Notes under the pieces: generated by a model
Told to the model about the DNA's origin: nothing
Database searches by the model: none
Seen by the model: the letters and a program-made list of their open reading frames with translations, nothing else
Origin: Actinomucor elegans
Taxonomy: Eukaryota; Mucoromycota; Mucoromycetes; Mucorales; Mucoraceae
Length of the DNA: 64,000 bases
Direction of reading: 5' to 3'
NCBI GenBank assembly: GCA_026027325.1
Contig: JAMSLZ010000004.1
Span: 682,001 to 746,000 of the forward strand
Shown: piece after piece, positions 1 through 64,000 of the stretch
How the letters are laid out: each line of letters opens with the position of its first letter
How positions within the stretch are numbered: the stretch's first letter is position 1
Program-made: the position numbers and the translations under genes

Positions 1-351
1 TATAAGTATTTAAGAATACAAGTCAGTATAAGAATATAAGCAGTATGAATGACGACGTATTTATAGATAATTACGACATTAAGAACGAGGGAAATATTCG
101 AAAGCTTGGAAAAAAAAAACACAATTACAAGCTGACATTGAGGTTAATTCCTATTATACAGAAGCTTCAGTTAAAGTGTTGTGCACAATAAGAGTGACAA
201 ATGTCAAGAAACCTTACGTTTAATGTGCCAATTTAGCAAACGAAAAAAAAGAAAGAAACTCAAGATTGGTGTAAAAAAGTTTTTCTTAATACTGAAAAGC
301 CGCAGAAAAATGCTACGTCAGCTACTTAAACCAATAAAAAAACGTCTATAT

Positions 352-1434
352 TTATTTCGTTTTTTTTGTATTTTTCTTAGAGCGTGGTTTACGCTTATTG
401 GAATCCGCTTCTTTGGAACGATTGTCAGATCCAGCCTCCTCATCTTCACCAACGTCAGGTTGAACCGTAATGGCTTTTCTTTTCGTTGATGAGCGAGCAG
501 AATGTAGATCCAACAAGCTAGCAATTGGAGATGCAAGACCAACTGGAGCAACAGAAGTAGCTAGACGATCAACAAGGATATGCTGATTATCCACACTATT
601 TGCATAACAAGCATATTAATAAAGATATAAAAACAGAAATAAAAAAGCATCTAACCTGAAGAACGATTCAATCTCATTGTCTTCAACAGATTCTTGATTT
701 TGTTGACTTTCACCTTCTTCAGCAGAATTACTTCTGGTACGTACAGTCTTCTTGTTTTTGAGTGCTTCAGATAAAAGTAACTTGGCAGCCCACATCTCTA
801 CACAGAGATGCAGATGCAAGCCCACATCTAAAGCACGTTTCTCCAAAAGCAAAGCATAACGTTCTTGAATGCTGGTATCCTCTTCGCCAATTTCACTCCA
901 AGTTTTACCAACAATATTTATATTTGCCCTTTCCATGTCTTTCAAGACATCTCTTGCCAAGTATTTCAACGTATTGTATTGCGGTTGAACATCATCATCG
1001 GTCAGTTCATTTTGTTGGCCTTTTATATACTTGAGGTGTTTCAAGAGGGCATACAACCTTAATGGTGCAGAAGGGGTGACATTTGTCTTGGTTGCCTTTT
1101 GTTGATAACGCACTTTTGCTTCTTCTAGCACTTTTGGGATTGACCGTTTACTACGTAAATTAGGATTCAAAGCATTTGCAATTGCTTCTCGTTCAGCTAT
1201 ATATGACAAGCTAAGAGGTTAATAAAACTGAATGTAGTAACATGCTTCAGATATGATTGTACCATCGTCAAGTGCTTGTTCAATTTCTTCGTTAGTTGAA
1301 ACCCTCGAAGCTTCTCGAGGAAATAGAGGTGCTAATATTTGGATCAAATCTTGAATTAAACGACGGTTGATTAAGATTTCTTGTTCAATCTTCTCAAAGT
1401 AGACGCTCCAATTATTGTTGTTGTTGTTTGACAT
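352..1434 (-). CDS. Hypothetical three-exon protein, divergent to the CACTA transposase
   Basis: I do not recognise this protein. Exon 1 runs from an ATG at 1434 to about 1245, exon 2 from about 1199 to 656, and exon 3 from 595 to a stop at 352. The second intron (655-596) has a GTTAG donor and AG acceptor and joins the frame as FF-S-VDN. The first is about 45 nt, with the donor after GAAGCAT and the acceptor at ATATATAG; a nearby AG is an alternative. The protein is about 330 aa, mostly helical and charged, with an Asn run near the N-terminus. Its C-terminus is Lys/Arg-rich (KRKPRSKKNTKKTK), resembling a nuclear localisation signal. It is head-to-head with the tnp2-type transposase, 405 bp apart. 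It could be a second gene of the same CACTA element or a host gene; neither is proven. Confidence 0.6.
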
Positions 1435-1839
1435 AGCTATAAAGTGAATATATTATAAAGAAAAGTGATTGAATGATTTGAGCTATTTAACTGTTTTATA
1501 AGCGTACTTTACCATTTATCCATTAGTAATCCTTACTAATGTCCAAAGAGCTTTCTGGAAAGTAAGCTTACTGACAGGTATGACTGACTTGGTAAGGAAT
1601 TAGCTTGATTAGAAATCATAAGGATCCATTAAAATGTATTCGATATCTGAATAATCTGGAAGGCTGAGTAATATGAAAAGCTGATTAGTTCAAAGGATTC
1701 AACAGCCTAAAACAATGAATTACCATTGAGAACTCTGTCAATTGTAGACCAAGCAAACGTATTTAAGACCTGCTTTTTCTAAACAACAAAACCGCTATTC
1801 ATTAATTCGATATATTTACTTGTTTTTACTTATCTTTAA
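1435..1839. promoter_or_regulatory. Divergent intergenic region between hypothetical gene and transposase gene
   Basis: This AT-rich stretch has no ORF and separates two divergent start codons (1434 on - and 1840 on +), so it must hold both promoters. I see no convincing named motif beyond short AT-rich tracts. Confidence 0.35.
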
Positions 1840-4800
1840 ATGGGCAAAGTTTCCTCTTCTGCTACACCATATAAATATACTTGCGCTACTTGTTTGAGGC
1901 CATTCAAAACTGTTAAAGCTAGGAGTAATCACTATAGCCATAATCGTGATCATAGAAAACAAAGGGTCGTCCAAAGAGCAACGTTAAAAATAAAAAAAAA
2001 TAAAAATTAGTTTTTAAATTAAATAGTGTTTTTTGTAATTATATTTTTTTTTGTTTAACACTTTTTTATTGTAATTTTTGAAAGTTTGGTAATTAACGTA
2101 AAAATAAGAAATTGCAATAATTATGCAAAACTTATAAAGATTAAACTTTTATATTACTTTTCAATACAATTAAACTTTTTTTTTTCATAATATTTCACAC
2201 CAGATCGAAACCCTGTTGTGCGACAATTTTTTTCTTTTAAAATTGATTAAAAAGCACGCCGTAAGTTTTTTAGCAACTTACAACTTGATAAATAAAGAAA
2301 GCTATATAATTTTAATTTAATAATATGAAAATAATTATAATATATATATTAATTATTAATGATATGTAATGTAGCTCAAACGCAAGAAGCTAGCATTCCT
2401 GTCCAAGGTGAGTTAACAGATATATTACTAAAGCTTTTAATTTAACAATATACCTTGTTTGAAATAGAGCCTACTCCAATTGCTTACAACGTCAAATCCT
2501 CGGATCAAAACCTTTTCACCAATACGGAATTAAATAGCATCCAATTGAGAGATATTTGCGACACGTATGGTATTCCTCGAGAGGCTCAAAGAGAACTTGT
2601 CTATCTAATGCGTACCATAATCAAAAACAATGAAGAGAGCCGTAAAACCGATGGATTGGGTATGTATCTATTCAAATAGAGTTAAAAAAAAAGTACTTAT
2701 CAGCTTTTATTCCCATTATATATAGGTTACCTACCATCCACTCTCATGTTCCCTGATACCTTGGATCGTACTCTTAAAGCAAAAACCAATATTCAATGTC
2801 ATTTTCATGATGTCTGCGTCAATGGTTGCATGCTGTTTGAAAAGGAAGATATAGAGACTATTCAATGTAAAAACCCTGCTTGTAAAGAAAATCGCTTTGA
2901 TGATCATGGTAAACCTCGTCGCTCTATGAAGATGCTTCCTATTGGTGAACAAGTCGCTCAAATGCTTGCGAATGCAAAGACAAGAGACTTGATGAAATAC
3001 CGCTACAACTATAAATCAACTGACGGTGAATATAAAGATTACTTTGATGGTGCAGCATACAAGTACTTTAAGGATAATAGCATTCTGTTTTCCGGTGAAG
3101 ATGATGTCGCAATGGTTCTTTTTGTCGATGGTTTCTGTACTAGCAAGAATCATAAAGGGGACAAGTTAACAATCATCCATCTCTTGAATATGAACATTCC
3201 CCCAGAATACCGCTACCAAGACGAATACATGCTTCAATTGGCGATCTTGCCAGGTCCAAACTACCCAAAGTACATGCATACCTTTTTAAAGCCTATTATT
3301 GATGAGTTTCATGCTCTGTCTACCAAAGGCATGCTTGTACAAAAGGATGGTGTAATTGTTTGTCAAGCTAAAGTCAACTTGGTGATGGCCACTGGTGATC
3401 TTCCTGCTGCAGCTGAGCTTGCAAATCATATTGGTCATATGGCTACGTTTGGTTGCCGTATTTGTCGTGTCCAAGCTGAACGTCATGATTATCATAATTG
3501 TTTTTTAACGATCGACAATGAGATCAGAAGCAGAAACGATTTCATTTCCCCAGATGCAGCGAATGTAAGTACTATAATCAGCATTAATCTTTACAAAGTT
3601 TTTAACATTTCTTTTTCTTTTTACCTCATAGAGCTACAGTATCAAGTCTGCAACACCATTTGCAATACTTCCCAGTTTTACTGGCGCTACTTTTTTTGGT
3701 TTAGACGAAATGCATCTTCTCGGACAAGGTATCGCTCAACACGTATTCAATATGCTGACAGTCGACATGGGTAAAGAGTACAATGCAGCAAGAAAAACTC
3801 GATATAAGCCCAATGAAGATGAATTGAGTGATGCCCGATTGAAGTCTGCTGATGAATGGCCGTATACTTTCTATATTCCAAAATTATCGCTCATCAAAAT
3901 TGGTAAACTTGTTGAAGCTTCTAGAGCCACTGTACCGACATCCTTTTCATCCAAATGGGAAGATCCAATTATCAAGAGTGGTGGCAAACGTGCTGTTGAC
4001 TGGATTGATATTTTCTTATATATGATTCCTACCTTGTTCGTTCCTGAATTGATTCAAGAATCCGCTAAGAAACCATTGATTCATCTGACAAAAGCTGTCG
4101 CATTGGCTCTTAAATGGGAACTTTCTATTGAAGACCTTATTCTGATGGAAAGGTAAATATATTTTTTTTGTACTCATAAATCTAGTTTACTTACATACTT
4201 TCCAAAGATATATCAAAGAATGGCAAGAATTTTTGTTGGCAGAAATCAAGGCAAAGCGTATTCATTCCGGTGTATTCAAGCCTGTTCAACACTACCTTTC
4301 GCATATAGTCTATATGATCAAACAACAAGGTGTGTTGAGAGCATATTCCGCCCGATCAATGGAAAGAAGCATCGGAAAATACAAAAAGCTCATCAAGTCA
4401 AAGGTTGATGCTGGCGCAAACGCTGGTAATATCTTGGAAAGACTCATAACGCGTAATCATATAAACAGCCAGACTTGGGATGTTCATACTGAGCTTGACC
4501 TGATCACTCCTCGAAAATACAGCGAATCCACTTTCAGGAATAACCCTTCTGGTGATGCTAGTGATCCACAATTATGGGCTCCCTTTAGTAATATTTCAGT
4601 GGATACTCTTCCCTTTGGTGTCTCCACTCAAACTTTTTTGAAGGCGCTATTGCATTACTATCGCCGTACTGAAGCAAATGGTGTAAATATTGCTGAAATT
4701 GATTCGTTGAATAGTATTTCCATCGCTGGTCGTGCCTGGGCATATGGCAATGTATATACGTCTACCATGTATAAAAGCCATATAAATGAATATCGTCGAG

Positions 4801-5218
4801 GAAACAATTACGTGATGATCACTGCCAGCTACTTGAAGTAAGTAATTAGCTCAAGAACAAAAACCTCTTTGATTAACCAACCTTTGTTAATAGTCGAAAT
4901 AATTCCATTCGTGAAAGCTGGTTCATTGGTTCTATCGTTTTCTTTTTCGAGCATTCATTCAATGGTAGACCACAGTATTTGGCTTTGGTTGATTTAGCGA
5001 AAAAGAATGCAACTACCAAATATGACAAGACTATTGCTTTGGTTGAGCTGCACAGTAGCGGTGCACACAGTTACGCTGTCTGTCGGTTTGAAGATATTGT
5101 TGCCAGTGTAGGTCTTGTGCGTTCAAGTGAATCTAATGAGAAAGAGTTCAAGATCATCTCTCATCATATATTTAAACAAGATCTAGAGCAAAATGCTGGC
5201 ATATTAAGTCGTTTGTAA
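1840..5218 (+). pseudogene. CACTA/EnSpm (tnp2, Transposase_21-type) transposase, disrupted in exon 1
   Basis: A cut-and-paste transposase gene of the CACTA type. The ATG at 1840 opens a C2H2 zinc finger (Cys-x2-Cys ... His-x6-His, about 1885-1955). Exon 1 is then split at 1976 by a 402-bp repeat and resumes at 2378. Introns follow: GTGAGT at about 2409 to AG at about 2467; GTATGT at about 2659 to AG at about 2725; GTAAGT 3568 to AG about 3632; GTAAAT about 4153 to AG about 4208; GTAAGT about 4840 to AG about 4894. Exon 4 holds a GDLPAAAELANHIGHMATFGCRIC-like segment (about 3390-3470), which I recognise as the tnp2 core, and an AMVLFVDGF stretch (about 3112-3138). The last exon ends KQDLEQNAGILSRL at 5218. 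Apart from the inserted repeat the frame is open through all exons, so the insertion is probably recent. No CACTA terminal inverted repeat was identified. Confidence 0.75.
1976..2377 (+). repeat. Solo copy of the 401-bp terminal repeat
   Basis: Starts GAGCAACGTTAAAAAT and ends ATGTAATGTAGCTC, giving imperfect inverted ends (GAGCAACGTT versus GAGCTACATT). It is flanked by AAA on both sides (1973-1975 and 2378-2380), a 3-bp target duplication. It is nearly identical to both terminal repeats of the transposon at 50682-53118. No transposase accompanies it here. It interrupts the zinc-finger exon of the CACTA transposase. Confidence 0.9.
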
Positions 5219-6847
5219 ATAGCATGAAGACAAGAGCAAAAAGCGTTTTATTTTGAAATAAAATTGTTCTCTGAATTGATTATGTATTTAAACCACCGAA
5301 AATAATATAAAGCTTCCCTCCAAAAGGACTTCATCATAATATAGCAAAAGTAAAATAGGTATTTACACTTTCTGTAGTAGATATAAACTATAGATAATTT
5401 AACTCGTTTTTATATATCATGTTATTAATTCGAGAGAAAGGTATTAGCAATCTTGCAACAGAATGTAAAAACATTTCTTAATCAAAAATTTAACCCATTT
5501 CCCTGATGTTTAAGAAATTATTTCATAATATCAGAAATATAGAACCAGGATAACCCAAGTTGTACAGTTCTATATTCATCATTCAATAATGTTAATTGAC
5601 TATTTAGTTGCTCCAGTTAATCTTTAAAATCAAATGTAAAATATGATTAATGCTCTTGTTTATCTTTATAGTAAAATTAGTTTATTATCAAGCAATGCGG
5701 ATTAATTTTCCAACGGACAGCAAAAATGTTCATCGATTGTAGTTTTCTAGCACCTAAAAAAACGTGCATGTTTTTGAAGCTTTCGATCGTCATTAAGAAT
5801 TCTATCATAATCATCAATTACTCGAAAGTCCAAAAACGAACGCGTTTTTTTGTAGTTTGAGAAGTGGATATATGATTTTGACAATAAATCATCTAGTTAA
5901 ATAACCGCCTAGCAATAATGACTAAGATTACTGGCAATTAATAATCGCTACTTGACCTATTTTTTTTTACACAATAATTTATCTCTTTTTTTACGCAATG
6001 TATTTCTTTTTTTTTTACGCAATGTATTTCTTTTTTTTTAACGCAATGTATTTCTTTTTTTTTTACGCAATGTATTTCTTTTTTTTTAACGCAATGTATT
6101 TTCTTTTTTTCTTTCTTTCTTTCTTTATTCTATAATTTTACTAAACATAAAATTGAGTAAATTAGACACTTAATGGCAGCTCATTCTTAATGTCATTCAG
6201 CATTTTAAATACACAGCTATTAGCCAAAGGCTAAATCACGGCAATGAAAGTGCTCAGCTTATTAAATGGAACTAGCGATTCGTTCTTGTTTCCAAAAGAG
6301 TAATTTACAAGAGAATTTTTTGCAACCTGACCTGTATAAGAGACTTTTCAACGAATAATAAACGCATTTGAAAGACAATTGTTCAACATTATTTTTAACA
6401 AACGTTGAAATTAAACGTTTCTAGGAATTTACATAAAAGATCGTTGAAACGAAAAGCAGAGTTCATTTTAGTAAATAAAATAAACGAGGATTATGTTGTT
6501 GCGTACAAGCATCAGAATTTCATGTACTCATTTACAAGAAGTTTGCAAGATTTGGCTTTCATCGGCAAAAGACAAGAATACATAAAAATTGTTTGCAAAT
6601 AAAATGGAGTTCAGGCTTTTCTTTCTTATTGTCAATTTATGTTATAATATTGACTAAACCCATAATACTATTGTCTGCTTTCCACTAATATTAGGAGTAA
6701 CCACTAATAAATGAGCAAAGCACTGTTAATTGCGCAGCCATAGAAAATAATTGCTCTAATTTCATTGGTTCGCAGATTATTATTAGTAGGTAAATCTATA
6801 GTATTAGTAGGTAAATGATAATAAAATTGTCGTTTTACCACATAATA
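5219..6847. other. Gene-poor stretch
   Basis: AT-rich sequence without a convincing gene. A 65-codon ORF at 6405-6602 (+) has no recognisable feature. A T-rich minisatellite lies at 5984-6126. The right end of the CACTA element presumably lies here, but I could not place it. Confidence 0.5.
5984..6126 (+). repeat. T-rich minisatellite grading into a TTTC microsatellite
   Basis: About five units of roughly 25 bp, each a T-run followed by ACGCAATGTATTTC, ending in a CTTT/TTTC tract at about 6105-6126. Confidence 0.85.
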
Positions 6848-7720
6848 TTATGGGTAGCACACAATATTTTCGCCATAGTGATCCACCATGACATGGTCAA
6901 GAGTTTCATCATCCATCCATCCTTTCTCAACAAAGGAGCGGCCAACAGAGGAGACGAGCAAGGGACGTACAAAGGACAATGTATTGATGCATCGAGAGTG
7001 AACGATTTTGGCCATTTCATTAGCCCTAACATCCAGTGAAAGAGAGTCATAGCGTGGATCAGCTAAATGGGCAGGGTCCAATGGATCAAAATCCTTGATA
7101 AATTCGGCTTCGGCAATAGTCATAAGCTCAGTAAACTTGTCGACATACTGTGTATGTAACAAGATACCAATGACACCAGAGGCAGGGAAACAGACATCAA
7201 TCACACGGCCAGTATCAACACCAGCACGACGGAGACGCGACCGGACTTCCAACCGGTCAAACTTGCGCGAACGGCCAAGGTACACGTAGGTAAAACCTTG
7301 TGGGCCCTGGGCTTCTGCGGTCTTGAACACACGGGCAGCAGCAATGCGTTTCTTAAGCGAAACAGAACCAGAATTCTTACTCTTTTGGCGAGTAGGAGCA
7401 GCAGCAACAGAAGCAAATGTGGGTTTAGTCACTTTTACTTCAGGGGAGACTTGACAATTGACCAATGGCTGATCAACATTGGCAATGGGATTCGAGATTT
7501 GGGACTTGAGCTTCGAGATCTCGGTACGTAATTGCTGATTTTCATCAGCAAGAGCTTGTTTTTCTGACTGTAAGGTCTGAATCGCGTCTTTCAAAGCCTG
7601 AAGCTCTTGAAAGACGGTTTGGTGTTGTTGCACTTGTTGAACGACAGAAAAGACCATTTGCTGCAATTGCATTTGGTCAATTAGGCCAGATGGCTCAGAG
7701 GCATGTTGAACATTGGACAT
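6848..7720 (-). pseudogene. LINE ORF1 protein, diverged and 3'-truncated
   Basis: 290 codons. It begins MSNVQHASEPSG like the intact ORF1s, followed by a Gln/Leu-rich coiled coil (about 15-75) and the conserved ORF1 nucleic-acid-binding domain (GFTYVYLGRSRKFDRLEVRSRL and following). It differs from the other copies at many residues, for example DPRYDSLSLDVRANEM for DPKYASLSANARENEM. The C-terminus runs into unrelated sequence (ENIVCYP), so the ORF1 stop and the ORF2 junction are lost. Confidence 0.8.
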
Positions 7721-7909
7721 TTCGAAATGGCAAAAACTTCAAGATGTCGAAAACTTGATGGAATGTTCTGAAAAAAAAACTGCAGATAGTACTCGGCGAG
7801 GCGAAGATGGATGTGCAATTTTTATAGATGGATGTATTGTAGTTGTTGAGATATTCGGCTTTGAAAAAGTGGATTTTTGAAAAAAGTTTTCAAAAGCGAA
7901 AGAAGAGTG
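6848..7909 (-). mobile_element. Truncated, diverged copy of the tRNA-Ala-targeted LINE (5' part only)
   Basis: Keeps the LINE 5' leader (7721-7909), which is nearly identical to that of the intact copies, and most of ORF1. It lacks the ORF1 end and all of ORF2. Ordinary LINE truncation removes the 5' end; here the 3' end is missing, so a later deletion is more likely. The tRNA head at 7910-7923 borders its 5' side. Its ORF1 is visibly diverged, so this is probably one of the oldest units in the array. Confidence 0.8.
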
Positions 7910-7923
7910 GGGGATGTAGCTCA
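7910..7923 (+). repeat. tRNA-Ala head (bases 1-14) at LINE junction
   Basis: GGGGATGTAGCTCA, identical to bases 1-14 of the tRNA at 57201. It is preceded by TG (five G in total) and followed by GTTTAAAGATT, the 3' terminus of the ORF1-only unit. Confidence 0.9.
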
Positions 7924-9882
7924 GTTTAAAGATTTTGTTTATTGATAGTATTCTATATGCATTCGCTCTATGGAGCATTTAGTTGCAATACCAGGAGCAA
8001 AGCAGCAAAAAGTCTATATTATAGGTTGTACAATAAATCCTAAGCTCCTAATGGAGGTTTAGACCAAACTATAAAAAGACAACAAAAAACTACGGGAAAG
8101 AAAAGAAGAACATAAAAAAGATGAAAGATGAGAAGCAGCAGAAGATTGGGGGTGGGAACTGTTCACATGGGGAACACCTCGACAGACACACCGCAGCCAA
8201 ACTAAAAGACATACACCAACATCCGGGAATCCACAAAAAAAGCAAGAAAAAAAGGAGAGAACAAGAAGCAAAAGCAAACAGCGTTGGAAAGGGTACTAGG
8301 ACCAGAAGAAAAGAAAGATCAAGAGAGAGAGGAAGAGAGAAAAAGGAAAACGACTAAAGCGGCAAGCAAGAGAAAAAACGGGGGAATTACTCGGTCATCA
8401 TCTCCGCTTCTTCCACTTGAGAGACAGTCGGAGAGGGGACGCGAGACAACAGAGACGCAGTTTCCTTGTCATGATGAAGGAGATAGCTTAGATAGCACAA
8501 GCGCTGTTTCCTTGCTAACCTCTTTTCATCAGAGGGTGGACTTGAGGAGGAGCTGGTGGGACCAGGAGGAGAAGAAGCAGAGCGGGCAGCGAGTTCTTCA
8601 GCCAAAATGGAATCGAATTGCTTTTGGTTTATTCGCTCTTTTTCAAGAAACGAACGAGCAACAGAGACACGAAGAGGACGACGGACAAACGAGACAGCAC
8701 GGAGACAACGAAGGTTTTCAACCTCGCGAGCCTTTTGGACTCGCAAGTCACCAGAAAGAGAAGCAAACTTGGGATCCTTGAGGTTGGCAGGGTCGTAAGG
8801 ATCAAAATCCAGGCAAGGGGAACCACCACGGCCATTGGCATGCATAGCTGTAGTAAATTCAAGTGTATAGTCGTTATGCAACAGGAACGAAACAACACGA
8901 CTTGTAGGATATTGTATATCCAGAATGCGAGAGTTGTTCAAGCCAATGGCCTGAAGGGACTGACGCAGTTCTTTCAACGGGCGGCGAACAGAGGTAGAGT
9001 AGTACACAAACTGATATCCTGGAGGGATACCAGTGTTAGGGCCAAAGAGGCGAGCAATTGTGGCGGCAGCACGGCGAGGTGGTGGAAGCAAAGTCTTCTT
9101 TTTTGGTTTCTTGCTGCACACATTGGTGGCAGCAACAGAAGCATAGCTAGCTGTTGACTTACCAACAACAGCAGCACCAGAAGAAGGAAGAGGAAGAGTA
9201 ACAGCCTTGGCGGTGATTTTAGCCTTTTTAGGGGCCAAAAGAGAGGCAACTTGAGCTTCGAGAGCTCGGCGAGCAGATTCAGATTCTGCAAGAGCCTTTT
9301 GCAGTCGAAAGATTTCGCTATAAGCGTCTTCAAGTCGACTCAAACGCTGATTGACCTCTTGCATGAATGGTTGTAATGCTGATTGATCAACAATACCGGT
9401 CATTTTGGTGGTAGTGGGAGCAGTAGCTGGTGAAAAATCCAAACTGAAGGCTGGTGGTGTCTGTAGTTTGGTTGGCTTGAGGTGTGAGTAGCTGGTCGAC
9501 GTTTTTTTAAGTGAAAATAAATCGGCTTGAAAAAGAGGTGGTGAAAGCGATGAAAACTGCCTTTTAACACCCAATGAAAAAAATTCAGCGTGCTTTTGGG
9601 GCGGAGAGGAAGGTTCTGACAAAGTTTGAACTTGATCGGAAGAGATGATGTTGCGATCTTGCTTCGTAATGTTTTCACAATGGAGAGATGGCGAAATCGG
9701 ACAAATGTGTTCAGAATTTGACGAGATTTTGTCAGATGAAGGAGATGAAGACACAGAAATGTTGGCCAGTACTGTTTTGATAGATTGGTTATTAGTTTTG
9801 CTGAGGTTAGTCGTGTTTAAACTGCTTAAAAATTTTTTTCACTACAACAAGTGTAGAAAAATTTGGTTAGCGGAAGAAGAGT
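7924..9882 (-). mobile_element. ORF1-only (non-autonomous) LINE unit, copy 1
   Basis: 1959 bp between two tRNA-Ala heads. In the - strand sense the 5' end is CTCTTCTTCCGC and the 3' end AAAATCTTTAAAC. The 3' end matches the terminus of the full LINE (AATCTTTAAAC), with no poly(A). There is one ORF, homologous to LINE ORF1, and no ORF2 at all. Two other copies (41191-43149 and 55242-57200) have exactly the same length, so this is a defined element and not a random deletion. Confidence 0.85.
8387..9403 (-). CDS. ORF1 protein of the ORF1-only LINE, copy 1
   Basis: Probably an RNA-binding ORF1 protein acting in the retrotransposition RNP. The first ATG in frame is at 9403 (MTGIVDQSALQPFMQEV), giving 338 aa. 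The frame is open further upstream to about 9754, but without an ATG. Domains: coiled coil (about 5-50, heptad-like QRLSRLEDAYSEIFRLQKAL), a Lys/Ala-rich linker, then a domain (GYQFVYYSTSVRRPLKELRQ and following) that aligns with the full LINE ORF1 domain (GFTYVYLGRSRKLDRTEVRS). It is followed by a region ending in a Ser/Pro-rich tail and TVSQVEEAEMMTE. The stop is not coupled to any second ORF. Confidence 0.8.
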   Translation of the reverse strand: MTGIVDQSALQPFMQEVNQRLSRLEDAYSEIFRLQKALAESESARRALEAQVASLLAPKKAKITAKAVTLPLPSSGAAVVGKSTASYASVAATNVCSKKPKKKTLLPPPRRAAATIARLFGPNTGIPPGYQFVYYSTSVRRPLKELRQSLQAIGLNNSRILDIQYPTSRVVSFLLHNDYTLEFTTAMHANGRGGSPCLDFDPYDPANLKDPKFASLSGDLRVQKAREVENLRCLRAVSFVRRPLRVSVARSFLEKERINQKQFDSILAEELAARSASSPPGPTSSSSSPPSDEKRLARKQRLCYLSYLLHHDKETASLLSRVPSPTVSQVEEAEMMTE

Positions 9883-9896
9883 GGGGATGTAGCTCA
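9883..9896 (+). repeat. tRNA-Ala head at LINE junction
   Basis: GGGGATGTAGCTCA preceded by AGAGT. It separates the 5' end of the ORF1-only copy 1 from the 3' end of LINE A. Confidence 0.9.
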
Positions 9897-10015
9897 GTTT
9901 AAAGATTATATTTTATTAATAAGTAGTTATATGGGCAAACGGATGATTATCAAACGAGCTCTCACATCACGTGATAATAGAATATATTGTTTTAAGATTA
10001 TTTTATTTTATAAAT

Positions 10016-10312
10016 TTATAATTTTATTTTTTTAAGAACAGGTACAATATTGTTATTAACATTATTAAATATATCTTCCTCATTGTTTTCATATACTCTT
10101 TTGCTTTTTTTACTTTTGTTATATGTTTTAAATTCATAAACTTTTTTTATTTTTTTATTTGATCCATTTTTTTTAATATAAATTTCAAAACACCCATCTT
10201 TTTGTTTAATTTTAAATTCACTTAAATCATATTTTTTTATTTTTTTTACAATCATACTTCTTTTAATATTATATTTAAAGTTATCATCGGCTATTAAATC
10301 TAATATGTTCAT
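10016..10312 (-). CDS. Small lysine-rich protein of the Merlin element
   Basis: 98 aa, not recognised. Very basic, with Lys-rich runs (IVKKIKKYDLSEFKIKQKDG, KTYNKSKKSKRVYE). It lies downstream of the transposase on the same strand, within the transposon ends. It may be a DNA-binding or nuclear accessory protein, but the only support is its composition and position. Confidence 0.5.
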   Translation of the reverse strand: MNILDLIADDNFKYNIKRSMIVKKIKKYDLSEFKIKQKDGCFEIYIKKNGSNKKIKKVYEFKTYNKSKKSKRVYENNEEDIFNNVNNNIVPVLKKIKL

Positions 10313-10852
10313 TATTTTTCTATATAATTGTTTTCAATTTTTAAATTTTTTATGTTGACATTATATCTAATCCAATTCATACTATTAAGTAACGCCGAGA
10401 ACATATTAGAAAAGTTAATTTTACTAGAAAATAAATCTATATTATAATAATATGTATATTAAAAAAAGGAATCTATAATATAATTATTGAAAATAATTAA
10501 AATAAAAGTTATATATATTATTGATTAATAAATCTTTTCTTGAAAAGTATATTCAACGATGTAAGATTCATTAAATTTATAATCAATGTATGTAATATAA
10601 GAATAATTATTAGAACAATATGAAATGAATTATTTTATTAAAGATAATCATTCAAATATACTTATATACAAATTTTTTAGGTTTATAATAAAATAACTAT
10701 ATAATATTTAATAAATCAGTTTAATAACATGATCAGATCATATTAATAATTGAAATAAACTTTCAAAATGCATTTTAAGTTTAATATATTTCGTGTCATA
10801 TTACATTCTTATAAAAAAATCAAATTGTATTTAATCAAGTTATATATAAACT

Positions 10853-11734
10853 TTAATCTGTCAAAAACTTTTTCCATAAATTATATTCCCTATTTTTTTT
10901 CCTCCATTGATATTCTTTTAAAAACAATAATATATCTTTTTTGTTTCTATGTCTGGGTATTATACTCTGTTTTAATCCATTCCAAGTACCTTCAATAGTA
11001 TTAGTATGTACACCTGTTATTGGATCTTTAAAATTTTTGGAATGATTTACAGTCATATGTTTATATCCTATATTCTTTAAATTATTGTATCCTTTCCATA
11101 AATCTGTATATATTGTGGTTCCTTTTTTTACATATTTTTTAATAATTAAATCTATATTATCAATATTTCTTTCTTTAATAGGGACAAAAAAAGTTTTTTT
11201 ATTTTCGTTTTTTATTTTATTTTTTAACATACTTCTTTCTACACCTCCAATAATCCATGCACCTTCTACTCTATGACCTCTATTATATTTTCTTTTAGCT
11301 ATTTTACTTTCATCTACTTCTACAATTTTATTTCTACCCCCAATTTTAATATTTCTATTACTTAATAATTGCTTATTTTTTAAATGTTTTCTAAATAATT
11401 TATTATAAGATGACACAGTATTCTTTGATATTCCTAATGTTGATGCAGTAAATGAACATGGCACTTTTCCAAGAAAATAATATAGTATATGTAATTGTAT
11501 ATTTAATGATAATGTTAATTTATTAAATATTGTACCTTTTAAAGGTGATATAGCTTTTCTACATTTATAAAATCTGCAAACATATAATTTTTTATTTATA
11601 TTTAATTTAATATCATGGTTACATTTTAAACACTTTTCATAATGGTTAACATAGTTGTTTTCAATTAAATACAATAGTGCTTCCTTCTCATCATCAAATA
11701 TTTTTTTCAAAGATTTGTATGGTTCTATAAACAT
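10853..11734 (-). CDS. Merlin transposase (DDE, IS1595/ISXO2-like)
   Basis: 293 aa; catalyses cut-and-paste transposition. An N-terminal zinc ribbon is visible (CLKCNHDIK ... YVCRFYKCRK, about residues 38-60), typical of IS1595-group enzymes. Next is a helix-turn-helix-like segment (TASTLGISKNTVSSYNKLF, about 98-116). The catalytic core has the first Asp in VEVDESKIAKRKYNRGHRVEG (about 138), the second in IYTDLWKGYNNL (about 210), and the Glu in NTIEGTWNGLKQSI (about 248). All three catalytic residues and both transposon ends are present, so the copy may be functional. The length fits the family (about 250-300 aa). No introns. Confidence 0.88.
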   Translation of the reverse strand: MFIEPYKSLKKIFDDEKEALLYLIENNYVNHYEKCLKCNHDIKLNINKKLYVCRFYKCRKAISPLKGTIFNKLTLSLNIQLHILYYFLGKVPCSFTASTLGISKNTVSSYNKLFRKHLKNKQLLSNRNIKIGGRNKIVEVDESKIAKRKYNRGHRVEGAWIIGGVERSMLKNKIKNENKKTFFVPIKERNIDNIDLIIKKYVKKGTTIYTDLWKGYNNLKNIGYKHMTVNHSKNFKDPITGVHTNTIEGTWNGLKQSIIPRHRNKKDILLFLKEYQWRKKNREYNLWKKFLTD

Positions 11735-12140
11735 ATAGTTCTATAAAAACCTTTTTAAGTTATATTTTAAATATAAAACAAAATTCAATTTTGTATAAAA
11801 CAAAAATTAAAATGATTTCGGAGTTTTAATAATAAACCTGAGAGTTCTTTTGGGATACATCCGGGCAAACTCTATAGAGCAACTAGCCTAACTATATGAA
11901 AAGTGTTTAAAATAAACATAGAAAAAAGTATAAAAAACCCTGGGACCCACAAGGGAGAAAAAGGTTGAAGACAAGATAGAGATGCAGAGGATTACTGTAA
12001 GACTGAATGATCCAAAAGACATGCCAACAGCTGGGAACTTTGATAATCACTTACCACTGCGGCAGCGCAGTTGGAAGACAAGCAGCTTAGTTCATCGATA
12101 GCCAAGAAGTCGCGAAGAACGTAGTAGCCATCAAGGCCTA

Positions 12141-15100
12141 CTAGACAGAAGGAGCGAAGAACCAGGCATCACCAGGATCTGGATCTGGAGCGATAGCAGC
12201 AAGAGGATGACACAGCGTGTCAATCACATAGAGAACCTCAAGGAGTGCAGACCAGAAAGGCGGTGGACCATTGGATGCTTTCAAGGGCAACAAGTTCAGG
12301 GCATGATCAATGCGATTGACATCTGGCGGAGCAGCAGGTAATTGGCACAGAAGGCGAGGATCAATGCCACGGCAATTGAACACAAAGTGATCTCGAGAGA
12401 GCCGGCAACCAGTGAAACAAGGACACAATTCATCACGGTTAGCGAAACGGCCTAACCGCCATCGAACAAGACGACTGCGAGCAGCGCGAGTCATAGGCAG
12501 GTACAGTATTGGATCAGGCTTTGAAGTAGAGGGCCGACAAGCACGCAAAAGAACCGATTTACCAGTGTGAGCAGCAGCAGCCATTTGCTTGTCAAAGAGA
12601 TCTTGCCAGTAGCCAGAGAACCAGGACTTGAGACGAGAGGCTGTAGGTACAGGATTGGGCAATGCCATATACATAGGATTGAGATATAGGAGCTTGTTCA
12701 ATCGAGTATAGCCAAGACCAGAAGGAGAATTGTCTCGAGAAGAGTTCAGCAATGATATCAAGCAATCATCCGGAAGCCATTGCGATCGTAGGGCATACTT
12801 GGTAACCAGGACATTGTATCGATGCTTCATAGAAGGGATACAAGTGATGTGCTTCGTGACATTGAACCATCGGGAGCCAACAAACATACCAACTAACCGG
12901 TTCTGAAGGTTATCCAAAGCAGTAAAGTCAGCAGCAGAGAGCCTAGATATAGCAAGACCGTACTCAAACTTGGGCCGAATGAAGGTAGTATATAACCGAG
13001 AACAGAGCAAGAGAGAGAAACCATTGCGGTTGACACCAACCGAATTCAGTAGAGCCATGGTTTTGACTGCACCACCAGACCGTTTAGCCAAGATACCTGG
13101 ACCATCAAGACCTTTCTTGTTGAATGGCATACCAAGATACGTGGACTCATTCACTGCAGGCAGAGGAACATCATAGAGACTCAGTCTAAAGTTGGTAGAC
13201 GTAGAGGAGGTCACAGAAGGAGCGTTCAGGACAGCACACTTGGTAGGGTTCCAACGATAGCCCAGTACTCTTGAATGGTCAGCAGCTAGGTTCAACATAT
13301 TTTGCACCTCATGTTTGGAGCCAAAGATCGCCACATCGTCGGCAAACAGAAGACAGTTAATGGCCACAGCCTCAGCAGATCCAGGAGGAGACACCACAGC
13401 AGTAGTATCCGAAGCTTCAGACCGAAGGAGCTCAGGCAAGGAGTTGATGTACAAAGAGTACAAGTGAGGACTCAACACCGAGCCTTGGAGTACACCAGTG
13501 GCAGGGGAGAAAGAGGAAGAGATGTGGTTGGCGATCAATACGGAGATGGATACATCATCAAATAGATTGACCAGCAGACCAAGGAGAGGCCGAGGCAGAG
13601 ATGAATTCTCAAGAGCATTCCAGATCACACATCGATCAACAGTGTCATAGGCAGCCTTAATATCCAGAAAAGCAACAACAGGATAGTGGTGATGAACCAA
13701 GAAGTAGTTGTGCATCAGGTCGTGCAGACAGAGGGCTTGATCCAGAGGACTACGCATGGGACGGAAGCCACCTTGTGCGAGATCTAGAGGAGGCGAATGG
13801 TCATAGACGCTTTGTGCAATGGTAATCTCAAACAACTTACGCATCACCGAAGTCAAAGAAATTGGCCTGTAGTTGGCAGGATCAGAAGCATCACCTTTCT
13901 TGAAGATAGGAAAGACCTGGGCTTGACGCCATAGAACCGGTGTATAGCACCATTGGTAACAAACCTGGAATAGCAAAGAGAGGACAGGAGCAAGTAAATC
14001 AGCAACAGCCTTGAGCATTTCAGCTTTTAGATGATCAGGACCAGGAGCTTTGCGATTCGGCAACTGTTTGATATGCTCAACCAAGGTTTCCACCGAGAAA
14101 ATCCAAGACACTTCTTCATCAGACACCAGGAAAGGCACTTCTAAACCAAAGTCAGGAGCAGCCAGGGGACGAGAAGCAGTTGATAAAAGAGAACCATCAT
14201 ACACTGTAGCCAGGTGTGTAGCCATAGAATCGACTGATGCTTGAGGGCCATCAGGATGAGCATACGTAGCAGAGGTTTCTTTCCGGCGTTTCAGCCTAGA
14301 CATGGTCGCAGTGGCCTTGGCAAAGTCCTTTTGGAGTGACATGCAAAAGTTCTTCCAGGAGAGTCTTTTTGCAGCAGCAACAGCACGACGAAACGACTTG
14401 TGAGCTTGCAGATGAAGATGCCAGTAATAAGCCTTGTCAGCACCAAATGAATGACGCCAACGGCAATAGAGGCGATCACGTTCTCGAGCAGCAGCTTCCA
14501 GATCAGCAGTCCAGTACTTCTTCCAATGACCAGGACGAGGAGCCTTAGACCCAATGGATGCATCCATCGCCTGATAGAGACACTCATTCAGAGATGCATT
14601 GAGTGAATCTATAGATGGACGAGTATCCGGAGGAGAACCAACCAGACCAGCCAGAGTATCCTTCAAGGGAGCAACCAGACACCGAAACCGAGTATGGAAC
14701 AGAGCCAAAGGCTCAGACTCAGCCAGCCGACTGAGGTTCCATGTCCTACGAGGAGCCAGCACCGAAGAGTCACCTACCCCAGAAGAGCCACCAGAAACAG
14801 CAATGTACCTGAATCTCAATTGCAGCAGACGATGATCCGAGCCCAGAGATAGATCAGAAGCCACAGAAAGAGAAGCAGATACCATACCAGAACCACCAAT
14901 GTTGGTCAAGAACAAATCAATGATACTGCTCGCCACAGCACCATTTCTAAAGGTACAGTATGTATCAATACCATACGCCAAGGAAGCATTCAACACTGAC
15001 AGATTGCGTTCTTCAATCCAAGGAAGTAGAGCTTGACCACGAGGATTTGTTGCAGAATCACCAGTAACATCACCAAGGCGTGCATTGAAATCACCGCAGA

Positions 15101-15530
15101 TAATACTATCAGAGTGCAGAGGCAGTGAGTTGAGAGAAGAGAGCACCAGATCACGAGAGAGACTGGGTGGAAAGTAGACACAATGCACATTGACTTTGTC
15201 AACCTTGATCGACAGAGTATATGCATTGTAAGACGGAAGTTGAGAGACAGTAAAAGGACAGTGAGGAGAAATGAGAGCAGTGACACCACCTGAGCCACGT
15301 CCATTGGCATTAGTGACAATTTGACCGTACAGATGATATTGAGACCAATCGGTAGGGATCAACCCAGAGGTAAGCCAAGTTTCAGTAATCAAGAGGATAT
15401 CACAAGAGAGAGCATGAGAAAGTACATCATGGATGGTAGTGACCCGAAGGCCATTGGCATTCCACAATGCAAGAGAAAAGGAGCGGACGGGGGTATCAGA
15501 AGGAGTGAAAGGAGGGACTGAAGATGTCAT
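12141..15530 (-). CDS. LINE A ORF2: endonuclease-reverse transcriptase (variant C-terminus)
   Basis: 1129 aa. Same domain order as the other ORF2s: APE-type endonuclease (ALWNANG, ITETWL, GDFNARLG at about 147, SDHRLL at about 232), reverse transcriptase (about 485-760, catalytic FADD at about 731), and a C-terminal Cys/His knuckle (CPCFTGC ... H ... C near 1035). It differs from most copies in the last residues (WFFAPSV instead of WFAATRTI) and at NESTYLGM and LNPMYMA, linking it to LINE G. The start ATG overlaps the ORF1 stop as TAATG. Open throughout. Confidence 0.9.
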   Translation of the reverse strand: MTSSVPPFTPSDTPVRSFSLALWNANGLRVTTIHDVLSHALSCDILLITETWLTSGLIPTDWSQYHLYGQIVTNANGRGSGGVTALISPHCPFTVSQLPSYNAYTLSIKVDKVNVHCVYFPPSLSRDLVLSSLNSLPLHSDSIICGDFNARLGDVTGDSATNPRGQALLPWIEERNLSVLNASLAYGIDTYCTFRNGAVASSIIDLFLTNIGGSGMVSASLSVASDLSLGSDHRLLQLRFRYIAVSGGSSGVGDSSVLAPRRTWNLSRLAESEPLALFHTRFRCLVAPLKDTLAGLVGSPPDTRPSIDSLNASLNECLYQAMDASIGSKAPRPGHWKKYWTADLEAAARERDRLYCRWRHSFGADKAYYWHLHLQAHKSFRRAVAAAKRLSWKNFCMSLQKDFAKATATMSRLKRRKETSATYAHPDGPQASVDSMATHLATVYDGSLLSTASRPLAAPDFGLEVPFLVSDEEVSWIFSVETLVEHIKQLPNRKAPGPDHLKAEMLKAVADLLAPVLSLLFQVCYQWCYTPVLWRQAQVFPIFKKGDASDPANYRPISLTSVMRKLFEITIAQSVYDHSPPLDLAQGGFRPMRSPLDQALCLHDLMHNYFLVHHHYPVVAFLDIKAAYDTVDRCVIWNALENSSLPRPLLGLLVNLFDDVSISVLIANHISSSFSPATGVLQGSVLSPHLYSLYINSLPELLRSEASDTTAVVSPPGSAEAVAINCLLFADDVAIFGSKHEVQNMLNLAADHSRVLGYRWNPTKCAVLNAPSVTSSTSTNFRLSLYDVPLPAVNESTYLGMPFNKKGLDGPGILAKRSGGAVKTMALLNSVGVNRNGFSLLLCSRLYTTFIRPKFEYGLAISRLSAADFTALDNLQNRLVGMFVGSRWFNVTKHITCIPSMKHRYNVLVTKYALRSQWLPDDCLISLLNSSRDNSPSGLGYTRLNKLLYLNPMYMALPNPVPTASRLKSWFSGYWQDLFDKQMAAAAHTGKSVLLRACRPSTSKPDPILYLPMTRAARSRLVRWRLGRFANRDELCPCFTGCRLSRDHFVFNCRGIDPRLLCQLPAAPPDVNRIDHALNLLPLKASNGPPPFWSALLEVLYVIDTLCHPLAAIAPDPDPGDAWFFAPSV

Positions 15531-16085
15531 TATTGTGACATTTCAGTATCGCTATCACCGGTAACGTCTTCACCAGATGGCAAAGCACCAGAACTACGGA
15601 ATGCAAAAGCAGCCTTCTTGGGATCCTTTTCGGCAAGACGAGAGCGAGCTTCCTTAATGGCTTGATCAAGATCACCATCATCAATCCATCCAAGTTCCAC
15701 AAAGGAGCGACCAACAGAAGGGACCATCACTGGTCGAATGAACGCCAGAGTGCTGATACAGCGAGAGTGAACGAGGTTAGCCATCTCGTTTTCACGAGCA
15801 TTGGCTGAGAGAGAAGCATACTTGGGGTCAGCAAGATGGGCTGGGTTTAAAGGATCAAAATCCTTAATGAACTCAGCTTCAGCCGTAGTCATAAGCTCGG
15901 TAAACTTTTCAACATACTGCGTATGTATCAGGACACCAAGGACACCAGTGGCAGGGAAACAGACATCTAACACACGACCAGTGTCAACACCAGCGCGACG
16001 TAACCGAGAGCGGACTTCAGTACGATCAAGTTTGCGGGATCGACCAAGATAAACATAGGTAAAACCCTGAGGACCCTGGGCCTCA

Positions 16086-16306
16086 GATAAACATTTACAA
16101 CTACTTAATATTTTTAACTTTCCTAAAAAATCAAGGCATAAATATAATGTTGCCTTTTTATCCATAAATAAAATGTTGGTTACTTGTTCTATTTTAGAAT
16201 AAAATTTATTTATATTATTATTTGTATTCAAAAAAATCTATTATTTCCTAATTTTTTTATATATTGTACTATTTTGAACATATTTCTGTAATACTAAATG
16301 TTCTTC
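16086..16306 (+). repeat. Left 221-bp terminal direct repeat (LINE A copy)
   Basis: Matches 18367-18587 in direct orientation. It borders the transposase 3' end; 11 bp separate the repeat from the transposase stop at 16318. Confidence 0.92.
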
Positions 16307-16317
16307 TTATTAATTGA

Positions 16318-17752
16318 TTAATTATTTTCTATTGATTTCCAATAATTCAAAATAGTATCATGTGATGTAAAATCTTTTCTTTTACCCATGAATTATGTTC
16401 TTTACCATACTTTTTCCATTTTACAAAATATTCATATAAGTTCTTTACTTTTTTGTGTTTAATTATATATTGTATTTCATATATATTTTGATCATTATTA
16501 CTAGTGATATCTTCCTCCATTTGATCCATAATATCTATATTCACTTCATTTATATTTAAATTATTTAAAAATTGATTTTGTAATGATTTTATATCAACGA
16601 TATTTTCTATTTTATATTGTGTTTTTAATGTTACTTCTTTATTCATTTCAATATTATTTTATAATAATAATCAAAATTATCATTTAGCCATTTGTTGTAA
16701 TGGGCATTTTCTTCAATTCCAAATAACTCTGTAAAATATTTTATGTTCAGTAATACTATTGCTAATTTTAGCTGTATATTATATGTCTTATTATCTGTTA
16801 TTCTAATCTTATTTTGTCCACTAAATCTTTTAAAAATACTACCTAATTCTGCAAAATATTTTTCTATTTTTGACCTTAATCCACCTAATTCTTCATTGAA
16901 TTTTTTTTCATCTATGGTTAATTCAACTCCTTTATCTTTTTTTATAGGATAGCAAAAATTTTTCAAGGATATATTAAATCCAATATTACTAAATTTTTCT
17001 ATAAATTCTTTTACTGTGTTTTCATATAATCCATCAAAACATATACAATCTATTTCATTATAAAACTTATTGATATTTATGTCTAAAAGCATTTTATCAT
17101 CAGTATTATTTCTACAAGGTAAGGAATCAGATATATAAACACATATTCTATTAATATCTATAATAAATTGTGTATTTAATCCATTTCTTTTTAATTTATA
17201 CGAGAATAACTCTTTTTTATCTAGATTAATATCTTGATATGTTATACGATTATGGTGACCATCAATTAGTAATGTTACATTATCTAACATCATTGGATTA
17301 AATTTCTTAGCACAAAGTAATCTCAATGTATGTGTAGAAAAACATTTTTCTAATTTATTATTTATCCATTTTTCCAATAAATCATAATTATTTATATATA
17401 ATGATTGATATAATTTATAAAAACTAGTAGATGGAATATACATTTCCATTTCATTTATAGATTTTCCATTTAATAAATGTTCTAATAATATCAATACTTT
17501 ATCTGCTGTTATATATGGACCTGGTAGTTTTATATTGTTACATAAATCTGTCAAAAATACAAATGGAGCAATACTTCCTAATTTAATATATATATTTTTT
17601 TTAATTCTATCAATATTTGGTATACTCGTTATTTTAGATCTATGATATTTCAATTCAACTTTATATATATATTCATTTTTCATAAATTTCCAATACCTAT
17701 TGTAAATATTTCTGTATTCATTTTCAATTAATAAGTCTATATGAGTGTTCAT
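16318..17752 (-). pseudogene. DDE_Tnp_4 (Harbinger-like) transposase with C-terminal chromodomain, frameshifted
   Basis: Start chosen at the ATG at 17752 (MNTHIDLLIENEYRN), which aligns with the start of the homologue at 51266. The DDE core shows the first Asp in VTLLIDGHHNRI, then NTQFIIDINRICVYISDSLPC, the second Asp in CFDGLYENTV, and the Glu in GLRSKIEKYFAELG. The C-terminus is a chromodomain (YEIQYIIKHKKV ... YFVKWKKYG ... NSWVKEK). Two single-base T-run differences from the LINE B copy break the frame, near 16660 and 16375. Because the LINE B copy is open at those places, sequencing error is possible. Confidence 0.85.
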
Positions 17753-17842
17753 AAACAAATAAAATGATGTATTTTTATATAAAGAGAAATTCAATTTTTA
17801 ATATTTTCTATATTTAATAAACTTTTATTTATATATGAAAAT

Positions 17843-18211
17843 TCAATTTTTAATATTTTCTATATTTTCCAAGAACTTATGATTTCTTTTTGCATAATCT
17901 AACCATGATTTAAAATTATAAATTTCTTTAATACTAACATATCCTTTTCTTAAACACCAGGATTTGAAATATTCATTTCTAACTTTTTCGTTATCATCTA
18001 AAATTGTTTTTATCACTAAATTGGCATGGATATTTGTATTGTTTTCACCAACATCATAGAAAGGACCACTATATAAAATTTTATCAATATTTTTTATATT
18101 TCCAACCCATTGCAGTATTTTCTTGTTTAATATTTCGGATGATTTATTCTTGACATCTTTTTTTTCAGGATTTAGAGTTAAAACCACAGCATAATAATAG
18201 ATTTTTTCCAT
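17843..18211 (-). CDS. Partner ORF of the 221-repeat transposon, unknown function
   Basis: 122 aa from the ATG at 18211 (MEKIYYYAVVLTLNPEKK); the frame is open 13 codons further. It lies upstream of the transposase on the same strand, 90 bp away, and is repeated at 25221-25589 and, diverged, at 63630-63932 beside another chromodomain transposase. That recurrence makes it a genuine element gene. Conserved blocks: YYAVVLTLxPEKKDV, ILYSGPFYD, NTNxHANLVIKT, LRKGYxSIKEI, and in this copy SWLDYAKRN. The order (hydrophobic strand, His-containing strand, then Tyr-x-x-x/Lys helix) loosely recalls a small HUH/Rep endonuclease fold. Only one His of an HUH motif is present, however, so I do not assign that function. 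Confidence 0.7.
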   Translation of the reverse strand: MEKIYYYAVVLTLNPEKKDVKNKSSEILNKKILQWVGNIKNIDKILYSGPFYDVGENNTNIHANLVIKTILDDNEKVRNEYFKSWCLRKGYVSIKEIYNFKSWLDYAKRNHKFLENIENIKN

Positions 18212-18366
18212 TAAATATAATATTGATGTTATTTTAAAAATAATTCTCAAATATTATAGATACTTTTATATTTTCCAAAATATCATGCCAAGAATTAGAT
18301 GCCAAGGAAGTTGTTTTTAGATTTCTCAATGTGATTAAACGCAATGGAAGTCTAAAAATAGGACAA

Positions 18367-18587
18367 GATAAACATTTACAACTACTTAATATTTTTAACT
18401 TTCCTAAAAAATCAAGGCATAAATATAATGTTGCCTTTTTATCCATAAATAAAATGTTGGTTACTTGTTCTATTTTAGAATAAAATTTATTTATATTATT
18501 ATTTGTATTCAAAAAAATCTATTATTTCCTAATTTTTTTATATATTGTACTATTTTGAACATATTTCTGTAATACTAAATGTTCTTC
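18367..18587 (+). repeat. Right 221-bp terminal direct repeat (LINE A copy)
   Basis: Direct repeat of 16086-16306. A 92-codon - strand frame (18512-18234) begins inside this repeat and runs into the unique interior, ending about 23 bp upstream of the partner ORF start. It may be a leader or a further small gene. Confidence 0.92.
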
Positions 18588-19185
18588 TCAAGGGTTTTGA
18601 AGGCGCGAGCAGCGGCTATACGTTTCTTTAGCGAAACGGCAGCAGGGCGAGAGGGGCGGCTGTCCTTTTTTACAGCGGCTGCAGCAATGGCAGCGAAAGA
18701 CCGGGCACCATTTTTTTCCTGGGCGGGAGAAGCGACATCCTGCGGTGGACTACGAGCGGTGGCAGCAGAGAGTTGTGCTCGAAGTTGGTTATTTTCATTA
18801 ACCAGAGCCTGGTTTTCGGTTTTGAGTCCAAGAATCTCATTTTTCAAGGTCTGGAGCTCTTCAAATAATGTTTGATGTTGTTGCACTTGTTGAACAAGTG
18901 AAAACACCATTTGCTGTAGCTGCTGGAACTGCATTGGCTGTTGCATTTGGTCCATTGAGCCAGATGGCTCAGATGCATGTTGAACATTGGACATTTCGAA
19001 ATGGAGAAAAATTCAAGATGTCGAAAGCTTGATGGAATGTTCTGAAAAAAAAACTGCAGATAGTACTCGGCGAGGCGAAGATGGATGTGCAATTTTTATA
19101 GATGGATGTATAGTAGTTGTTGAGATATTCGGCTTTGAAAAAGTGGATTTTTGAAAAAAGTTTTCAAAAGCGAAAGAAGAGGGGG

Positions 19186-19199
19186 GGGGATGTAGCTCA
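19186..19199 (+). repeat. tRNA-Ala head at LINE junction (G9 type)
   Basis: GGGGATGTAGCTCA preceded by five more G (nine in all) and no T. The nine-G form is shared with the next three junctions. Confidence 0.9.
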
Positions 19200-19514
19200 G
19201 TTTAAAGATTATATTTTATTAATAAGTAGTTATATGGGCAAACTCTATAGAGCATCTAGCCTAACTATATGAAAAAGTGTTTAATATAAACATAGAAAAA
19301 AGTATAAAAAACCCTGAGAACCACAAGGGAGAAAAAGGTTAAAGACAAGAGCGAGAACCAGTAGACTATTGCAGCTCTGAGTGATCCAAAAGGCAAGCCA
19401 ACAGCTGGGAACTTTGATAATCACTTACCACCGTGGCTGCGCAGTTGAAAGACAAACAGGCTGGTTCATCAATAGAACAGAGAGAAAGAGAGGCTCAATA
19501 AACCAAGGAGAGGT

Positions 19515-22500
19515 TTATATAGTACGAGTAGCAGCAAACCAGGCATCACCAGGATCTGGATCTGGGACGATAGCAGCAAGAGGATGACACAGCGTGTCAA
19601 TCACATAGAGAATCTCAAGGAGTGCAGACCAGAAAGGCGGTGGACCATTGGATGCTTTCAAGGGCAACAAGTTCAGGGCATGATCAATGCGATTGACATC
19701 TGGCGGAGCAGCAGGTAATTGGCACAGAAGGCGAGGATCAATGCCACGGCAATTGAACACAAAGTGATCTCGAGAGAGCCGGCAACCAGTGAAACAAGGA
19801 CACAATTCATCACGGTTAGCGAAACGGCCTAAGCGCCATCGAACAAGACGACTGCGAGCAGCGCGAGTCATAGGCAGGTACAGTATTGGATCAGGCTTTG
19901 AAGTAGAGGGCCGACAAGCACGCAAAAGAACCGATTTACCAGTGTGAGCAGCAGCAGCCATTTGCTTGTCAAAGAGGTCTTGCCAGTAGCCAGAGAACCA
20001 GGACTTGAGACGAGAGGCTGTAGGTACAGGATTGGGCAATGCCATATGCATAGGATTGAGGTATAGGAGCTTGTTCAATCGAGTGTAGCCAAGACCAGAA
20101 GGAGAATTGTCTCGAGAAGAGTTCAGCAATGATATCAAGCAATCATCCGGAAGCCATTGCGACCGTAGGGCATACTTGGTAACCAGGACATTGTATCGAT
20201 GCTTCATGGAAGGGATACAAGTGATGTGCTTCGTGACATTGAACCATCGGGAGCCAACAAACATACCAACTAACCGGTTCTGAAGGTTATCCAAAGCAGT
20301 AAAGTCAGCAGCAGAGAGCCTAGATATAGCAAGACCGTACTCAAACTTGGGCCGAATGAAGGTAGTATATAACCGAGAACAGAGCAAGAGAGAGAAACCA
20401 TTACGGTTGACACCAACCGAATTCAGTAGAGCCATGGTTTTGACTGCACCACCAGACCGTTTAGCCAGGATACCCGGACCATCAAGACCTTTCTTGTTGA
20501 ATGGCATACCAAGATACGTGAACTCGTTCACTGCAGGCAGAGGAACATCATAGAGACTCAGTCTAAAGTTGGTAGACGTAGAGGAGGTCACAGAAGGAGC
20601 GTTCAGGACAGCACACTTGGTAGGGTTCCAACGATAGCCCAGTACTCTTGAATGGTCAGCAGCTAGGTTCAACATATTTTGCACCTCATGTTTGGAGCCA
20701 AAGATCGCCACATCGTCGGCAAACAGAAGACAGTTAATGGCCACAGCCTCAGCAGATCCAGGAGGAGACACCACAGCAGTAGTATCCGAAGCTTCAGACC
20801 GAAGGAGCTCAGGCAAGGAGTTGATGTACAAAGAGTACAAGTGAGGACTCAACACCGAGCCTTGGAGTACACCAGTGGCAGGGGAGAAAGAGGAAGAGAT
20901 GTGGTTGGCGATCAATACGGAGATGGATACATCATCAAATAGATTGACCAGCAGACCAAGGAGAGGCCGAGGCAGAGATGAATTCTCAAGAGCATTCCAG
21001 ATCACACATCGATCAACAGTGTCATAGGCAGCCTTAATATCCAGAAAAGCAACAACAGGATAGTGGTGATGAACCAAGAAGTAGTTGTGCATCAGGTCGT
21101 GCAGACAGAGGGCTTGATCCAGAGGACTACGCATGGGACGGAAGCCACCTTGTGCGAGATCTAGAGGAGGCGAATGGTCATAGACGCTTTGTGCAATGGT
21201 AATCTCAAACAACTTACGCATCACCGAAGTCAAAGAAATTGGCCTGTAGTTGGCAGGATCAGAAGCATCACCTTTCTTGAAGATAGGAAAGACCTGGGCT
21301 TGACGCCATAGAACCGGTGTATAGCACCATTGGTAACAAACCTGGAATAGCAAAGAGAGGACAGGAGCAAGTAAATCAGCAACAGCCTTGAGCATTTCAG
21401 CTTTTAGATGATCAGGACCAGGAGCTTTGCGATTCGGCAACTGTTTGATATGCTCAACCAAGGTTTCCACCGAGAAAATCCAAGACACTTCTTCATCAGA
21501 CACCAGGAAAGGCACTTCTAAACCAAAGTCAGGAGCAGCCAGGGGACGAGAAGCAGTTGATAAAAGAGAACCATCATACACTGTAGCCAGGTGTGTAGCC
21601 ATAGAATCGACTGATGCTTGAGGGCCATCAGGATGAGCATACGTAGCAGAGGTTTCTTTCCGGCGTTTCAGCCTAGACATGGTCGCAGTGGCCTTGGCAA
21701 AGTCCTTTTGGAGTGACATGCAAAAGTTCTTCCAGGAGAGTCTTTTTGCAGCAGCAACAGCACGACGAAACGACTTGTGAGCTTGCAGATGAAGATGCCA
21801 GTAATAAGCCTTGTCAGCACCAAATGAATGACGCCAACGGCAATAGAGGCGATCACGTTCTCGAGCAGCAGCTTCCAGATCAGCAGTCCAGTACTTCTTC
21901 CAATGACCAGGACGAGGAGCCTTAGACCCAATGGATGCATCCATCGCCTGATAGAGACACTCATTCAGAGATGCATTGAGTGAATCTATAGATGGACGAG
22001 TATCCGGAGGAGAACCAACCAGACCAGCCAGAGTATCCTTCAAGGGAGCAACCAGACACCGAAACCGAGTATGGAACAGAGCCAAAGGCTCAGACTCAGC
22101 CAGCCGACTGAGGTTCCATGTCCTACGAGGAGCCAGCACCGAAGAGTCACCTACCCCAGAAGAGCCACCAGAAACAGCAATGTACCTGAATCTCAATTGC
22201 AGCAGACGATGATCCGAGCCCAGAGATAGATCAGAAGCCACAGAAAGAGAAGCAGATACCATACCAGAACCACCAATGTTGGTCAAGAACAAATCAATGA
22301 TACTGCTCGCCACAGCACCATTTCTAAAGGTACAGTATGTATCAATACCATACGCCAAGGAAGCATTCAACACTGACAGATTGCGTTCTTCAATCCAAGG
22401 AAGTAGAGCTTGACCACGAGGATTTGTTGCAGAATCACCAGTAACATCACCAAGGCGTGCATTGAAATCACCGCAGATAATACTATCAGAGTGCAGAGGC

Positions 22501-22907
22501 AGTGAGTTGAGAGAAGAGAGCACCAGATCACGAGAGAGACTGGGTGGAAAGTAGACACAATGCACATTGACTTTGTCAACCTTGATCGACAGAGTATATG
22601 CATTGTAAGACGGAAGTTGAGAGACAGTAAAAGGACAGTGAGGAGAAATGAGAGCAGTGACACCACCTGAGCCACGTCCATTGGCATTAGTGACAATTTG
22701 ACCGTACAGATGATATTGAGACCAATCGGTAGGGATCAACCCAGAGGTAAGCCAAGTTTCAGTAATCAAGAGGATATCACAAGAGAGAGCATGAGAAAGT
22801 ACATCATGGATGGTAGTGACCCGAAGGCCATTGGCATTCCACAATGCAAGAGAAAAGGAGCGGACGGGGGTATCAGAAGGAGTGAAAGGAGGGACTGAAG
22901 ATGTCAT
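19515..22907 (-). CDS. LINE B ORF2: endonuclease-reverse transcriptase
   Basis: 1130 aa, open, ending WFAATRTI. Endonuclease, reverse transcriptase (FADD) and Cys/His knuckle are all present. It is identical or nearly so to the ORF2s of C and D. The start overlaps the ORF1 stop (TAATG at about 22906-22910). Confidence 0.92.
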   Translation of the reverse strand: MTSSVPPFTPSDTPVRSFSLALWNANGLRVTTIHDVLSHALSCDILLITETWLTSGLIPTDWSQYHLYGQIVTNANGRGSGGVTALISPHCPFTVSQLPSYNAYTLSIKVDKVNVHCVYFPPSLSRDLVLSSLNSLPLHSDSIICGDFNARLGDVTGDSATNPRGQALLPWIEERNLSVLNASLAYGIDTYCTFRNGAVASSIIDLFLTNIGGSGMVSASLSVASDLSLGSDHRLLQLRFRYIAVSGGSSGVGDSSVLAPRRTWNLSRLAESEPLALFHTRFRCLVAPLKDTLAGLVGSPPDTRPSIDSLNASLNECLYQAMDASIGSKAPRPGHWKKYWTADLEAAARERDRLYCRWRHSFGADKAYYWHLHLQAHKSFRRAVAAAKRLSWKNFCMSLQKDFAKATATMSRLKRRKETSATYAHPDGPQASVDSMATHLATVYDGSLLSTASRPLAAPDFGLEVPFLVSDEEVSWIFSVETLVEHIKQLPNRKAPGPDHLKAEMLKAVADLLAPVLSLLFQVCYQWCYTPVLWRQAQVFPIFKKGDASDPANYRPISLTSVMRKLFEITIAQSVYDHSPPLDLAQGGFRPMRSPLDQALCLHDLMHNYFLVHHHYPVVAFLDIKAAYDTVDRCVIWNALENSSLPRPLLGLLVNLFDDVSISVLIANHISSSFSPATGVLQGSVLSPHLYSLYINSLPELLRSEASDTTAVVSPPGSAEAVAINCLLFADDVAIFGSKHEVQNMLNLAADHSRVLGYRWNPTKCAVLNAPSVTSSTSTNFRLSLYDVPLPAVNEFTYLGMPFNKKGLDGPGILAKRSGGAVKTMALLNSVGVNRNGFSLLLCSRLYTTFIRPKFEYGLAISRLSAADFTALDNLQNRLVGMFVGSRWFNVTKHITCIPSMKHRYNVLVTKYALRSQWLPDDCLISLLNSSRDNSPSGLGYTRLNKLLYLNPMHMALPNPVPTASRLKSWFSGYWQDLFDKQMAAAAHTGKSVLLRACRPSTSKPDPILYLPMTRAARSRLVRWRLGRFANRDELCPCFTGCRLSRDHFVFNCRGIDPRLLCQLPAAPPDVNRIDHALNLLPLKASNGPPPFWSALLEILYVIDTLCHPLAAIVPDPDPGDAWFAATRTI

Positions 22908-23462
22908 TATTGTGACATTTCAGTATCGCTATCACCGGTAACGTCTTCACCAGATGGCAAAGCACCAGAACTACGGAATGCAAAAGCAGCCTTCTTGGGA
23001 TCCTTTTCGGCAAGACGAGAGCGAGCTTCCTTAATGGCTTGATCAAGATCACCATCATCAATCCATCCAAGTTCCACAAAGGAGCGACCAACAGAAGGGA
23101 CCATCACTGGTCGAATGAACGCCAGAGTGCTGATACAGCGAGAGTGAACGAGGTTAGCCATCTCGTTTTCACGAGCATTGGCTGAGAGAGAAGCATACTT
23201 GGGGTCAGCAAGATGGGCTGGGTTTAAAGGATCAAAATCCTTAATGAACTCAGCTTCAGCCGTAGTCATAAGCTCGGTAAACTTTTCAACATACTGCGTA
23301 TGTATCAGGACACCAAGGACACCAGTGGCAGGGAAACAGACATCTAACACACGACCAGTGTCAACACCAGCGCGACGTAACCGAGAGCGGACTTCAGTAC
23401 GATCAAGTTTGCGGGATCGACCAAGATAAACATAGGTAAAACCCTGAGGACCCTGGGCCTCA

Positions 23463-23683
23463 GATAAACATTTACAACTACTTAATATTTTTAACTTTCC
23501 TAAAAAATCAAGGCATAAATATAATGTTGCCTTTTTATCCATAAATAAAATGTTGGTTACTTGTTCTATTTTAGAATAAAATTTATTTATATTATTATTT
23601 GTATTCAAAAAAATCTATTATTTCCTAATTTTTTTATATATTGTACTATTTTGAACATATTTCTGTAATACTAAATGTTCTTC
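23463..23683 (+). repeat. Left 221-bp terminal direct repeat (LINE B copy)
   Basis: Direct repeat of 25745-25965; begins GATAAACATTTAC and ends ATGTTCTTC. Confidence 0.92.
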
Positions 23684-23694
23684 TTATTAATTGA

Positions 23695-25130
23695 TTAATT
23701 ATTTTCTATTGATTTCCAATAATTCAAAATAGTATCATGTGATGTAAAATCTTTTTCTTTTACCCATGAATTATGTTCTTTACCATACTTTTTCCATTTT
23801 ACAAAATATTCATATAAGTTCTTTACTTTTTTGTGTTTAATTATATATTGTATTTCATATATATTTTGATCATTATTACTAGTGATATCTTCCTCCATTT
23901 GATCCATAATATCTATATTCACTTCATTTATATTTAAATTATTTAAAAATTGATTTTGTAATGATTTTATATCAACGATATTTTCTATTTTATATTGTGT
24001 TTTTAATGTTACTTCTTTATTCATTTCAATATTATTTTTATAATAATAATCAAAATTATCATTTAGCCATTTGTTGTAATGGGCATTTTCTTCAATTCCA
24101 AATAACTCTGTAAAATATTTTATGTTCAGTAATACTATTGCTAATTTTAGCTGTATATTATATGTCTTATTATCTGTTATTCTAATCTTATTTTGTCCAC
24201 TAAATCTTTTAAAAATACTACCTAATTCTGCAAAATATTTTTCTATTTTTGACCTTAATCCACCTAATTCTTCATTGAATTTTTTTTCATCTATGGTTAA
24301 TTCAACTCCTTTATCTTTTTTTATAGGATAGCAAAAATTTTTCAAGGATATATTAAATCCAATATTACTAAATTTTTCTATAAATTCTTTTACTGTGTTT
24401 TCATATAATCCATCAAAACATATACAATCTATTTCATTATAAAACTTATTGATATTTATGTCTAAAAGCATTTTATCATCAGTATTATTTCTACAAGGTA
24501 AGGAATCAGATATATAAACACATATTCTATTAATATCTATAATAAATTGTGTATTTAATCCATTTCTTTTTAATTTATACGAGAATAACTCTTTTTATCT
24601 AGATTAATATCTTGATATGTTATACGATTATGGTGACCATCAATTAGTAATGTTACATTATCTAACATCATTGGATTAAATTTCTTAGCACAAAGTAATC
24701 TCAATGTATGTGTAGAAAAACATTTTTCTAATTTATTATTTATCCATTTTTCCAATAAATCATAATTATTTATATATAATGATTGATATAATTTATAAAA
24801 ACTAGTAGATGGAATATACATTTCCATTTCATTTATAGATTTTCCATTTAATAAATGTTCTAATAATATCAATACTTTATCTGCTGTTATATATGGACCT
24901 GGTAGTTTTATATTGTTACATAAATCTGTCAAAAATACAAATGGAGCAATACTTCCTAATTTAATATATATATTTTTTTTAATTCTATCAATATTTGGTA
25001 TACTCGTTATTTTAGATCTATGATATTTCAATTCAACTTTATATATATATTCATTTTTCATAAATTTCCAATACCTATTGTAAATATTTCTGTATTCATT
25101 TTCAATTAATAAGTCTATATGAGTGTTCAT
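23695..25130 (-). pseudogene. Chromodomain DDE transposase, one frameshift (copy in LINE B)
   Basis: The N-terminal part (25130 to about 24590) and the C-terminal part (about 24590 to the stop at 23695) are in different frames. A single T is missing from the run near 24593 (five T; the LINE A copy has six at the same place). The C-terminal half is open here through the chromodomain to NYWKSIENN, which gives the natural C-terminus missing from the LINE A copy. The Asp, Asp and Glu positions are the same as in that copy. Confidence 0.85.
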
Positions 25131-25220
25131 AAACAAATAAAATGATGTATTTTTATATAAAGAGAAATTCAATTTTTAATATTTTCTATATTTAATAAAC
25201 TTTTATTTATATATGAAAAT

Positions 25221-25589
25221 TCAATTTTTAATATTTTCTATATTTTCCAAGAACTTATGATTTCTTTTTGCATAATCTAACCATGATTTAAAATTATAAA
25301 TTTCTTTAATACTAACATATCCTTTTCTTAAACACCAGGATTTGAAATATTCATTTCTAACTTTTTCGTTATCATCTAAAATTGTTTTTATCACTAAATT
25401 GGCATGGATATTTGTATTGTTTTCACCAACATCATAGAAAGGACCACTATATAAAATTTTATCAATATTTTTTATATTTCCAACCCATTGCAGTATTTTC
25501 TTGTTTAATATTTCGGATGATTTATTCTTGACATCTTTTTTTTCAGGATTTAGAGTTAAAACCACAGCATAATAATAGATTTTTTCCAT
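25221..25589 (-). CDS. Partner ORF of the 221-repeat transposon (copy in LINE B)
   Basis: 122 aa, identical in predicted sequence to the ORF at 17843-18211. Intact although the neighbouring transposase is frameshifted. Function unknown. Confidence 0.7.
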   Translation of the reverse strand: MEKIYYYAVVLTLNPEKKDVKNKSSEILNKKILQWVGNIKNIDKILYSGPFYDVGENNTNIHANLVIKTILDDNEKVRNEYFKSWCLRKGYVSIKEIYNFKSWLDYAKRNHKFLENIENIKN

Positions 25590-25744
25590 TAAATATAATA
25601 TTGATGTTATTTTAAAAATAATTCTCAAATATTATAGATACTTTTATATTTTCCAAAATATCATGCCAAGAATTAGATGCCAAGGAAGTTGTTTTTAGAT
25701 TTCTCAATGTGATTAAACGCAATGGAAGTCTAAAAATAGGACAA

Positions 25745-25965
25745 GATAAACATTTACAACTACTTAATATTTTTAACTTTCCTAAAAAATCAAGGCATAA
25801 ATATAATGTTGCCTTTTTATCCATAAATAAAATGTTGGTTACTTGTTCTATTTTAGAATAAAATTTATTTATATTATTATTTGTATTCAAAAAAATCTAT
25901 TATTTCCTAATTTTTTTATATATTGTACTATTTTGAACATATTTCTGTAATACTAAATGTTCTTC
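25745..25965 (+). repeat. Right 221-bp terminal direct repeat (LINE B copy)
   Basis: Same orientation as 23463-23683; followed by the TCA target duplication and the rest of LINE B ORF1. Confidence 0.92.
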
Positions 25966-26563
25966 TCAAGGGTTTTGAAGGCGCGAGCAGCGGCTATACG
26001 TTTCTTTAGCGAAACGGCAGCAGGGCGAGAGGGGCGGCTGTCCTTTTTTACAGCGGCTGCAGCAATGGCAGCGAAAGACCGGGCACCATTTTTTTCCTGG
26101 GCGGGAGAAGCGACATCCTGCGGTGGACTACGAGCGGTGGCAGCAGAGAGTTGTGCTCGAAGTTGGTTATTTTCATTAACCAGAGCCTGGTTTTCGGTTT
26201 TGAGTCCAAGAATCTCATTTTTCAAGGTCTGGAGCTCTTCAAATAATGTTTGATGTTGTTGCACTTGTTGAACAAGTGAAAACACCATTTGCTGTAGCTG
26301 CTGGAACTGCATTGGCTGTTGCATTTGGTCCATTGAGCCAGATGGCTCAGATGCATGTTGAACATTGGACATTTCGAAATGGAGAAAAATTCAAGATGTC
26401 GAAAGCTTGATGGAATGTTCTGAAAAAAAAACTGCAGATAGTACTCGGCGAGGCGAAGATGGATGTGCAATTTTTATAGATGGATGTATAGTAGTTGTTG
26501 AGATATTCGGCTTTGAAAAAGTGGATTTTTGAAAAAAGTTTTCAAAAGCGAAAGAAGAGGGGG

Positions 26564-26577
26564 GGGGATGTAGCTCA
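26564..26577 (+). repeat. tRNA-Ala head at LINE junction (G9 type)
   Basis: GGGGATGTAGCTCA inside a nine-G run beginning at 26559; between LINE B (5' end) and LINE C (3' end). Confidence 0.9.
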
Positions 26578-26892
26578 GTTTAAAGATTATATTTTATTAA
26601 TAAGTAGTTATATGGGCAAACTCTATAGAGCATCTAGCCTAACTATATGAAAAAGTGTTTAATATAAACATAGAAAAAAGTATAAAAAACCCTGAGAACC
26701 ACAAGGGAGAAAAAGGTTAAAGACAAGAGCGAGAACCAGTAGACTATTGCAGCTCTGAGTGATCCAAAAGGCAAGCCAACAGCTGGGAACTTTGATAATC
26801 ACTTACCACCGTGGCTGCGCAGTTGAAAGACAAACAGGCTGGTTCATCAATAGAACAGAGAGAAAGAGAGGCTCAATAAACCAAGGAGAGGT

Positions 26893-29800
26893 TTATATAG
26901 TACGAGTAGCAGCAAACCAGGCATCACCAGGATCTGGATCTGGGACGATAGCAGCAAGAGGATGACACAGCGTGTCAATCACATAGAGAATCTCAAGGAG
27001 TGCAGACCAGAAAGGCGGTGGACCATTGGATGCTTTCAAGGGCAACAAGTTCAGGGCATGATCAATGCGATTGACATCTGGCGGAGCAGCAGGTAATTGG
27101 CACAGAAGGCGAGGATCAATGCCACGGCAATTGAACACAAAGTGATCTCGAGAGAGCCGGCAACCAGTGAAACAAGGACACAATTCATCACGGTTAGCGA
27201 AACGGCCTAAGCGCCATCGAACAAGACGACTGCGAGCAGCGCGAGTCATAGGCAGGTACAGTATTGGATCAGGCTTTGAAGTAGAGGGCCGACAAGCACG
27301 CAAAAGAACCGATTTACCAGTGTGAGCAGCAGCAGCCATTTGCTTGTCAAAGAGGTCTTGCCAGTAGCCAGAGAACCAGGACTTGAGACGAGAGGCTGTA
27401 GGTACAGGATTGGGCAATGCCATATGCATAGGATTGAGGTATAGGAGCTTGTTCAATCGAGTGTAGCCAAGACCAGAAGGAGAATTGTCTCGAGAAGAGT
27501 TCAGCAATGATATCAAGCAATCATCCGGAAGCCATTGCGACCGTAGGGCATACTTGGTAACCAGGACATTGTATCGATGCTTCATGGAAGGGATACAAGT
27601 GATGTGCTTCGTGACATTGAACCATCGGGAGCCAACAAACATACCAACTAACCGGTTCTGAAGGTTATCCAAAGCAGTAAAGTCAGCAGCAGAGAGCCTA
27701 GATATAGCAAGACCGTACTCAAACTTGGGCCGAATGAAGGTAGTATATAACCGAGAACAGAGCAAGAGAGAGAAACCATTACGGTTGACACCAACCGAAT
27801 TCAGTAGAGCCATGGTTTTGACTGCACCACCAGACCGTTTAGCCAGGATACCCGGACCATCAAGACCTTTCTTGTTGAATGGCATACCAAGATACGTGAA
27901 CTCGTTCACTGCAGGCAGAGGAACATCATAGAGACTCAGTCTAAAGTTGGTAGACGTAGAGGAGGTCACAGAAGGAGCGTTCAGGACAGCACACTTGGTA
28001 GGGTTCCAACGATAGCCCAGTACTCTTGAATGGTCAGCAGCTAGGTTCAACATATTTTGCACCTCATGTTTGGAGCCAAAGATCGCCACATCGTCGGCAA
28101 ACAGAAGACAGTTAATGGCCACAGCCTCAGCAGATCCAGGAGGAGACACCACAGCAGTAGTATCCGAAGCTTCAGACCGAAGGAGCTCAGGCAAGGAGTT
28201 GATGTACAAAGAGTACAAGTGAGGACTCAACACCGAGCCTTGGAGTACACCAGTGGCAGGGGAGAAAGAGGAAGAGATGTGGTTGGCGATCAATACGGAG
28301 ATGGATACATCATCAAATAGATTGACCAGCAGACCAAGGAGAGGCCGAGGCAGAGATGAATTCTCAAGAGCATTCCAGATCACACATCGATCAACAGTGT
28401 CATAGGCAGCCTTAATATCCAGAAAAGCAACAACAGGATAGTGGTGATGAACCAAGAAGTAGTTGTGCATCAGGTCGTGCAGACAGAGGGCTTGATCCAG
28501 AGGACTACGCATGGGACGGAAGCCACCTTGTGCGAGATCTAGAGGAGGCGAATGGTCATAGACGCTTTGTGCAATGGTAATCTCAAACAACTTACGCATC
28601 ACCGAAGTCAAAGAAATTGGCCTGTAGTTGGCAGGATCAGAAGCATCACCTTTCTTGAAGATAGGAAAGACCTGGGCTTGACGCCATAGAACCGGTGTAT
28701 AGCACCATTGGTAACAAACCTGGAATAGCAAAGAGAGGACAGGAGCAAGTAAATCAGCAACAGCCTTGAGCATTTCAGCTTTTAGATGATCAGGACCAGG
28801 AGCTTTGCGATTCGGCAACTGTTTGATATGCTCAACCAAGGTTTCCACCGAGAAAATCCAAGACACTTCTTCATCAGACACCAGGAAAGGCACTTCTAAA
28901 CCAAAGTCAGGAGCAGCCAGGGGACGAGAAGCAGTTGATAAAAGAGAACCATCATACACTGTAGCCAGGTGTGTAGCCATAGAATCGACTGATGCTTGAG
29001 GGCCATCAGGATGAGCATACGTAGCAGAGGTTTCTTTCCGGCGTTTCAGCCTAGACATGGTCGCAGTGGCCTTGGCAAAGTCCTTTTGGAGTGACATGCA
29101 AAAGTTCTTCCAGGAGAGTCTTTTTGCAGCAGCAACAGCACGACGAAACGACTTGTGAGCTTGCAGATGAAGATGCCAGTAATAAGCCTTGTCAGCACCA
29201 AATGAATGACGCCAACGGCAATAGAGGCGATCACGTTCTCGAGCAGCAGCTTCCAGATCAGCAGTCCAGTACTTCTTCCAATGACCAGGACGAGGAGCCT
29301 TAGACCCAATGGATGCATCCATCGCCTGATAGAGACACTCATTCAGAGATGCATTGAGTGAATCTATAGATGGACGAGTATCCGGAGGAGAACCAACCAG
29401 ACCAGCCAGAGTATCCTTCAAGGGAGCAACCAGACACCGAAACCGAGTATGGAACAGAGCCAAAGGCTCAGACTCAGCCAGCCGACTGAGGTTCCATGTC
29501 CTACGAGGAGCCAGCACCGAAGAGTCACCTACCCCAGAAGAGCCACCAGAAACAGCAATGTACCTGAATCTCAATTGCAGCAGACGATGATCCGAGCCCA
29601 GAGATAGATCAGAAGCCACAGAAAGAGAAGCAGATACCATACCAGAACCACCAATGTTGGTCAAGAACAAATCAATGATACTGCTCGCCACAGCACCATT
29701 TCTAAAGGTACAGTATGTATCAATACCATACGCCAAGGAAGCATTCAACACTGACAGATTGCGTTCTTCAATCCAAGGAAGTAGAGCTTGACCACGAGGA

Positions 29801-30285
29801 TTTGTTGCAGAATCACCAGTAACATCACCAAGGCGTGCATTGAAATCACCGCAGATAATACTATCAGAGTGCAGAGGCAGTGAGTTGAGAGAAGAGAGCA
29901 CCAGATCACGAGAGAGACTGGGTGGAAAGTAGACACAATGCACATTGACTTTGTCAACCTTGATCGACAGAGTATATGCATTGTAAGACGGAAGTTGAGA
30001 GACAGTAAAAGGACAGTGAGGAGAAATGAGAGCAGTGACACCACCTGAGCCACGTCCATTGGCATTAGTGACAATTTGACCGTACAGATGATATTGAGAC
30101 CAATCGGTAGGGATCAACCCAGAGGTAAGCCAAGTTTCAGTAATCAAGAGGATATCACAAGAGAGAGCATGAGAAAGTACATCATGGATGGTAGTGACCC
30201 GAAGGCCATTGGCATTCCACAATGCAAGAGAAAAGGAGCGGACGGGGGTATCAGAAGGAGTGAAAGGAGGGACTGAAGATGTCAT
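26893..30285 (-). CDS. LINE C ORF2: endonuclease-reverse transcriptase
   Basis: 1130 aa. The APE-like endonuclease nicks the target DNA: Asn in ALWNANGL (about 25), Glu in ITETWL (about 51), GDFNARLG (about 147), SDHRLL (about 232). The reverse transcriptase copies the element RNA at the nick: RKAPGPDHL (about 490), FPIFKKGDASDPANYRPISL, AFLDIKAAYDTVDR, GVLQGSVLSPHLY, FADD (about 731), GYRWNPTKC. A C-terminal knuckle has Cys-Pro-Cys ... His-x4-Cys near 1035. No RNase H domain is evident. This architecture fits the L1/Tx1-like side of non-LTR elements. The start ATG shares its A with the ORF1 TAA (TAATG), suggesting translation by termination-reinitiation. Confidence 0.93.
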   Translation of the reverse strand: MTSSVPPFTPSDTPVRSFSLALWNANGLRVTTIHDVLSHALSCDILLITETWLTSGLIPTDWSQYHLYGQIVTNANGRGSGGVTALISPHCPFTVSQLPSYNAYTLSIKVDKVNVHCVYFPPSLSRDLVLSSLNSLPLHSDSIICGDFNARLGDVTGDSATNPRGQALLPWIEERNLSVLNASLAYGIDTYCTFRNGAVASSIIDLFLTNIGGSGMVSASLSVASDLSLGSDHRLLQLRFRYIAVSGGSSGVGDSSVLAPRRTWNLSRLAESEPLALFHTRFRCLVAPLKDTLAGLVGSPPDTRPSIDSLNASLNECLYQAMDASIGSKAPRPGHWKKYWTADLEAAARERDRLYCRWRHSFGADKAYYWHLHLQAHKSFRRAVAAAKRLSWKNFCMSLQKDFAKATATMSRLKRRKETSATYAHPDGPQASVDSMATHLATVYDGSLLSTASRPLAAPDFGLEVPFLVSDEEVSWIFSVETLVEHIKQLPNRKAPGPDHLKAEMLKAVADLLAPVLSLLFQVCYQWCYTPVLWRQAQVFPIFKKGDASDPANYRPISLTSVMRKLFEITIAQSVYDHSPPLDLAQGGFRPMRSPLDQALCLHDLMHNYFLVHHHYPVVAFLDIKAAYDTVDRCVIWNALENSSLPRPLLGLLVNLFDDVSISVLIANHISSSFSPATGVLQGSVLSPHLYSLYINSLPELLRSEASDTTAVVSPPGSAEAVAINCLLFADDVAIFGSKHEVQNMLNLAADHSRVLGYRWNPTKCAVLNAPSVTSSTSTNFRLSLYDVPLPAVNEFTYLGMPFNKKGLDGPGILAKRSGGAVKTMALLNSVGVNRNGFSLLLCSRLYTTFIRPKFEYGLAISRLSAADFTALDNLQNRLVGMFVGSRWFNVTKHITCIPSMKHRYNVLVTKYALRSQWLPDDCLISLLNSSRDNSPSGLGYTRLNKLLYLNPMHMALPNPVPTASRLKSWFSGYWQDLFDKQMAAAAHTGKSVLLRACRPSTSKPDPILYLPMTRAARSRLVRWRLGRFANRDELCPCFTGCRLSRDHFVFNCRGIDPRLLCQLPAAPPDVNRIDHALNLLPLKASNGPPPFWSALLEILYVIDTLCHPLAAIVPDPDPGDAWFAATRTI

Positions 30286-31244
30286 TATTGTGACATTTCA
30301 GTATCGCTATCACCGGTAACGTCTTCACCAGATGGCAAAGCACCAGAACTACGGAATGCAAAAGCAGCCTTCTTGGGATCCTTTTCGGCAAGACGAGAGC
30401 GAGCTTCCTTAATGGCTTGATCAAGATCACCATCATCAATCCATCCAAGTTCCACAAAGGAGCGACCAACAGAAGGGACCATCACTGGTCGAATGAACGC
30501 CAGAGTGCTGATACAGCGAGAGTGAACGAGGTTAGCCATCTCGTTTTCACGAGCATTGGCTGAGAGAGAAGCATACTTGGGGTCAGCAAGATGGGCTGGG
30601 TTTAAAGGATCAAAATCCTTAATGAACTCAGCTTCAGCCGTAGTCATAAGCTCGGTAAACTTTTCAACATACTGCGTATGTATCAGGACACCAAGGACAC
30701 CAGTGGCAGGGAAACAGACATCTAACACACGACCAGTGTCAACACCAGCGCGACGTAACCGAGAGCGGACTTCAGTACGATCAAGTTTGCGGGATCGACC
30801 AAGATAAACATAGGTAAAACCCTGAGGACCCTGGGCCTCAAGGGTTTTGAAGGCGCGAGCAGCGGCTATACGTTTCTTTAGCGAAACGGCAGCAGGGCGA
30901 GAGGGGCGGCTGTCCTTTTTTACAGCGGCTGCAGCAATGGCAGCGAAAGACCGGGCACCATTTTTTTCCTGGGCGGGAGAAGCGACATCCTGCGGTGGAC
31001 TACGAGCGGTGGCAGCAGAGAGTTGTGCTCGAAGTTGGTTATTTTCATTAACCAGAGCCTGGTTTTCGGTTTTGAGTCCAAGAATCTCATTTTTCAAGGT
31101 CTGGAGCTCTTCAAATAATGTTTGATGTTGTTGCACTTGTTGAACAAGTGAAAACACCATTTGCTGTAGCTGCTGGAACTGCATTGGCTGTTGCATTTGG
31201 TCCATTGAGCCAGATGGCTCAGATGCATGTTGAACATTGGACAT
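30285..31244 (-). CDS. LINE C ORF1 protein
   Basis: 319 aa, intact. An N-terminal Gln-rich coiled coil (about 20-80: FQQLQQMVFSLVQQV and LQTLKNEILGLKTENQALVN) probably mediates multimerisation. A basic Ala/Ser linker follows (KKDSRPSRPAAVSLKKRIAAARAF). The conserved ORF1 domain (about 140-260) contains GFTYVYLGRSRKLDRTEVRS and VLDVCFPATGVLGVLIHTQYVEKF, probably an RRM-like nucleic-acid-binding fold. The acidic C-terminus ends GDSDTEMSQ. The ATG at 31244 follows a 191-bp leader conserved among all copies, including the most diverged one. Confidence 0.9.
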   Translation of the reverse strand: MSNVQHASEPSGSMDQMQQPMQFQQLQQMVFSLVQQVQQHQTLFEELQTLKNEILGLKTENQALVNENNQLRAQLSAATARSPPQDVASPAQEKNGARSFAAIAAAAVKKDSRPSRPAAVSLKKRIAAARAFKTLEAQGPQGFTYVYLGRSRKLDRTEVRSRLRRAGVDTGRVLDVCFPATGVLGVLIHTQYVEKFTELMTTAEAEFIKDFDPLNPAHLADPKYASLSANARENEMANLVHSRCISTLAFIRPVMVPSVGRSFVELGWIDDGDLDQAIKEARSRLAEKDPKKAAFAFRSSGALPSGEDVTGDSDTEMSQ

Positions 31245-31435
31245 TTCGAAATGGAGAAAAATTCAAGATGTCGAAAGCTTGATGGAATGTTCTGAAAAAA
31301 AAACTGCAGATAGTACTCGGCGAGGCGAAGATGGATGTGCAATTTTTATAGATGGATGTATAGTAGTTGTTGAGATATTCGGCTTTGAAAAAGTGGATTT
31401 TTGAAAAAAGTTTTCAAAAGCGAAAGAAGAGGGGG

Positions 31436-31449
31436 GGGGATGTAGCTCA
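31436..31449 (+). repeat. tRNA-Ala head at LINE junction (G9 type)
   Basis: GGGGATGTAGCTCA at the end of a nine-G run; between LINEs C and D. Confidence 0.9.
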
Positions 31450-31764
31450 GTTTAAAGATTATATTTTATTAATAAGTAGTTATATGGGCAAACTCTATAG
31501 AGCATCTAGCCTAACTATATGAAAAAGTGTTTAATATAAACATAGAAAAAAGTATAAAAAACCCTGAGAACCACAAGGGAGAAAAAGGTTAAAGACAAGA
31601 GCGAGAACCAGTAGACTATTGCAGCTCTGAGTGATCCAAAAGGCAAGCCAACAGCTGGGAACTTTGATAATCACTTACCACCGTGGCTGCGCAGTTGAAA
31701 GACAAACAGGCTGGTTCATCAATAGAACAGAGAGAAAGAGAGGCTCAATAAACCAAGGAGAGGT

Positions 31765-34700
31765 TTATATAGTACGAGTAGCAGCAAACCAGGCATCACC
31801 AGGATCTGGATCTGGGACGATAGCAGCAAGAGGATGACACAGCGTGTCAATCACATAGAGAATCTCAAGGAGTGCAGACCAGAAAGGCGGTGGACCATTG
31901 GATGCTTTCAAGGGCAACAAGTTCAGGGCATGATCAATGCGATTGACATCTGGCGGAGCAGCAGGTAATTGGCACAGAAGGCGAGGATCAATGCCACGGC
32001 AATTGAACACAAAGTGATCTCGAGAGAGCCGGCAACCAGTGAAACAAGGACACAATTCATCACGGTTAGCGAAACGGCCTAAGCGCCATCGAACAAGACG
32101 ACTGCGAGCAGCGCGAGTCATAGGCAGGTACAGTATTGGATCAGGCTTTGAAGTAGAGGGCCGACAAGCACGCAAAAGAACCGATTTACCAGTGTGAGCA
32201 GCAGCAGCCATTTGCTTGTCAAAGAGGTCTTGCCAGTAGCCAGAGAACCAGGACTTGAGACGAGAGGCTGTAGGTACAGGATTGGGCAATGCCATATGCA
32301 TAGGATTGAGGTATAGGAGCTTGTTCAATCGAGTGTAGCCAAGACCAGAAGGAGAATTGTCTCGAGAAGAGTTCAGCAATGATATCAAGCAATCATCCGG
32401 AAGCCATTGCGACCGTAGGGCATACTTGGTAACCAGGACATTGTATCGATGCTTCATGGAAGGGATACAAGTGATGTGCTTCGTGACATTGAACCATCGG
32501 GAGCCAACAAACATACCAACTAACCGGTTCTGAAGGTTATCCAAAGCAGTAAAGTCAGCAGCAGAGAGCCTAGATATAGCAAGACCGTACTCAAACTTGG
32601 GCCGAATGAAGGTAGTATATAACCGAGAACAGAGCAAGAGAGAGAAACCATTACGGTTGACACCAACCGAATTCAGTAGAGCCATGGTTTTGACTGCACC
32701 ACCAGACCGTTTAGCCAGGATACCCGGACCATCAAGACCTTTCTTGTTGAATGGCATACCAAGATACGTGAACTCGTTCACTGCAGGCAGAGGAACATCA
32801 TAGAGACTCAGTCTAAAGTTGGTAGACGTAGAGGAGGTCACAGAAGGAGCGTTCAGGACAGCACACTTGGTAGGGTTCCAACGATAGCCCAGTACTCTTG
32901 AATGGTCAGCAGCTAGGTTCAACATATTTTGCACCTCATGTTTGGAGCCAAAGATCGCCACATCGTCGGCAAACAGAAGACAGTTAATGGCCACAGCCTC
33001 AGCAGATCCAGGAGGAGACACCACAGCAGTAGTATCCGAAGCTTCAGACCGAAGGAGCTCAGGCAAGGAGTTGATGTACAAAGAGTACAAGTGAGGACTC
33101 AACACCGAGCCTTGGAGTACACCAGTGGCAGGGGAGAAAGAGGAAGAGATGTGGTTGGCGATCAATACGGAGATGGATACATCATCAAATAGATTGACCA
33201 GCAGACCAAGGAGAGGCCGAGGCAGAGATGAATTCTCAAGAGCATTCCAGATCACACATCGATCAACAGTGTCATAGGCAGCCTTAATATCCAGAAAAGC
33301 AACAACAGGATAGTGGTGATGAACCAAGAAGTAGTTGTGCATCAGGTCGTGCAGACAGAGGGCTTGATCCAGAGGACTACGCATGGGACGGAAGCCACCT
33401 TGTGCGAGATCTAGAGGAGGCGAATGGTCATAGACGCTTTGTGCAATGGTAATCTCAAACAACTTACGCATCACCGAAGTCAAAGAAATTGGCCTGTAGT
33501 TGGCAGGATCAGAAGCATCACCTTTCTTGAAGATAGGAAAGACCTGGGCTTGACGCCATAGAACCGGTGTATAGCACCATTGGTAACAAACCTGGAATAG
33601 CAAAGAGAGGACAGGAGCAAGTAAATCAGCAACAGCCTTGAGCATTTCAGCTTTTAGATGATCAGGACCAGGAGCTTTGCGATTCGGCAACTGTTTGATA
33701 TGCTCAACCAAGGTTTCCACCGAGAAAATCCAAGACACTTCTTCATCAGACACCAGGAAAGGCACTTCTAAACCAAAGTCAGGAGCAGCCAGGGGACGAG
33801 AAGCAGTTGATAAAAGAGAACCATCATACACTGTAGCCAGGTGTGTAGCCATAGAATCGACTGATGCTTGAGGGCCATCAGGATGAGCATACGTAGCAGA
33901 GGTTTCTTTCCGGCGTTTCAGCCTAGACATGGTCGCAGTGGCCTTGGCAAAGTCCTTTTGGAGTGACATGCAAAAGTTCTTCCAGGAGAGTCTTTTTGCA
34001 GCAGCAACAGCACGACGAAACGACTTGTGAGCTTGCAGATGAAGATGCCAGTAATAAGCCTTGTCAGCACCAAATGAATGACGCCAACGGCAATAGAGGC
34101 GATCACGTTCTCGAGCAGCAGCTTCCAGATCAGCAGTCCAGTACTTCTTCCAATGACCAGGACGAGGAGCCTTAGACCCAATGGATGCATCCATCGCCTG
34201 ATAGAGACACTCATTCAGAGATGCATTGAGTGAATCTATAGATGGACGAGTATCCGGAGGAGAACCAACCAGACCAGCCAGAGTATCCTTCAAGGGAGCA
34301 ACCAGACACCGAAACCGAGTATGGAACAGAGCCAAAGGCTCAGACTCAGCCAGCCGACTGAGGTTCCATGTCCTACGAGGAGCCAGCACCGAAGAGTCAC
34401 CTACCCCAGAAGAGCCACCAGAAACAGCAATGTACCTGAATCTCAATTGCAGCAGACGATGATCCGAGCCCAGAGATAGATCAGAAGCCACAGAAAGAGA
34501 AGCAGATACCATACCAGAACCACCAATGTTGGTCAAGAACAAATCAATGATACTGCTCGCCACAGCACCATTTCTAAAGGTACAGTATGTATCAATACCA
34601 TACGCCAAGGAAGCATTCAACACTGACAGATTGCGTTCTTCAATCCAAGGAAGTAGAGCTTGACCACGAGGATTTGTTGCAGAATCACCAGTAACATCAC

Positions 34701-35157
34701 CAAGGCGTGCATTGAAATCACCGCAGATAATACTATCAGAGTGCAGAGGCAGTGAGTTGAGAGAAGAGAGCACCAGATCACGAGAGAGACTGGGTGGAAA
34801 GTAGACACAATGCACATTGACTTTGTCAACCTTGATCGACAGAGTATATGCATTGTAAGACGGAAGTTGAGAGACAGTAAAAGGACAGTGAGGAGAAATG
34901 AGAGCAGTGACACCACCTGAGCCACGTCCATTGGCATTAGTGACAATTTGACCGTACAGATGATATTGAGACCAATCGGTAGGGATCAACCCAGAGGTAA
35001 GCCAAGTTTCAGTAATCAAGAGGATATCACAAGAGAGAGCATGAGAAAGTACATCATGGATGGTAGTGACCCGAAGGCCATTGGCATTCCACAATGCAAG
35101 AGAAAAGGAGCGGACGGGGGTATCAGAAGGAGTGAAAGGAGGGACTGAAGATGTCAT
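31765..35157 (-). CDS. LINE D ORF2: endonuclease-reverse transcriptase
   Basis: 1130 aa, with the same predicted sequence as LINE C ORF2 as far as I can compare. All endonuclease and reverse-transcriptase catalytic residues present. Confidence 0.93.
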   Translation of the reverse strand: MTSSVPPFTPSDTPVRSFSLALWNANGLRVTTIHDVLSHALSCDILLITETWLTSGLIPTDWSQYHLYGQIVTNANGRGSGGVTALISPHCPFTVSQLPSYNAYTLSIKVDKVNVHCVYFPPSLSRDLVLSSLNSLPLHSDSIICGDFNARLGDVTGDSATNPRGQALLPWIEERNLSVLNASLAYGIDTYCTFRNGAVASSIIDLFLTNIGGSGMVSASLSVASDLSLGSDHRLLQLRFRYIAVSGGSSGVGDSSVLAPRRTWNLSRLAESEPLALFHTRFRCLVAPLKDTLAGLVGSPPDTRPSIDSLNASLNECLYQAMDASIGSKAPRPGHWKKYWTADLEAAARERDRLYCRWRHSFGADKAYYWHLHLQAHKSFRRAVAAAKRLSWKNFCMSLQKDFAKATATMSRLKRRKETSATYAHPDGPQASVDSMATHLATVYDGSLLSTASRPLAAPDFGLEVPFLVSDEEVSWIFSVETLVEHIKQLPNRKAPGPDHLKAEMLKAVADLLAPVLSLLFQVCYQWCYTPVLWRQAQVFPIFKKGDASDPANYRPISLTSVMRKLFEITIAQSVYDHSPPLDLAQGGFRPMRSPLDQALCLHDLMHNYFLVHHHYPVVAFLDIKAAYDTVDRCVIWNALENSSLPRPLLGLLVNLFDDVSISVLIANHISSSFSPATGVLQGSVLSPHLYSLYINSLPELLRSEASDTTAVVSPPGSAEAVAINCLLFADDVAIFGSKHEVQNMLNLAADHSRVLGYRWNPTKCAVLNAPSVTSSTSTNFRLSLYDVPLPAVNEFTYLGMPFNKKGLDGPGILAKRSGGAVKTMALLNSVGVNRNGFSLLLCSRLYTTFIRPKFEYGLAISRLSAADFTALDNLQNRLVGMFVGSRWFNVTKHITCIPSMKHRYNVLVTKYALRSQWLPDDCLISLLNSSRDNSPSGLGYTRLNKLLYLNPMHMALPNPVPTASRLKSWFSGYWQDLFDKQMAAAAHTGKSVLLRACRPSTSKPDPILYLPMTRAARSRLVRWRLGRFANRDELCPCFTGCRLSRDHFVFNCRGIDPRLLCQLPAAPPDVNRIDHALNLLPLKASNGPPPFWSALLEILYVIDTLCHPLAAIVPDPDPGDAWFAATRTI

Positions 35158-36116
35158 TATTGTGACATTTCAGTATCGCTATCACCGGTAACGTCTTCAC
35201 CAGATGGCAAAGCACCAGAACTACGGAATGCAAAAGCAGCCTTCTTGGGATCCTTTTCGGCAAGACGAGAGCGAGCTTCCTTAATGGCTTGATCAAGATC
35301 ACCATCATCAATCCATCCAAGTTCCACAAAGGAGCGACCAACAGAAGGGACCATCACTGGTCGAATGAACGCCAGAGTGCTGATACAGCGAGAGTGAACG
35401 AGGTTAGCCATCTCGTTTTCACGAGCATTGGCTGAGAGAGAAGCATACTTGGGGTCAGCAAGATGGGCTGGGTTTAAAGGATCAAAATCCTTAATGAACT
35501 CAGCTTCAGCCGTAGTCATAAGCTCGGTAAACTTTTCAACATACTGCGTATGTATCAGGACACCAAGGACACCAGTGGCAGGGAAACAGACATCTAACAC
35601 ACGACCAGTGTCAACACCAGCGCGACGTAACCGAGAGCGGACTTCAGTACGATCAAGTTTGCGGGATCGACCAAGATAAACATAGGTAAAACCCTGAGGA
35701 CCCTGGGCCTCAAGGGTTTTGAAGGCGCGAGCAGCGGCTATACGTTTCTTTAGCGAAACGGCAGCAGGGCGAGAGGGGCGGCTGTCCTTTTTTACAGCGG
35801 CTGCAGCAATGGCAGCGAAAGACCGGGCACCATTTTTTTCCTGGGCGGGAGAAGCGACATCCTGCGGTGGACTACGAGCGGTGGCAGCAGAGAGTTGTGC
35901 TCGAAGTTGGTTATTTTCATTAACCAGAGCCTGGTTTTCGGTTTTGAGTCCAAGAATCTCATTTTTCAAGGTCTGGAGCTCTTCAAATAATGTTTGATGT
36001 TGTTGCACTTGTTGAACAAGTGAAAACACCATTTGCTGTAGCTGCTGGAACTGCATTGGCTGTTGCATTTGGTCCATTGAGCCAGATGGCTCAGATGCAT
36101 GTTGAACATTGGACAT
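35157..36116 (-). CDS. LINE D ORF1 protein
   Basis: 319 aa, same as LINE C ORF1. The stop overlaps the ORF2 start (TAATG). Confidence 0.9.
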   Translation of the reverse strand: MSNVQHASEPSGSMDQMQQPMQFQQLQQMVFSLVQQVQQHQTLFEELQTLKNEILGLKTENQALVNENNQLRAQLSAATARSPPQDVASPAQEKNGARSFAAIAAAAVKKDSRPSRPAAVSLKKRIAAARAFKTLEAQGPQGFTYVYLGRSRKLDRTEVRSRLRRAGVDTGRVLDVCFPATGVLGVLIHTQYVEKFTELMTTAEAEFIKDFDPLNPAHLADPKYASLSANARENEMANLVHSRCISTLAFIRPVMVPSVGRSFVELGWIDDGDLDQAIKEARSRLAEKDPKKAAFAFRSSGALPSGEDVTGDSDTEMSQ

Positions 36117-36307
36117 TTCGAAATGGAGAAAAATTCAAGATGTCGAAAGCTTGATGGAATGTTCTGAAAAAAAAACTGCAGATAGTACTCGGCGAGGCGA
36201 AGATGGATGTGCAATTTTTATAGATGGATGTATAGTAGTTGTTGAGATATTCGGCTTTGAAAAAGTGGATTTTTGAAAAAAGTTTTCAAAAGCGAAAGAA
36301 GAGGGGG

Positions 36308-36321
36308 GGGGATGTAGCTCA
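36308..36321 (+). repeat. tRNA-Ala head at LINE junction (G9 type)
   Basis: GGGGATGTAGCTCA within a nine-G run starting at 36303; the last junction of this type, between LINEs D and E. Confidence 0.9.
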
Positions 36322-36636
36322 GTTTAAAGATTATATTTTATTAATAAGTAGTTATATGGGCAAACTCTATAGAGCATCTAGCCTAACTATATGAAAAAGT
36401 GTTTAATATAAACATAGAAAAAAGTATAAAAAACCCTGAGAACCACAAGGGAGAAAAAGGTTAAAGACAAGAGCGAGAACCAGTAGACTATTGCAGCTCT
36501 GAGTGATCCAAAAGGCAAGCCAACAGCTGGGAACTTTGATAATCACTTACCACCGTGGCTGCGCAGTTGAAAGACAAACAGGCTGGTTCATCAATAGAAC
36601 AGAGAGAAAGAGAGGCTCAATAAACCAAGGAGAGGT

Positions 36637-39600
36637 TTATATAGTACGAGTAGCAGCAAACCAGGCATCACCAGGATCTGGATCTGGGACGATAGCAGCA
36701 AGAGGATGACACAGCGTGTCAATCACATAGAGAATCTCAAGGAGTGCAGACCAGAAAGGCGGTGGACCATTGGATGCTTTCAAGGGCAACAAGTTCAGGG
36801 CATGATCAATGCGATTGACATCTGGCGGAGCAGCAGGTAATTGGCACAGAAGGCGAGGATCAATGCCACGGCAATTGAACACAAAGTGATCTCGAGAGAG
36901 CCGGCAACCAGTGAAACAAGGACACAATTCATCACGGTTAGCGAAACGGCCTAAGCGCCATCGAACAAGACGACTGCGAGCAGCGCGAGTCATAGGCAGG
37001 TACAGTATTGGATCAGGCTTTGAAGTAGAGGGCCGACAAGCACGCAAAAGAACCGATTTACCAGTGTGAGCAGCAGCAGCCATTTGCTTGTCAAAGAGGT
37101 CTTGCCAGTAGCCAGAGAACCAGGACTTGAGACGAGAGGCTGTAGGTACAGGATTGGGCAATGCCATATGCATAGGATTGAGGTATAGGAGCTTGTTCAA
37201 TCGAGTGTAGCCAAGACCAGAAGGAGAATTGTCTCGAGAAGAGTTCAGCAATGATATCAAGCAATCATCCGGAAGCCATTGCGACCGTAGGGCATACTTG
37301 GTAACCAGGACATTGTATCGATGCTTCATGGAAGGGATACAAGTGATGTGCTTCGTGACATTGAACCATCGGGAGCCAACAAACATACCAACTAACCGGT
37401 TCTGAAGGTTATCCAAAGCAGTAAAGTCAGCAGCAGAGAGCCTAGATATAGCAAGACCGTACTCAAACTTGGGCCGAATGAAGGTAGTATATAACCGAGA
37501 ACAGAGCAAGAGAGAGAAACCATTACGGTTGACACCAACCGAATTCAGTAGAGCCATGGTTTTGACTGCACCACCAGACCGTTTAGCCAGGATACCCGGA
37601 CCATCAAGACCTTTCTTGTTGAATGGCATACCAAGATACGTGAACTCGTTCACTGCAGGCAGAGGAACATCATAGAGACTCAGTCTAAAGTTGGTAGACG
37701 TAGAGGAGGTCACAGAAGGAGCGTTCAGGACGGCACACTTGGTAGGGTTCCAACGATAGCCCAGTACTCTTGAATGGTCAGCAGCTAGGTTCAACATATT
37801 TTGCACCTCATGTTTGGAGCCAAAGATCGCCACATCGTCGGCAAACAGAAGACAGTTAATGGCCACAGCATCAGCAGATCCAGGAGGAGACACCACAGCA
37901 GTAGTATCCGAAGCTTCAGACCGAAGGAGCTCAGGCAAGGAGTTGATGTACAAAGAATACAAGTGAGGACTCAACACCGAACCTTGGAGTACACCAGTGG
38001 CAGGAGAGAAAGAGGAAGAGATGTGGTTGGCAATCAACACGGAGATGGATACATCATCAAATAGATTGACCAGCAGACCAAGGAGAGGCCGAGGCAGAGA
38101 TGAATTCTCAAGAGCATTCCAGATCACACGTCGATCAACAGTGTCATAGGCAGCCTTAATATCCAGAAAAGCAACAACAGGATAGTGGTGATGAACCAAG
38201 AAGTAGTTGTGCATCAGGTCGTGCAGACAGAGGGCTTGATCCAGAGGACTACGCATGGGACGGAAGCCACCTTGTGCGAGATCTAGAGAAGGCGAATGGT
38301 CATAGACGCTTTGTGCAATGGTAATCTCAAACAACTTACGCATCACCGAAGTCAAAGAAATTGGCCTGTAGTTGGCAGGATCAGAAGCATCACCTTTCTT
38401 GAAGATAGGAAAGACCTGGGCTTGACGCCATAGAACCGGTGTATAGCACCATTGGTAACAAACCTGGAATAGCAAAGAGAGGACAGGAGCAAGTAAATCA
38501 GCAACAGCCTTGAGCATTTCAGCTTTTAGATGATCAGGACCAGGAGCTTTGCGATTCGGCAACTGTTTGATATGCTCAACCAAGGTTTCCACCGAGAAAA
38601 TCCAAGACACTTCTTCATCAGACACCAGGAAAGGCACTTCTAAACCAAAGTCAGGAGCAGCCAGGGGACGAGAAGCAGTTGACAAAAGAGAACCATCATA
38701 CACTGTAGCCAGGTGAGTAGCCATAGAATCGACTGATGCTTGAGGGCCATCAGGATGAGCATACGTAGCAGAAGTTTCTTTCCGGCGTTTCAGCCTAGAC
38801 ATGGTGGCAGTGGCCTTGGCAAAGTCCTTTTGGAGTGACATGCAAAAGCTCTTCCAGGAGAGTCTTTTTGCAGCAGCAACAGCACGACGAAACGACTTGT
38901 GAGCTTGCAGATGGAGATGCCAGTAATAAGCCTTGTCAACACCAAATGAATGACGCCAACGGCAATAGAGGCGATCACGTTCTCGAGCAGCAGCTTCCAG
39001 ATCAGCTGTCCAGTACTTCTTCCAATGACCAGGACGGGGAGCCTTAGACCCAATGGATTCATCCATCGCCTGATAAAGACACTCATTCAGAGATGTATTG
39101 AGTGAATCTATAGGTGGACGACTATCCGGAGGAGAACCAACCAGACCAGCAAGAGTATCCTTCAAAGGAGCAACCAGACACCGAAACCGAGTATGGAACA
39201 GAGCCAAAGGCTCAGACTCAGCCAGCCGACTGAGGTTCCATGTCCTACGAGGAGCCAGCACCGAAGAGTCACCTACACCAGAAGAGCCACCAGAAACAGC
39301 AATGTACTTGAACCCCAACTGAAGCAGCCGATGATCAGAGCCCAAAGACAGATCGGATGCCACAGAAAGAGAAGGAGACACCATACCAGAACCACCAATG
39401 TTGGTCAAGAACAAGTCAATGATACTGCTCGCCACAGCACCATTTCTGAAGGTACAGTATGTATCAATACCATACGCCAAGGAAGCATTCAACACTGACA
39501 GATTGCGTTCTTCAATCCAAGGAAGCAGAGCTAGACCACGAGGATTTGTTGCAGAATCACCAGTAAGATCACCAAGGCGTGCATTGAAGTCACCGCAGAT

Positions 39601-40029
39601 AATAGTATCAGTGTGAAGAGGCAGTGAGTTGAGAGAAGAGAGCACCAGATCACGAGAGAGACTGGGTGGAAAGTAGACACAATGTACATTGACTTTGTCA
39701 ACCTTGATCGACAGAGTATATGCATTGTAAGACGGAAGTTGAGAGACAGTAAAAGGACAGTGAGGAGAGATGAGAGCAGTGACACCACCTGAGCCACGTC
39801 CATTGGCATTAGTGACAGTTTGACCGTACAGATGATATTGAGACCAATCGGTAGGGATCAACCCAGAGGTAAGCCAAGTTTCAGTAATCAGGAGGATATC
39901 ACAAGAGAGAGCATGAGAGAGTACATCATGGATGGTAGTGACCCGAAGGCCATTGGCATTCCACAATGCAAGAGAAAAGGAGCGGACGGGGGTATCAGAA
40001 GGAGTGAAAGGAGGGACTGAAGATGTCAT
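36637..40029 (-). CDS. LINE E ORF2: endonuclease-reverse transcriptase
   Basis: 1130 aa, intact. Endonuclease and reverse-transcriptase motifs as in LINE C, with about twenty substitutions concentrated in the first 400 residues, most of them shared with the LINE I fragment at 53119-54078. The FADD motif and Cys/His knuckle are retained. Confidence 0.92.
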   Translation of the reverse strand: MTSSVPPFTPSDTPVRSFSLALWNANGLRVTTIHDVLSHALSCDILLITETWLTSGLIPTDWSQYHLYGQTVTNANGRGSGGVTALISPHCPFTVSQLPSYNAYTLSIKVDKVNVHCVYFPPSLSRDLVLSSLNSLPLHTDTIICGDFNARLGDLTGDSATNPRGLALLPWIEERNLSVLNASLAYGIDTYCTFRNGAVASSIIDLFLTNIGGSGMVSPSLSVASDLSLGSDHRLLQLGFKYIAVSGGSSGVGDSSVLAPRRTWNLSRLAESEPLALFHTRFRCLVAPLKDTLAGLVGSPPDSRPPIDSLNTSLNECLYQAMDESIGSKAPRPGHWKKYWTADLEAAARERDRLYCRWRHSFGVDKAYYWHLHLQAHKSFRRAVAAAKRLSWKSFCMSLQKDFAKATATMSRLKRRKETSATYAHPDGPQASVDSMATHLATVYDGSLLSTASRPLAAPDFGLEVPFLVSDEEVSWIFSVETLVEHIKQLPNRKAPGPDHLKAEMLKAVADLLAPVLSLLFQVCYQWCYTPVLWRQAQVFPIFKKGDASDPANYRPISLTSVMRKLFEITIAQSVYDHSPSLDLAQGGFRPMRSPLDQALCLHDLMHNYFLVHHHYPVVAFLDIKAAYDTVDRRVIWNALENSSLPRPLLGLLVNLFDDVSISVLIANHISSSFSPATGVLQGSVLSPHLYSLYINSLPELLRSEASDTTAVVSPPGSADAVAINCLLFADDVAIFGSKHEVQNMLNLAADHSRVLGYRWNPTKCAVLNAPSVTSSTSTNFRLSLYDVPLPAVNEFTYLGMPFNKKGLDGPGILAKRSGGAVKTMALLNSVGVNRNGFSLLLCSRLYTTFIRPKFEYGLAISRLSAADFTALDNLQNRLVGMFVGSRWFNVTKHITCIPSMKHRYNVLVTKYALRSQWLPDDCLISLLNSSRDNSPSGLGYTRLNKLLYLNPMHMALPNPVPTASRLKSWFSGYWQDLFDKQMAAAAHTGKSVLLRACRPSTSKPDPILYLPMTRAARSRLVRWRLGRFANRDELCPCFTGCRLSRDHFVFNCRGIDPRLLCQLPAAPPDVNRIDHALNLLPLKASNGPPPFWSALLEILYVIDTLCHPLAAIVPDPDPGDAWFAATRTI

Positions 40030-40988
40030 TATTGTGACATTTCAGTATCGCTATCACCGGTAACGTCTTCACCAGATGGCAAAGCACCAGAACTACGGAA
40101 TGCAAAAGCAGCCTTCTTGGGATCCTTTTCGGCAAGACGAGAGCGAGCTTCCTTAATGGCTTGATCAAGATCACCATCATCAATCCATCCAAGTTCCACA
40201 AAGGAGCGACCAACAGAAGGGACCATCACTGGTCGAATGAACGCCAGAGTGCTGATACAGCGAGAGTGAACGAGGTTAGCCATCTCGTTTTCACGAGCAT
40301 TGGCTGAGAGAGAAGCATACTTGGGGTCAGCAAGATGGGCTGGGTTTAAAGGATCAAAATCCTTAATGAACTCAGCTTCAGCCGTAGTCATAAGCTCGGT
40401 AAACTTTTCAACATACTGCGTATGTATCAGGACACCAAGGACACCAGTAGCAGGGAAACAGACATCTAACACACGACCAGTGTCAACACCAGCGCGACGT
40501 AACCGAGAGCGGACTTCAGTACGATCAAGTTTGCGAGATCGACCAAGATAAACATAGGTAAAACCCTGAGGACCCTGGGCCTCAAGGGTTTTGAAGGCGC
40601 GAGCAGCGGCTATACGTTTCTTTAGGGAAACGGCAGCAGGGCGAGAGGGGCGGCTGTCCTTTTTTACAGCGGCTGCAGCAATGGCAGCGAAAGACCGGGC
40701 ACCATTTTTTTCCTGGGCGGGAGAAGCGACATCCTGCGGTGGACTACGAGCGGTGGCAGCAGAGAGTTGTGCTCGAAGTTGGTTATTTTCATTAACCAGA
40801 GCCTGGTTTTCGGTTTTGAGTCCAAGAATCTCATTTTTCAAGGTCTGGAGCTCTTCAAATAATGTTTGATGTTGTTGCACTTGCTGAACAAGTGAAAACA
40901 CCATTTGCTGTAGCTGCTGGAACTGCATTGGCTGTTGCATTTGGTCCATTGAGCCAGATGGCTCAGATGCATGTTGAACATTGGACAT
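40029..40988 (-). CDS. LINE E ORF1 protein
   Basis: 319 aa, intact, identical in predicted sequence to LINE C ORF1 apart from silent DNA changes. TAATG overlap with ORF2 retained. Confidence 0.9.
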   Translation of the reverse strand: MSNVQHASEPSGSMDQMQQPMQFQQLQQMVFSLVQQVQQHQTLFEELQTLKNEILGLKTENQALVNENNQLRAQLSAATARSPPQDVASPAQEKNGARSFAAIAAAAVKKDSRPSRPAAVSLKKRIAAARAFKTLEAQGPQGFTYVYLGRSRKLDRTEVRSRLRRAGVDTGRVLDVCFPATGVLGVLIHTQYVEKFTELMTTAEAEFIKDFDPLNPAHLADPKYASLSANARENEMANLVHSRCISTLAFIRPVMVPSVGRSFVELGWIDDGDLDQAIKEARSRLAEKDPKKAAFAFRSSGALPSGEDVTGDSDTEMSQ

Positions 40989-41176
40989 TTCGAAATGGAG
41001 AAAAATTCAAGATGTCGAAAACTTGATGGAATGTTCTGAAAAAAAAACTGCAGATAGTACTTGGCGAGGCGAAGATGGATGTGCAATTTTTATAGATGGA
41101 TGTATTGTAGTTGTTGAGATATTCGGCTTTGAAAAAGTGGATTTTTGAAAAAAGTTTTCAAAAGCGAAAGAAGAGT

Positions 41177-41190
41177 GGGGATGTAGCTCA
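41177..41190 (+). repeat. tRNA-Ala head at LINE junction
   Basis: GGGGATGTAGCTCA preceded by AGAGT; between LINE E and ORF1-only copy 2. Confidence 0.9.
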
Positions 41191-43149
41191 GTTTAAAGAT
41201 TTTGTTTATTGATAGTATTCTATATGCATTCGCTCTATGGAGCATTTAGTTGCAATACCAGGAGCAAAGCAGCAAAAAGTCTATATTATAGGTTGTACAA
41301 TAAATCCTAAGCTCCTAATGGAGGTTTAGACCAAACTATAAAAAGACAACAAAAAACTACGGGAAAGAAAAGAAGAACATAAAAAAGATGAAAGATGAGA
41401 AGCAGCAGAAGATTGGGGGTGGGAACTGTTCACATGGGGAACACCTCGACAGACACACCGCAGCCAAACCAAAAGACATACACCAACATCCGGGGATCCA
41501 CAAAAAAAGCAAGAAAAAAAGGAGAGAACAAGAAGCAAAAGCAAACAGCGTTGGAAAGGGTACTAGGACCAGAAGAAAAGAAAGATCAAGAGAGAGAGGA
41601 AGAGAGAAAAAGGAAAACGACTAAAGCGGCAAGCAAGAGAAAAAACGGGGGAATTACTCGGTCATCATCTCCGCTTCTTCCACTTGAGAGACAGTCGGAG
41701 AGGGGACGCGAGACAACAGAGACGCAGTTTCCTTGTCATGATGAAGGAGATAGCTTAGATAGCACAAGCGCTGTTTCCTTGCTAACCTCTTTTCATCAGA
41801 GGGTGGACTTGAGGAGGAGCTGGTGGGACCAGGAGGAGAAGAAGCAGAGCGGGCAGCGAGTTCTTCAGCCAAAATGGAATCGAATTGCTTTTGGTTTATT
41901 CGCTCTTTTTCAAGAAACGAACGAGCAACAGAGACACGAAGAGGACGACGGACAAACGAGACAGCACGGAGACAACGAAGGTTTTCAACCTCGCGAGCCT
42001 TTTGGACTCGCAAGTCACCAGAAAGAGAAGCAAACTTGGGATCCTTGAGGTTGGCAGGGTCGTAAGGATCAAAATCCAGGCAAGGGGAACCACCACGGCC
42101 ATTGGCATGCATAGCTGTAGTAAATTCAAGTGTATAGTCGTTATGCAACAGGAACGAAACAACACGACTTGTAGGATATTGTATATCCAGAATGCGAGAG
42201 TTGTTCAAGCCAATGGCCTGAAGGGACTGACGCAGTTCTTTCAACGGACGGCGAACAGAGGTAGAGTAGTACACAAACTGATATCCTGGAGGGATACCAG
42301 TGTTAGGGCCAAAGAGGCGAGCAATTGTGGCGGCAGCACGGCGAGGTGGTGGAAGCAAAGTCTTCTTTTTTGGTTTCTTGCTGCACACATTGGTGGCAGC
42401 AACAGAAGCATAGCTAGCTGTTGACTTACCAACAACAGCAGCACCAGAAGAAGGAAGAGGAAGAGTAACAGCCTTGGCGGTGATTTTAGCCTTTTTAGGG
42501 GCCAAAAGAGAGGCAACTTGAGCTTCGAGAGCTCGGCGAGCAGATTCAGATTCTGCAAGAGCCTTTTGCAGTCGAAAGATTTCGCTATAAGCGTCTTCAA
42601 GTCGACTCAAACGCTGATTGACCTCTTGCATGAATGGTTGTAATGCTGATTGATCAACAATACCGGTCATTTTGGTGGTAGTGGGAGCAGTAGCTGGTGA
42701 AAAATCCAAACTGAAGGCTGGTGGTGTCTGTAGTTTGGTTGGCTTGAGGTGTGAGTAGCTGGTCGACGTTTTTTTAAGTGAAAATAAATCGGCTTGAAAA
42801 AGAGGTGGTGAAAGCGATGAAAACTGCCTTTTAACACCCAATGAAAAAAATTCAGCGTGCTTTTGGGGCGGAGAGGAAGGTTCTGACAAAGTTTGAACTT
42901 GATCGGAAGAGATGATGTTGCGATCTTGCTTCGTAATGTTTTCACAATGGAGAGATGGCGAAATCGGACAAATGTGTTCAGAATTTGACGAGATTTTGTC
43001 AGATGAAGGAGATGAAGACACAGAAATGTTGGCCAGTACTGTTTTGATAGATTGGTTATTAGTTTTGCTGAGGTTAGTCGTGTTTAAACTGCTTAAAAAT
43101 TTTTTTCACTACAACAAGTGTAGAAAAATTTGGTTAGCGGAAGAAGAGT
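41191..43149 (-). mobile_element. ORF1-only LINE unit, copy 2
   Basis: 1959 bp, near-identical to the copy at 7924-9882. At the 5' side the head occurs twice (43150-43160 incomplete, then 43161-43174). Confidence 0.88.
41654..42670 (-). CDS. ORF1 protein of the ORF1-only LINE, copy 2
   Basis: 338 aa from the ATG at 42670; same protein as copy 1 with only silent or minor changes. Intact in all three copies, which suggests the protein is under selection or the copies are recent. Confidence 0.8.
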   Translation of the reverse strand: MTGIVDQSALQPFMQEVNQRLSRLEDAYSEIFRLQKALAESESARRALEAQVASLLAPKKAKITAKAVTLPLPSSGAAVVGKSTASYASVAATNVCSKKPKKKTLLPPPRRAAATIARLFGPNTGIPPGYQFVYYSTSVRRPLKELRQSLQAIGLNNSRILDIQYPTSRVVSFLLHNDYTLEFTTAMHANGRGGSPCLDFDPYDPANLKDPKFASLSGDLRVQKAREVENLRCLRAVSFVRRPLRVSVARSFLEKERINQKQFDSILAEELAARSASSPPGPTSSSSSPPSDEKRLARKQRLCYLSYLLHHDKETASLLSRVPSPTVSQVEEAEMMTE

Positions 43150-43174
43150 GGGGATGTAGCGGGGATGTAGCTCA
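43150..43174 (+). repeat. Doubled tRNA-Ala head (11 + 14 bases)
   Basis: An incomplete head GGGGATGTAGC (43150-43160) is followed directly by a full head GGGGATGTAGCTCA (43161-43174). This is the only junction in the array with two heads. It suggests a shorter or slipped target duplication for one of the flanking insertions. Confidence 0.9.
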
Positions 43175-43488
43175 GTTTAAAGATTATATTTTATTAATAA
43201 GTAGTTATATGGGCAAACTCTATAGAGCATCTAGCCTAACTATATGAAAAGTGTTTAAAATAAACATAGAAAAAAGTATAAAAAACCCTGAGACCCACAA
43301 GGGAGAAAAAGGTTGAAGACAAGATAGAGATGCAGAGGATTACTGTAAGACTGAATGATCCAAAAGACATGCCAACAGCTGGGAACTTTGATAATCACTT
43401 ACCACTGCGGCAGCGCAGTTGGAAGACAAGCAGCTTAGTTCATCGGTAGCCAAGAAGTCGCGAAGAACGTAGTAGCCATCAAGGCCTA

Positions 43489-45786
43489 CTAGACAGAAGG
43501 AGCGAAGAACCAGGCATCACCAGGATCTGGATCTGGAGCGATAGCAGCAAGAGGATGACACAGCGTGTCAATCACATAGAGAACCTCAAGGAGTGCAGAC
43601 CAGAAAGACGGTGGACCATTGGATGCTTTCAAGGGCAACAAGTTCAGGGCATGATCAATGCGATTGACATCTGGCGGAGCAGCAGGTAATTGGCACAGAA
43701 GGCGAGGGTCAATGCCACGGCAATTGAACACAAAGTGATCTCGAGAGAGCCGGCAACCAGTGAAACAAGGACACAATTCATCACGGTTAGCGAAACGGCC
43801 TAACCGCCATCGAACAAGACGACTGCGAGCAGCGCGAGTCATAGGCAGGTACAGTATTGGATCAGGCTTTGAAGTAGAGGGCCGACAAGCACGCAAAAGA
43901 ACCGATTTACCAGTGTGAGCAGCAGCAGCCATTTGCTTGTCAAAGAGATCTTGCCAGTAGCCAGAGAACCAGGACTTGAGACGAGAGGCTGTAGGTACAG
44001 GATTGGGCAATGCCATATACATAGGATTGAGGTATAGAAGCTTGTTCAATCGAGTGTAGCCAAGACCAGAAGGAGAATTGTCTCGAGAAGAGTTCAGCAA
44101 TGATATCAAGCAATCATCAGGAAGCCATTGCGATCGTAGGGCATACTTGGTAACCAGGACATTGTATCGATGCTTCATGGAAGGGATACAAGTGATGTGC
44201 TTCGTGACATTGAACCATCGGGAGCCAACAAACATACCAACTAACCGGTTCTGAAGGTTATCCAAAGCAGTAAAGTCAGCAGCAGAGAGCCTAGATATAG
44301 CAAGACCGTACTCAAACTTGGGCCGAATGAAGGTAGTATATAACCGAGAACAGAGCAAGAGAGAGAAACCATTGCGGTTGACACCAACCGAATTCAGTAG
44401 AGCCATGGTTTTGACTGCACCACCAGACCGTTTAGCCAAGATACCTGGACCATCATACACTGTAGCCAGGTGTGTAGCCATAGAATCGACTGATGCTTGA
44501 GGGCCATCAGGATGAGCATACGTAGCAGAGGTTTCTTTCCGGCGTTTCAGCCTAGACATGGTAGCAGTGGCCTTGGCAAAGTCTTTTTGGAGTGACATGC
44601 AAAAGTTCTTCCAGGAGAGTCTTTTTGCAGCAGCAACAGCACGACGAAACGACTTGTGAGCTTGCAGATGGAGATGCCAGTAGTAAGCCTTGTCAACACC
44701 AAATGAATGACGCCAACGGCAATAGAGGCGATCACGTTCTCGAGCAGCAGCTTCCAGATCAGCAGTCCAGTACTTCTTCCAATGACCAGGACGGGGAGCC
44801 TTAGACCCAATGGATTCATCCATCGCCTGATAGAGACACTCATTCAGAGATGTATTGAGTGAATCTATAGGTGGACGACTATCCGGAGGAGAACCAACCA
44901 GACCCGCAAGAGTATCCTTCAAAGGAGCAACCAGACACCGAAACCGAGTATGGAACAGAGCCAAAGGCTCAGACTCAGCCAGCCGACTGAGGTTCCATGT
45001 CCTACGAGGAGCCAGCACCGAAGAGTCACCTACACCAGAAGAGCCACCAGAAACAGCAATGTACCTGAATCTCAATTGCAGCAGACGATGATCCGAGCCC
45101 AGAGATAGATCAGAAGCCACAGAAAGAGAAGGAGATACCATACCAGAACCACCAATGTTGGTCAAGAACAAATCAATGATACTGCTCGCCACAGCACCAT
45201 TTCTAAAGGTACAGTATGTATCAATACCATACGCCAAGGAAGCATTCAACACTGACAGATTGCGTTCTTCAATCCAAGGAAGTAGAGCTTGACCACGAGG
45301 ATTTGTTGCAGAATCACCAGTAACATCACCAAGGCGTGCATTGAAATCACCGCAGATAATACTATCAGAGTGCAGAGGCAGTGAGTTGAGAGAAGAGAGC
45401 ACCAGATCACGAGAGAGACTGGGTGGAAAGTAGACACAATGCACATTGACTTTGTCAACCTTGATCGACAGAGTATATGCATTGTAAGACGGAAGTTGAG
45501 AGACAGTAAAAGGACAGTGAGGAGAGATGAGAGCAGTGACACCACCTGAGCCACGTCCATTGGCATTAGTGACAGTTTGACCGTACAGATGATATTGAGA
45601 CCAATCGGTAGGGATCAACCCAGAGGTAAGCCAAGTTTCAGTAATCAAGAGGATATCACAAGAGAGAGCATGAGAGAGTACATCATGGATAGTAGTGACC
45701 CGAAGGCCATTGGCATTCCACAGTGCAAGAGAAAAGGAGCGGACGGGGGTATCAGAAGGAGTGAAAGGAGGGACTGAAGATGTCAT
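43489..45786 (-). pseudogene. LINE G ORF2 with in-frame deletion of the reverse transcriptase core
   Basis: 765 codons, open from start to stop, but 364 codons (1092 bp) are missing between LATVYDG and PGILAKRSGG at about 44455. The lost part includes all catalytic reverse-transcriptase motifs (KAPGPDHL through FADD). The endonuclease domain and the C-terminal knuckle remain. The breakpoint lies at ACCATCA, which occurs at both ends of the missing segment in intact copies, so the deletion probably arose by short direct-repeat recombination. Confidence 0.9.
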
Positions 45787-46653
45787 TATTGTGACATTTC
45801 AGTATCGCTATCACCTGTAACGTCTTCACCAGATGGCAAAGCGCCAGAACTACGGAATGCAAAAGCAGCCTTCTTGGGATCCTTTTCGGCAAGACGAGAG
45901 CGAGCTTCCTTAATGGCTTGATCAAGATCACCATCATCAATCCATCCAAGTTCCACAAAGGAGCGACCAACAGAAGGGACCATCACTGGTCGAATGAACG
46001 CCAGAGTGCTGATACAGCGAGAGTGAACGAGGTTAGCCATCTCGTTTTCACGAGCATTGGCTGAGAGAGAAGCATACTTGGGGTCAGCAAGATGGGCTGG
46101 GTTTAAAGGATCAAAATCCTTAATGAACTCAGCTTCAGCCGTAGTCATAAGCTCGGTAAACTTTTCAACATACTGCGTATGTATCAGGACACCAAGGACA
46201 CCAGTAGCAGGGAAACAGACATCTAACACACGACCAGTGTCAACACCAGCGCGACGTAACCGAGAGCGGACTTCAGTACGGTCAAGTTTGCTGAGATCGA
46301 CCAAGATAAACATAGGTAAAACCCTGAGGACCCTGGGCCTCAAGGGTTTTGAAGGCGCGAGCAGCGGCTATACGTTTCTTTAGGGAAACGGCAGCAGGGC
46401 GAGAGGGGCGGCTGTCCTTTTTTACAGCGGCTGCAGCAATGGCAGCGAAAGACCGGGCACCATTTTTTTCCTGGGCGGGAGAAGCGACATTCTGCGGTGG
46501 ACTACGAGCGGTGGCAGCAGAGAGTGTGGTTGGTTATTGCTCGAATTGCTGAACAAGTGAAAACACCATTTGCTGTAGCTGCTGGAACTGCATTGGCTGT
46601 TGCATTTGGTCCATTGAGCCAGATGGCTCCGATGCATGTTGAACATTGGACAT
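45786..46653 (-). pseudogene. LINE G ORF1, frameshifted and internally rearranged
   Basis: The C-terminal domain is open from about 46290 (KLDRTEVRSRLRRAG and following). One extra base in TTTGCTGAGATCG shifts the frame. Further upstream about 90-100 bp of the coiled-coil coding region are missing and replaced by a short scrambled segment. The start codon context at 46653 is preserved. Confidence 0.85.
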
Positions 46654-46838
46654 TTCGAAATGGAGAAAAATTCAAGATGTCGAAAACTTGATGGAATGTT
46701 CTGAAAAAAAAAACTGCAGATAGTACTTGGCAAGGCGAAGATGGATGTGCAATTTTATAGATGGATGTATAGTAGTGTTGAGATATTCGGCTTTGAAAAA
46801 GTGGATTTTTGAAAAAAGTTTCAAAAGCGAAAGAGAGT

Positions 46839-46852
46839 GGGGATGTAGCTCA
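46839..46852 (+). repeat. tRNA-Ala head at LINE junction
   Basis: GGGGATGTAGCTCA preceded by AGAGAGT; between LINE G and deletion derivative H. Confidence 0.9.
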
Positions 46853-47916
46853 GTTTAAAGATTATATTTTATTAATAAGTAGTTATATGGGCAAACTCTA
46901 TAGATCAGCTAGCCTAAACTATATGAAAAAGTGTTTAATATAAACATAGAAAAAAGTATAAAAAACCCTGAGAACCACAAGGAGAAAAAGGTTAAAGACA
47001 AGAGCGAGAACCAGTAGACTATTGCAGCTCTGAGTGATCCAAAAGGCAAGCCAACAGCTGGAACTTTGATAATCACTTACCACCGTGGCTGCGCAGTTGA
47101 AAGACAAACAGGCTGGTTCATCAATAGAACAGAGAGAAAGAGAGCTCATAACCAAGGAGAGGTTTATATAGTACGAGTAGCAGCAACCAGGCATCACCAG
47201 GATCTGGATCTGGACGATAGCACAAGAGGATGACAGCGTGTCAATCACATAGAGAATCTCAAGGAGTGCAGACCAGAAAGGCGGTGGACCATTGGATGCT
47301 TTCAAGGGCAACCCTGGGGCCTCAAGGGTTTTGAAGGCGCGAGCAGCGGCTATACGTTTCTTTAGGGAAACGGCAGCAGGGCGAGAGGGGCGGCTGTCCT
47401 TTTTTACAGCGGCTGCAGCAATGGCAGCGAAAGACCGGGCACCATTTTTTTCCTGGGCGGGAGAAAGCGACATTCTGCGGTGGACTACGAGCGGTGGCAG
47501 CAGAGAGTTGTGCTCGAAGTTGGTTATTTTCATTAACCAAAGCCTGGTTTTCGGTTTGAGTCCAAGAATCTCATTTTTCAAGGTCTGGAGCTCTTCAAAT
47601 AATGTTTGATGTTGTTGCACTTGCTGAACAAGTGAAAACACCATTTGCTGTAGCTGCTGGAACTGCATTGGCTGTTGCATTTGGTCCATTGAGCCAGATG
47701 GCTCCGATGCATGTTGAACATTGGACATTTCGAAATGGAGAAAAATTCAAGATGTCGAAAACTTGATGGAATGTTCTGAAAAAAAAACTGCAGATAGTAC
47801 TTGGCAAGGCGAAGATGGATGTGCAATTTTTATAGATGGATGTATAGTAGTTGTTGAGATATTCGGCTTTGAAAAAGTGGATTTTTGAAAAAAGTTTTCA
47901 AAAGCGAAAGAAGAGT
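46853..47916 (-). mobile_element. LINE H, 1.06-kb internal-deletion derivative
   Basis: About 455 bp of the LINE 3' end (3' UTR plus the last ORF2 codons) joined near 47311 directly to about 605 bp of the 5' end (ORF1 start plus leader). Both termini and flanking tRNA heads are kept, so it has the form of a short non-autonomous element. Many single-base losses relative to other copies occur at 46,740-47,300, not only in homopolymers. Confidence 0.85.
46919..47728 (-). pseudogene. Fused ORF1-ORF2 remnant in LINE H
   Basis: A 269-codon frame starting with the normal ORF1 N-terminus (ATG at 47728). It passes through a short frameshifted stretch (LGLKPKTRLWLMK), returns to the ORF1 frame (QEKNGARSFAAIAAAA), and at KTLEAPG crosses the deletion joint into the last ORF2 codons (LPLKASNGPPPFWSALLEILYVIDTL) before leaving frame. 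It has no catalytic domain. Confidence 0.8.
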
Positions 47917-47930
47917 GGGGATGTAGCTCA
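47917..47930 (+). repeat. tRNA-Ala head at LINE junction
   Basis: GGGGATGTAGCTCA preceded by AGAGT; between derivative H and LINE I. Confidence 0.9.
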
Positions 47931-50681
47931 GTTTAAAGATTATATTTTATTAATAAGTAGTTATATGGGCAAACTCTATAGATCATCTAGCCTAACTATA
48001 TGAAAAAGTGTTTAATATAAACATAGAAAAAAGTATAAAAAACCCTGAGAACCACAAGGGAGAAAAAGGTTAAAGACAAGAGCGAGAACCAGTAGACTAT
48101 TGCAGCTCTGAGTGATCCAAAAGGCAAGCCAACAGCTGGGAACTTTGATAATCACTTACCACCGTGGCTGCGCAGTTGAAAGACAAACAGGCTGGTTCAT
48201 CAATAGAACAGAGAGAAAGAGAGGCTCAATAAACCAAGGAGAGGTTTATATAGTACGAGTAGCAGCAAACCAGGCATCACCAGGATCTGGATCTGGGACG
48301 ATAGCAGCAAGAGGATGACACAGCGTGTCAATCACATAGAGAATCTCAAGGAGTGCAGACCAGAAAGGCGGTGGACCATTGGATGCTTTCAAGGGCAACA
48401 AGTTCAGGGCATGATCAATGCGATTGACATCTGGCGGAGCAGCAGGTAATTGGCACAGAAGGCGAGGATCAATGCCACGGCAATTGAACACAAAGTGATC
48501 TCGAGAGAGCCGGCAACCAGTGAAACAAGGACACAATTCATCACGGTTAGCGAAACGGCCTAAGCGCCATCGAACAAGACGACTGCGAGCAGCGCGAGTC
48601 ATAGGCAGGTACAGTATTGGATCAGGCTTTGAAGTAGAGGGCCGACAAGCACGCAAAAGAACCGATTTACCAGTGTGAGCAGCAGCAGCCATTTGCTTGT
48701 CAAAGAGGTCTTGCCAGTAGCCAGAGAACCAGGACTTGAGACGAGAGGCTGTAGGTACAGGATTGGGCAATGCCATATGCATAGGATTGAGGTATAGGAG
48801 CTTGTTCAATCGAGTGTAGCCAAGACCAGAAGGAGAATTGTCTCGAGAAGAGTTCAGCAATGATATCAAGCAATCATCCGGAAGCCATTGCGACCGTAGG
48901 GCATACTTGGTAACCAGGACATTGTATCGATGCTTCATGGAAGGGATACAAGTGATGTGCTTCGTGACATTGAACCATCGGGAGCCAACAAACATACCAA
49001 CTAACCGGTTCTGAAGGTTATCCAAAGCAGTAAAGTCAGCAGCAGAGAGCCTAGATATAGCAAGACCGTACTCAAACTTGGGCCGAATGAAGGTAGTATA
49101 TAACCGAGAACAGAGCAAGAGAGAGAAACCATTACGGTTGACACCAACCGAATTCAGTAGAGCCATGGTTTTGACTGCACCACCAGACCGTTTAGCCAGG
49201 ATACCCGGACCATCAAGACCTTTCTTGTTGAATGGCATACCAAGATACGTGAACTCGTTCACTGCAGGCAGAGGAACATCATAGAGACTCAGTCTAAAGT
49301 TGGTAGACGTAGAGGAGGTCACAGAAGGAGCGTTCAGGACAGCACACTTGGTAGGGTTCCAACGATAGCCCAGTACTCTTGAATGATCAGCAGCTAAGTT
49401 CAACATATTTTGCACCTCATGTTTGGAGCCAAAGATTGCCACATCGTCGGCAAACAGAAGACAGTTAATGGCCACAGCCTCAGCAGATCCAGGAGGAGAC
49501 ACTACAGCAGTAGTATCTGAAGCTTCAGACCGAAGGAGCTCAGGCAAGGAGTTGATGTACAAAGAATACAAGTGAGGACTCAACACCGAACCTTGGAGTA
49601 CACCAGTGGCAGGAGAGAAAGAGGAAGAGATGTGGTTGGCAATCAACACGGAGATGGATACATCATCAAATAGATTGACCAGCAGACCAAGGAGAGGCCG
49701 AGGCAGAGATGAATTCTCAAGAGCATTCCAGATCACACATCGATCAACAGTGTCATAGGCAGCCTTAATATCCAGAAAAGCAACAACAGGATAGTGGTGA
49801 TGAACCAAGAAGTAGTTGTGCATCAGGTCGTGCAGACAGAGGGCTTGATCCAGAGGACTACGCATAGGACGGAAGCCACCTTGTGCGAGATCTAGAGAAG
49901 GCGAATGGTCATAGACGCTTTGTGCAATGGTAATCTCAAACAACTTACGCATCACCGAAGTCAAAGAAATTGGCCTGTAGTTGGCAGGATCAGAAGCATC
50001 ACCTTTCTTGAAGATAGGAAAAACCTGGGCTTGACGCCATAGAACCGGTGTATAGCACCATTGGTAACAAACCTGGAATAGCAAAGAGAGGACAGGAGCA
50101 AGTAAATCAGCAACAGCCTTGAGCATTTCAGCTTTTAGATGATCAGGACCAGGAGCTTTGCGATTCGGCAACTGTTTGATATGCTCAACCAAGGTTTCCA
50201 CCGAGAAAATCCAAGACACTTCTTCATCAGACACCAGGAAAGGCACTTCTAAACCAAAGTCAGGAGCAGCCAGGGGACGAGAAGCAGTTGACAAAAGAGA
50301 ACCATCATACACTGTAGCCAGGTGAGTAGCCATAGAATCGACTGATGCTTGAGGGCCATCAGGATGAGCATACGTAGCAGAAGTTTCTTTCCGGCGTTTC
50401 AGCCTAGACATGGTGGCAGTGGCCTTGGCAAAGTCCTTTTGGAGTGACATGCAAAAGTTCTTCCAGGAGAGTCTTTTTGCAGCAGCAACAGCACGACGAA
50501 ACGACTTGTGAGCTTGCAGATGGAGATGCCAGTAATAAGCCTTGTCAACACCAAATGAATGACGCCAACGGCAATAGAGGCGATCACGTTCTCGAGCAGC
50601 AGCTTCCAGATCAGCTGTCCAGTACTTCTTCCAATGACCAGGACGGGGAGCCTTAGACCCAATGGATTCATCCATCGCCTG

Positions 50682-51082
50682 GAGCAACGTTAAAAATAAA
50701 AAAAATAAAAATTAGTTTTTAAATTAAATAGTGTTTTTTGTAATTATATTTTTTTTTGTTTAACACTTTTTTATTGTAATTTTTGAAAGTTTGGTAATTA
50801 ACGTAAAAATAAGAAATTGCAATAATTATGCAAAACTTATAAAGATTAAACTTTTATATTACTTTTCAATACAATTAAACTTTTTTTTTTCATAATATTT
50901 CACACCAGATCGAAACCCTGTTGTGCGACAATTTTTTTCTTTTAAAATTGATTAAAAAGCACGCCGTAAGTTTTTTAGCAACTTACAACTTGATAAATAA
51001 AGAAAGCTATATAATTTTAATTTAATAATATGAAAATAATTATAATATATATATTAATTATTAATGATATGTAATGTAGCTC
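50682..51082 (+). repeat. Left 401-bp terminal direct repeat
   Basis: Lies upstream of the transposase gene and so may carry its promoter. A 183-bp unique spacer (51083-51265) without a further gene separates it from the transposase ATG. Confidence 0.93.
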
Positions 51083-51265
51083 TTATATAAAAATTGCTCT
51101 TTGTTTTTGATTCATAGTATCAATTTTTATTTTTTTTTTGCCAAATGTTTGAATGTTTAATATTAAAATAATTATAATTATAATCATTTCTGTAACATTA
51201 ATTCAAACTCAATTACTTTTTTCTAAAAAATTGAATTATTATATAAATAAAAATAAGAACATCTT

Positions 51266-52717
51266 ATGACAATTGAAATAGAGGAACTATTAGAAAATGA
51301 ATATGAAGAGATTAAAACAAATTATTGGAAATTTTTAGATAATACATATAAATCTAATATTGAAAAACAATATCATAGAAGTAAAATAGGAAATTTTATT
51401 AACATTCAAAATATAAAAAAAGAATTATATGAACTATTAGGTGCAATTCCTATATTTGTATTTTTAACAGAAATTTGTAGTAAAATTAAAATGCCATCAC
51501 CAGTATATAATGTAGAAAAAGGAATTTTGATTTTAAAATTATTAGTAGATGGTTGTTCCATTAATGATATGAAAATTTATGATGAGAATGATTCTTTTTA
51601 TAGAATTTATAAATCTGTTTTTATTGATAATATAGATTTTTTAGAAAATTGGGTTAATAATACGATGTTTTATTGTTTTAGCAACAGCATTACTAGATTA
51701 TTATATAGTAAATTATACAATCCTAAAAATTTTGAACATTGTACATTACTTTTAGATGGAAGACATAATAGAATAGTAATTGAAGATATTGATTTAAATA
51801 AAAAAGATTTATATTCTTATAAATTAAAGAAAAATGCATTAAACACCCAATTTATTATAGATTCAGCAGGATATATCATCTATGTTTCAGAATCATTACC
51901 GTGTAAATTTAATAATGACGATAATATGTTTATTAATAATATAAATTTAATGAAATTTTTTAAACTAACAGATTGTTTATGCTATGATGGATTGTATGAA
52001 AATGTATTAGATGAAATTTTAAAAAAATATAATAATGTAGGATTACATATTACAGAAAATAACTTTTGTTTTCCAATAAAAAAAGAAAAAAATATTGATT
52101 TAGATGTTGATGAATTAAATTTTAATAAACAATTAGGATCATATAGAAGTACCATTGAAACTTTTTTTGCAAAATTTTCAAATATATTCAAAAGATTTAG
52201 CTACAAAGCCAATGCAAGAATTACAAAAGAAAAAACATATAACATTCAGATTAAATTAGCATTAGTTTTATTTAATATCAAAAACTTTGTAGAAAATAAT
52301 AATATAGAAGAAAAATCTTATTATAAACTATGGATGGAAAAAGATTTTGATTTTTTTGATACTATTAAGGATTTTAATATCGAAACTAAATCAATAAAGG
52401 CGGTATATAAAAAAGAAAATATAATGAATATGAAAAGTTTACAGGATGATCTTCTAAATAAACTTTTATCTGATAATAATTTTAAAATCAGCTTAACTAA
52501 AAATAAAATGCAAATTGATAATGATGATAATAATACTAGTACTGATAAAAATGTATATGAGATACAATATATAATACAACATAGAAAAATAAATAATGAA
52601 TATGAATATGAGGTAAAATGGAGAAATTATAAAAAACAAGTAAACAGTTGGATTAAAGAAAGTGACTTTCAAACAAAAGATATTCTAAAGAATTATTGGG
52701 ATTCTATCAATGTCTAA
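51266..52717 (+). CDS. DDE_Tnp_4 (Harbinger-like) transposase with C-terminal chromodomain, intact
   Basis: 483 aa, predicted nuclear cut-and-paste transposase. Start ATG at 51266 (MTIEIEELLENEYEE). The catalytic core fits the DDE_Tnp_4 pattern: first Asp in LLLDGRHNRI (about 171), FIIDSAGYIIYVSESLPC (about 198-215), second Asp in CYDGLYENVL (about 240), then FPIKKEK. The motif FNKQLGSYRSTIETFF (about 284-299) contains the Glu. The C-terminus (about 424-481) is a chromodomain: VYEIQYIIQHRKI, YEYEVKWRNYKKQ, NSWIKESDF. Chromodomains bind methylated histone tails, so target choice or binding to heterochromatin is a reasonable inference. Homologues are the frameshifted copies in LINEs A and B and the remnant at 62397. 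Confidence 0.88.
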   Translation: MTIEIEELLENEYEEIKTNYWKFLDNTYKSNIEKQYHRSKIGNFINIQNIKKELYELLGAIPIFVFLTEICSKIKMPSPVYNVEKGILILKLLVDGCSINDMKIYDENDSFYRIYKSVFIDNIDFLENWVNNTMFYCFSNSITRLLYSKLYNPKNFEHCTLLLDGRHNRIVIEDIDLNKKDLYSYKLKKNALNTQFIIDSAGYIIYVSESLPCKFNNDDNMFINNINLMKFFKLTDCLCYDGLYENVLDEILKKYNNVGLHITENNFCFPIKKEKNIDLDVDELNFNKQLGSYRSTIETFFAKFSNIFKRFSYKANARITKEKTYNIQIKLALVLFNIKNFVENNNIEEKSYYKLWMEKDFDFFDTIKDFNIETKSIKAVYKKENIMNMKSLQDDLLNKLLSDNNFKISLTKNKMQIDNDDNNTSTDKNVYEIQYIIQHRKINNEYEYEVKWRNYKKQVNSWIKESDFQTKDILKNYWDSINV

Positions 52718-53118
52718 GAGCAACGTTAAAAATAAAAAAAAATAAAAATTAGTTTTTAAATTAAATAGTGTTTTTTGTAATTATATTTTTTTTTGTTTAA
52801 CACTTTTTTATTGTAATTTTTGAAAGTTTGGTAATTAACGTAAAAATAAGAAATTGCAATAATTATGCAAAACTTATAAAGATTAAACTTTTATATTACT
52901 TTTCAATACAATTAAACTTTTTTTTTCATAATATTTCACACCAGATCGAAACCCTGTTGTGCGACAATTTTTTTCTTTTAAAATTGATTAAAAAGCACGC
53001 CGTAAGTTTTTTAGCAACTTACAACTTGATAAATAAAGAAAGCTATATAATTTTAATTTAATAATATGAAAATAATTATAATATATATATTAATTATTAA
53101 TGATATGTAATGTAGCTC
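52718..53118 (+). repeat. Right 401-bp terminal direct repeat
   Basis: Starts on the base after the transposase TAA (52715-52717). Contains a potential structured core: hairpin GTAAGTT/AACTTAC (53002-53008 with 53016-53022) and a stem CAATTTT/AAAATTG (52965-52971 with 52980-52986) enclosed by GTGC/GCAC (52959-52962 with 52995-52998). Confidence 0.93.
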
Positions 53119-54077
53119 CTGATAAAGACACTCATTCAGAGATGTATTGAGTGAATCTATAGGTGGACGACTATCCGGAGGAGAACCAACCAGACCAGCA
53201 AGAGTATCCTTCAAAGGAGCAACCAGACACCGAAACCGAGTATGGAACAGAGCCAAAGGCTCAGACTCAGCCAGCCGACTGAGGTTCCATGTCCTACGAG
53301 GAGCCAGCACCGAAGAGTCACCTACACCAGAAGAGCCACCAGAAACAGCAATGTACTTGAACCCCAACTGAAGCAGCCGATGATCAGAGCCCAAAGACAG
53401 ATCGGATGCCACAGAAAGAGAAGGAGACACCATACCAGAACCACCAATGTTGGTCAAGAACAAGTCAATGATACTGCTCGCCACAGCACCATTTCTGAAG
53501 GTACAGTATGTATCAATACCATACGCCAAGGAAGCATTCAACACTGACAGATTGCGTTCTTCAATCCAAGGAAGCAGAGCTAGACCACGAGGATTTGTTG
53601 CAGAATCACCAGTAAGATCACCAAGGCGTGCATTGAAGTCACCGCAGATAATAGTATCAGTGTGAAGAGGCAGTGAGTTGAGAGAAGAGAGCACCAGATC
53701 ACGAGAGAGACTGGGTGGAAAGTAGACACAATGTACATTGACTTTGTCAACCTTGATCGACAGAGTATATGCATTGTAAGACGGAAGTTGAGAGACAGTA
53801 AAAGGACAGTGAGGAGAGATGAGAGCAGTGACACCACCTGAGCCACGTCCATTGGCATTAGTGACAGTTTGACCGTACAGATGATATTGAGACCAATCGG
53901 TAGGGATCAACCCAGAGGTAAGCCAAGTTTCAGTAATCAGGAGGATATCACAAGAGAGAGCATGAGAGAGTACATCATGGATGGTAGTGACCCGAAGGCC
54001 ATTGGCATTCCACAATGCAAGAGAAAAGGAGCGGACGGGGGTATCAGAAGGAGTGAAAGGAGGGACTGAAGATGTCA

Positions 54078-55037
54078 TTATTGTGACATTTCAGTATCGC
54101 TATCACCGGTAACGTCTTCACCAGATGGCAAAGCACCAGAACTACGGAATGCAAAAGCAGCCTTCTTGGGATCCTTTTCGGCAAGACGAGAGCGAGCTTC
54201 CTTAATGGCTTGATCAAGATCACCATCATCAATCCATCCAAGTTCCACAAAGGAGCGACCAACAGAAGGGACCATCACTGGTCGAATGAACGCCAGAGTG
54301 CTGATACAGCGAGAGTGAACGAGGTTAGCCATCTCGTTTTCACGAGCATTGGCTGAGAGAGAAGCATACTTGGGGTCAGCAAGATGGGCTGGGTTTAAAG
54401 GATCAAAATCCTTAATGAACTCAGCTTCAGCCGTAGTCATAAGCTCGGTAAACTTTTCAACATACTGCGTATGTATCAGGACACCAAGGACACCAGTAGC
54501 AGGGAAACAGACATCTAACACACGACCAGTGTCAACACCAGCGCGACGTAACCGAGAGCGGACTTCAGTACGATCAAGTTTGCGAGATCGACCAAGATAA
54601 ACATAGGTAAAACCCTGAGGACCCTGGGCCTCAAGGGTTTTGAAGGCGCGAGCAGCGGCTATACGTTTCTTTAGGGAAACGGCAGCAGGGCGAGAGGGGC
54701 GGCTGTCCTTTTTTACAGCGGCTGCAGCAATGGCAGCGAAAGACCGGGCACCATTTTTTTCCTGGGCGGGAGAAGCGACATCCTGCGGTGGACTACGAGC
54801 GGTGGCAGCAGAGAGTTGTGCTCGAAGTTGGTTATTTTCATTAACCAGAGCCTGGTTTTCGGTTTTGAGTCCAAGAATCTCATTTTTCAAGGTCTGGAGC
54901 TCTTCAAATAATGTTTGATGTTGTTGCACTTGCTGAACAAGTGAAAACACCATTTGCTGTAGCTGCTGGAACTGCATTGGCTGTTGCATTTGGTCCATTG
55001 AGCCAGATGGCTCAGATGCATGTTGAACATTGGACAT
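54078..55037 (-). CDS. LINE I ORF1 protein
   Basis: 319 aa, intact, essentially the same as LINE E ORF1. The stop overlaps the interrupted ORF2 start (TAATG). Confidence 0.9.
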   Translation of the reverse strand: MSNVQHASEPSGSMDQMQQPMQFQQLQQMVFSLVQQVQQHQTLFEELQTLKNEILGLKTENQALVNENNQLRAQLSAATARSPPQDVASPAQEKNGARSFAAIAAAAVKKDSRPSRPAAVSLKKRIAAARAFKTLEAQGPQGFTYVYLGRSRKLDRTEVRSRLRRAGVDTGRVLDVCFPATGVLGVLIHTQYVEKFTELMTTAEAEFIKDFDPLNPAHLADPKYASLSANARENEMANLVHSRCISTLAFIRPVMVPSVGRSFVELGWIDDGDLDQAIKEARSRLAEKDPKKAAFAFRSSGALPSGEDVTGDSDTEMSQ

Positions 55038-55227
55038 TTCGAAATGGAGAAAAATTCAAGATGTCGAAAACTTGATGGAATGTTCTGAAAAAAAAACTGC
55101 AGATAGTACTTGGCGAGGCGAAGATGGATGTGCAATTTTTATAGATGGATGTATTGTAGTTGTTGAGATATTCGGCTTTGAAAAAGTGGATTTTTGAAAA
55201 AAGTTTTCAAAAGCGAAAGAAGAGAGT

Positions 55228-55241
55228 GGGGATGTAGCTCA
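55228..55241 (+). repeat. tRNA-Ala head at LINE junction
   Basis: GGGGATGTAGCTCA preceded by AGAGAGT; between LINE I and ORF1-only copy 3. Confidence 0.9.
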
Positions 55242-57200
55242 GTTTAAAGATTTTGTTTATTGATAGTATTCTATATGCATTCGCTCTATGGAGCATTTAG
55301 TTGCAATACCAGGAGCAAAGCAGCAAAAAGTCTATATTATAGGTTGTACAATAAATCCTAAGCTCCTAATGGAGGTTTAGACCAAACTATAAAAAGACAA
55401 CAAAAAACTACGGGAAAGAAAAGAAGAACATAAAAAAGATGAAAGATGAGAAGCAGCAGAAGATTGGGGGTGGGAACTGTTCACATGGGGAACACCTCGA
55501 CAGACACACCGCAGCCAAACCAAAAGACATACACCAACATCCGGGAATCCACAAAAAAAGCAAGAAAAAAAGGAGAGAACAAGAAGCAAAAGCAAACAGC
55601 GTTGGAAAGGGTACTAGGACCAGAAGAAAAGAAAGATCAAGAGAGAGAGGGAGAGAGAAAAAGGAAAACGACTAAAGCGGCAAGCAAGAGAAAAAACGGG
55701 GGAATTACTCGGTCATCATCTCCGCTTCTTCCACTTGAGAGACAGTCGGAGAGGGGACGCGAGACAACAGAGACGCAGTTTCCTTGTCATGATGAAGGAG
55801 ATAGCTTAGATAGCACAAGCGCTGTTTCCTTGCTAACCTCTTTTCATCAGAGGGTGGACTTGAGGAGGAGCTGGTGGGACCAGGAGGAGAAGAAGCAGAG
55901 CGGGCAGCGAGTTCTTCAGCCAAAATGGAATCGAATTGCTTTTGGTTTATTCGCTCTTTTTCAAGAAACGAACGAGCAACAGAGACACGAAGAGGACGAC
56001 GGACAAACGAGACAGCACGGAGACAACGAAGGTTTTCAACCTCGCGAGCCTTTTGGACTCGCAAGTCACCAGAAAGAGAAGCAAACTTGGGATCCTTGAG
56101 GTTGGCAGGGTCGTAAGGATCAAAATCCAGGCAAGGGGAACCACCACGGCCATTGGCATGCATAGCTGTAGTAAATTCAAGTGTATAGTCGTTATGCAAC
56201 AGGAACGAAACAACACGACTTGTAGGATATTGTATATCCAGAATGCGAGAGTTGTTCAAGCCAATGGCCTGAAGGGACTGACGCAGTTCTTTCAACGGGC
56301 GGCGAACAGAGGTAGAGTAGTACACAAACTGATATCCTGGAGGGATACCAGTGTTAGGGCCAAAGAGGCGAGCAATTGTGGCGGCAGCACGGCGAGGTGG
56401 TGGAAGCAAAGTCTTCTTTTTTGGTTTCTTGCTGCACACATTGGTGGCAGCAACAGAAGCATAGCTAGCTGTTGACTTACCAACAACAGCAGCACCAGAA
56501 GAAGGAAGAGGAAGAGCAACAGCCTTGGCGGTGATTTTAGCATTTTTAGGGGCCAAAAGAGAGGCAACTTGAGCTTCGAGAGCTCGGCGAGCAGATTCAG
56601 ATTCTGCAAGAGCCTTTTGCAGTCGAAAGATTTCGCTATAAGCGTCTTCAAGTCGACTCAAACGCTGATTGACCTCTTGCATGAATGGTTGTAATGCTGA
56701 TTGATCCACAATACCGGTCATTTTGGTGGTAGTGGGAGCAGTAGCTGGTGAAAAATCCAAACTGAAGGCTGGTGGTGTCTGTAGTTTGGTTGGCTTGAGG
56801 TGTGAGTAGCTGGTCGACGTTTTTTTAAGTGAAAATAAATCGGCTTGAAAAAGAGGTGGTGAAAGCGATGAAAACTGCCTTTTAACACCCAATGAAAAAA
56901 ATTCAGCGTGCTTTTGGGGCGGAGAGGAAGGTTCTGACAAAGTTTGAACTTGATCGGAAGAGATGATGTTGCGATCTTGCTTCGTAATGTTTTCACAATG
57001 GAGAGATGGCGAAATCGGACAAATGTGTTCAGAATTTGACGAGATTTTGTCAGATGAAGGAGATGAAGACACAGAAATGTTGGCCAGCACTGTTTTGATA
57101 GATTGGTTATTAGTTTTGCTGAGGTTAGTCGTGTTTAAACTGCTTAAAAAAATTTTTCACTACAACAAGTGTAAAAAAATTTGGTTAGCGGAAGAAGAGT
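55242..57200 (-). mobile_element. ORF1-only LINE unit, copy 3, adjoining the intact tRNA gene
   Basis: 1959 bp, the last unit of the array. Its 5' end (CTCTTCTTCCGC on -) is directly followed on + by the complete tRNA-Ala gene. It is thus the insertion in contact with the rebuilt target and, by the logic of the array, probably the youngest. Confidence 0.9.
55705..56721 (-). CDS. ORF1 protein of the ORF1-only LINE, copy 3
   Basis: 338 aa from the ATG at 56721. Differs from copies 1 and 2 by a few residues (for example LLAPKNAKITAKAVALPLP). The upstream frame is open to about 57090 but has no ATG. Intact. Confidence 0.8.
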   Translation of the reverse strand: MTGIVDQSALQPFMQEVNQRLSRLEDAYSEIFRLQKALAESESARRALEAQVASLLAPKNAKITAKAVALPLPSSGAAVVGKSTASYASVAATNVCSKKPKKKTLLPPPRRAAATIARLFGPNTGIPPGYQFVYYSTSVRRPLKELRQSLQAIGLNNSRILDIQYPTSRVVSFLLHNDYTLEFTTAMHANGRGGSPCLDFDPYDPANLKDPKFASLSGDLRVQKAREVENLRCLRAVSFVRRPLRVSVARSFLEKERINQKQFDSILAEELAARSASSPPGPTSSSSSPPSDEKRLARKQRLCYLSYLLHHDKETASLLSRVPSPTVSQVEEAEMMTE

Positions 57201-57273
57201 GGGGATGTAGCTCAAATGGTAGAGCGCTCGCTTAGCATGCGAGAGGCACTGGGATCGACGCCCAGCTTCTCCA
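57201..57273 (+). tRNA. tRNA-Ala (anticodon AGC)
   Basis: 73 nt, no intron. D-arm GCTC ... GAGC; anticodon arm CTCGC-TTAGCAT-GCGAG with AGC at 34-36; T-arm CTGGG-ATCGACG-CCCAG; discriminator A73. The acceptor stem has the G3:U70 pair that identifies tRNA-Ala. T6 faces T67, a single mismatch in the acceptor stem. Bases 1-14 are the sequence repeated at every LINE junction, so this is the gene the LINEs target. As a pol III gene its promoter (A and B boxes) is internal. An array upstream of base 1 therefore need not silence it. Confidence 0.95.
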
Positions 57274-57279
57274 TAATTA

Positions 57280-57289
57280 TTTTTTTTTT
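57280..57289 (+). terminator. RNA polymerase III terminator of tRNA-Ala
   Basis: A run of ten T beginning 7 bp after the last tRNA base, as expected for pol III termination. Confidence 0.85.
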
Positions 57290-58040
57290 GTATTCCAGAG
57301 GTTCAAGCCGTGTCGTGTGCAGAGCTATATACTTTTAAAGTAGATTGAAATAAGTTTATACAAAATATTATATATGGGATAAAAAGATGTCTTTTATTGT
57401 TTTCCATTTCATTTGATATTTATAATCGATTGAAGGTAACACACAAGTCTGTGTGTACCTGACAGCCGCACCCCGGACCAAGCGTAAGTTCAGTCCGATA
57501 GTACCTTCTGGAAGAAGCTCTATAAGGAATAAGCTCTACAGTATGTTGTAGACATTTCTAGAGATTTCGAAAGATTACTGTTGTAAACATGACTTGTTCA
57601 GTGTCCGTCACCAATCAGGTCAATGTTCGACAATGCTTATACTCAGCTTGTGCTTTGACAGCTTTGTAACGTCGGTTAAGAGATATATATGGAAATCAAT
57701 GCTTAGTGCAACTAACCTTCATAAACTATCTATCACCGAATATAAAGTCGTACTAGAATGGATTACTATAAATCCTTGTTAACTCCATGAGCGCAGTCTT
57801 TGACTAACTCAATCGTCTATAATATCAAGTTAAATCCGAACTTCAATTTTGTATAAATAGCTCATCATTTTAATGCTTTAATAAATCAATTCGTTTTATC
57901 AGTCTGGTTATTTTTACAGTCTTTATTATATTCGAAATAACAATTACCATCGCGAGATGGCCAAGACATTTAAGAAGATTCCAGATCCTCAATGTTATAT
58001 TTAGAATCAGAATCAGCTTCACTTTAGAATAGTATAAATA
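57290..58040. other. Stretch without recognised gene
   Basis: Mixed-composition sequence downstream of the tRNA gene. Only short ORFs occur on either strand, and I see no known repeat or motif in it. Confidence 0.5.
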
Positions 58041-58293
58041 TACAGTGACTCGCAAAACTGTTCAAATGTTTGATACTTTTTTAAATATCGGGTTCAAACC
58101 TGAAGTTCTTCATTATCAACATATCATATAATTAATATCATTCGAAAGAGAAAAGAGTCAGGAATGTATTCAAAAAAAAATTATTAATAAATTGCTATTT
58201 TAAGGAGTTTAATCTGACACAGAAAATCAGAATATCATTTGAACAGTTTTGCACGGATATCAAATATGACAAATATCAGTGTTTAAACGGCAT

Positions 58294-59687
58294 TTAATAC
58301 TTTGTCCAGTAACCTTTTGCCTTGATACACTGTTGAATACGCTCTGGCATGCTTTCTATAACCTTTTGGCACTCCTCCTTCTTAATGATGTCATACCAAA
58401 CTTCCTTCGATCTTTCGAACAGGTCGTTCATACCTTTTGCAGGTGCTTCATACTCATTTAAGCGCAGTTTCAATAACCTCCACATATTCTCGATAGGATT
58501 GAGGTCTGGTTTGACTGTGGTGGCCAGTCCATGACTTGGTACTCCTGTTCTTTAAGGTAGTCTTTTACGAGATTTGAAGTGTGTTTGGGGTCGTTGTCCT
58601 GCTGGAATATGATTTGGTCACGCCGGAGACCCAAATTTTCGCATGCAAAATCGATCGTTTGTCTCTGTTCGTCTTCTAAGATCTCCTTATATAGTGTTTT
58701 ATCCATGTGGCCTTCAATTTTGCACATCCATCCAACACCAGCGTATGTAATCGCACTCCAAAGCATAATATTACCTCCTCCATGTTTTACCGTAGCATTA
58801 ATATGTCGCGGTTGCAACGTTTGACCATCCCGAATCCAAGCCCAAGTGCGTCCATCCGAATTGAAGCGATTTACTTTGGTCTCATCTGACCATACCACAC
58901 GTTTCCAGTCATCAATTGTCCAATAACGATGAGCTTTACACCATGCGAGCCTTTTTCTGGCATTTTTTACACTTAGCATAGGCTTCTTCTTCTTTTCAAT
59001 AGCTCCCAAACTGTTATATCCGGTGCTAAAGACGAAGGATATAATTTAAAATACAATAATAAAAGAATAGACAGTAAATGGAATCAGCTATCCTGATAGT
59101 AAAAGTTATTCTAATCTTTATTCACAATTCAAAATCAAGTCTTCTTTATATACATTTCATCAGAGCTTAATAGTGTAGCATTCAATATCTATCAGCACGC
59201 ATGGCCGTACAACGGAGTCCAATCCCAGCAGCCACTAATAAGCCTTTCAACCACGCATTGTTGTAATTGTATAACCCACGCGTTATTCGATATTCAGGTC
59301 TTATCTTGAGATACACTCGATACTACTCGATAGTATGATGCTGCGTGTTTCTTGTAATGATTATTGGCTAATAGTTCTAAGGATGACACATCGCTTGTAT
59401 TTATGCAGGCCTCGTTAATCTGATTGGGTTATCAGATAGAGTCCGTGTATGACATAAATGAACAGTTGATTCCTTACTATTATGTCGATGCAAAATAGTA
59501 GGTGTGGAATACAACACAAACCCTCCTTACGGAGAGCTCTACGAATAGTATCAGCGCTAACATGGATTCCATGATCAATTTGAAGCTGTTTCTTGACTTT
59601 AACAGCGTTATCCATTCTGCCTTTACAGTAGTTACACTGGCCGGTGCACAAAAATATAAATTTGCTTTTTTTAATGTTTCTTAACAT
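58294..59687 (-). pseudogene. Tc1-type transposase, broken
   Basis: In coding order: a helix-turn-helix part (59687-59522: VKVKKQLQIDHG, ADTIRRALRKEGL), then the 505-bp solo LTR. The catalytic part (59006-58294) has Asp in VVWSDETKVN, Asp in QQDNDPKHTS and Glu in NPIENMWRLL. A one-base frameshift lies at about 58490, where PPQS runs into NQT instead of PDLNPIE. The C-terminus ends KAKGYWTKY. With a frameshift and an insertion it cannot be functional. Confidence 0.85.
59012..59516. repeat. Solo LTR of an LTR retrotransposon
   Basis: 505 bp, starting TGTTATATCC and ending GGAATACAACA (TG...CA). It is flanked by the 5-bp duplication CAAAC (59007-59011 and 59517-59521) inside the Tc1 transposase. 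No internal retrotransposon sequence is present, so it is a solo LTR. The orientation cannot be decided. Confidence 0.85.
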
Positions 59688-60447
59688 ACAGTCACTCGAG
59701 TAAGCCCAAACTTTAAATGTATGTTTGTTGGTATATTTAAATGATATATGCCAAATTTAAACATGAACTGTATAGTAACTACATTTGGAAACTTTACTAA
59801 AATTATATTTTGGAATTTTTTGGCTGAGAATTAAACGTGCTGTCTTTTAATATCGAGTATAGCCACCTTTAGCTCTAAGGACTTGCTCTATTCTTTTAGG
59901 TAAACTGTTATAGTACGGCTCCATGTCTGCTTTGGTAAATTTGTACCACTCCGTCTCAAATCGTTTGAATAGTTCTTGCTTTGTTTTTGGAGGGGTGTCA
60001 TATTGGCCTAGTTTTGACTTAACATGATGCCATAGATGTTCTATCGGATTTAAGTCTGGGCTATATGGTGGCCACTTGTTCATATACTGTATGTTGTTTG
60101 CTTTAAGCCATTTTTTAGTTACTTTGGATGTATGTTTTGAGTCGCCATCTTGCTGAAGAATCACATCATCAGGATTCCAGCCGTAGTAGTCCAAAGTGTC
60201 AGGAACTGGCTAGGATTGGTGAAGTCCTAGAGTTCCGGTTCTACCTACAGCGTTGGATGCAATGAGAGTATGAATACTAGATTTGTTTATTGTAAGGTAA
60301 TAAGAGAAGGTTAAGTATTGGAGCAGGGTAGGTAGAAGAGGATGTTATAAGTATAACTGACAAGGAGACTGGAAACTGTGGGGGAAGTGTAGGGTATTTA
60401 TATCCTTTAAGGATTGTAGGTTCAGGGGTCTAAGATAACAATGTGAC

Positions 60448-60628
60448 TTGGACTGGGACTTGGATCTGGTACTTGGGCTGGGACTTGGATCTGGTACTTG
60501 GATCTGGTACTTAGATCTGGTACTTAGATCTGGGACTTGGATCTGGGACTTGGATCTGGGACTTGGATCTGGTACTTGGATCTGGTACTTGGGCTGGGGT
60601 TTGGATCTGGTACTTGGACTGGGACTTG
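60448..60628 (+). repeat. 12-bp minisatellite (CTTGGATCTGGT/G-A)
   Basis: Tandem units of about 12 bp, variants of ACTTGGATCTGG, within the solo-LTR-like element. It resumes for about 40 bp after the nested repeat (61029-61068). Confidence 0.9.
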
Positions 60629-61028
60629 GAGCTACATTACATACCATTAATAATTAATATATATATTATAATTATTTTCATATTATTAAATTAAAATTAT
60701 ATAGCTTTCTTTATTTATCAAGTTGTAAGTTGCTAAAAAACTTACGGCGTGCTTTTTAATCAATTTTAAAAGAAAAAAATTGTCGCACAACAGGGTTTCG
60801 ATCTGGTGTGAAATATTATGAAAAAAAAAGTTTAATTGTATTGAAAAGTAATATAAAAGTTTAATCTTTATAAGTTTTGCATAATTATTGCAATTTCTTA
60901 TTTTTACGTTAATTACCAAACTTTCAAAAATTACAATAAAAAAGTGTTAAACAAAAAAAATATAATTACAAAAAACACTATTTAATTTAAAAACTAATTT
61001 TTATTTTTTTTTATTTTTAACGTTGCTC
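60629..61028 (-). repeat. Solo copy of the 401-bp terminal repeat
   Basis: 400 bp in reverse orientation: begins GAGCTACATTACAT and ends TTAACGTTGCTC. TTG flanks both sides (60626-60628 and 61029-61031), a 3-bp target duplication inside the minisatellite. No transposase is present. Confidence 0.9.
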
Positions 61029-61856
61029 TTGGATCTGGTACTTGGACTGGGACTTGGACTCTAGTCTTGGGAGTTCATGACACAAAGTATCCTTAAACGA
61101 TGTACCCAAGATTTCAATATAACAGTCTGAATCCATAGTTTTTTGTAGTACTTGACTAGCGTAGTTTACTCCCCGTGATGTCATACAGCTCCATATCATT
61201 AGGCTTCCGCCACCAAACTTTTTGGTCATACGAGTATTATGAGGAAGATCTCTCTGGCCTGGCTCTTTCCATGTATTAATAGCTCCATCAGACTACCACA
61301 TGTTTATTTTCGTTTCATCCGAAAATACAACTTTCTTCCATTGCTCAACAGTCCAACCATGGTATTTTCTGGCGTATTGGAGTCTATCCTTCATATAATC
61401 AACCTTGGTATATGGTCGCTTTTTCATAATATAAGCCTTAAGTCCAGTTTGATGGATCAACTTTATAGTCCCATTATAGCTGATTGAATAGCCGAGGGAG
61501 TTTAAATATTTGTGTGCATCTCGACCATTCCTTAAGTATCCGCTTCGAAGTTTGTATTTCAGTGTTACCATAATACGTTGAGGCACTATTCTACGGCCAC
61601 TACCGGTAGGTCGAACGTATTCTGGGTCTATTTCGTTTTTCATTCGGTTTACTGTCCATTTTGAAACTCCTACACGTTGCGCAATAATACTGGTTGGCTC
61701 TTGTTTTAGTACCAGTGATTTGATGCTGTCGCGCTTGTTATGAGAGATTTTATAAGGCATTATATGGAACGAAGTATGGTCAAGAAAGAAGAAAGGATAA
61801 TGGCTGAAATGAATCAGAATAGGCTTCTTTATATAATTTTCCGTTGCCATAGGCAA

Positions 61857-62396
61857 TGTTTCATTAGTAACAATAGATAAACGGAATTATTAGTGATTAT
61901 GGTCTATTTACGTCATAAAACGGAAAAGCCCTCAAATTTTAAAAGCTGAAAAAACAGTTTATCATCATTTTATCACTATGACGTAACATACAGTGGGTGA
62001 AAAAACTGTTCACGTGTTTAATGATTTCGGATAAATCATTCCAAAACTCAAGAACTACTCGACATATAATTATGTAAAAATATCCATAGAGGGATATCTT
62101 TTTTTATATGAATTTAATATATATATTAGTAGAAAACATAAATATAATGTTGTTTTTTCATGCATAATGGAACAGTTGCCTTCTTGATAATGTTTATTAT
62201 ACAGAATAATCATTTTAATTTATAAAAAAGGTTATAAAGATATAAAAACTATGGATATATTAAAAAGTTTAAATATATATAGAAAAGATAAAAATGATGT
62301 AATGTCTGTATATATCCGTCTACTATAATAATAATAACAGATTATTACTAATTTTTTTCTCTAATATACAAAAATTGAATTTTCTAACTAATAAAA
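61857..62396. other. AT-rich stretch with an isolated Tc1-like end
   Basis: No gene. At about 61985 a TA-CAGTGGGTGAAAAAACTG sequence looks like the terminal repeat of another Tc1-like element. Around 62140 a short segment (ACATAAATATAATGTTG) matches part of the 221-bp terminal repeat, hinting at a decayed terminal repeat for the neighbouring transposon. Confidence 0.5.
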
Positions 62397-63570
62397 ATGG
62401 AAACTATTAATATTAAATATAATTTACTAAGAGAATATCAAACTTTAACAAATGAATATTGGAAATTTTTAAATTATGGTTTGCCAATTATTAATCAAAA
62501 AAAAATATCATACAAAAAGGCCAATTCCTATTAATAAAATCAAGGAAATTAAAAAGGTTTTATTTGAGAAGTTGGGAATTATACCAGTTTATTTCTTTTT
62601 AGTTACATTGTTTGGTGATGGAAACTATAGAGGATATAGTTTATATGTGGAGCCAATAATAAATAATTCAGAATTAAATGATTTTAACTTTGTATATCTT
62701 ATTAGAAAAGATAAAAATATAAATTTAGATGATGTTGAATTAAATTATAATGATCAATTTGGTAGTTTTAGATCAAAAATGGAGAAAGTTTTTTCTGATA
62801 TTGGATTCATATTTCAGAGATTAAATAATAAAAAATCATTTTTAACATCTAATATAAATATATATAATATACAATTAAAAATTGCATCTGTACTTCTAAA
62901 TATTAAAAGATATGTAAAATGGACATGTTTATGTAACATTATAAATCATGTGATTTATAATTGTGTAACCAAACATTAATTGTTTTAAATAGAAAATAAT
63001 AAAAATATAAAACACTTTTTAAAAAGTGTTCTAAATTGTTTTAAGAAGAAAATATAAATTATTAAAAAATGTTGACATGAATGGCAACTTTTTAATTTTT
63101 ATTATTTTCAAATGACAAACAATTTGATAATATTTTTTATATTTTCAGAAAGACAAACAATTAAATAATATAGAACATTACAGTTTTCAATCAAATTGGA
63201 TGAATGATAACTTTGATTTCGAATATAAAAATAATTTAACTAGTAATATAGATAGCTATAGTGCACCTCCAAAATTAAATGATAGAATAAATAATTTAGA
63301 TAAAATGAAATTGTTACAACATCAATTTTTAGGATTACAATTATCAAATGTTATAAATGATTTAATAATAATATGGATTTAGAGATAGTTGTAAATGATG
63401 ATGAAAATATTTATGAGATTGATATTATTTTAGATCATAAAGGATTAGTAGTTGAAGATAGTTTTTATCTCATAAAATGGAAAAATTACGATAATAGTGA
63501 AAATTCTTGGATACATTATACTAAATTTAATACTTTTGAATGTATTAATGCTTATTGGAACAGTAAATAA
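62397..63570 (+). pseudogene. Decayed chromodomain Harbinger-like transposase
   Basis: The N-terminus METININIKYNLLREYQ and NEYWKFL match the intact homologues, followed by a frameshift near 62500. The part with the first catalytic Asp is deleted. The Glu region remains (ELNYNDQFGSFRSKMEKVF). Between about 62912 and 63150 is an extra segment of about 240 bp that begins GTAAAA and ends TTTTCAG; it could be an insertion or be removed as an intron. After it come WMNDNFDFEYKNN and a chromodomain (YEIDIILDHKGL, FYLIKWKNYDNSENSWIHYTKF) ending at 63570. Confidence 0.82.
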
Positions 63571-63629
63571 GTAATATTTTCGGAATAAATATCAATGTTG
63601 AAAAAAATATTACAATATTAAATACAACT

Positions 63630-63932
63630 TTATTTAAAATCCCATATTTCTTTAATACTAATATAACCTTTTCTGAGAAACCATGATTTGAAATATGTTT
63701 TTCTAATTTCTTCTGTACTTTTCAATGTTGTTTTTATAACTAAATTTGCATGTACATTTGTATTATTATCACAAAAATCATAAAATGGACCACTATATAA
63801 AATATCTTCAATATTCTTAATGTTTTTAATCCAAAATAATATTTTCTTGCTTAAAATTTCAAATTTTTTTCCATTAACGTCTTTTTTTTCAGGATCGAGT
63901 GTCAATACAACAGCGTAATAATGATATGTCAT
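63630..63932 (-). CDS. Diverged partner ORF of the chromodomain transposon
   Basis: 100 aa from the ATG at 63932 (MTYHYYAVVLTLDPEKKDV); homologous to the 122-aa ORFs at 17843 and 25221, with the same blocks (ILYSGPFYD, NTNVHANLVIKT, LRKGYISIKEI). It stops at WDFK, before the SWLDYAKRN segment of the others, so it is either C-terminally truncated or a shorter version. It is convergent with the transposase remnant, unlike the same-strand arrangement in LINEs A and B. Its retention beside a decayed transposase supports a real link. No gene was seen from here to the window end. Confidence 0.65.
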   Translation of the reverse strand: MTYHYYAVVLTLDPEKKDVNGKKFEILSKKILFWIKNIKNIEDILYSGPFYDFCDNNTNVHANLVIKTTLKSTEEIRKTYFKSWFLRKGYISIKEIWDFK

Positions 63933-64000
63933 TGTAAAAAGATTAAATGTTTTTTTTTGTAAATATATAATAGAATATGTCAATATTTATATTTTTTTTA

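Follow-up and report, generated by a model that had tools for sequence, protein, structure and literature searches.

The autonomous units of PIF/Harbinger transposons are bounded by simple terminal inverted repeats (TIRs). They are also associated with a Myb-like DNA-binding domain or protein (PMC6850418). A different plan, LTDR-INT-LTDR, in which an internal region (INT) lies between two long direct repeats, is given for KolobokP, of the Kolobok superfamily and from seven animal phyla, by Kojima and Bao (2022; PMC9587614). According to these authors, the LTDRs are of about 450 or 660 bp and are suggested to be excisable alone, the transposase is a zinc-finger Kolobok protein, accompanied by a His-Me nuclease in most families, multimers are common, and KolobokP is called unlike any other DNA transposon. 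Among the publications listed by our literature searches, there was no further DNA transposon with the direct-repeat plan.

Here we analyse an element from a 64,000-nt stretch of the genome of the fungus Actinomucor elegans (the window, at its full length), in which two direct repeats (R) flank an internal region with a transposase gene. Its family is designated F0, and F1 to F7 are seven further families from which at least one copy was read. As in KolobokP (PMC9587614), INT contains a DDD/E transposase and is placed between long direct repeats with short TIRs, and solo repeats are flanked by target site duplications (TSDs). Relative to KolobokP, F0–F5 differ in their DDE_Tnp_4-type transposase, with a chromodomain in F0, in their fungal host, in the size of R (220–401 bp) and in the 3-bp TSD, whereas neither a nuclease (domain scan) nor multimers (0 in 20 copies) were found in F0. 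The preliminary description of the locus, which knew of no family with this structure, is to be amended here, since KolobokP has long direct repeats, TIRs of their own and solos (PMC9587614). F0 would work like KolobokP but does not belong to that lineage. What is new is the paired-end plan in a second transposase family, in a fungus and separate from the animal case.

The DDE_Tnp_4-type transposase (E 2e-9 in F0), which we take to be a link to the PIF/Harbinger superfamily, and the 3-bp TSD (18/20 copies) are likenesses to that group. Unlike PIF/Harbinger, F0–F5 have long direct repeats instead of simple TIRs, with inverted arms only in F6 and F7, F0 has a C-terminal chromodomain, and the TSD triplet is variable; a domain scan of five of the transposases gave no Myb hit. 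In size and TIRs, R resembles a Tourist-like MITE, such as the 246-bp mJing (PMC6850418). The arrangement also recalls bacterial composite transposons, including IS26 pseudo-composites, in that two direct mobile modules take a central segment along; the differences, following the comparison made in PMC9587614, are that here the modules are non-coding, the transposase is central and the arrangement is recurrent in a lineage.

Structure of the element in the window

The F0 element and other relevant features of the window are as follows:

50679..50681, strand not applicable: left TSD, CTG
50682..51082, + strand: R1, 401-bp direct terminal repeat with short TIRs GAGCAACGTT / GAGCTACATT
51083..52717, + strand: INT, internal region of 1635 bp, which starts with TTA and stops with TAA
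51266..52717, + strand: transposase of 483 aa, DDE_Tnp_4 with C-terminal chromodomain (residues 431–479)
52718..53118, + strand: R2, second 401-bp direct repeat
53119..53121, strand not applicable: right TSD, CTG
39013..39132, + strand: target site without the element, in a further copy of the host repeat (LINE E of the preliminary description), matched by the joined flanks
1976..2377, + strand: solo R of F0, TSD AAA
60629..61028, − strand: solo R with haplotype CGGG, absent from full copies, flanked by TTG/TTG
16086..18587, − strand: F1 element with 221-bp direct terminal repeats, TSD TCA
23463..25965, − strand: second F1 copy, within a duplicated segment of 99.95 % identity

The two repeats, previously described as 401 bp long and in the same orientation, are indeed both on the + strand and 99.5 % identical, differing only in two homopolymer lengths. 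The whole R-INT-R unit spans 2437 bp and, as had been proposed, is flanked by CTG and has an empty counterpart at 39013–39132 (100 % over 120 bp); in all, six matches span the joined flanks without the element, the other two listed for the window being 44770–44889 (99.2 %) and 14514–14633 (95 %). The short inverted ends attributed to each repeat are present, although imperfect (8/10 matching).

The 483-aa protein between the repeats was correctly recognized as a DDE_Tnp_4 transposase (E 2e-9); it also contains a Chromo domain (E 9.1e-6), and nothing else passed the curated cut-off in a Pfam-type domain scan. Neither a reverse transcriptase (RT) domain nor a long second ORF was found in INT with the ORF list and the domain scan, the only other INT frame of at least 60 aa being one of 69 aa opposite the gene. 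The protein groups with the DDE_Tnp_4 (Harbinger-like) proteins, and residues D164, D241 and E298, invariant across an alignment of 39 proteins, are likely its catalytic triad. An AlphaFold2 model (mean pLDDT 83.6) matched HP1/CBX chromodomains (1kna, rmsd 1.1 over 51 columns, Foldseek E 0.027; best E among chromodomain matches, 0.0025), with no solved transposase among its best 50 Foldseek matches.

Copies of the family in the genome

We made the copy count suggested in the preliminary description in the source genome (36.5 Mb in 27 contigs) by an end-pattern search, whose counts are lower bounds because one of its listings gives 100 of 131 matches. F0 comprises at least 89 complete repeats, at least 20 full R-INT-R copies (18 paired by end pattern plus two with one altered end) and at least 50 solo R. 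Only one single-ended copy was seen (L056), which is truncated at the 5′ end and broken inside the gene. Among the matches listed, there were no (R-INT)n-R multimers in the 20 full copies, and the genome census revealed no excision product, INT-only copy or intact INT with one R.

The inner junctions are constant over the 20 full copies, with a one-base exception in L048, whereas the outer flanks differ. Exact 3-bp TSDs flank 18 of the 20 full copies and six of the seven solos read; the exceptions are L046, with a 4-bp duplication, the full copy of contig C24, with no duplication and unlike flanks, and solo sC1, with 2 bp. Uninterrupted matches to the joined flanks were found for seven of the 20 full copies (C1a, C1c, C3c, C3d, C10, C11b and the window copy) and for three of the seven solos. 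The R-INT-R unit thus inserts with a 3-bp TSD.

The left flank of the C24 full copy is common to that of C10. The starts of these two contigs (L051 and L058) have in common an old solo and the left flank of a full copy, with unlike right flanks, and the contig ends likely recombined through the element. Some contig-start solos, such as those of C10 and C24, share flanks and are therefore not independent, looking like duplicates of one insertion.

Related families with direct or inverted ends

A search of the genome with the transposase gave 89 matches, and 88 of 408 candidates were scored. The transposases of F1–F5 are 42–49 % identical to that of F0, and all these families share the direct-repeat plan, with repeats of 220–292 bp. 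F1 (nine loci, plus the window copies) has 221-bp direct repeats in 9/9 loci and a 3-bp TSD at nine of ten distinct sites, L034 being without it. The repeats and TSDs of the others are of 239 bp with ACT in F2, 220 bp with AGA in F3, 223 bp with CTT and TCT in F4, and 292 bp with AGT in F5. By spacing, F1 yielded 14 pairs and 12 other matches, plus a weak one of 84 % (40 of 101 candidates scored), F4 yielded four pairs and five unpaired or partial matches (13/13 scored), and F5 four pairs and seven others (15/15 scored). The repeats of F0–F5 have similar ends, of the type GAGaaACGtt (looser in F1 and F5), and little else in common, with pairwise z values against shuffles of 0.4 to 4.0, highest for F2/F4.

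The remaining two families, which are more distant, are inverted, so that not all related transposases come with the direct plan. F6 has 207-bp inverted arms, and its 28 arms form 14 inverted pairs, with no solos among them. F7, with TSD TAT, is also inverted, each arm holding a unit with its own inverted ends of 66–71 bp, and might be an intermediate between the TIR and paired-end plans. The F7 copy (L065:660-3064) is GC-richer, and in each of its arms a MITE-like unit is accompanied by a further 137 bp of inverted repeat. The preliminary description had named, as a refuting outcome, relatives with simple inverted ends and a chance pair or artefact here; this outcome was not obtained, since F1–F5 have direct repeats, and inverted ends were read in F6 and F7.

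In a FastTree phylogeny of 39 proteins, rooted by choice on P0052/P0053, F0–F5 fell inside one group of 32 (support 0.999) in which the direct plan was read for these six, with F6 and F7 outside. The simplest reading of this tree, which is not proof, would be that the direct plan was gained once and then retained.

INT starts with TTA, TTG, TTA, TAA, TAG and TGG in F0 to F5, respectively. The INT triplets adjacent to R1 and R2, which have the length of the TSD, are reverse-complementary in F0, F2, F3 and F4 (TTA/TAA, TTA/TAA, TAA/TTA and TAG/CTA), and not in F1 (TTG/TAA) or F5 (TGG/TAT). F1 also contains a second ORF of 122 aa (L030:1036-1401; also in L031 and L034), with 12 relatives at 46–99 % identity. 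Its product has a predicted ferredoxin-like fold and invariant residues H62, N64, Y106 and K108, and Pfam and fold matches were without clear assignment; fold and residues are, in our estimation, possibly reminiscent of HUH Rep/Y1 nucleases. The two F1 copies of the window lie one each in 5.6-kb segments (14001–19622 and 21378–27000) that are 99.95 % identical and in the same orientation.

Proposed movement of the unit and identity of its repeats

The architecture, the TSDs and empty sites, the copy numbers, the variants shared by R1 and R2 and the recurrence of the plan in six families were observed. Their best reading, to which we assign a probability of about 0.72, is that F0 is a composite-like class II transposon, R-INT-R, with transposable ends, whose two repeats stay identical through recombination. 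A composite of MITE-like repeats, or a transposon with transposable ends, had already been suggested and gains support from the five related families with the same plan. The DDE and chromodomain transposase encoded by INT would have the short inverted ends of R as its substrate: pairing of the outermost ends would move the whole unit and generate the 3-bp TSD, whereas a lone R would be moved as a MITE by pairing of its own two ends. Recurrent R1–R2 recombination, either by gene conversion or by collapse to a single-R form and re-formation, would keep both repeats identical, and these LTR-like direct repeats would evolve in concert without reverse transcription. Counting against this reading are the absence from the census of excision products, INT-only copies and intact INT with one R, and the irregular flanks of L046 and of the C24 copy.

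That the unit could be an artefact of assembly, or that two MITEs came by chance to lie on either side of the gene, was foreseen in the preliminary description, and pairing by chance is conceivable since R occurs alone in at least 50 places. This is hardly credible given 20 copies with constant inner junctions, 18 of them with their own exact TSD, and five more families with the same plan and different R, which argue against both chance and artefact. Identical direct repeats, solos and variants shared by R1 and R2 are also hallmarks of LTRs, and could indicate a TRIM-like LTR element carrying a transposase gene and moving through RNA with a borrowed reverse transcriptase. LTR retrotransposons have a TGG-type primer site just after the 5′ repeat, whereas only one of the six families (F5) has a TGG-type start of INT; additionally, the TSD is of 3 bp and INT contains neither an RT domain nor a long second ORF. 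The ends of R are GAG..CTC and not TG..CA, which is given as the rule for LTRs in PMC9587614, and altogether we deem an RNA route very unlikely.

The 20 full copies form two groups of ten, alpha and beta, between which INT differs at five sites and R at four, and within either group there are no INT substitutions. At three of the diagnostic R sites, R1 has the same base as R2 in 20/20 copies, and at the fourth in 19/20 (there is a gap in one repeat of C1c), and retyping of three of the four sites by pattern agreed in 40/40 repeats (20 of each type); as alpha and beta are near-clonal, these 20 concordant pairs represent two lineages and not 20 independent events. Each of the four R changes is present in both repeats of a copy. 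Likewise, R1 and R2 are identical in seven of nine F1 loci, with slight differences in L034 and L036, in F2, in F3 and in both F4 copies read, while in F5 three of four pairs are fully identical to the query and the C7 pair is 98–99 % identical. The sharing of diagnostic variants by R1 and R2 in every full copy suggests that some process homogenises them, apparently faster than substitution.

This (near-)identity in six families whose R differ could also be produced by an R-INT circle with one R, both termini of which are nicked at their 3′ ends. Gap filling after strand transfer would rebuild R on each side, in a counterpart of the LTR cycle that uses only DNA and gives two identical repeats per transposition. 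Frequent unequal crossover should yield multimers, of which there were none in the 20 F0 copies, and in a circle the inner triplets of four of the six families would extend the inverted repeat of R by their 3 bp. Nevertheless, we observed neither a circle nor an intact INT inserted together with only one R, the triplet pattern was noticed post hoc and fails in F1 and F5, and gene conversion is enough to account for the identity, so that a circle seems improbable to us. If true, it would explain the identity of R1 and R2 in six families without multimers as well as the presence of direct terminal repeats in DNA transposons of two groups that are unrelated.

More serious, if still rather doubtful, is the possibility that R is immobile alone and that all solos are recombination products of full copies. 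There are 57 unpaired right ends, of which 13, mostly of an older variant, were untypable and 44 were typed at three sites, including the truncated L056. The other 43 typed ends comprise 13 of the alpha type (CGA), one of the beta type (TAG) and 29 with solo-only haplotypes (12 CGG, 12 TAA, 4 CAA and 1 TGA), which none of the 40 paired repeats has. The coincidence of CGA in ten full copies and 13 unpaired ends is as expected from recombination, and the unlike flanks of the C24 copy indicate that recombination between copies occurs. Recombination alone sits poorly with CGG and TAA, each with 12 unpaired ends and no full copy, and with beta, with ten full copies (TAG) and a single typed unpaired end. 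TAA and CAA resemble intermediates on the way from the older variant to beta or alpha, and may be left over from full copies of earlier age, whereas CGG looks like a solo-only branch; even so, the solo-only haplotypes could derive from older full copies, every one of which has collapsed by recombination. We favour, without proof, that R moves by itself, which would help to account for the excess of solos over full copies; the absence of solos among the 28 arms of F6, which have no second end, fits such movement of lone R in F0.

The occurrence of the plan in a second transposase family, where it recurs down to about 42 % protein identity and, in F0, lacks a detected nuclease, suggests that it may arise repeatedly and that a KolobokP-type nuclease is dispensable. 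How a DNA transposon maintains the identity of its two direct repeats can now be addressed in a compact system of 2.4 kb and one gene. The transposase frame is broken in nine of the 20 full copies despite the lack of INT substitutions within each haplogroup, by small indels in runs that are perhaps residual long-read errors, and the near-identical F0 copies look recently active.
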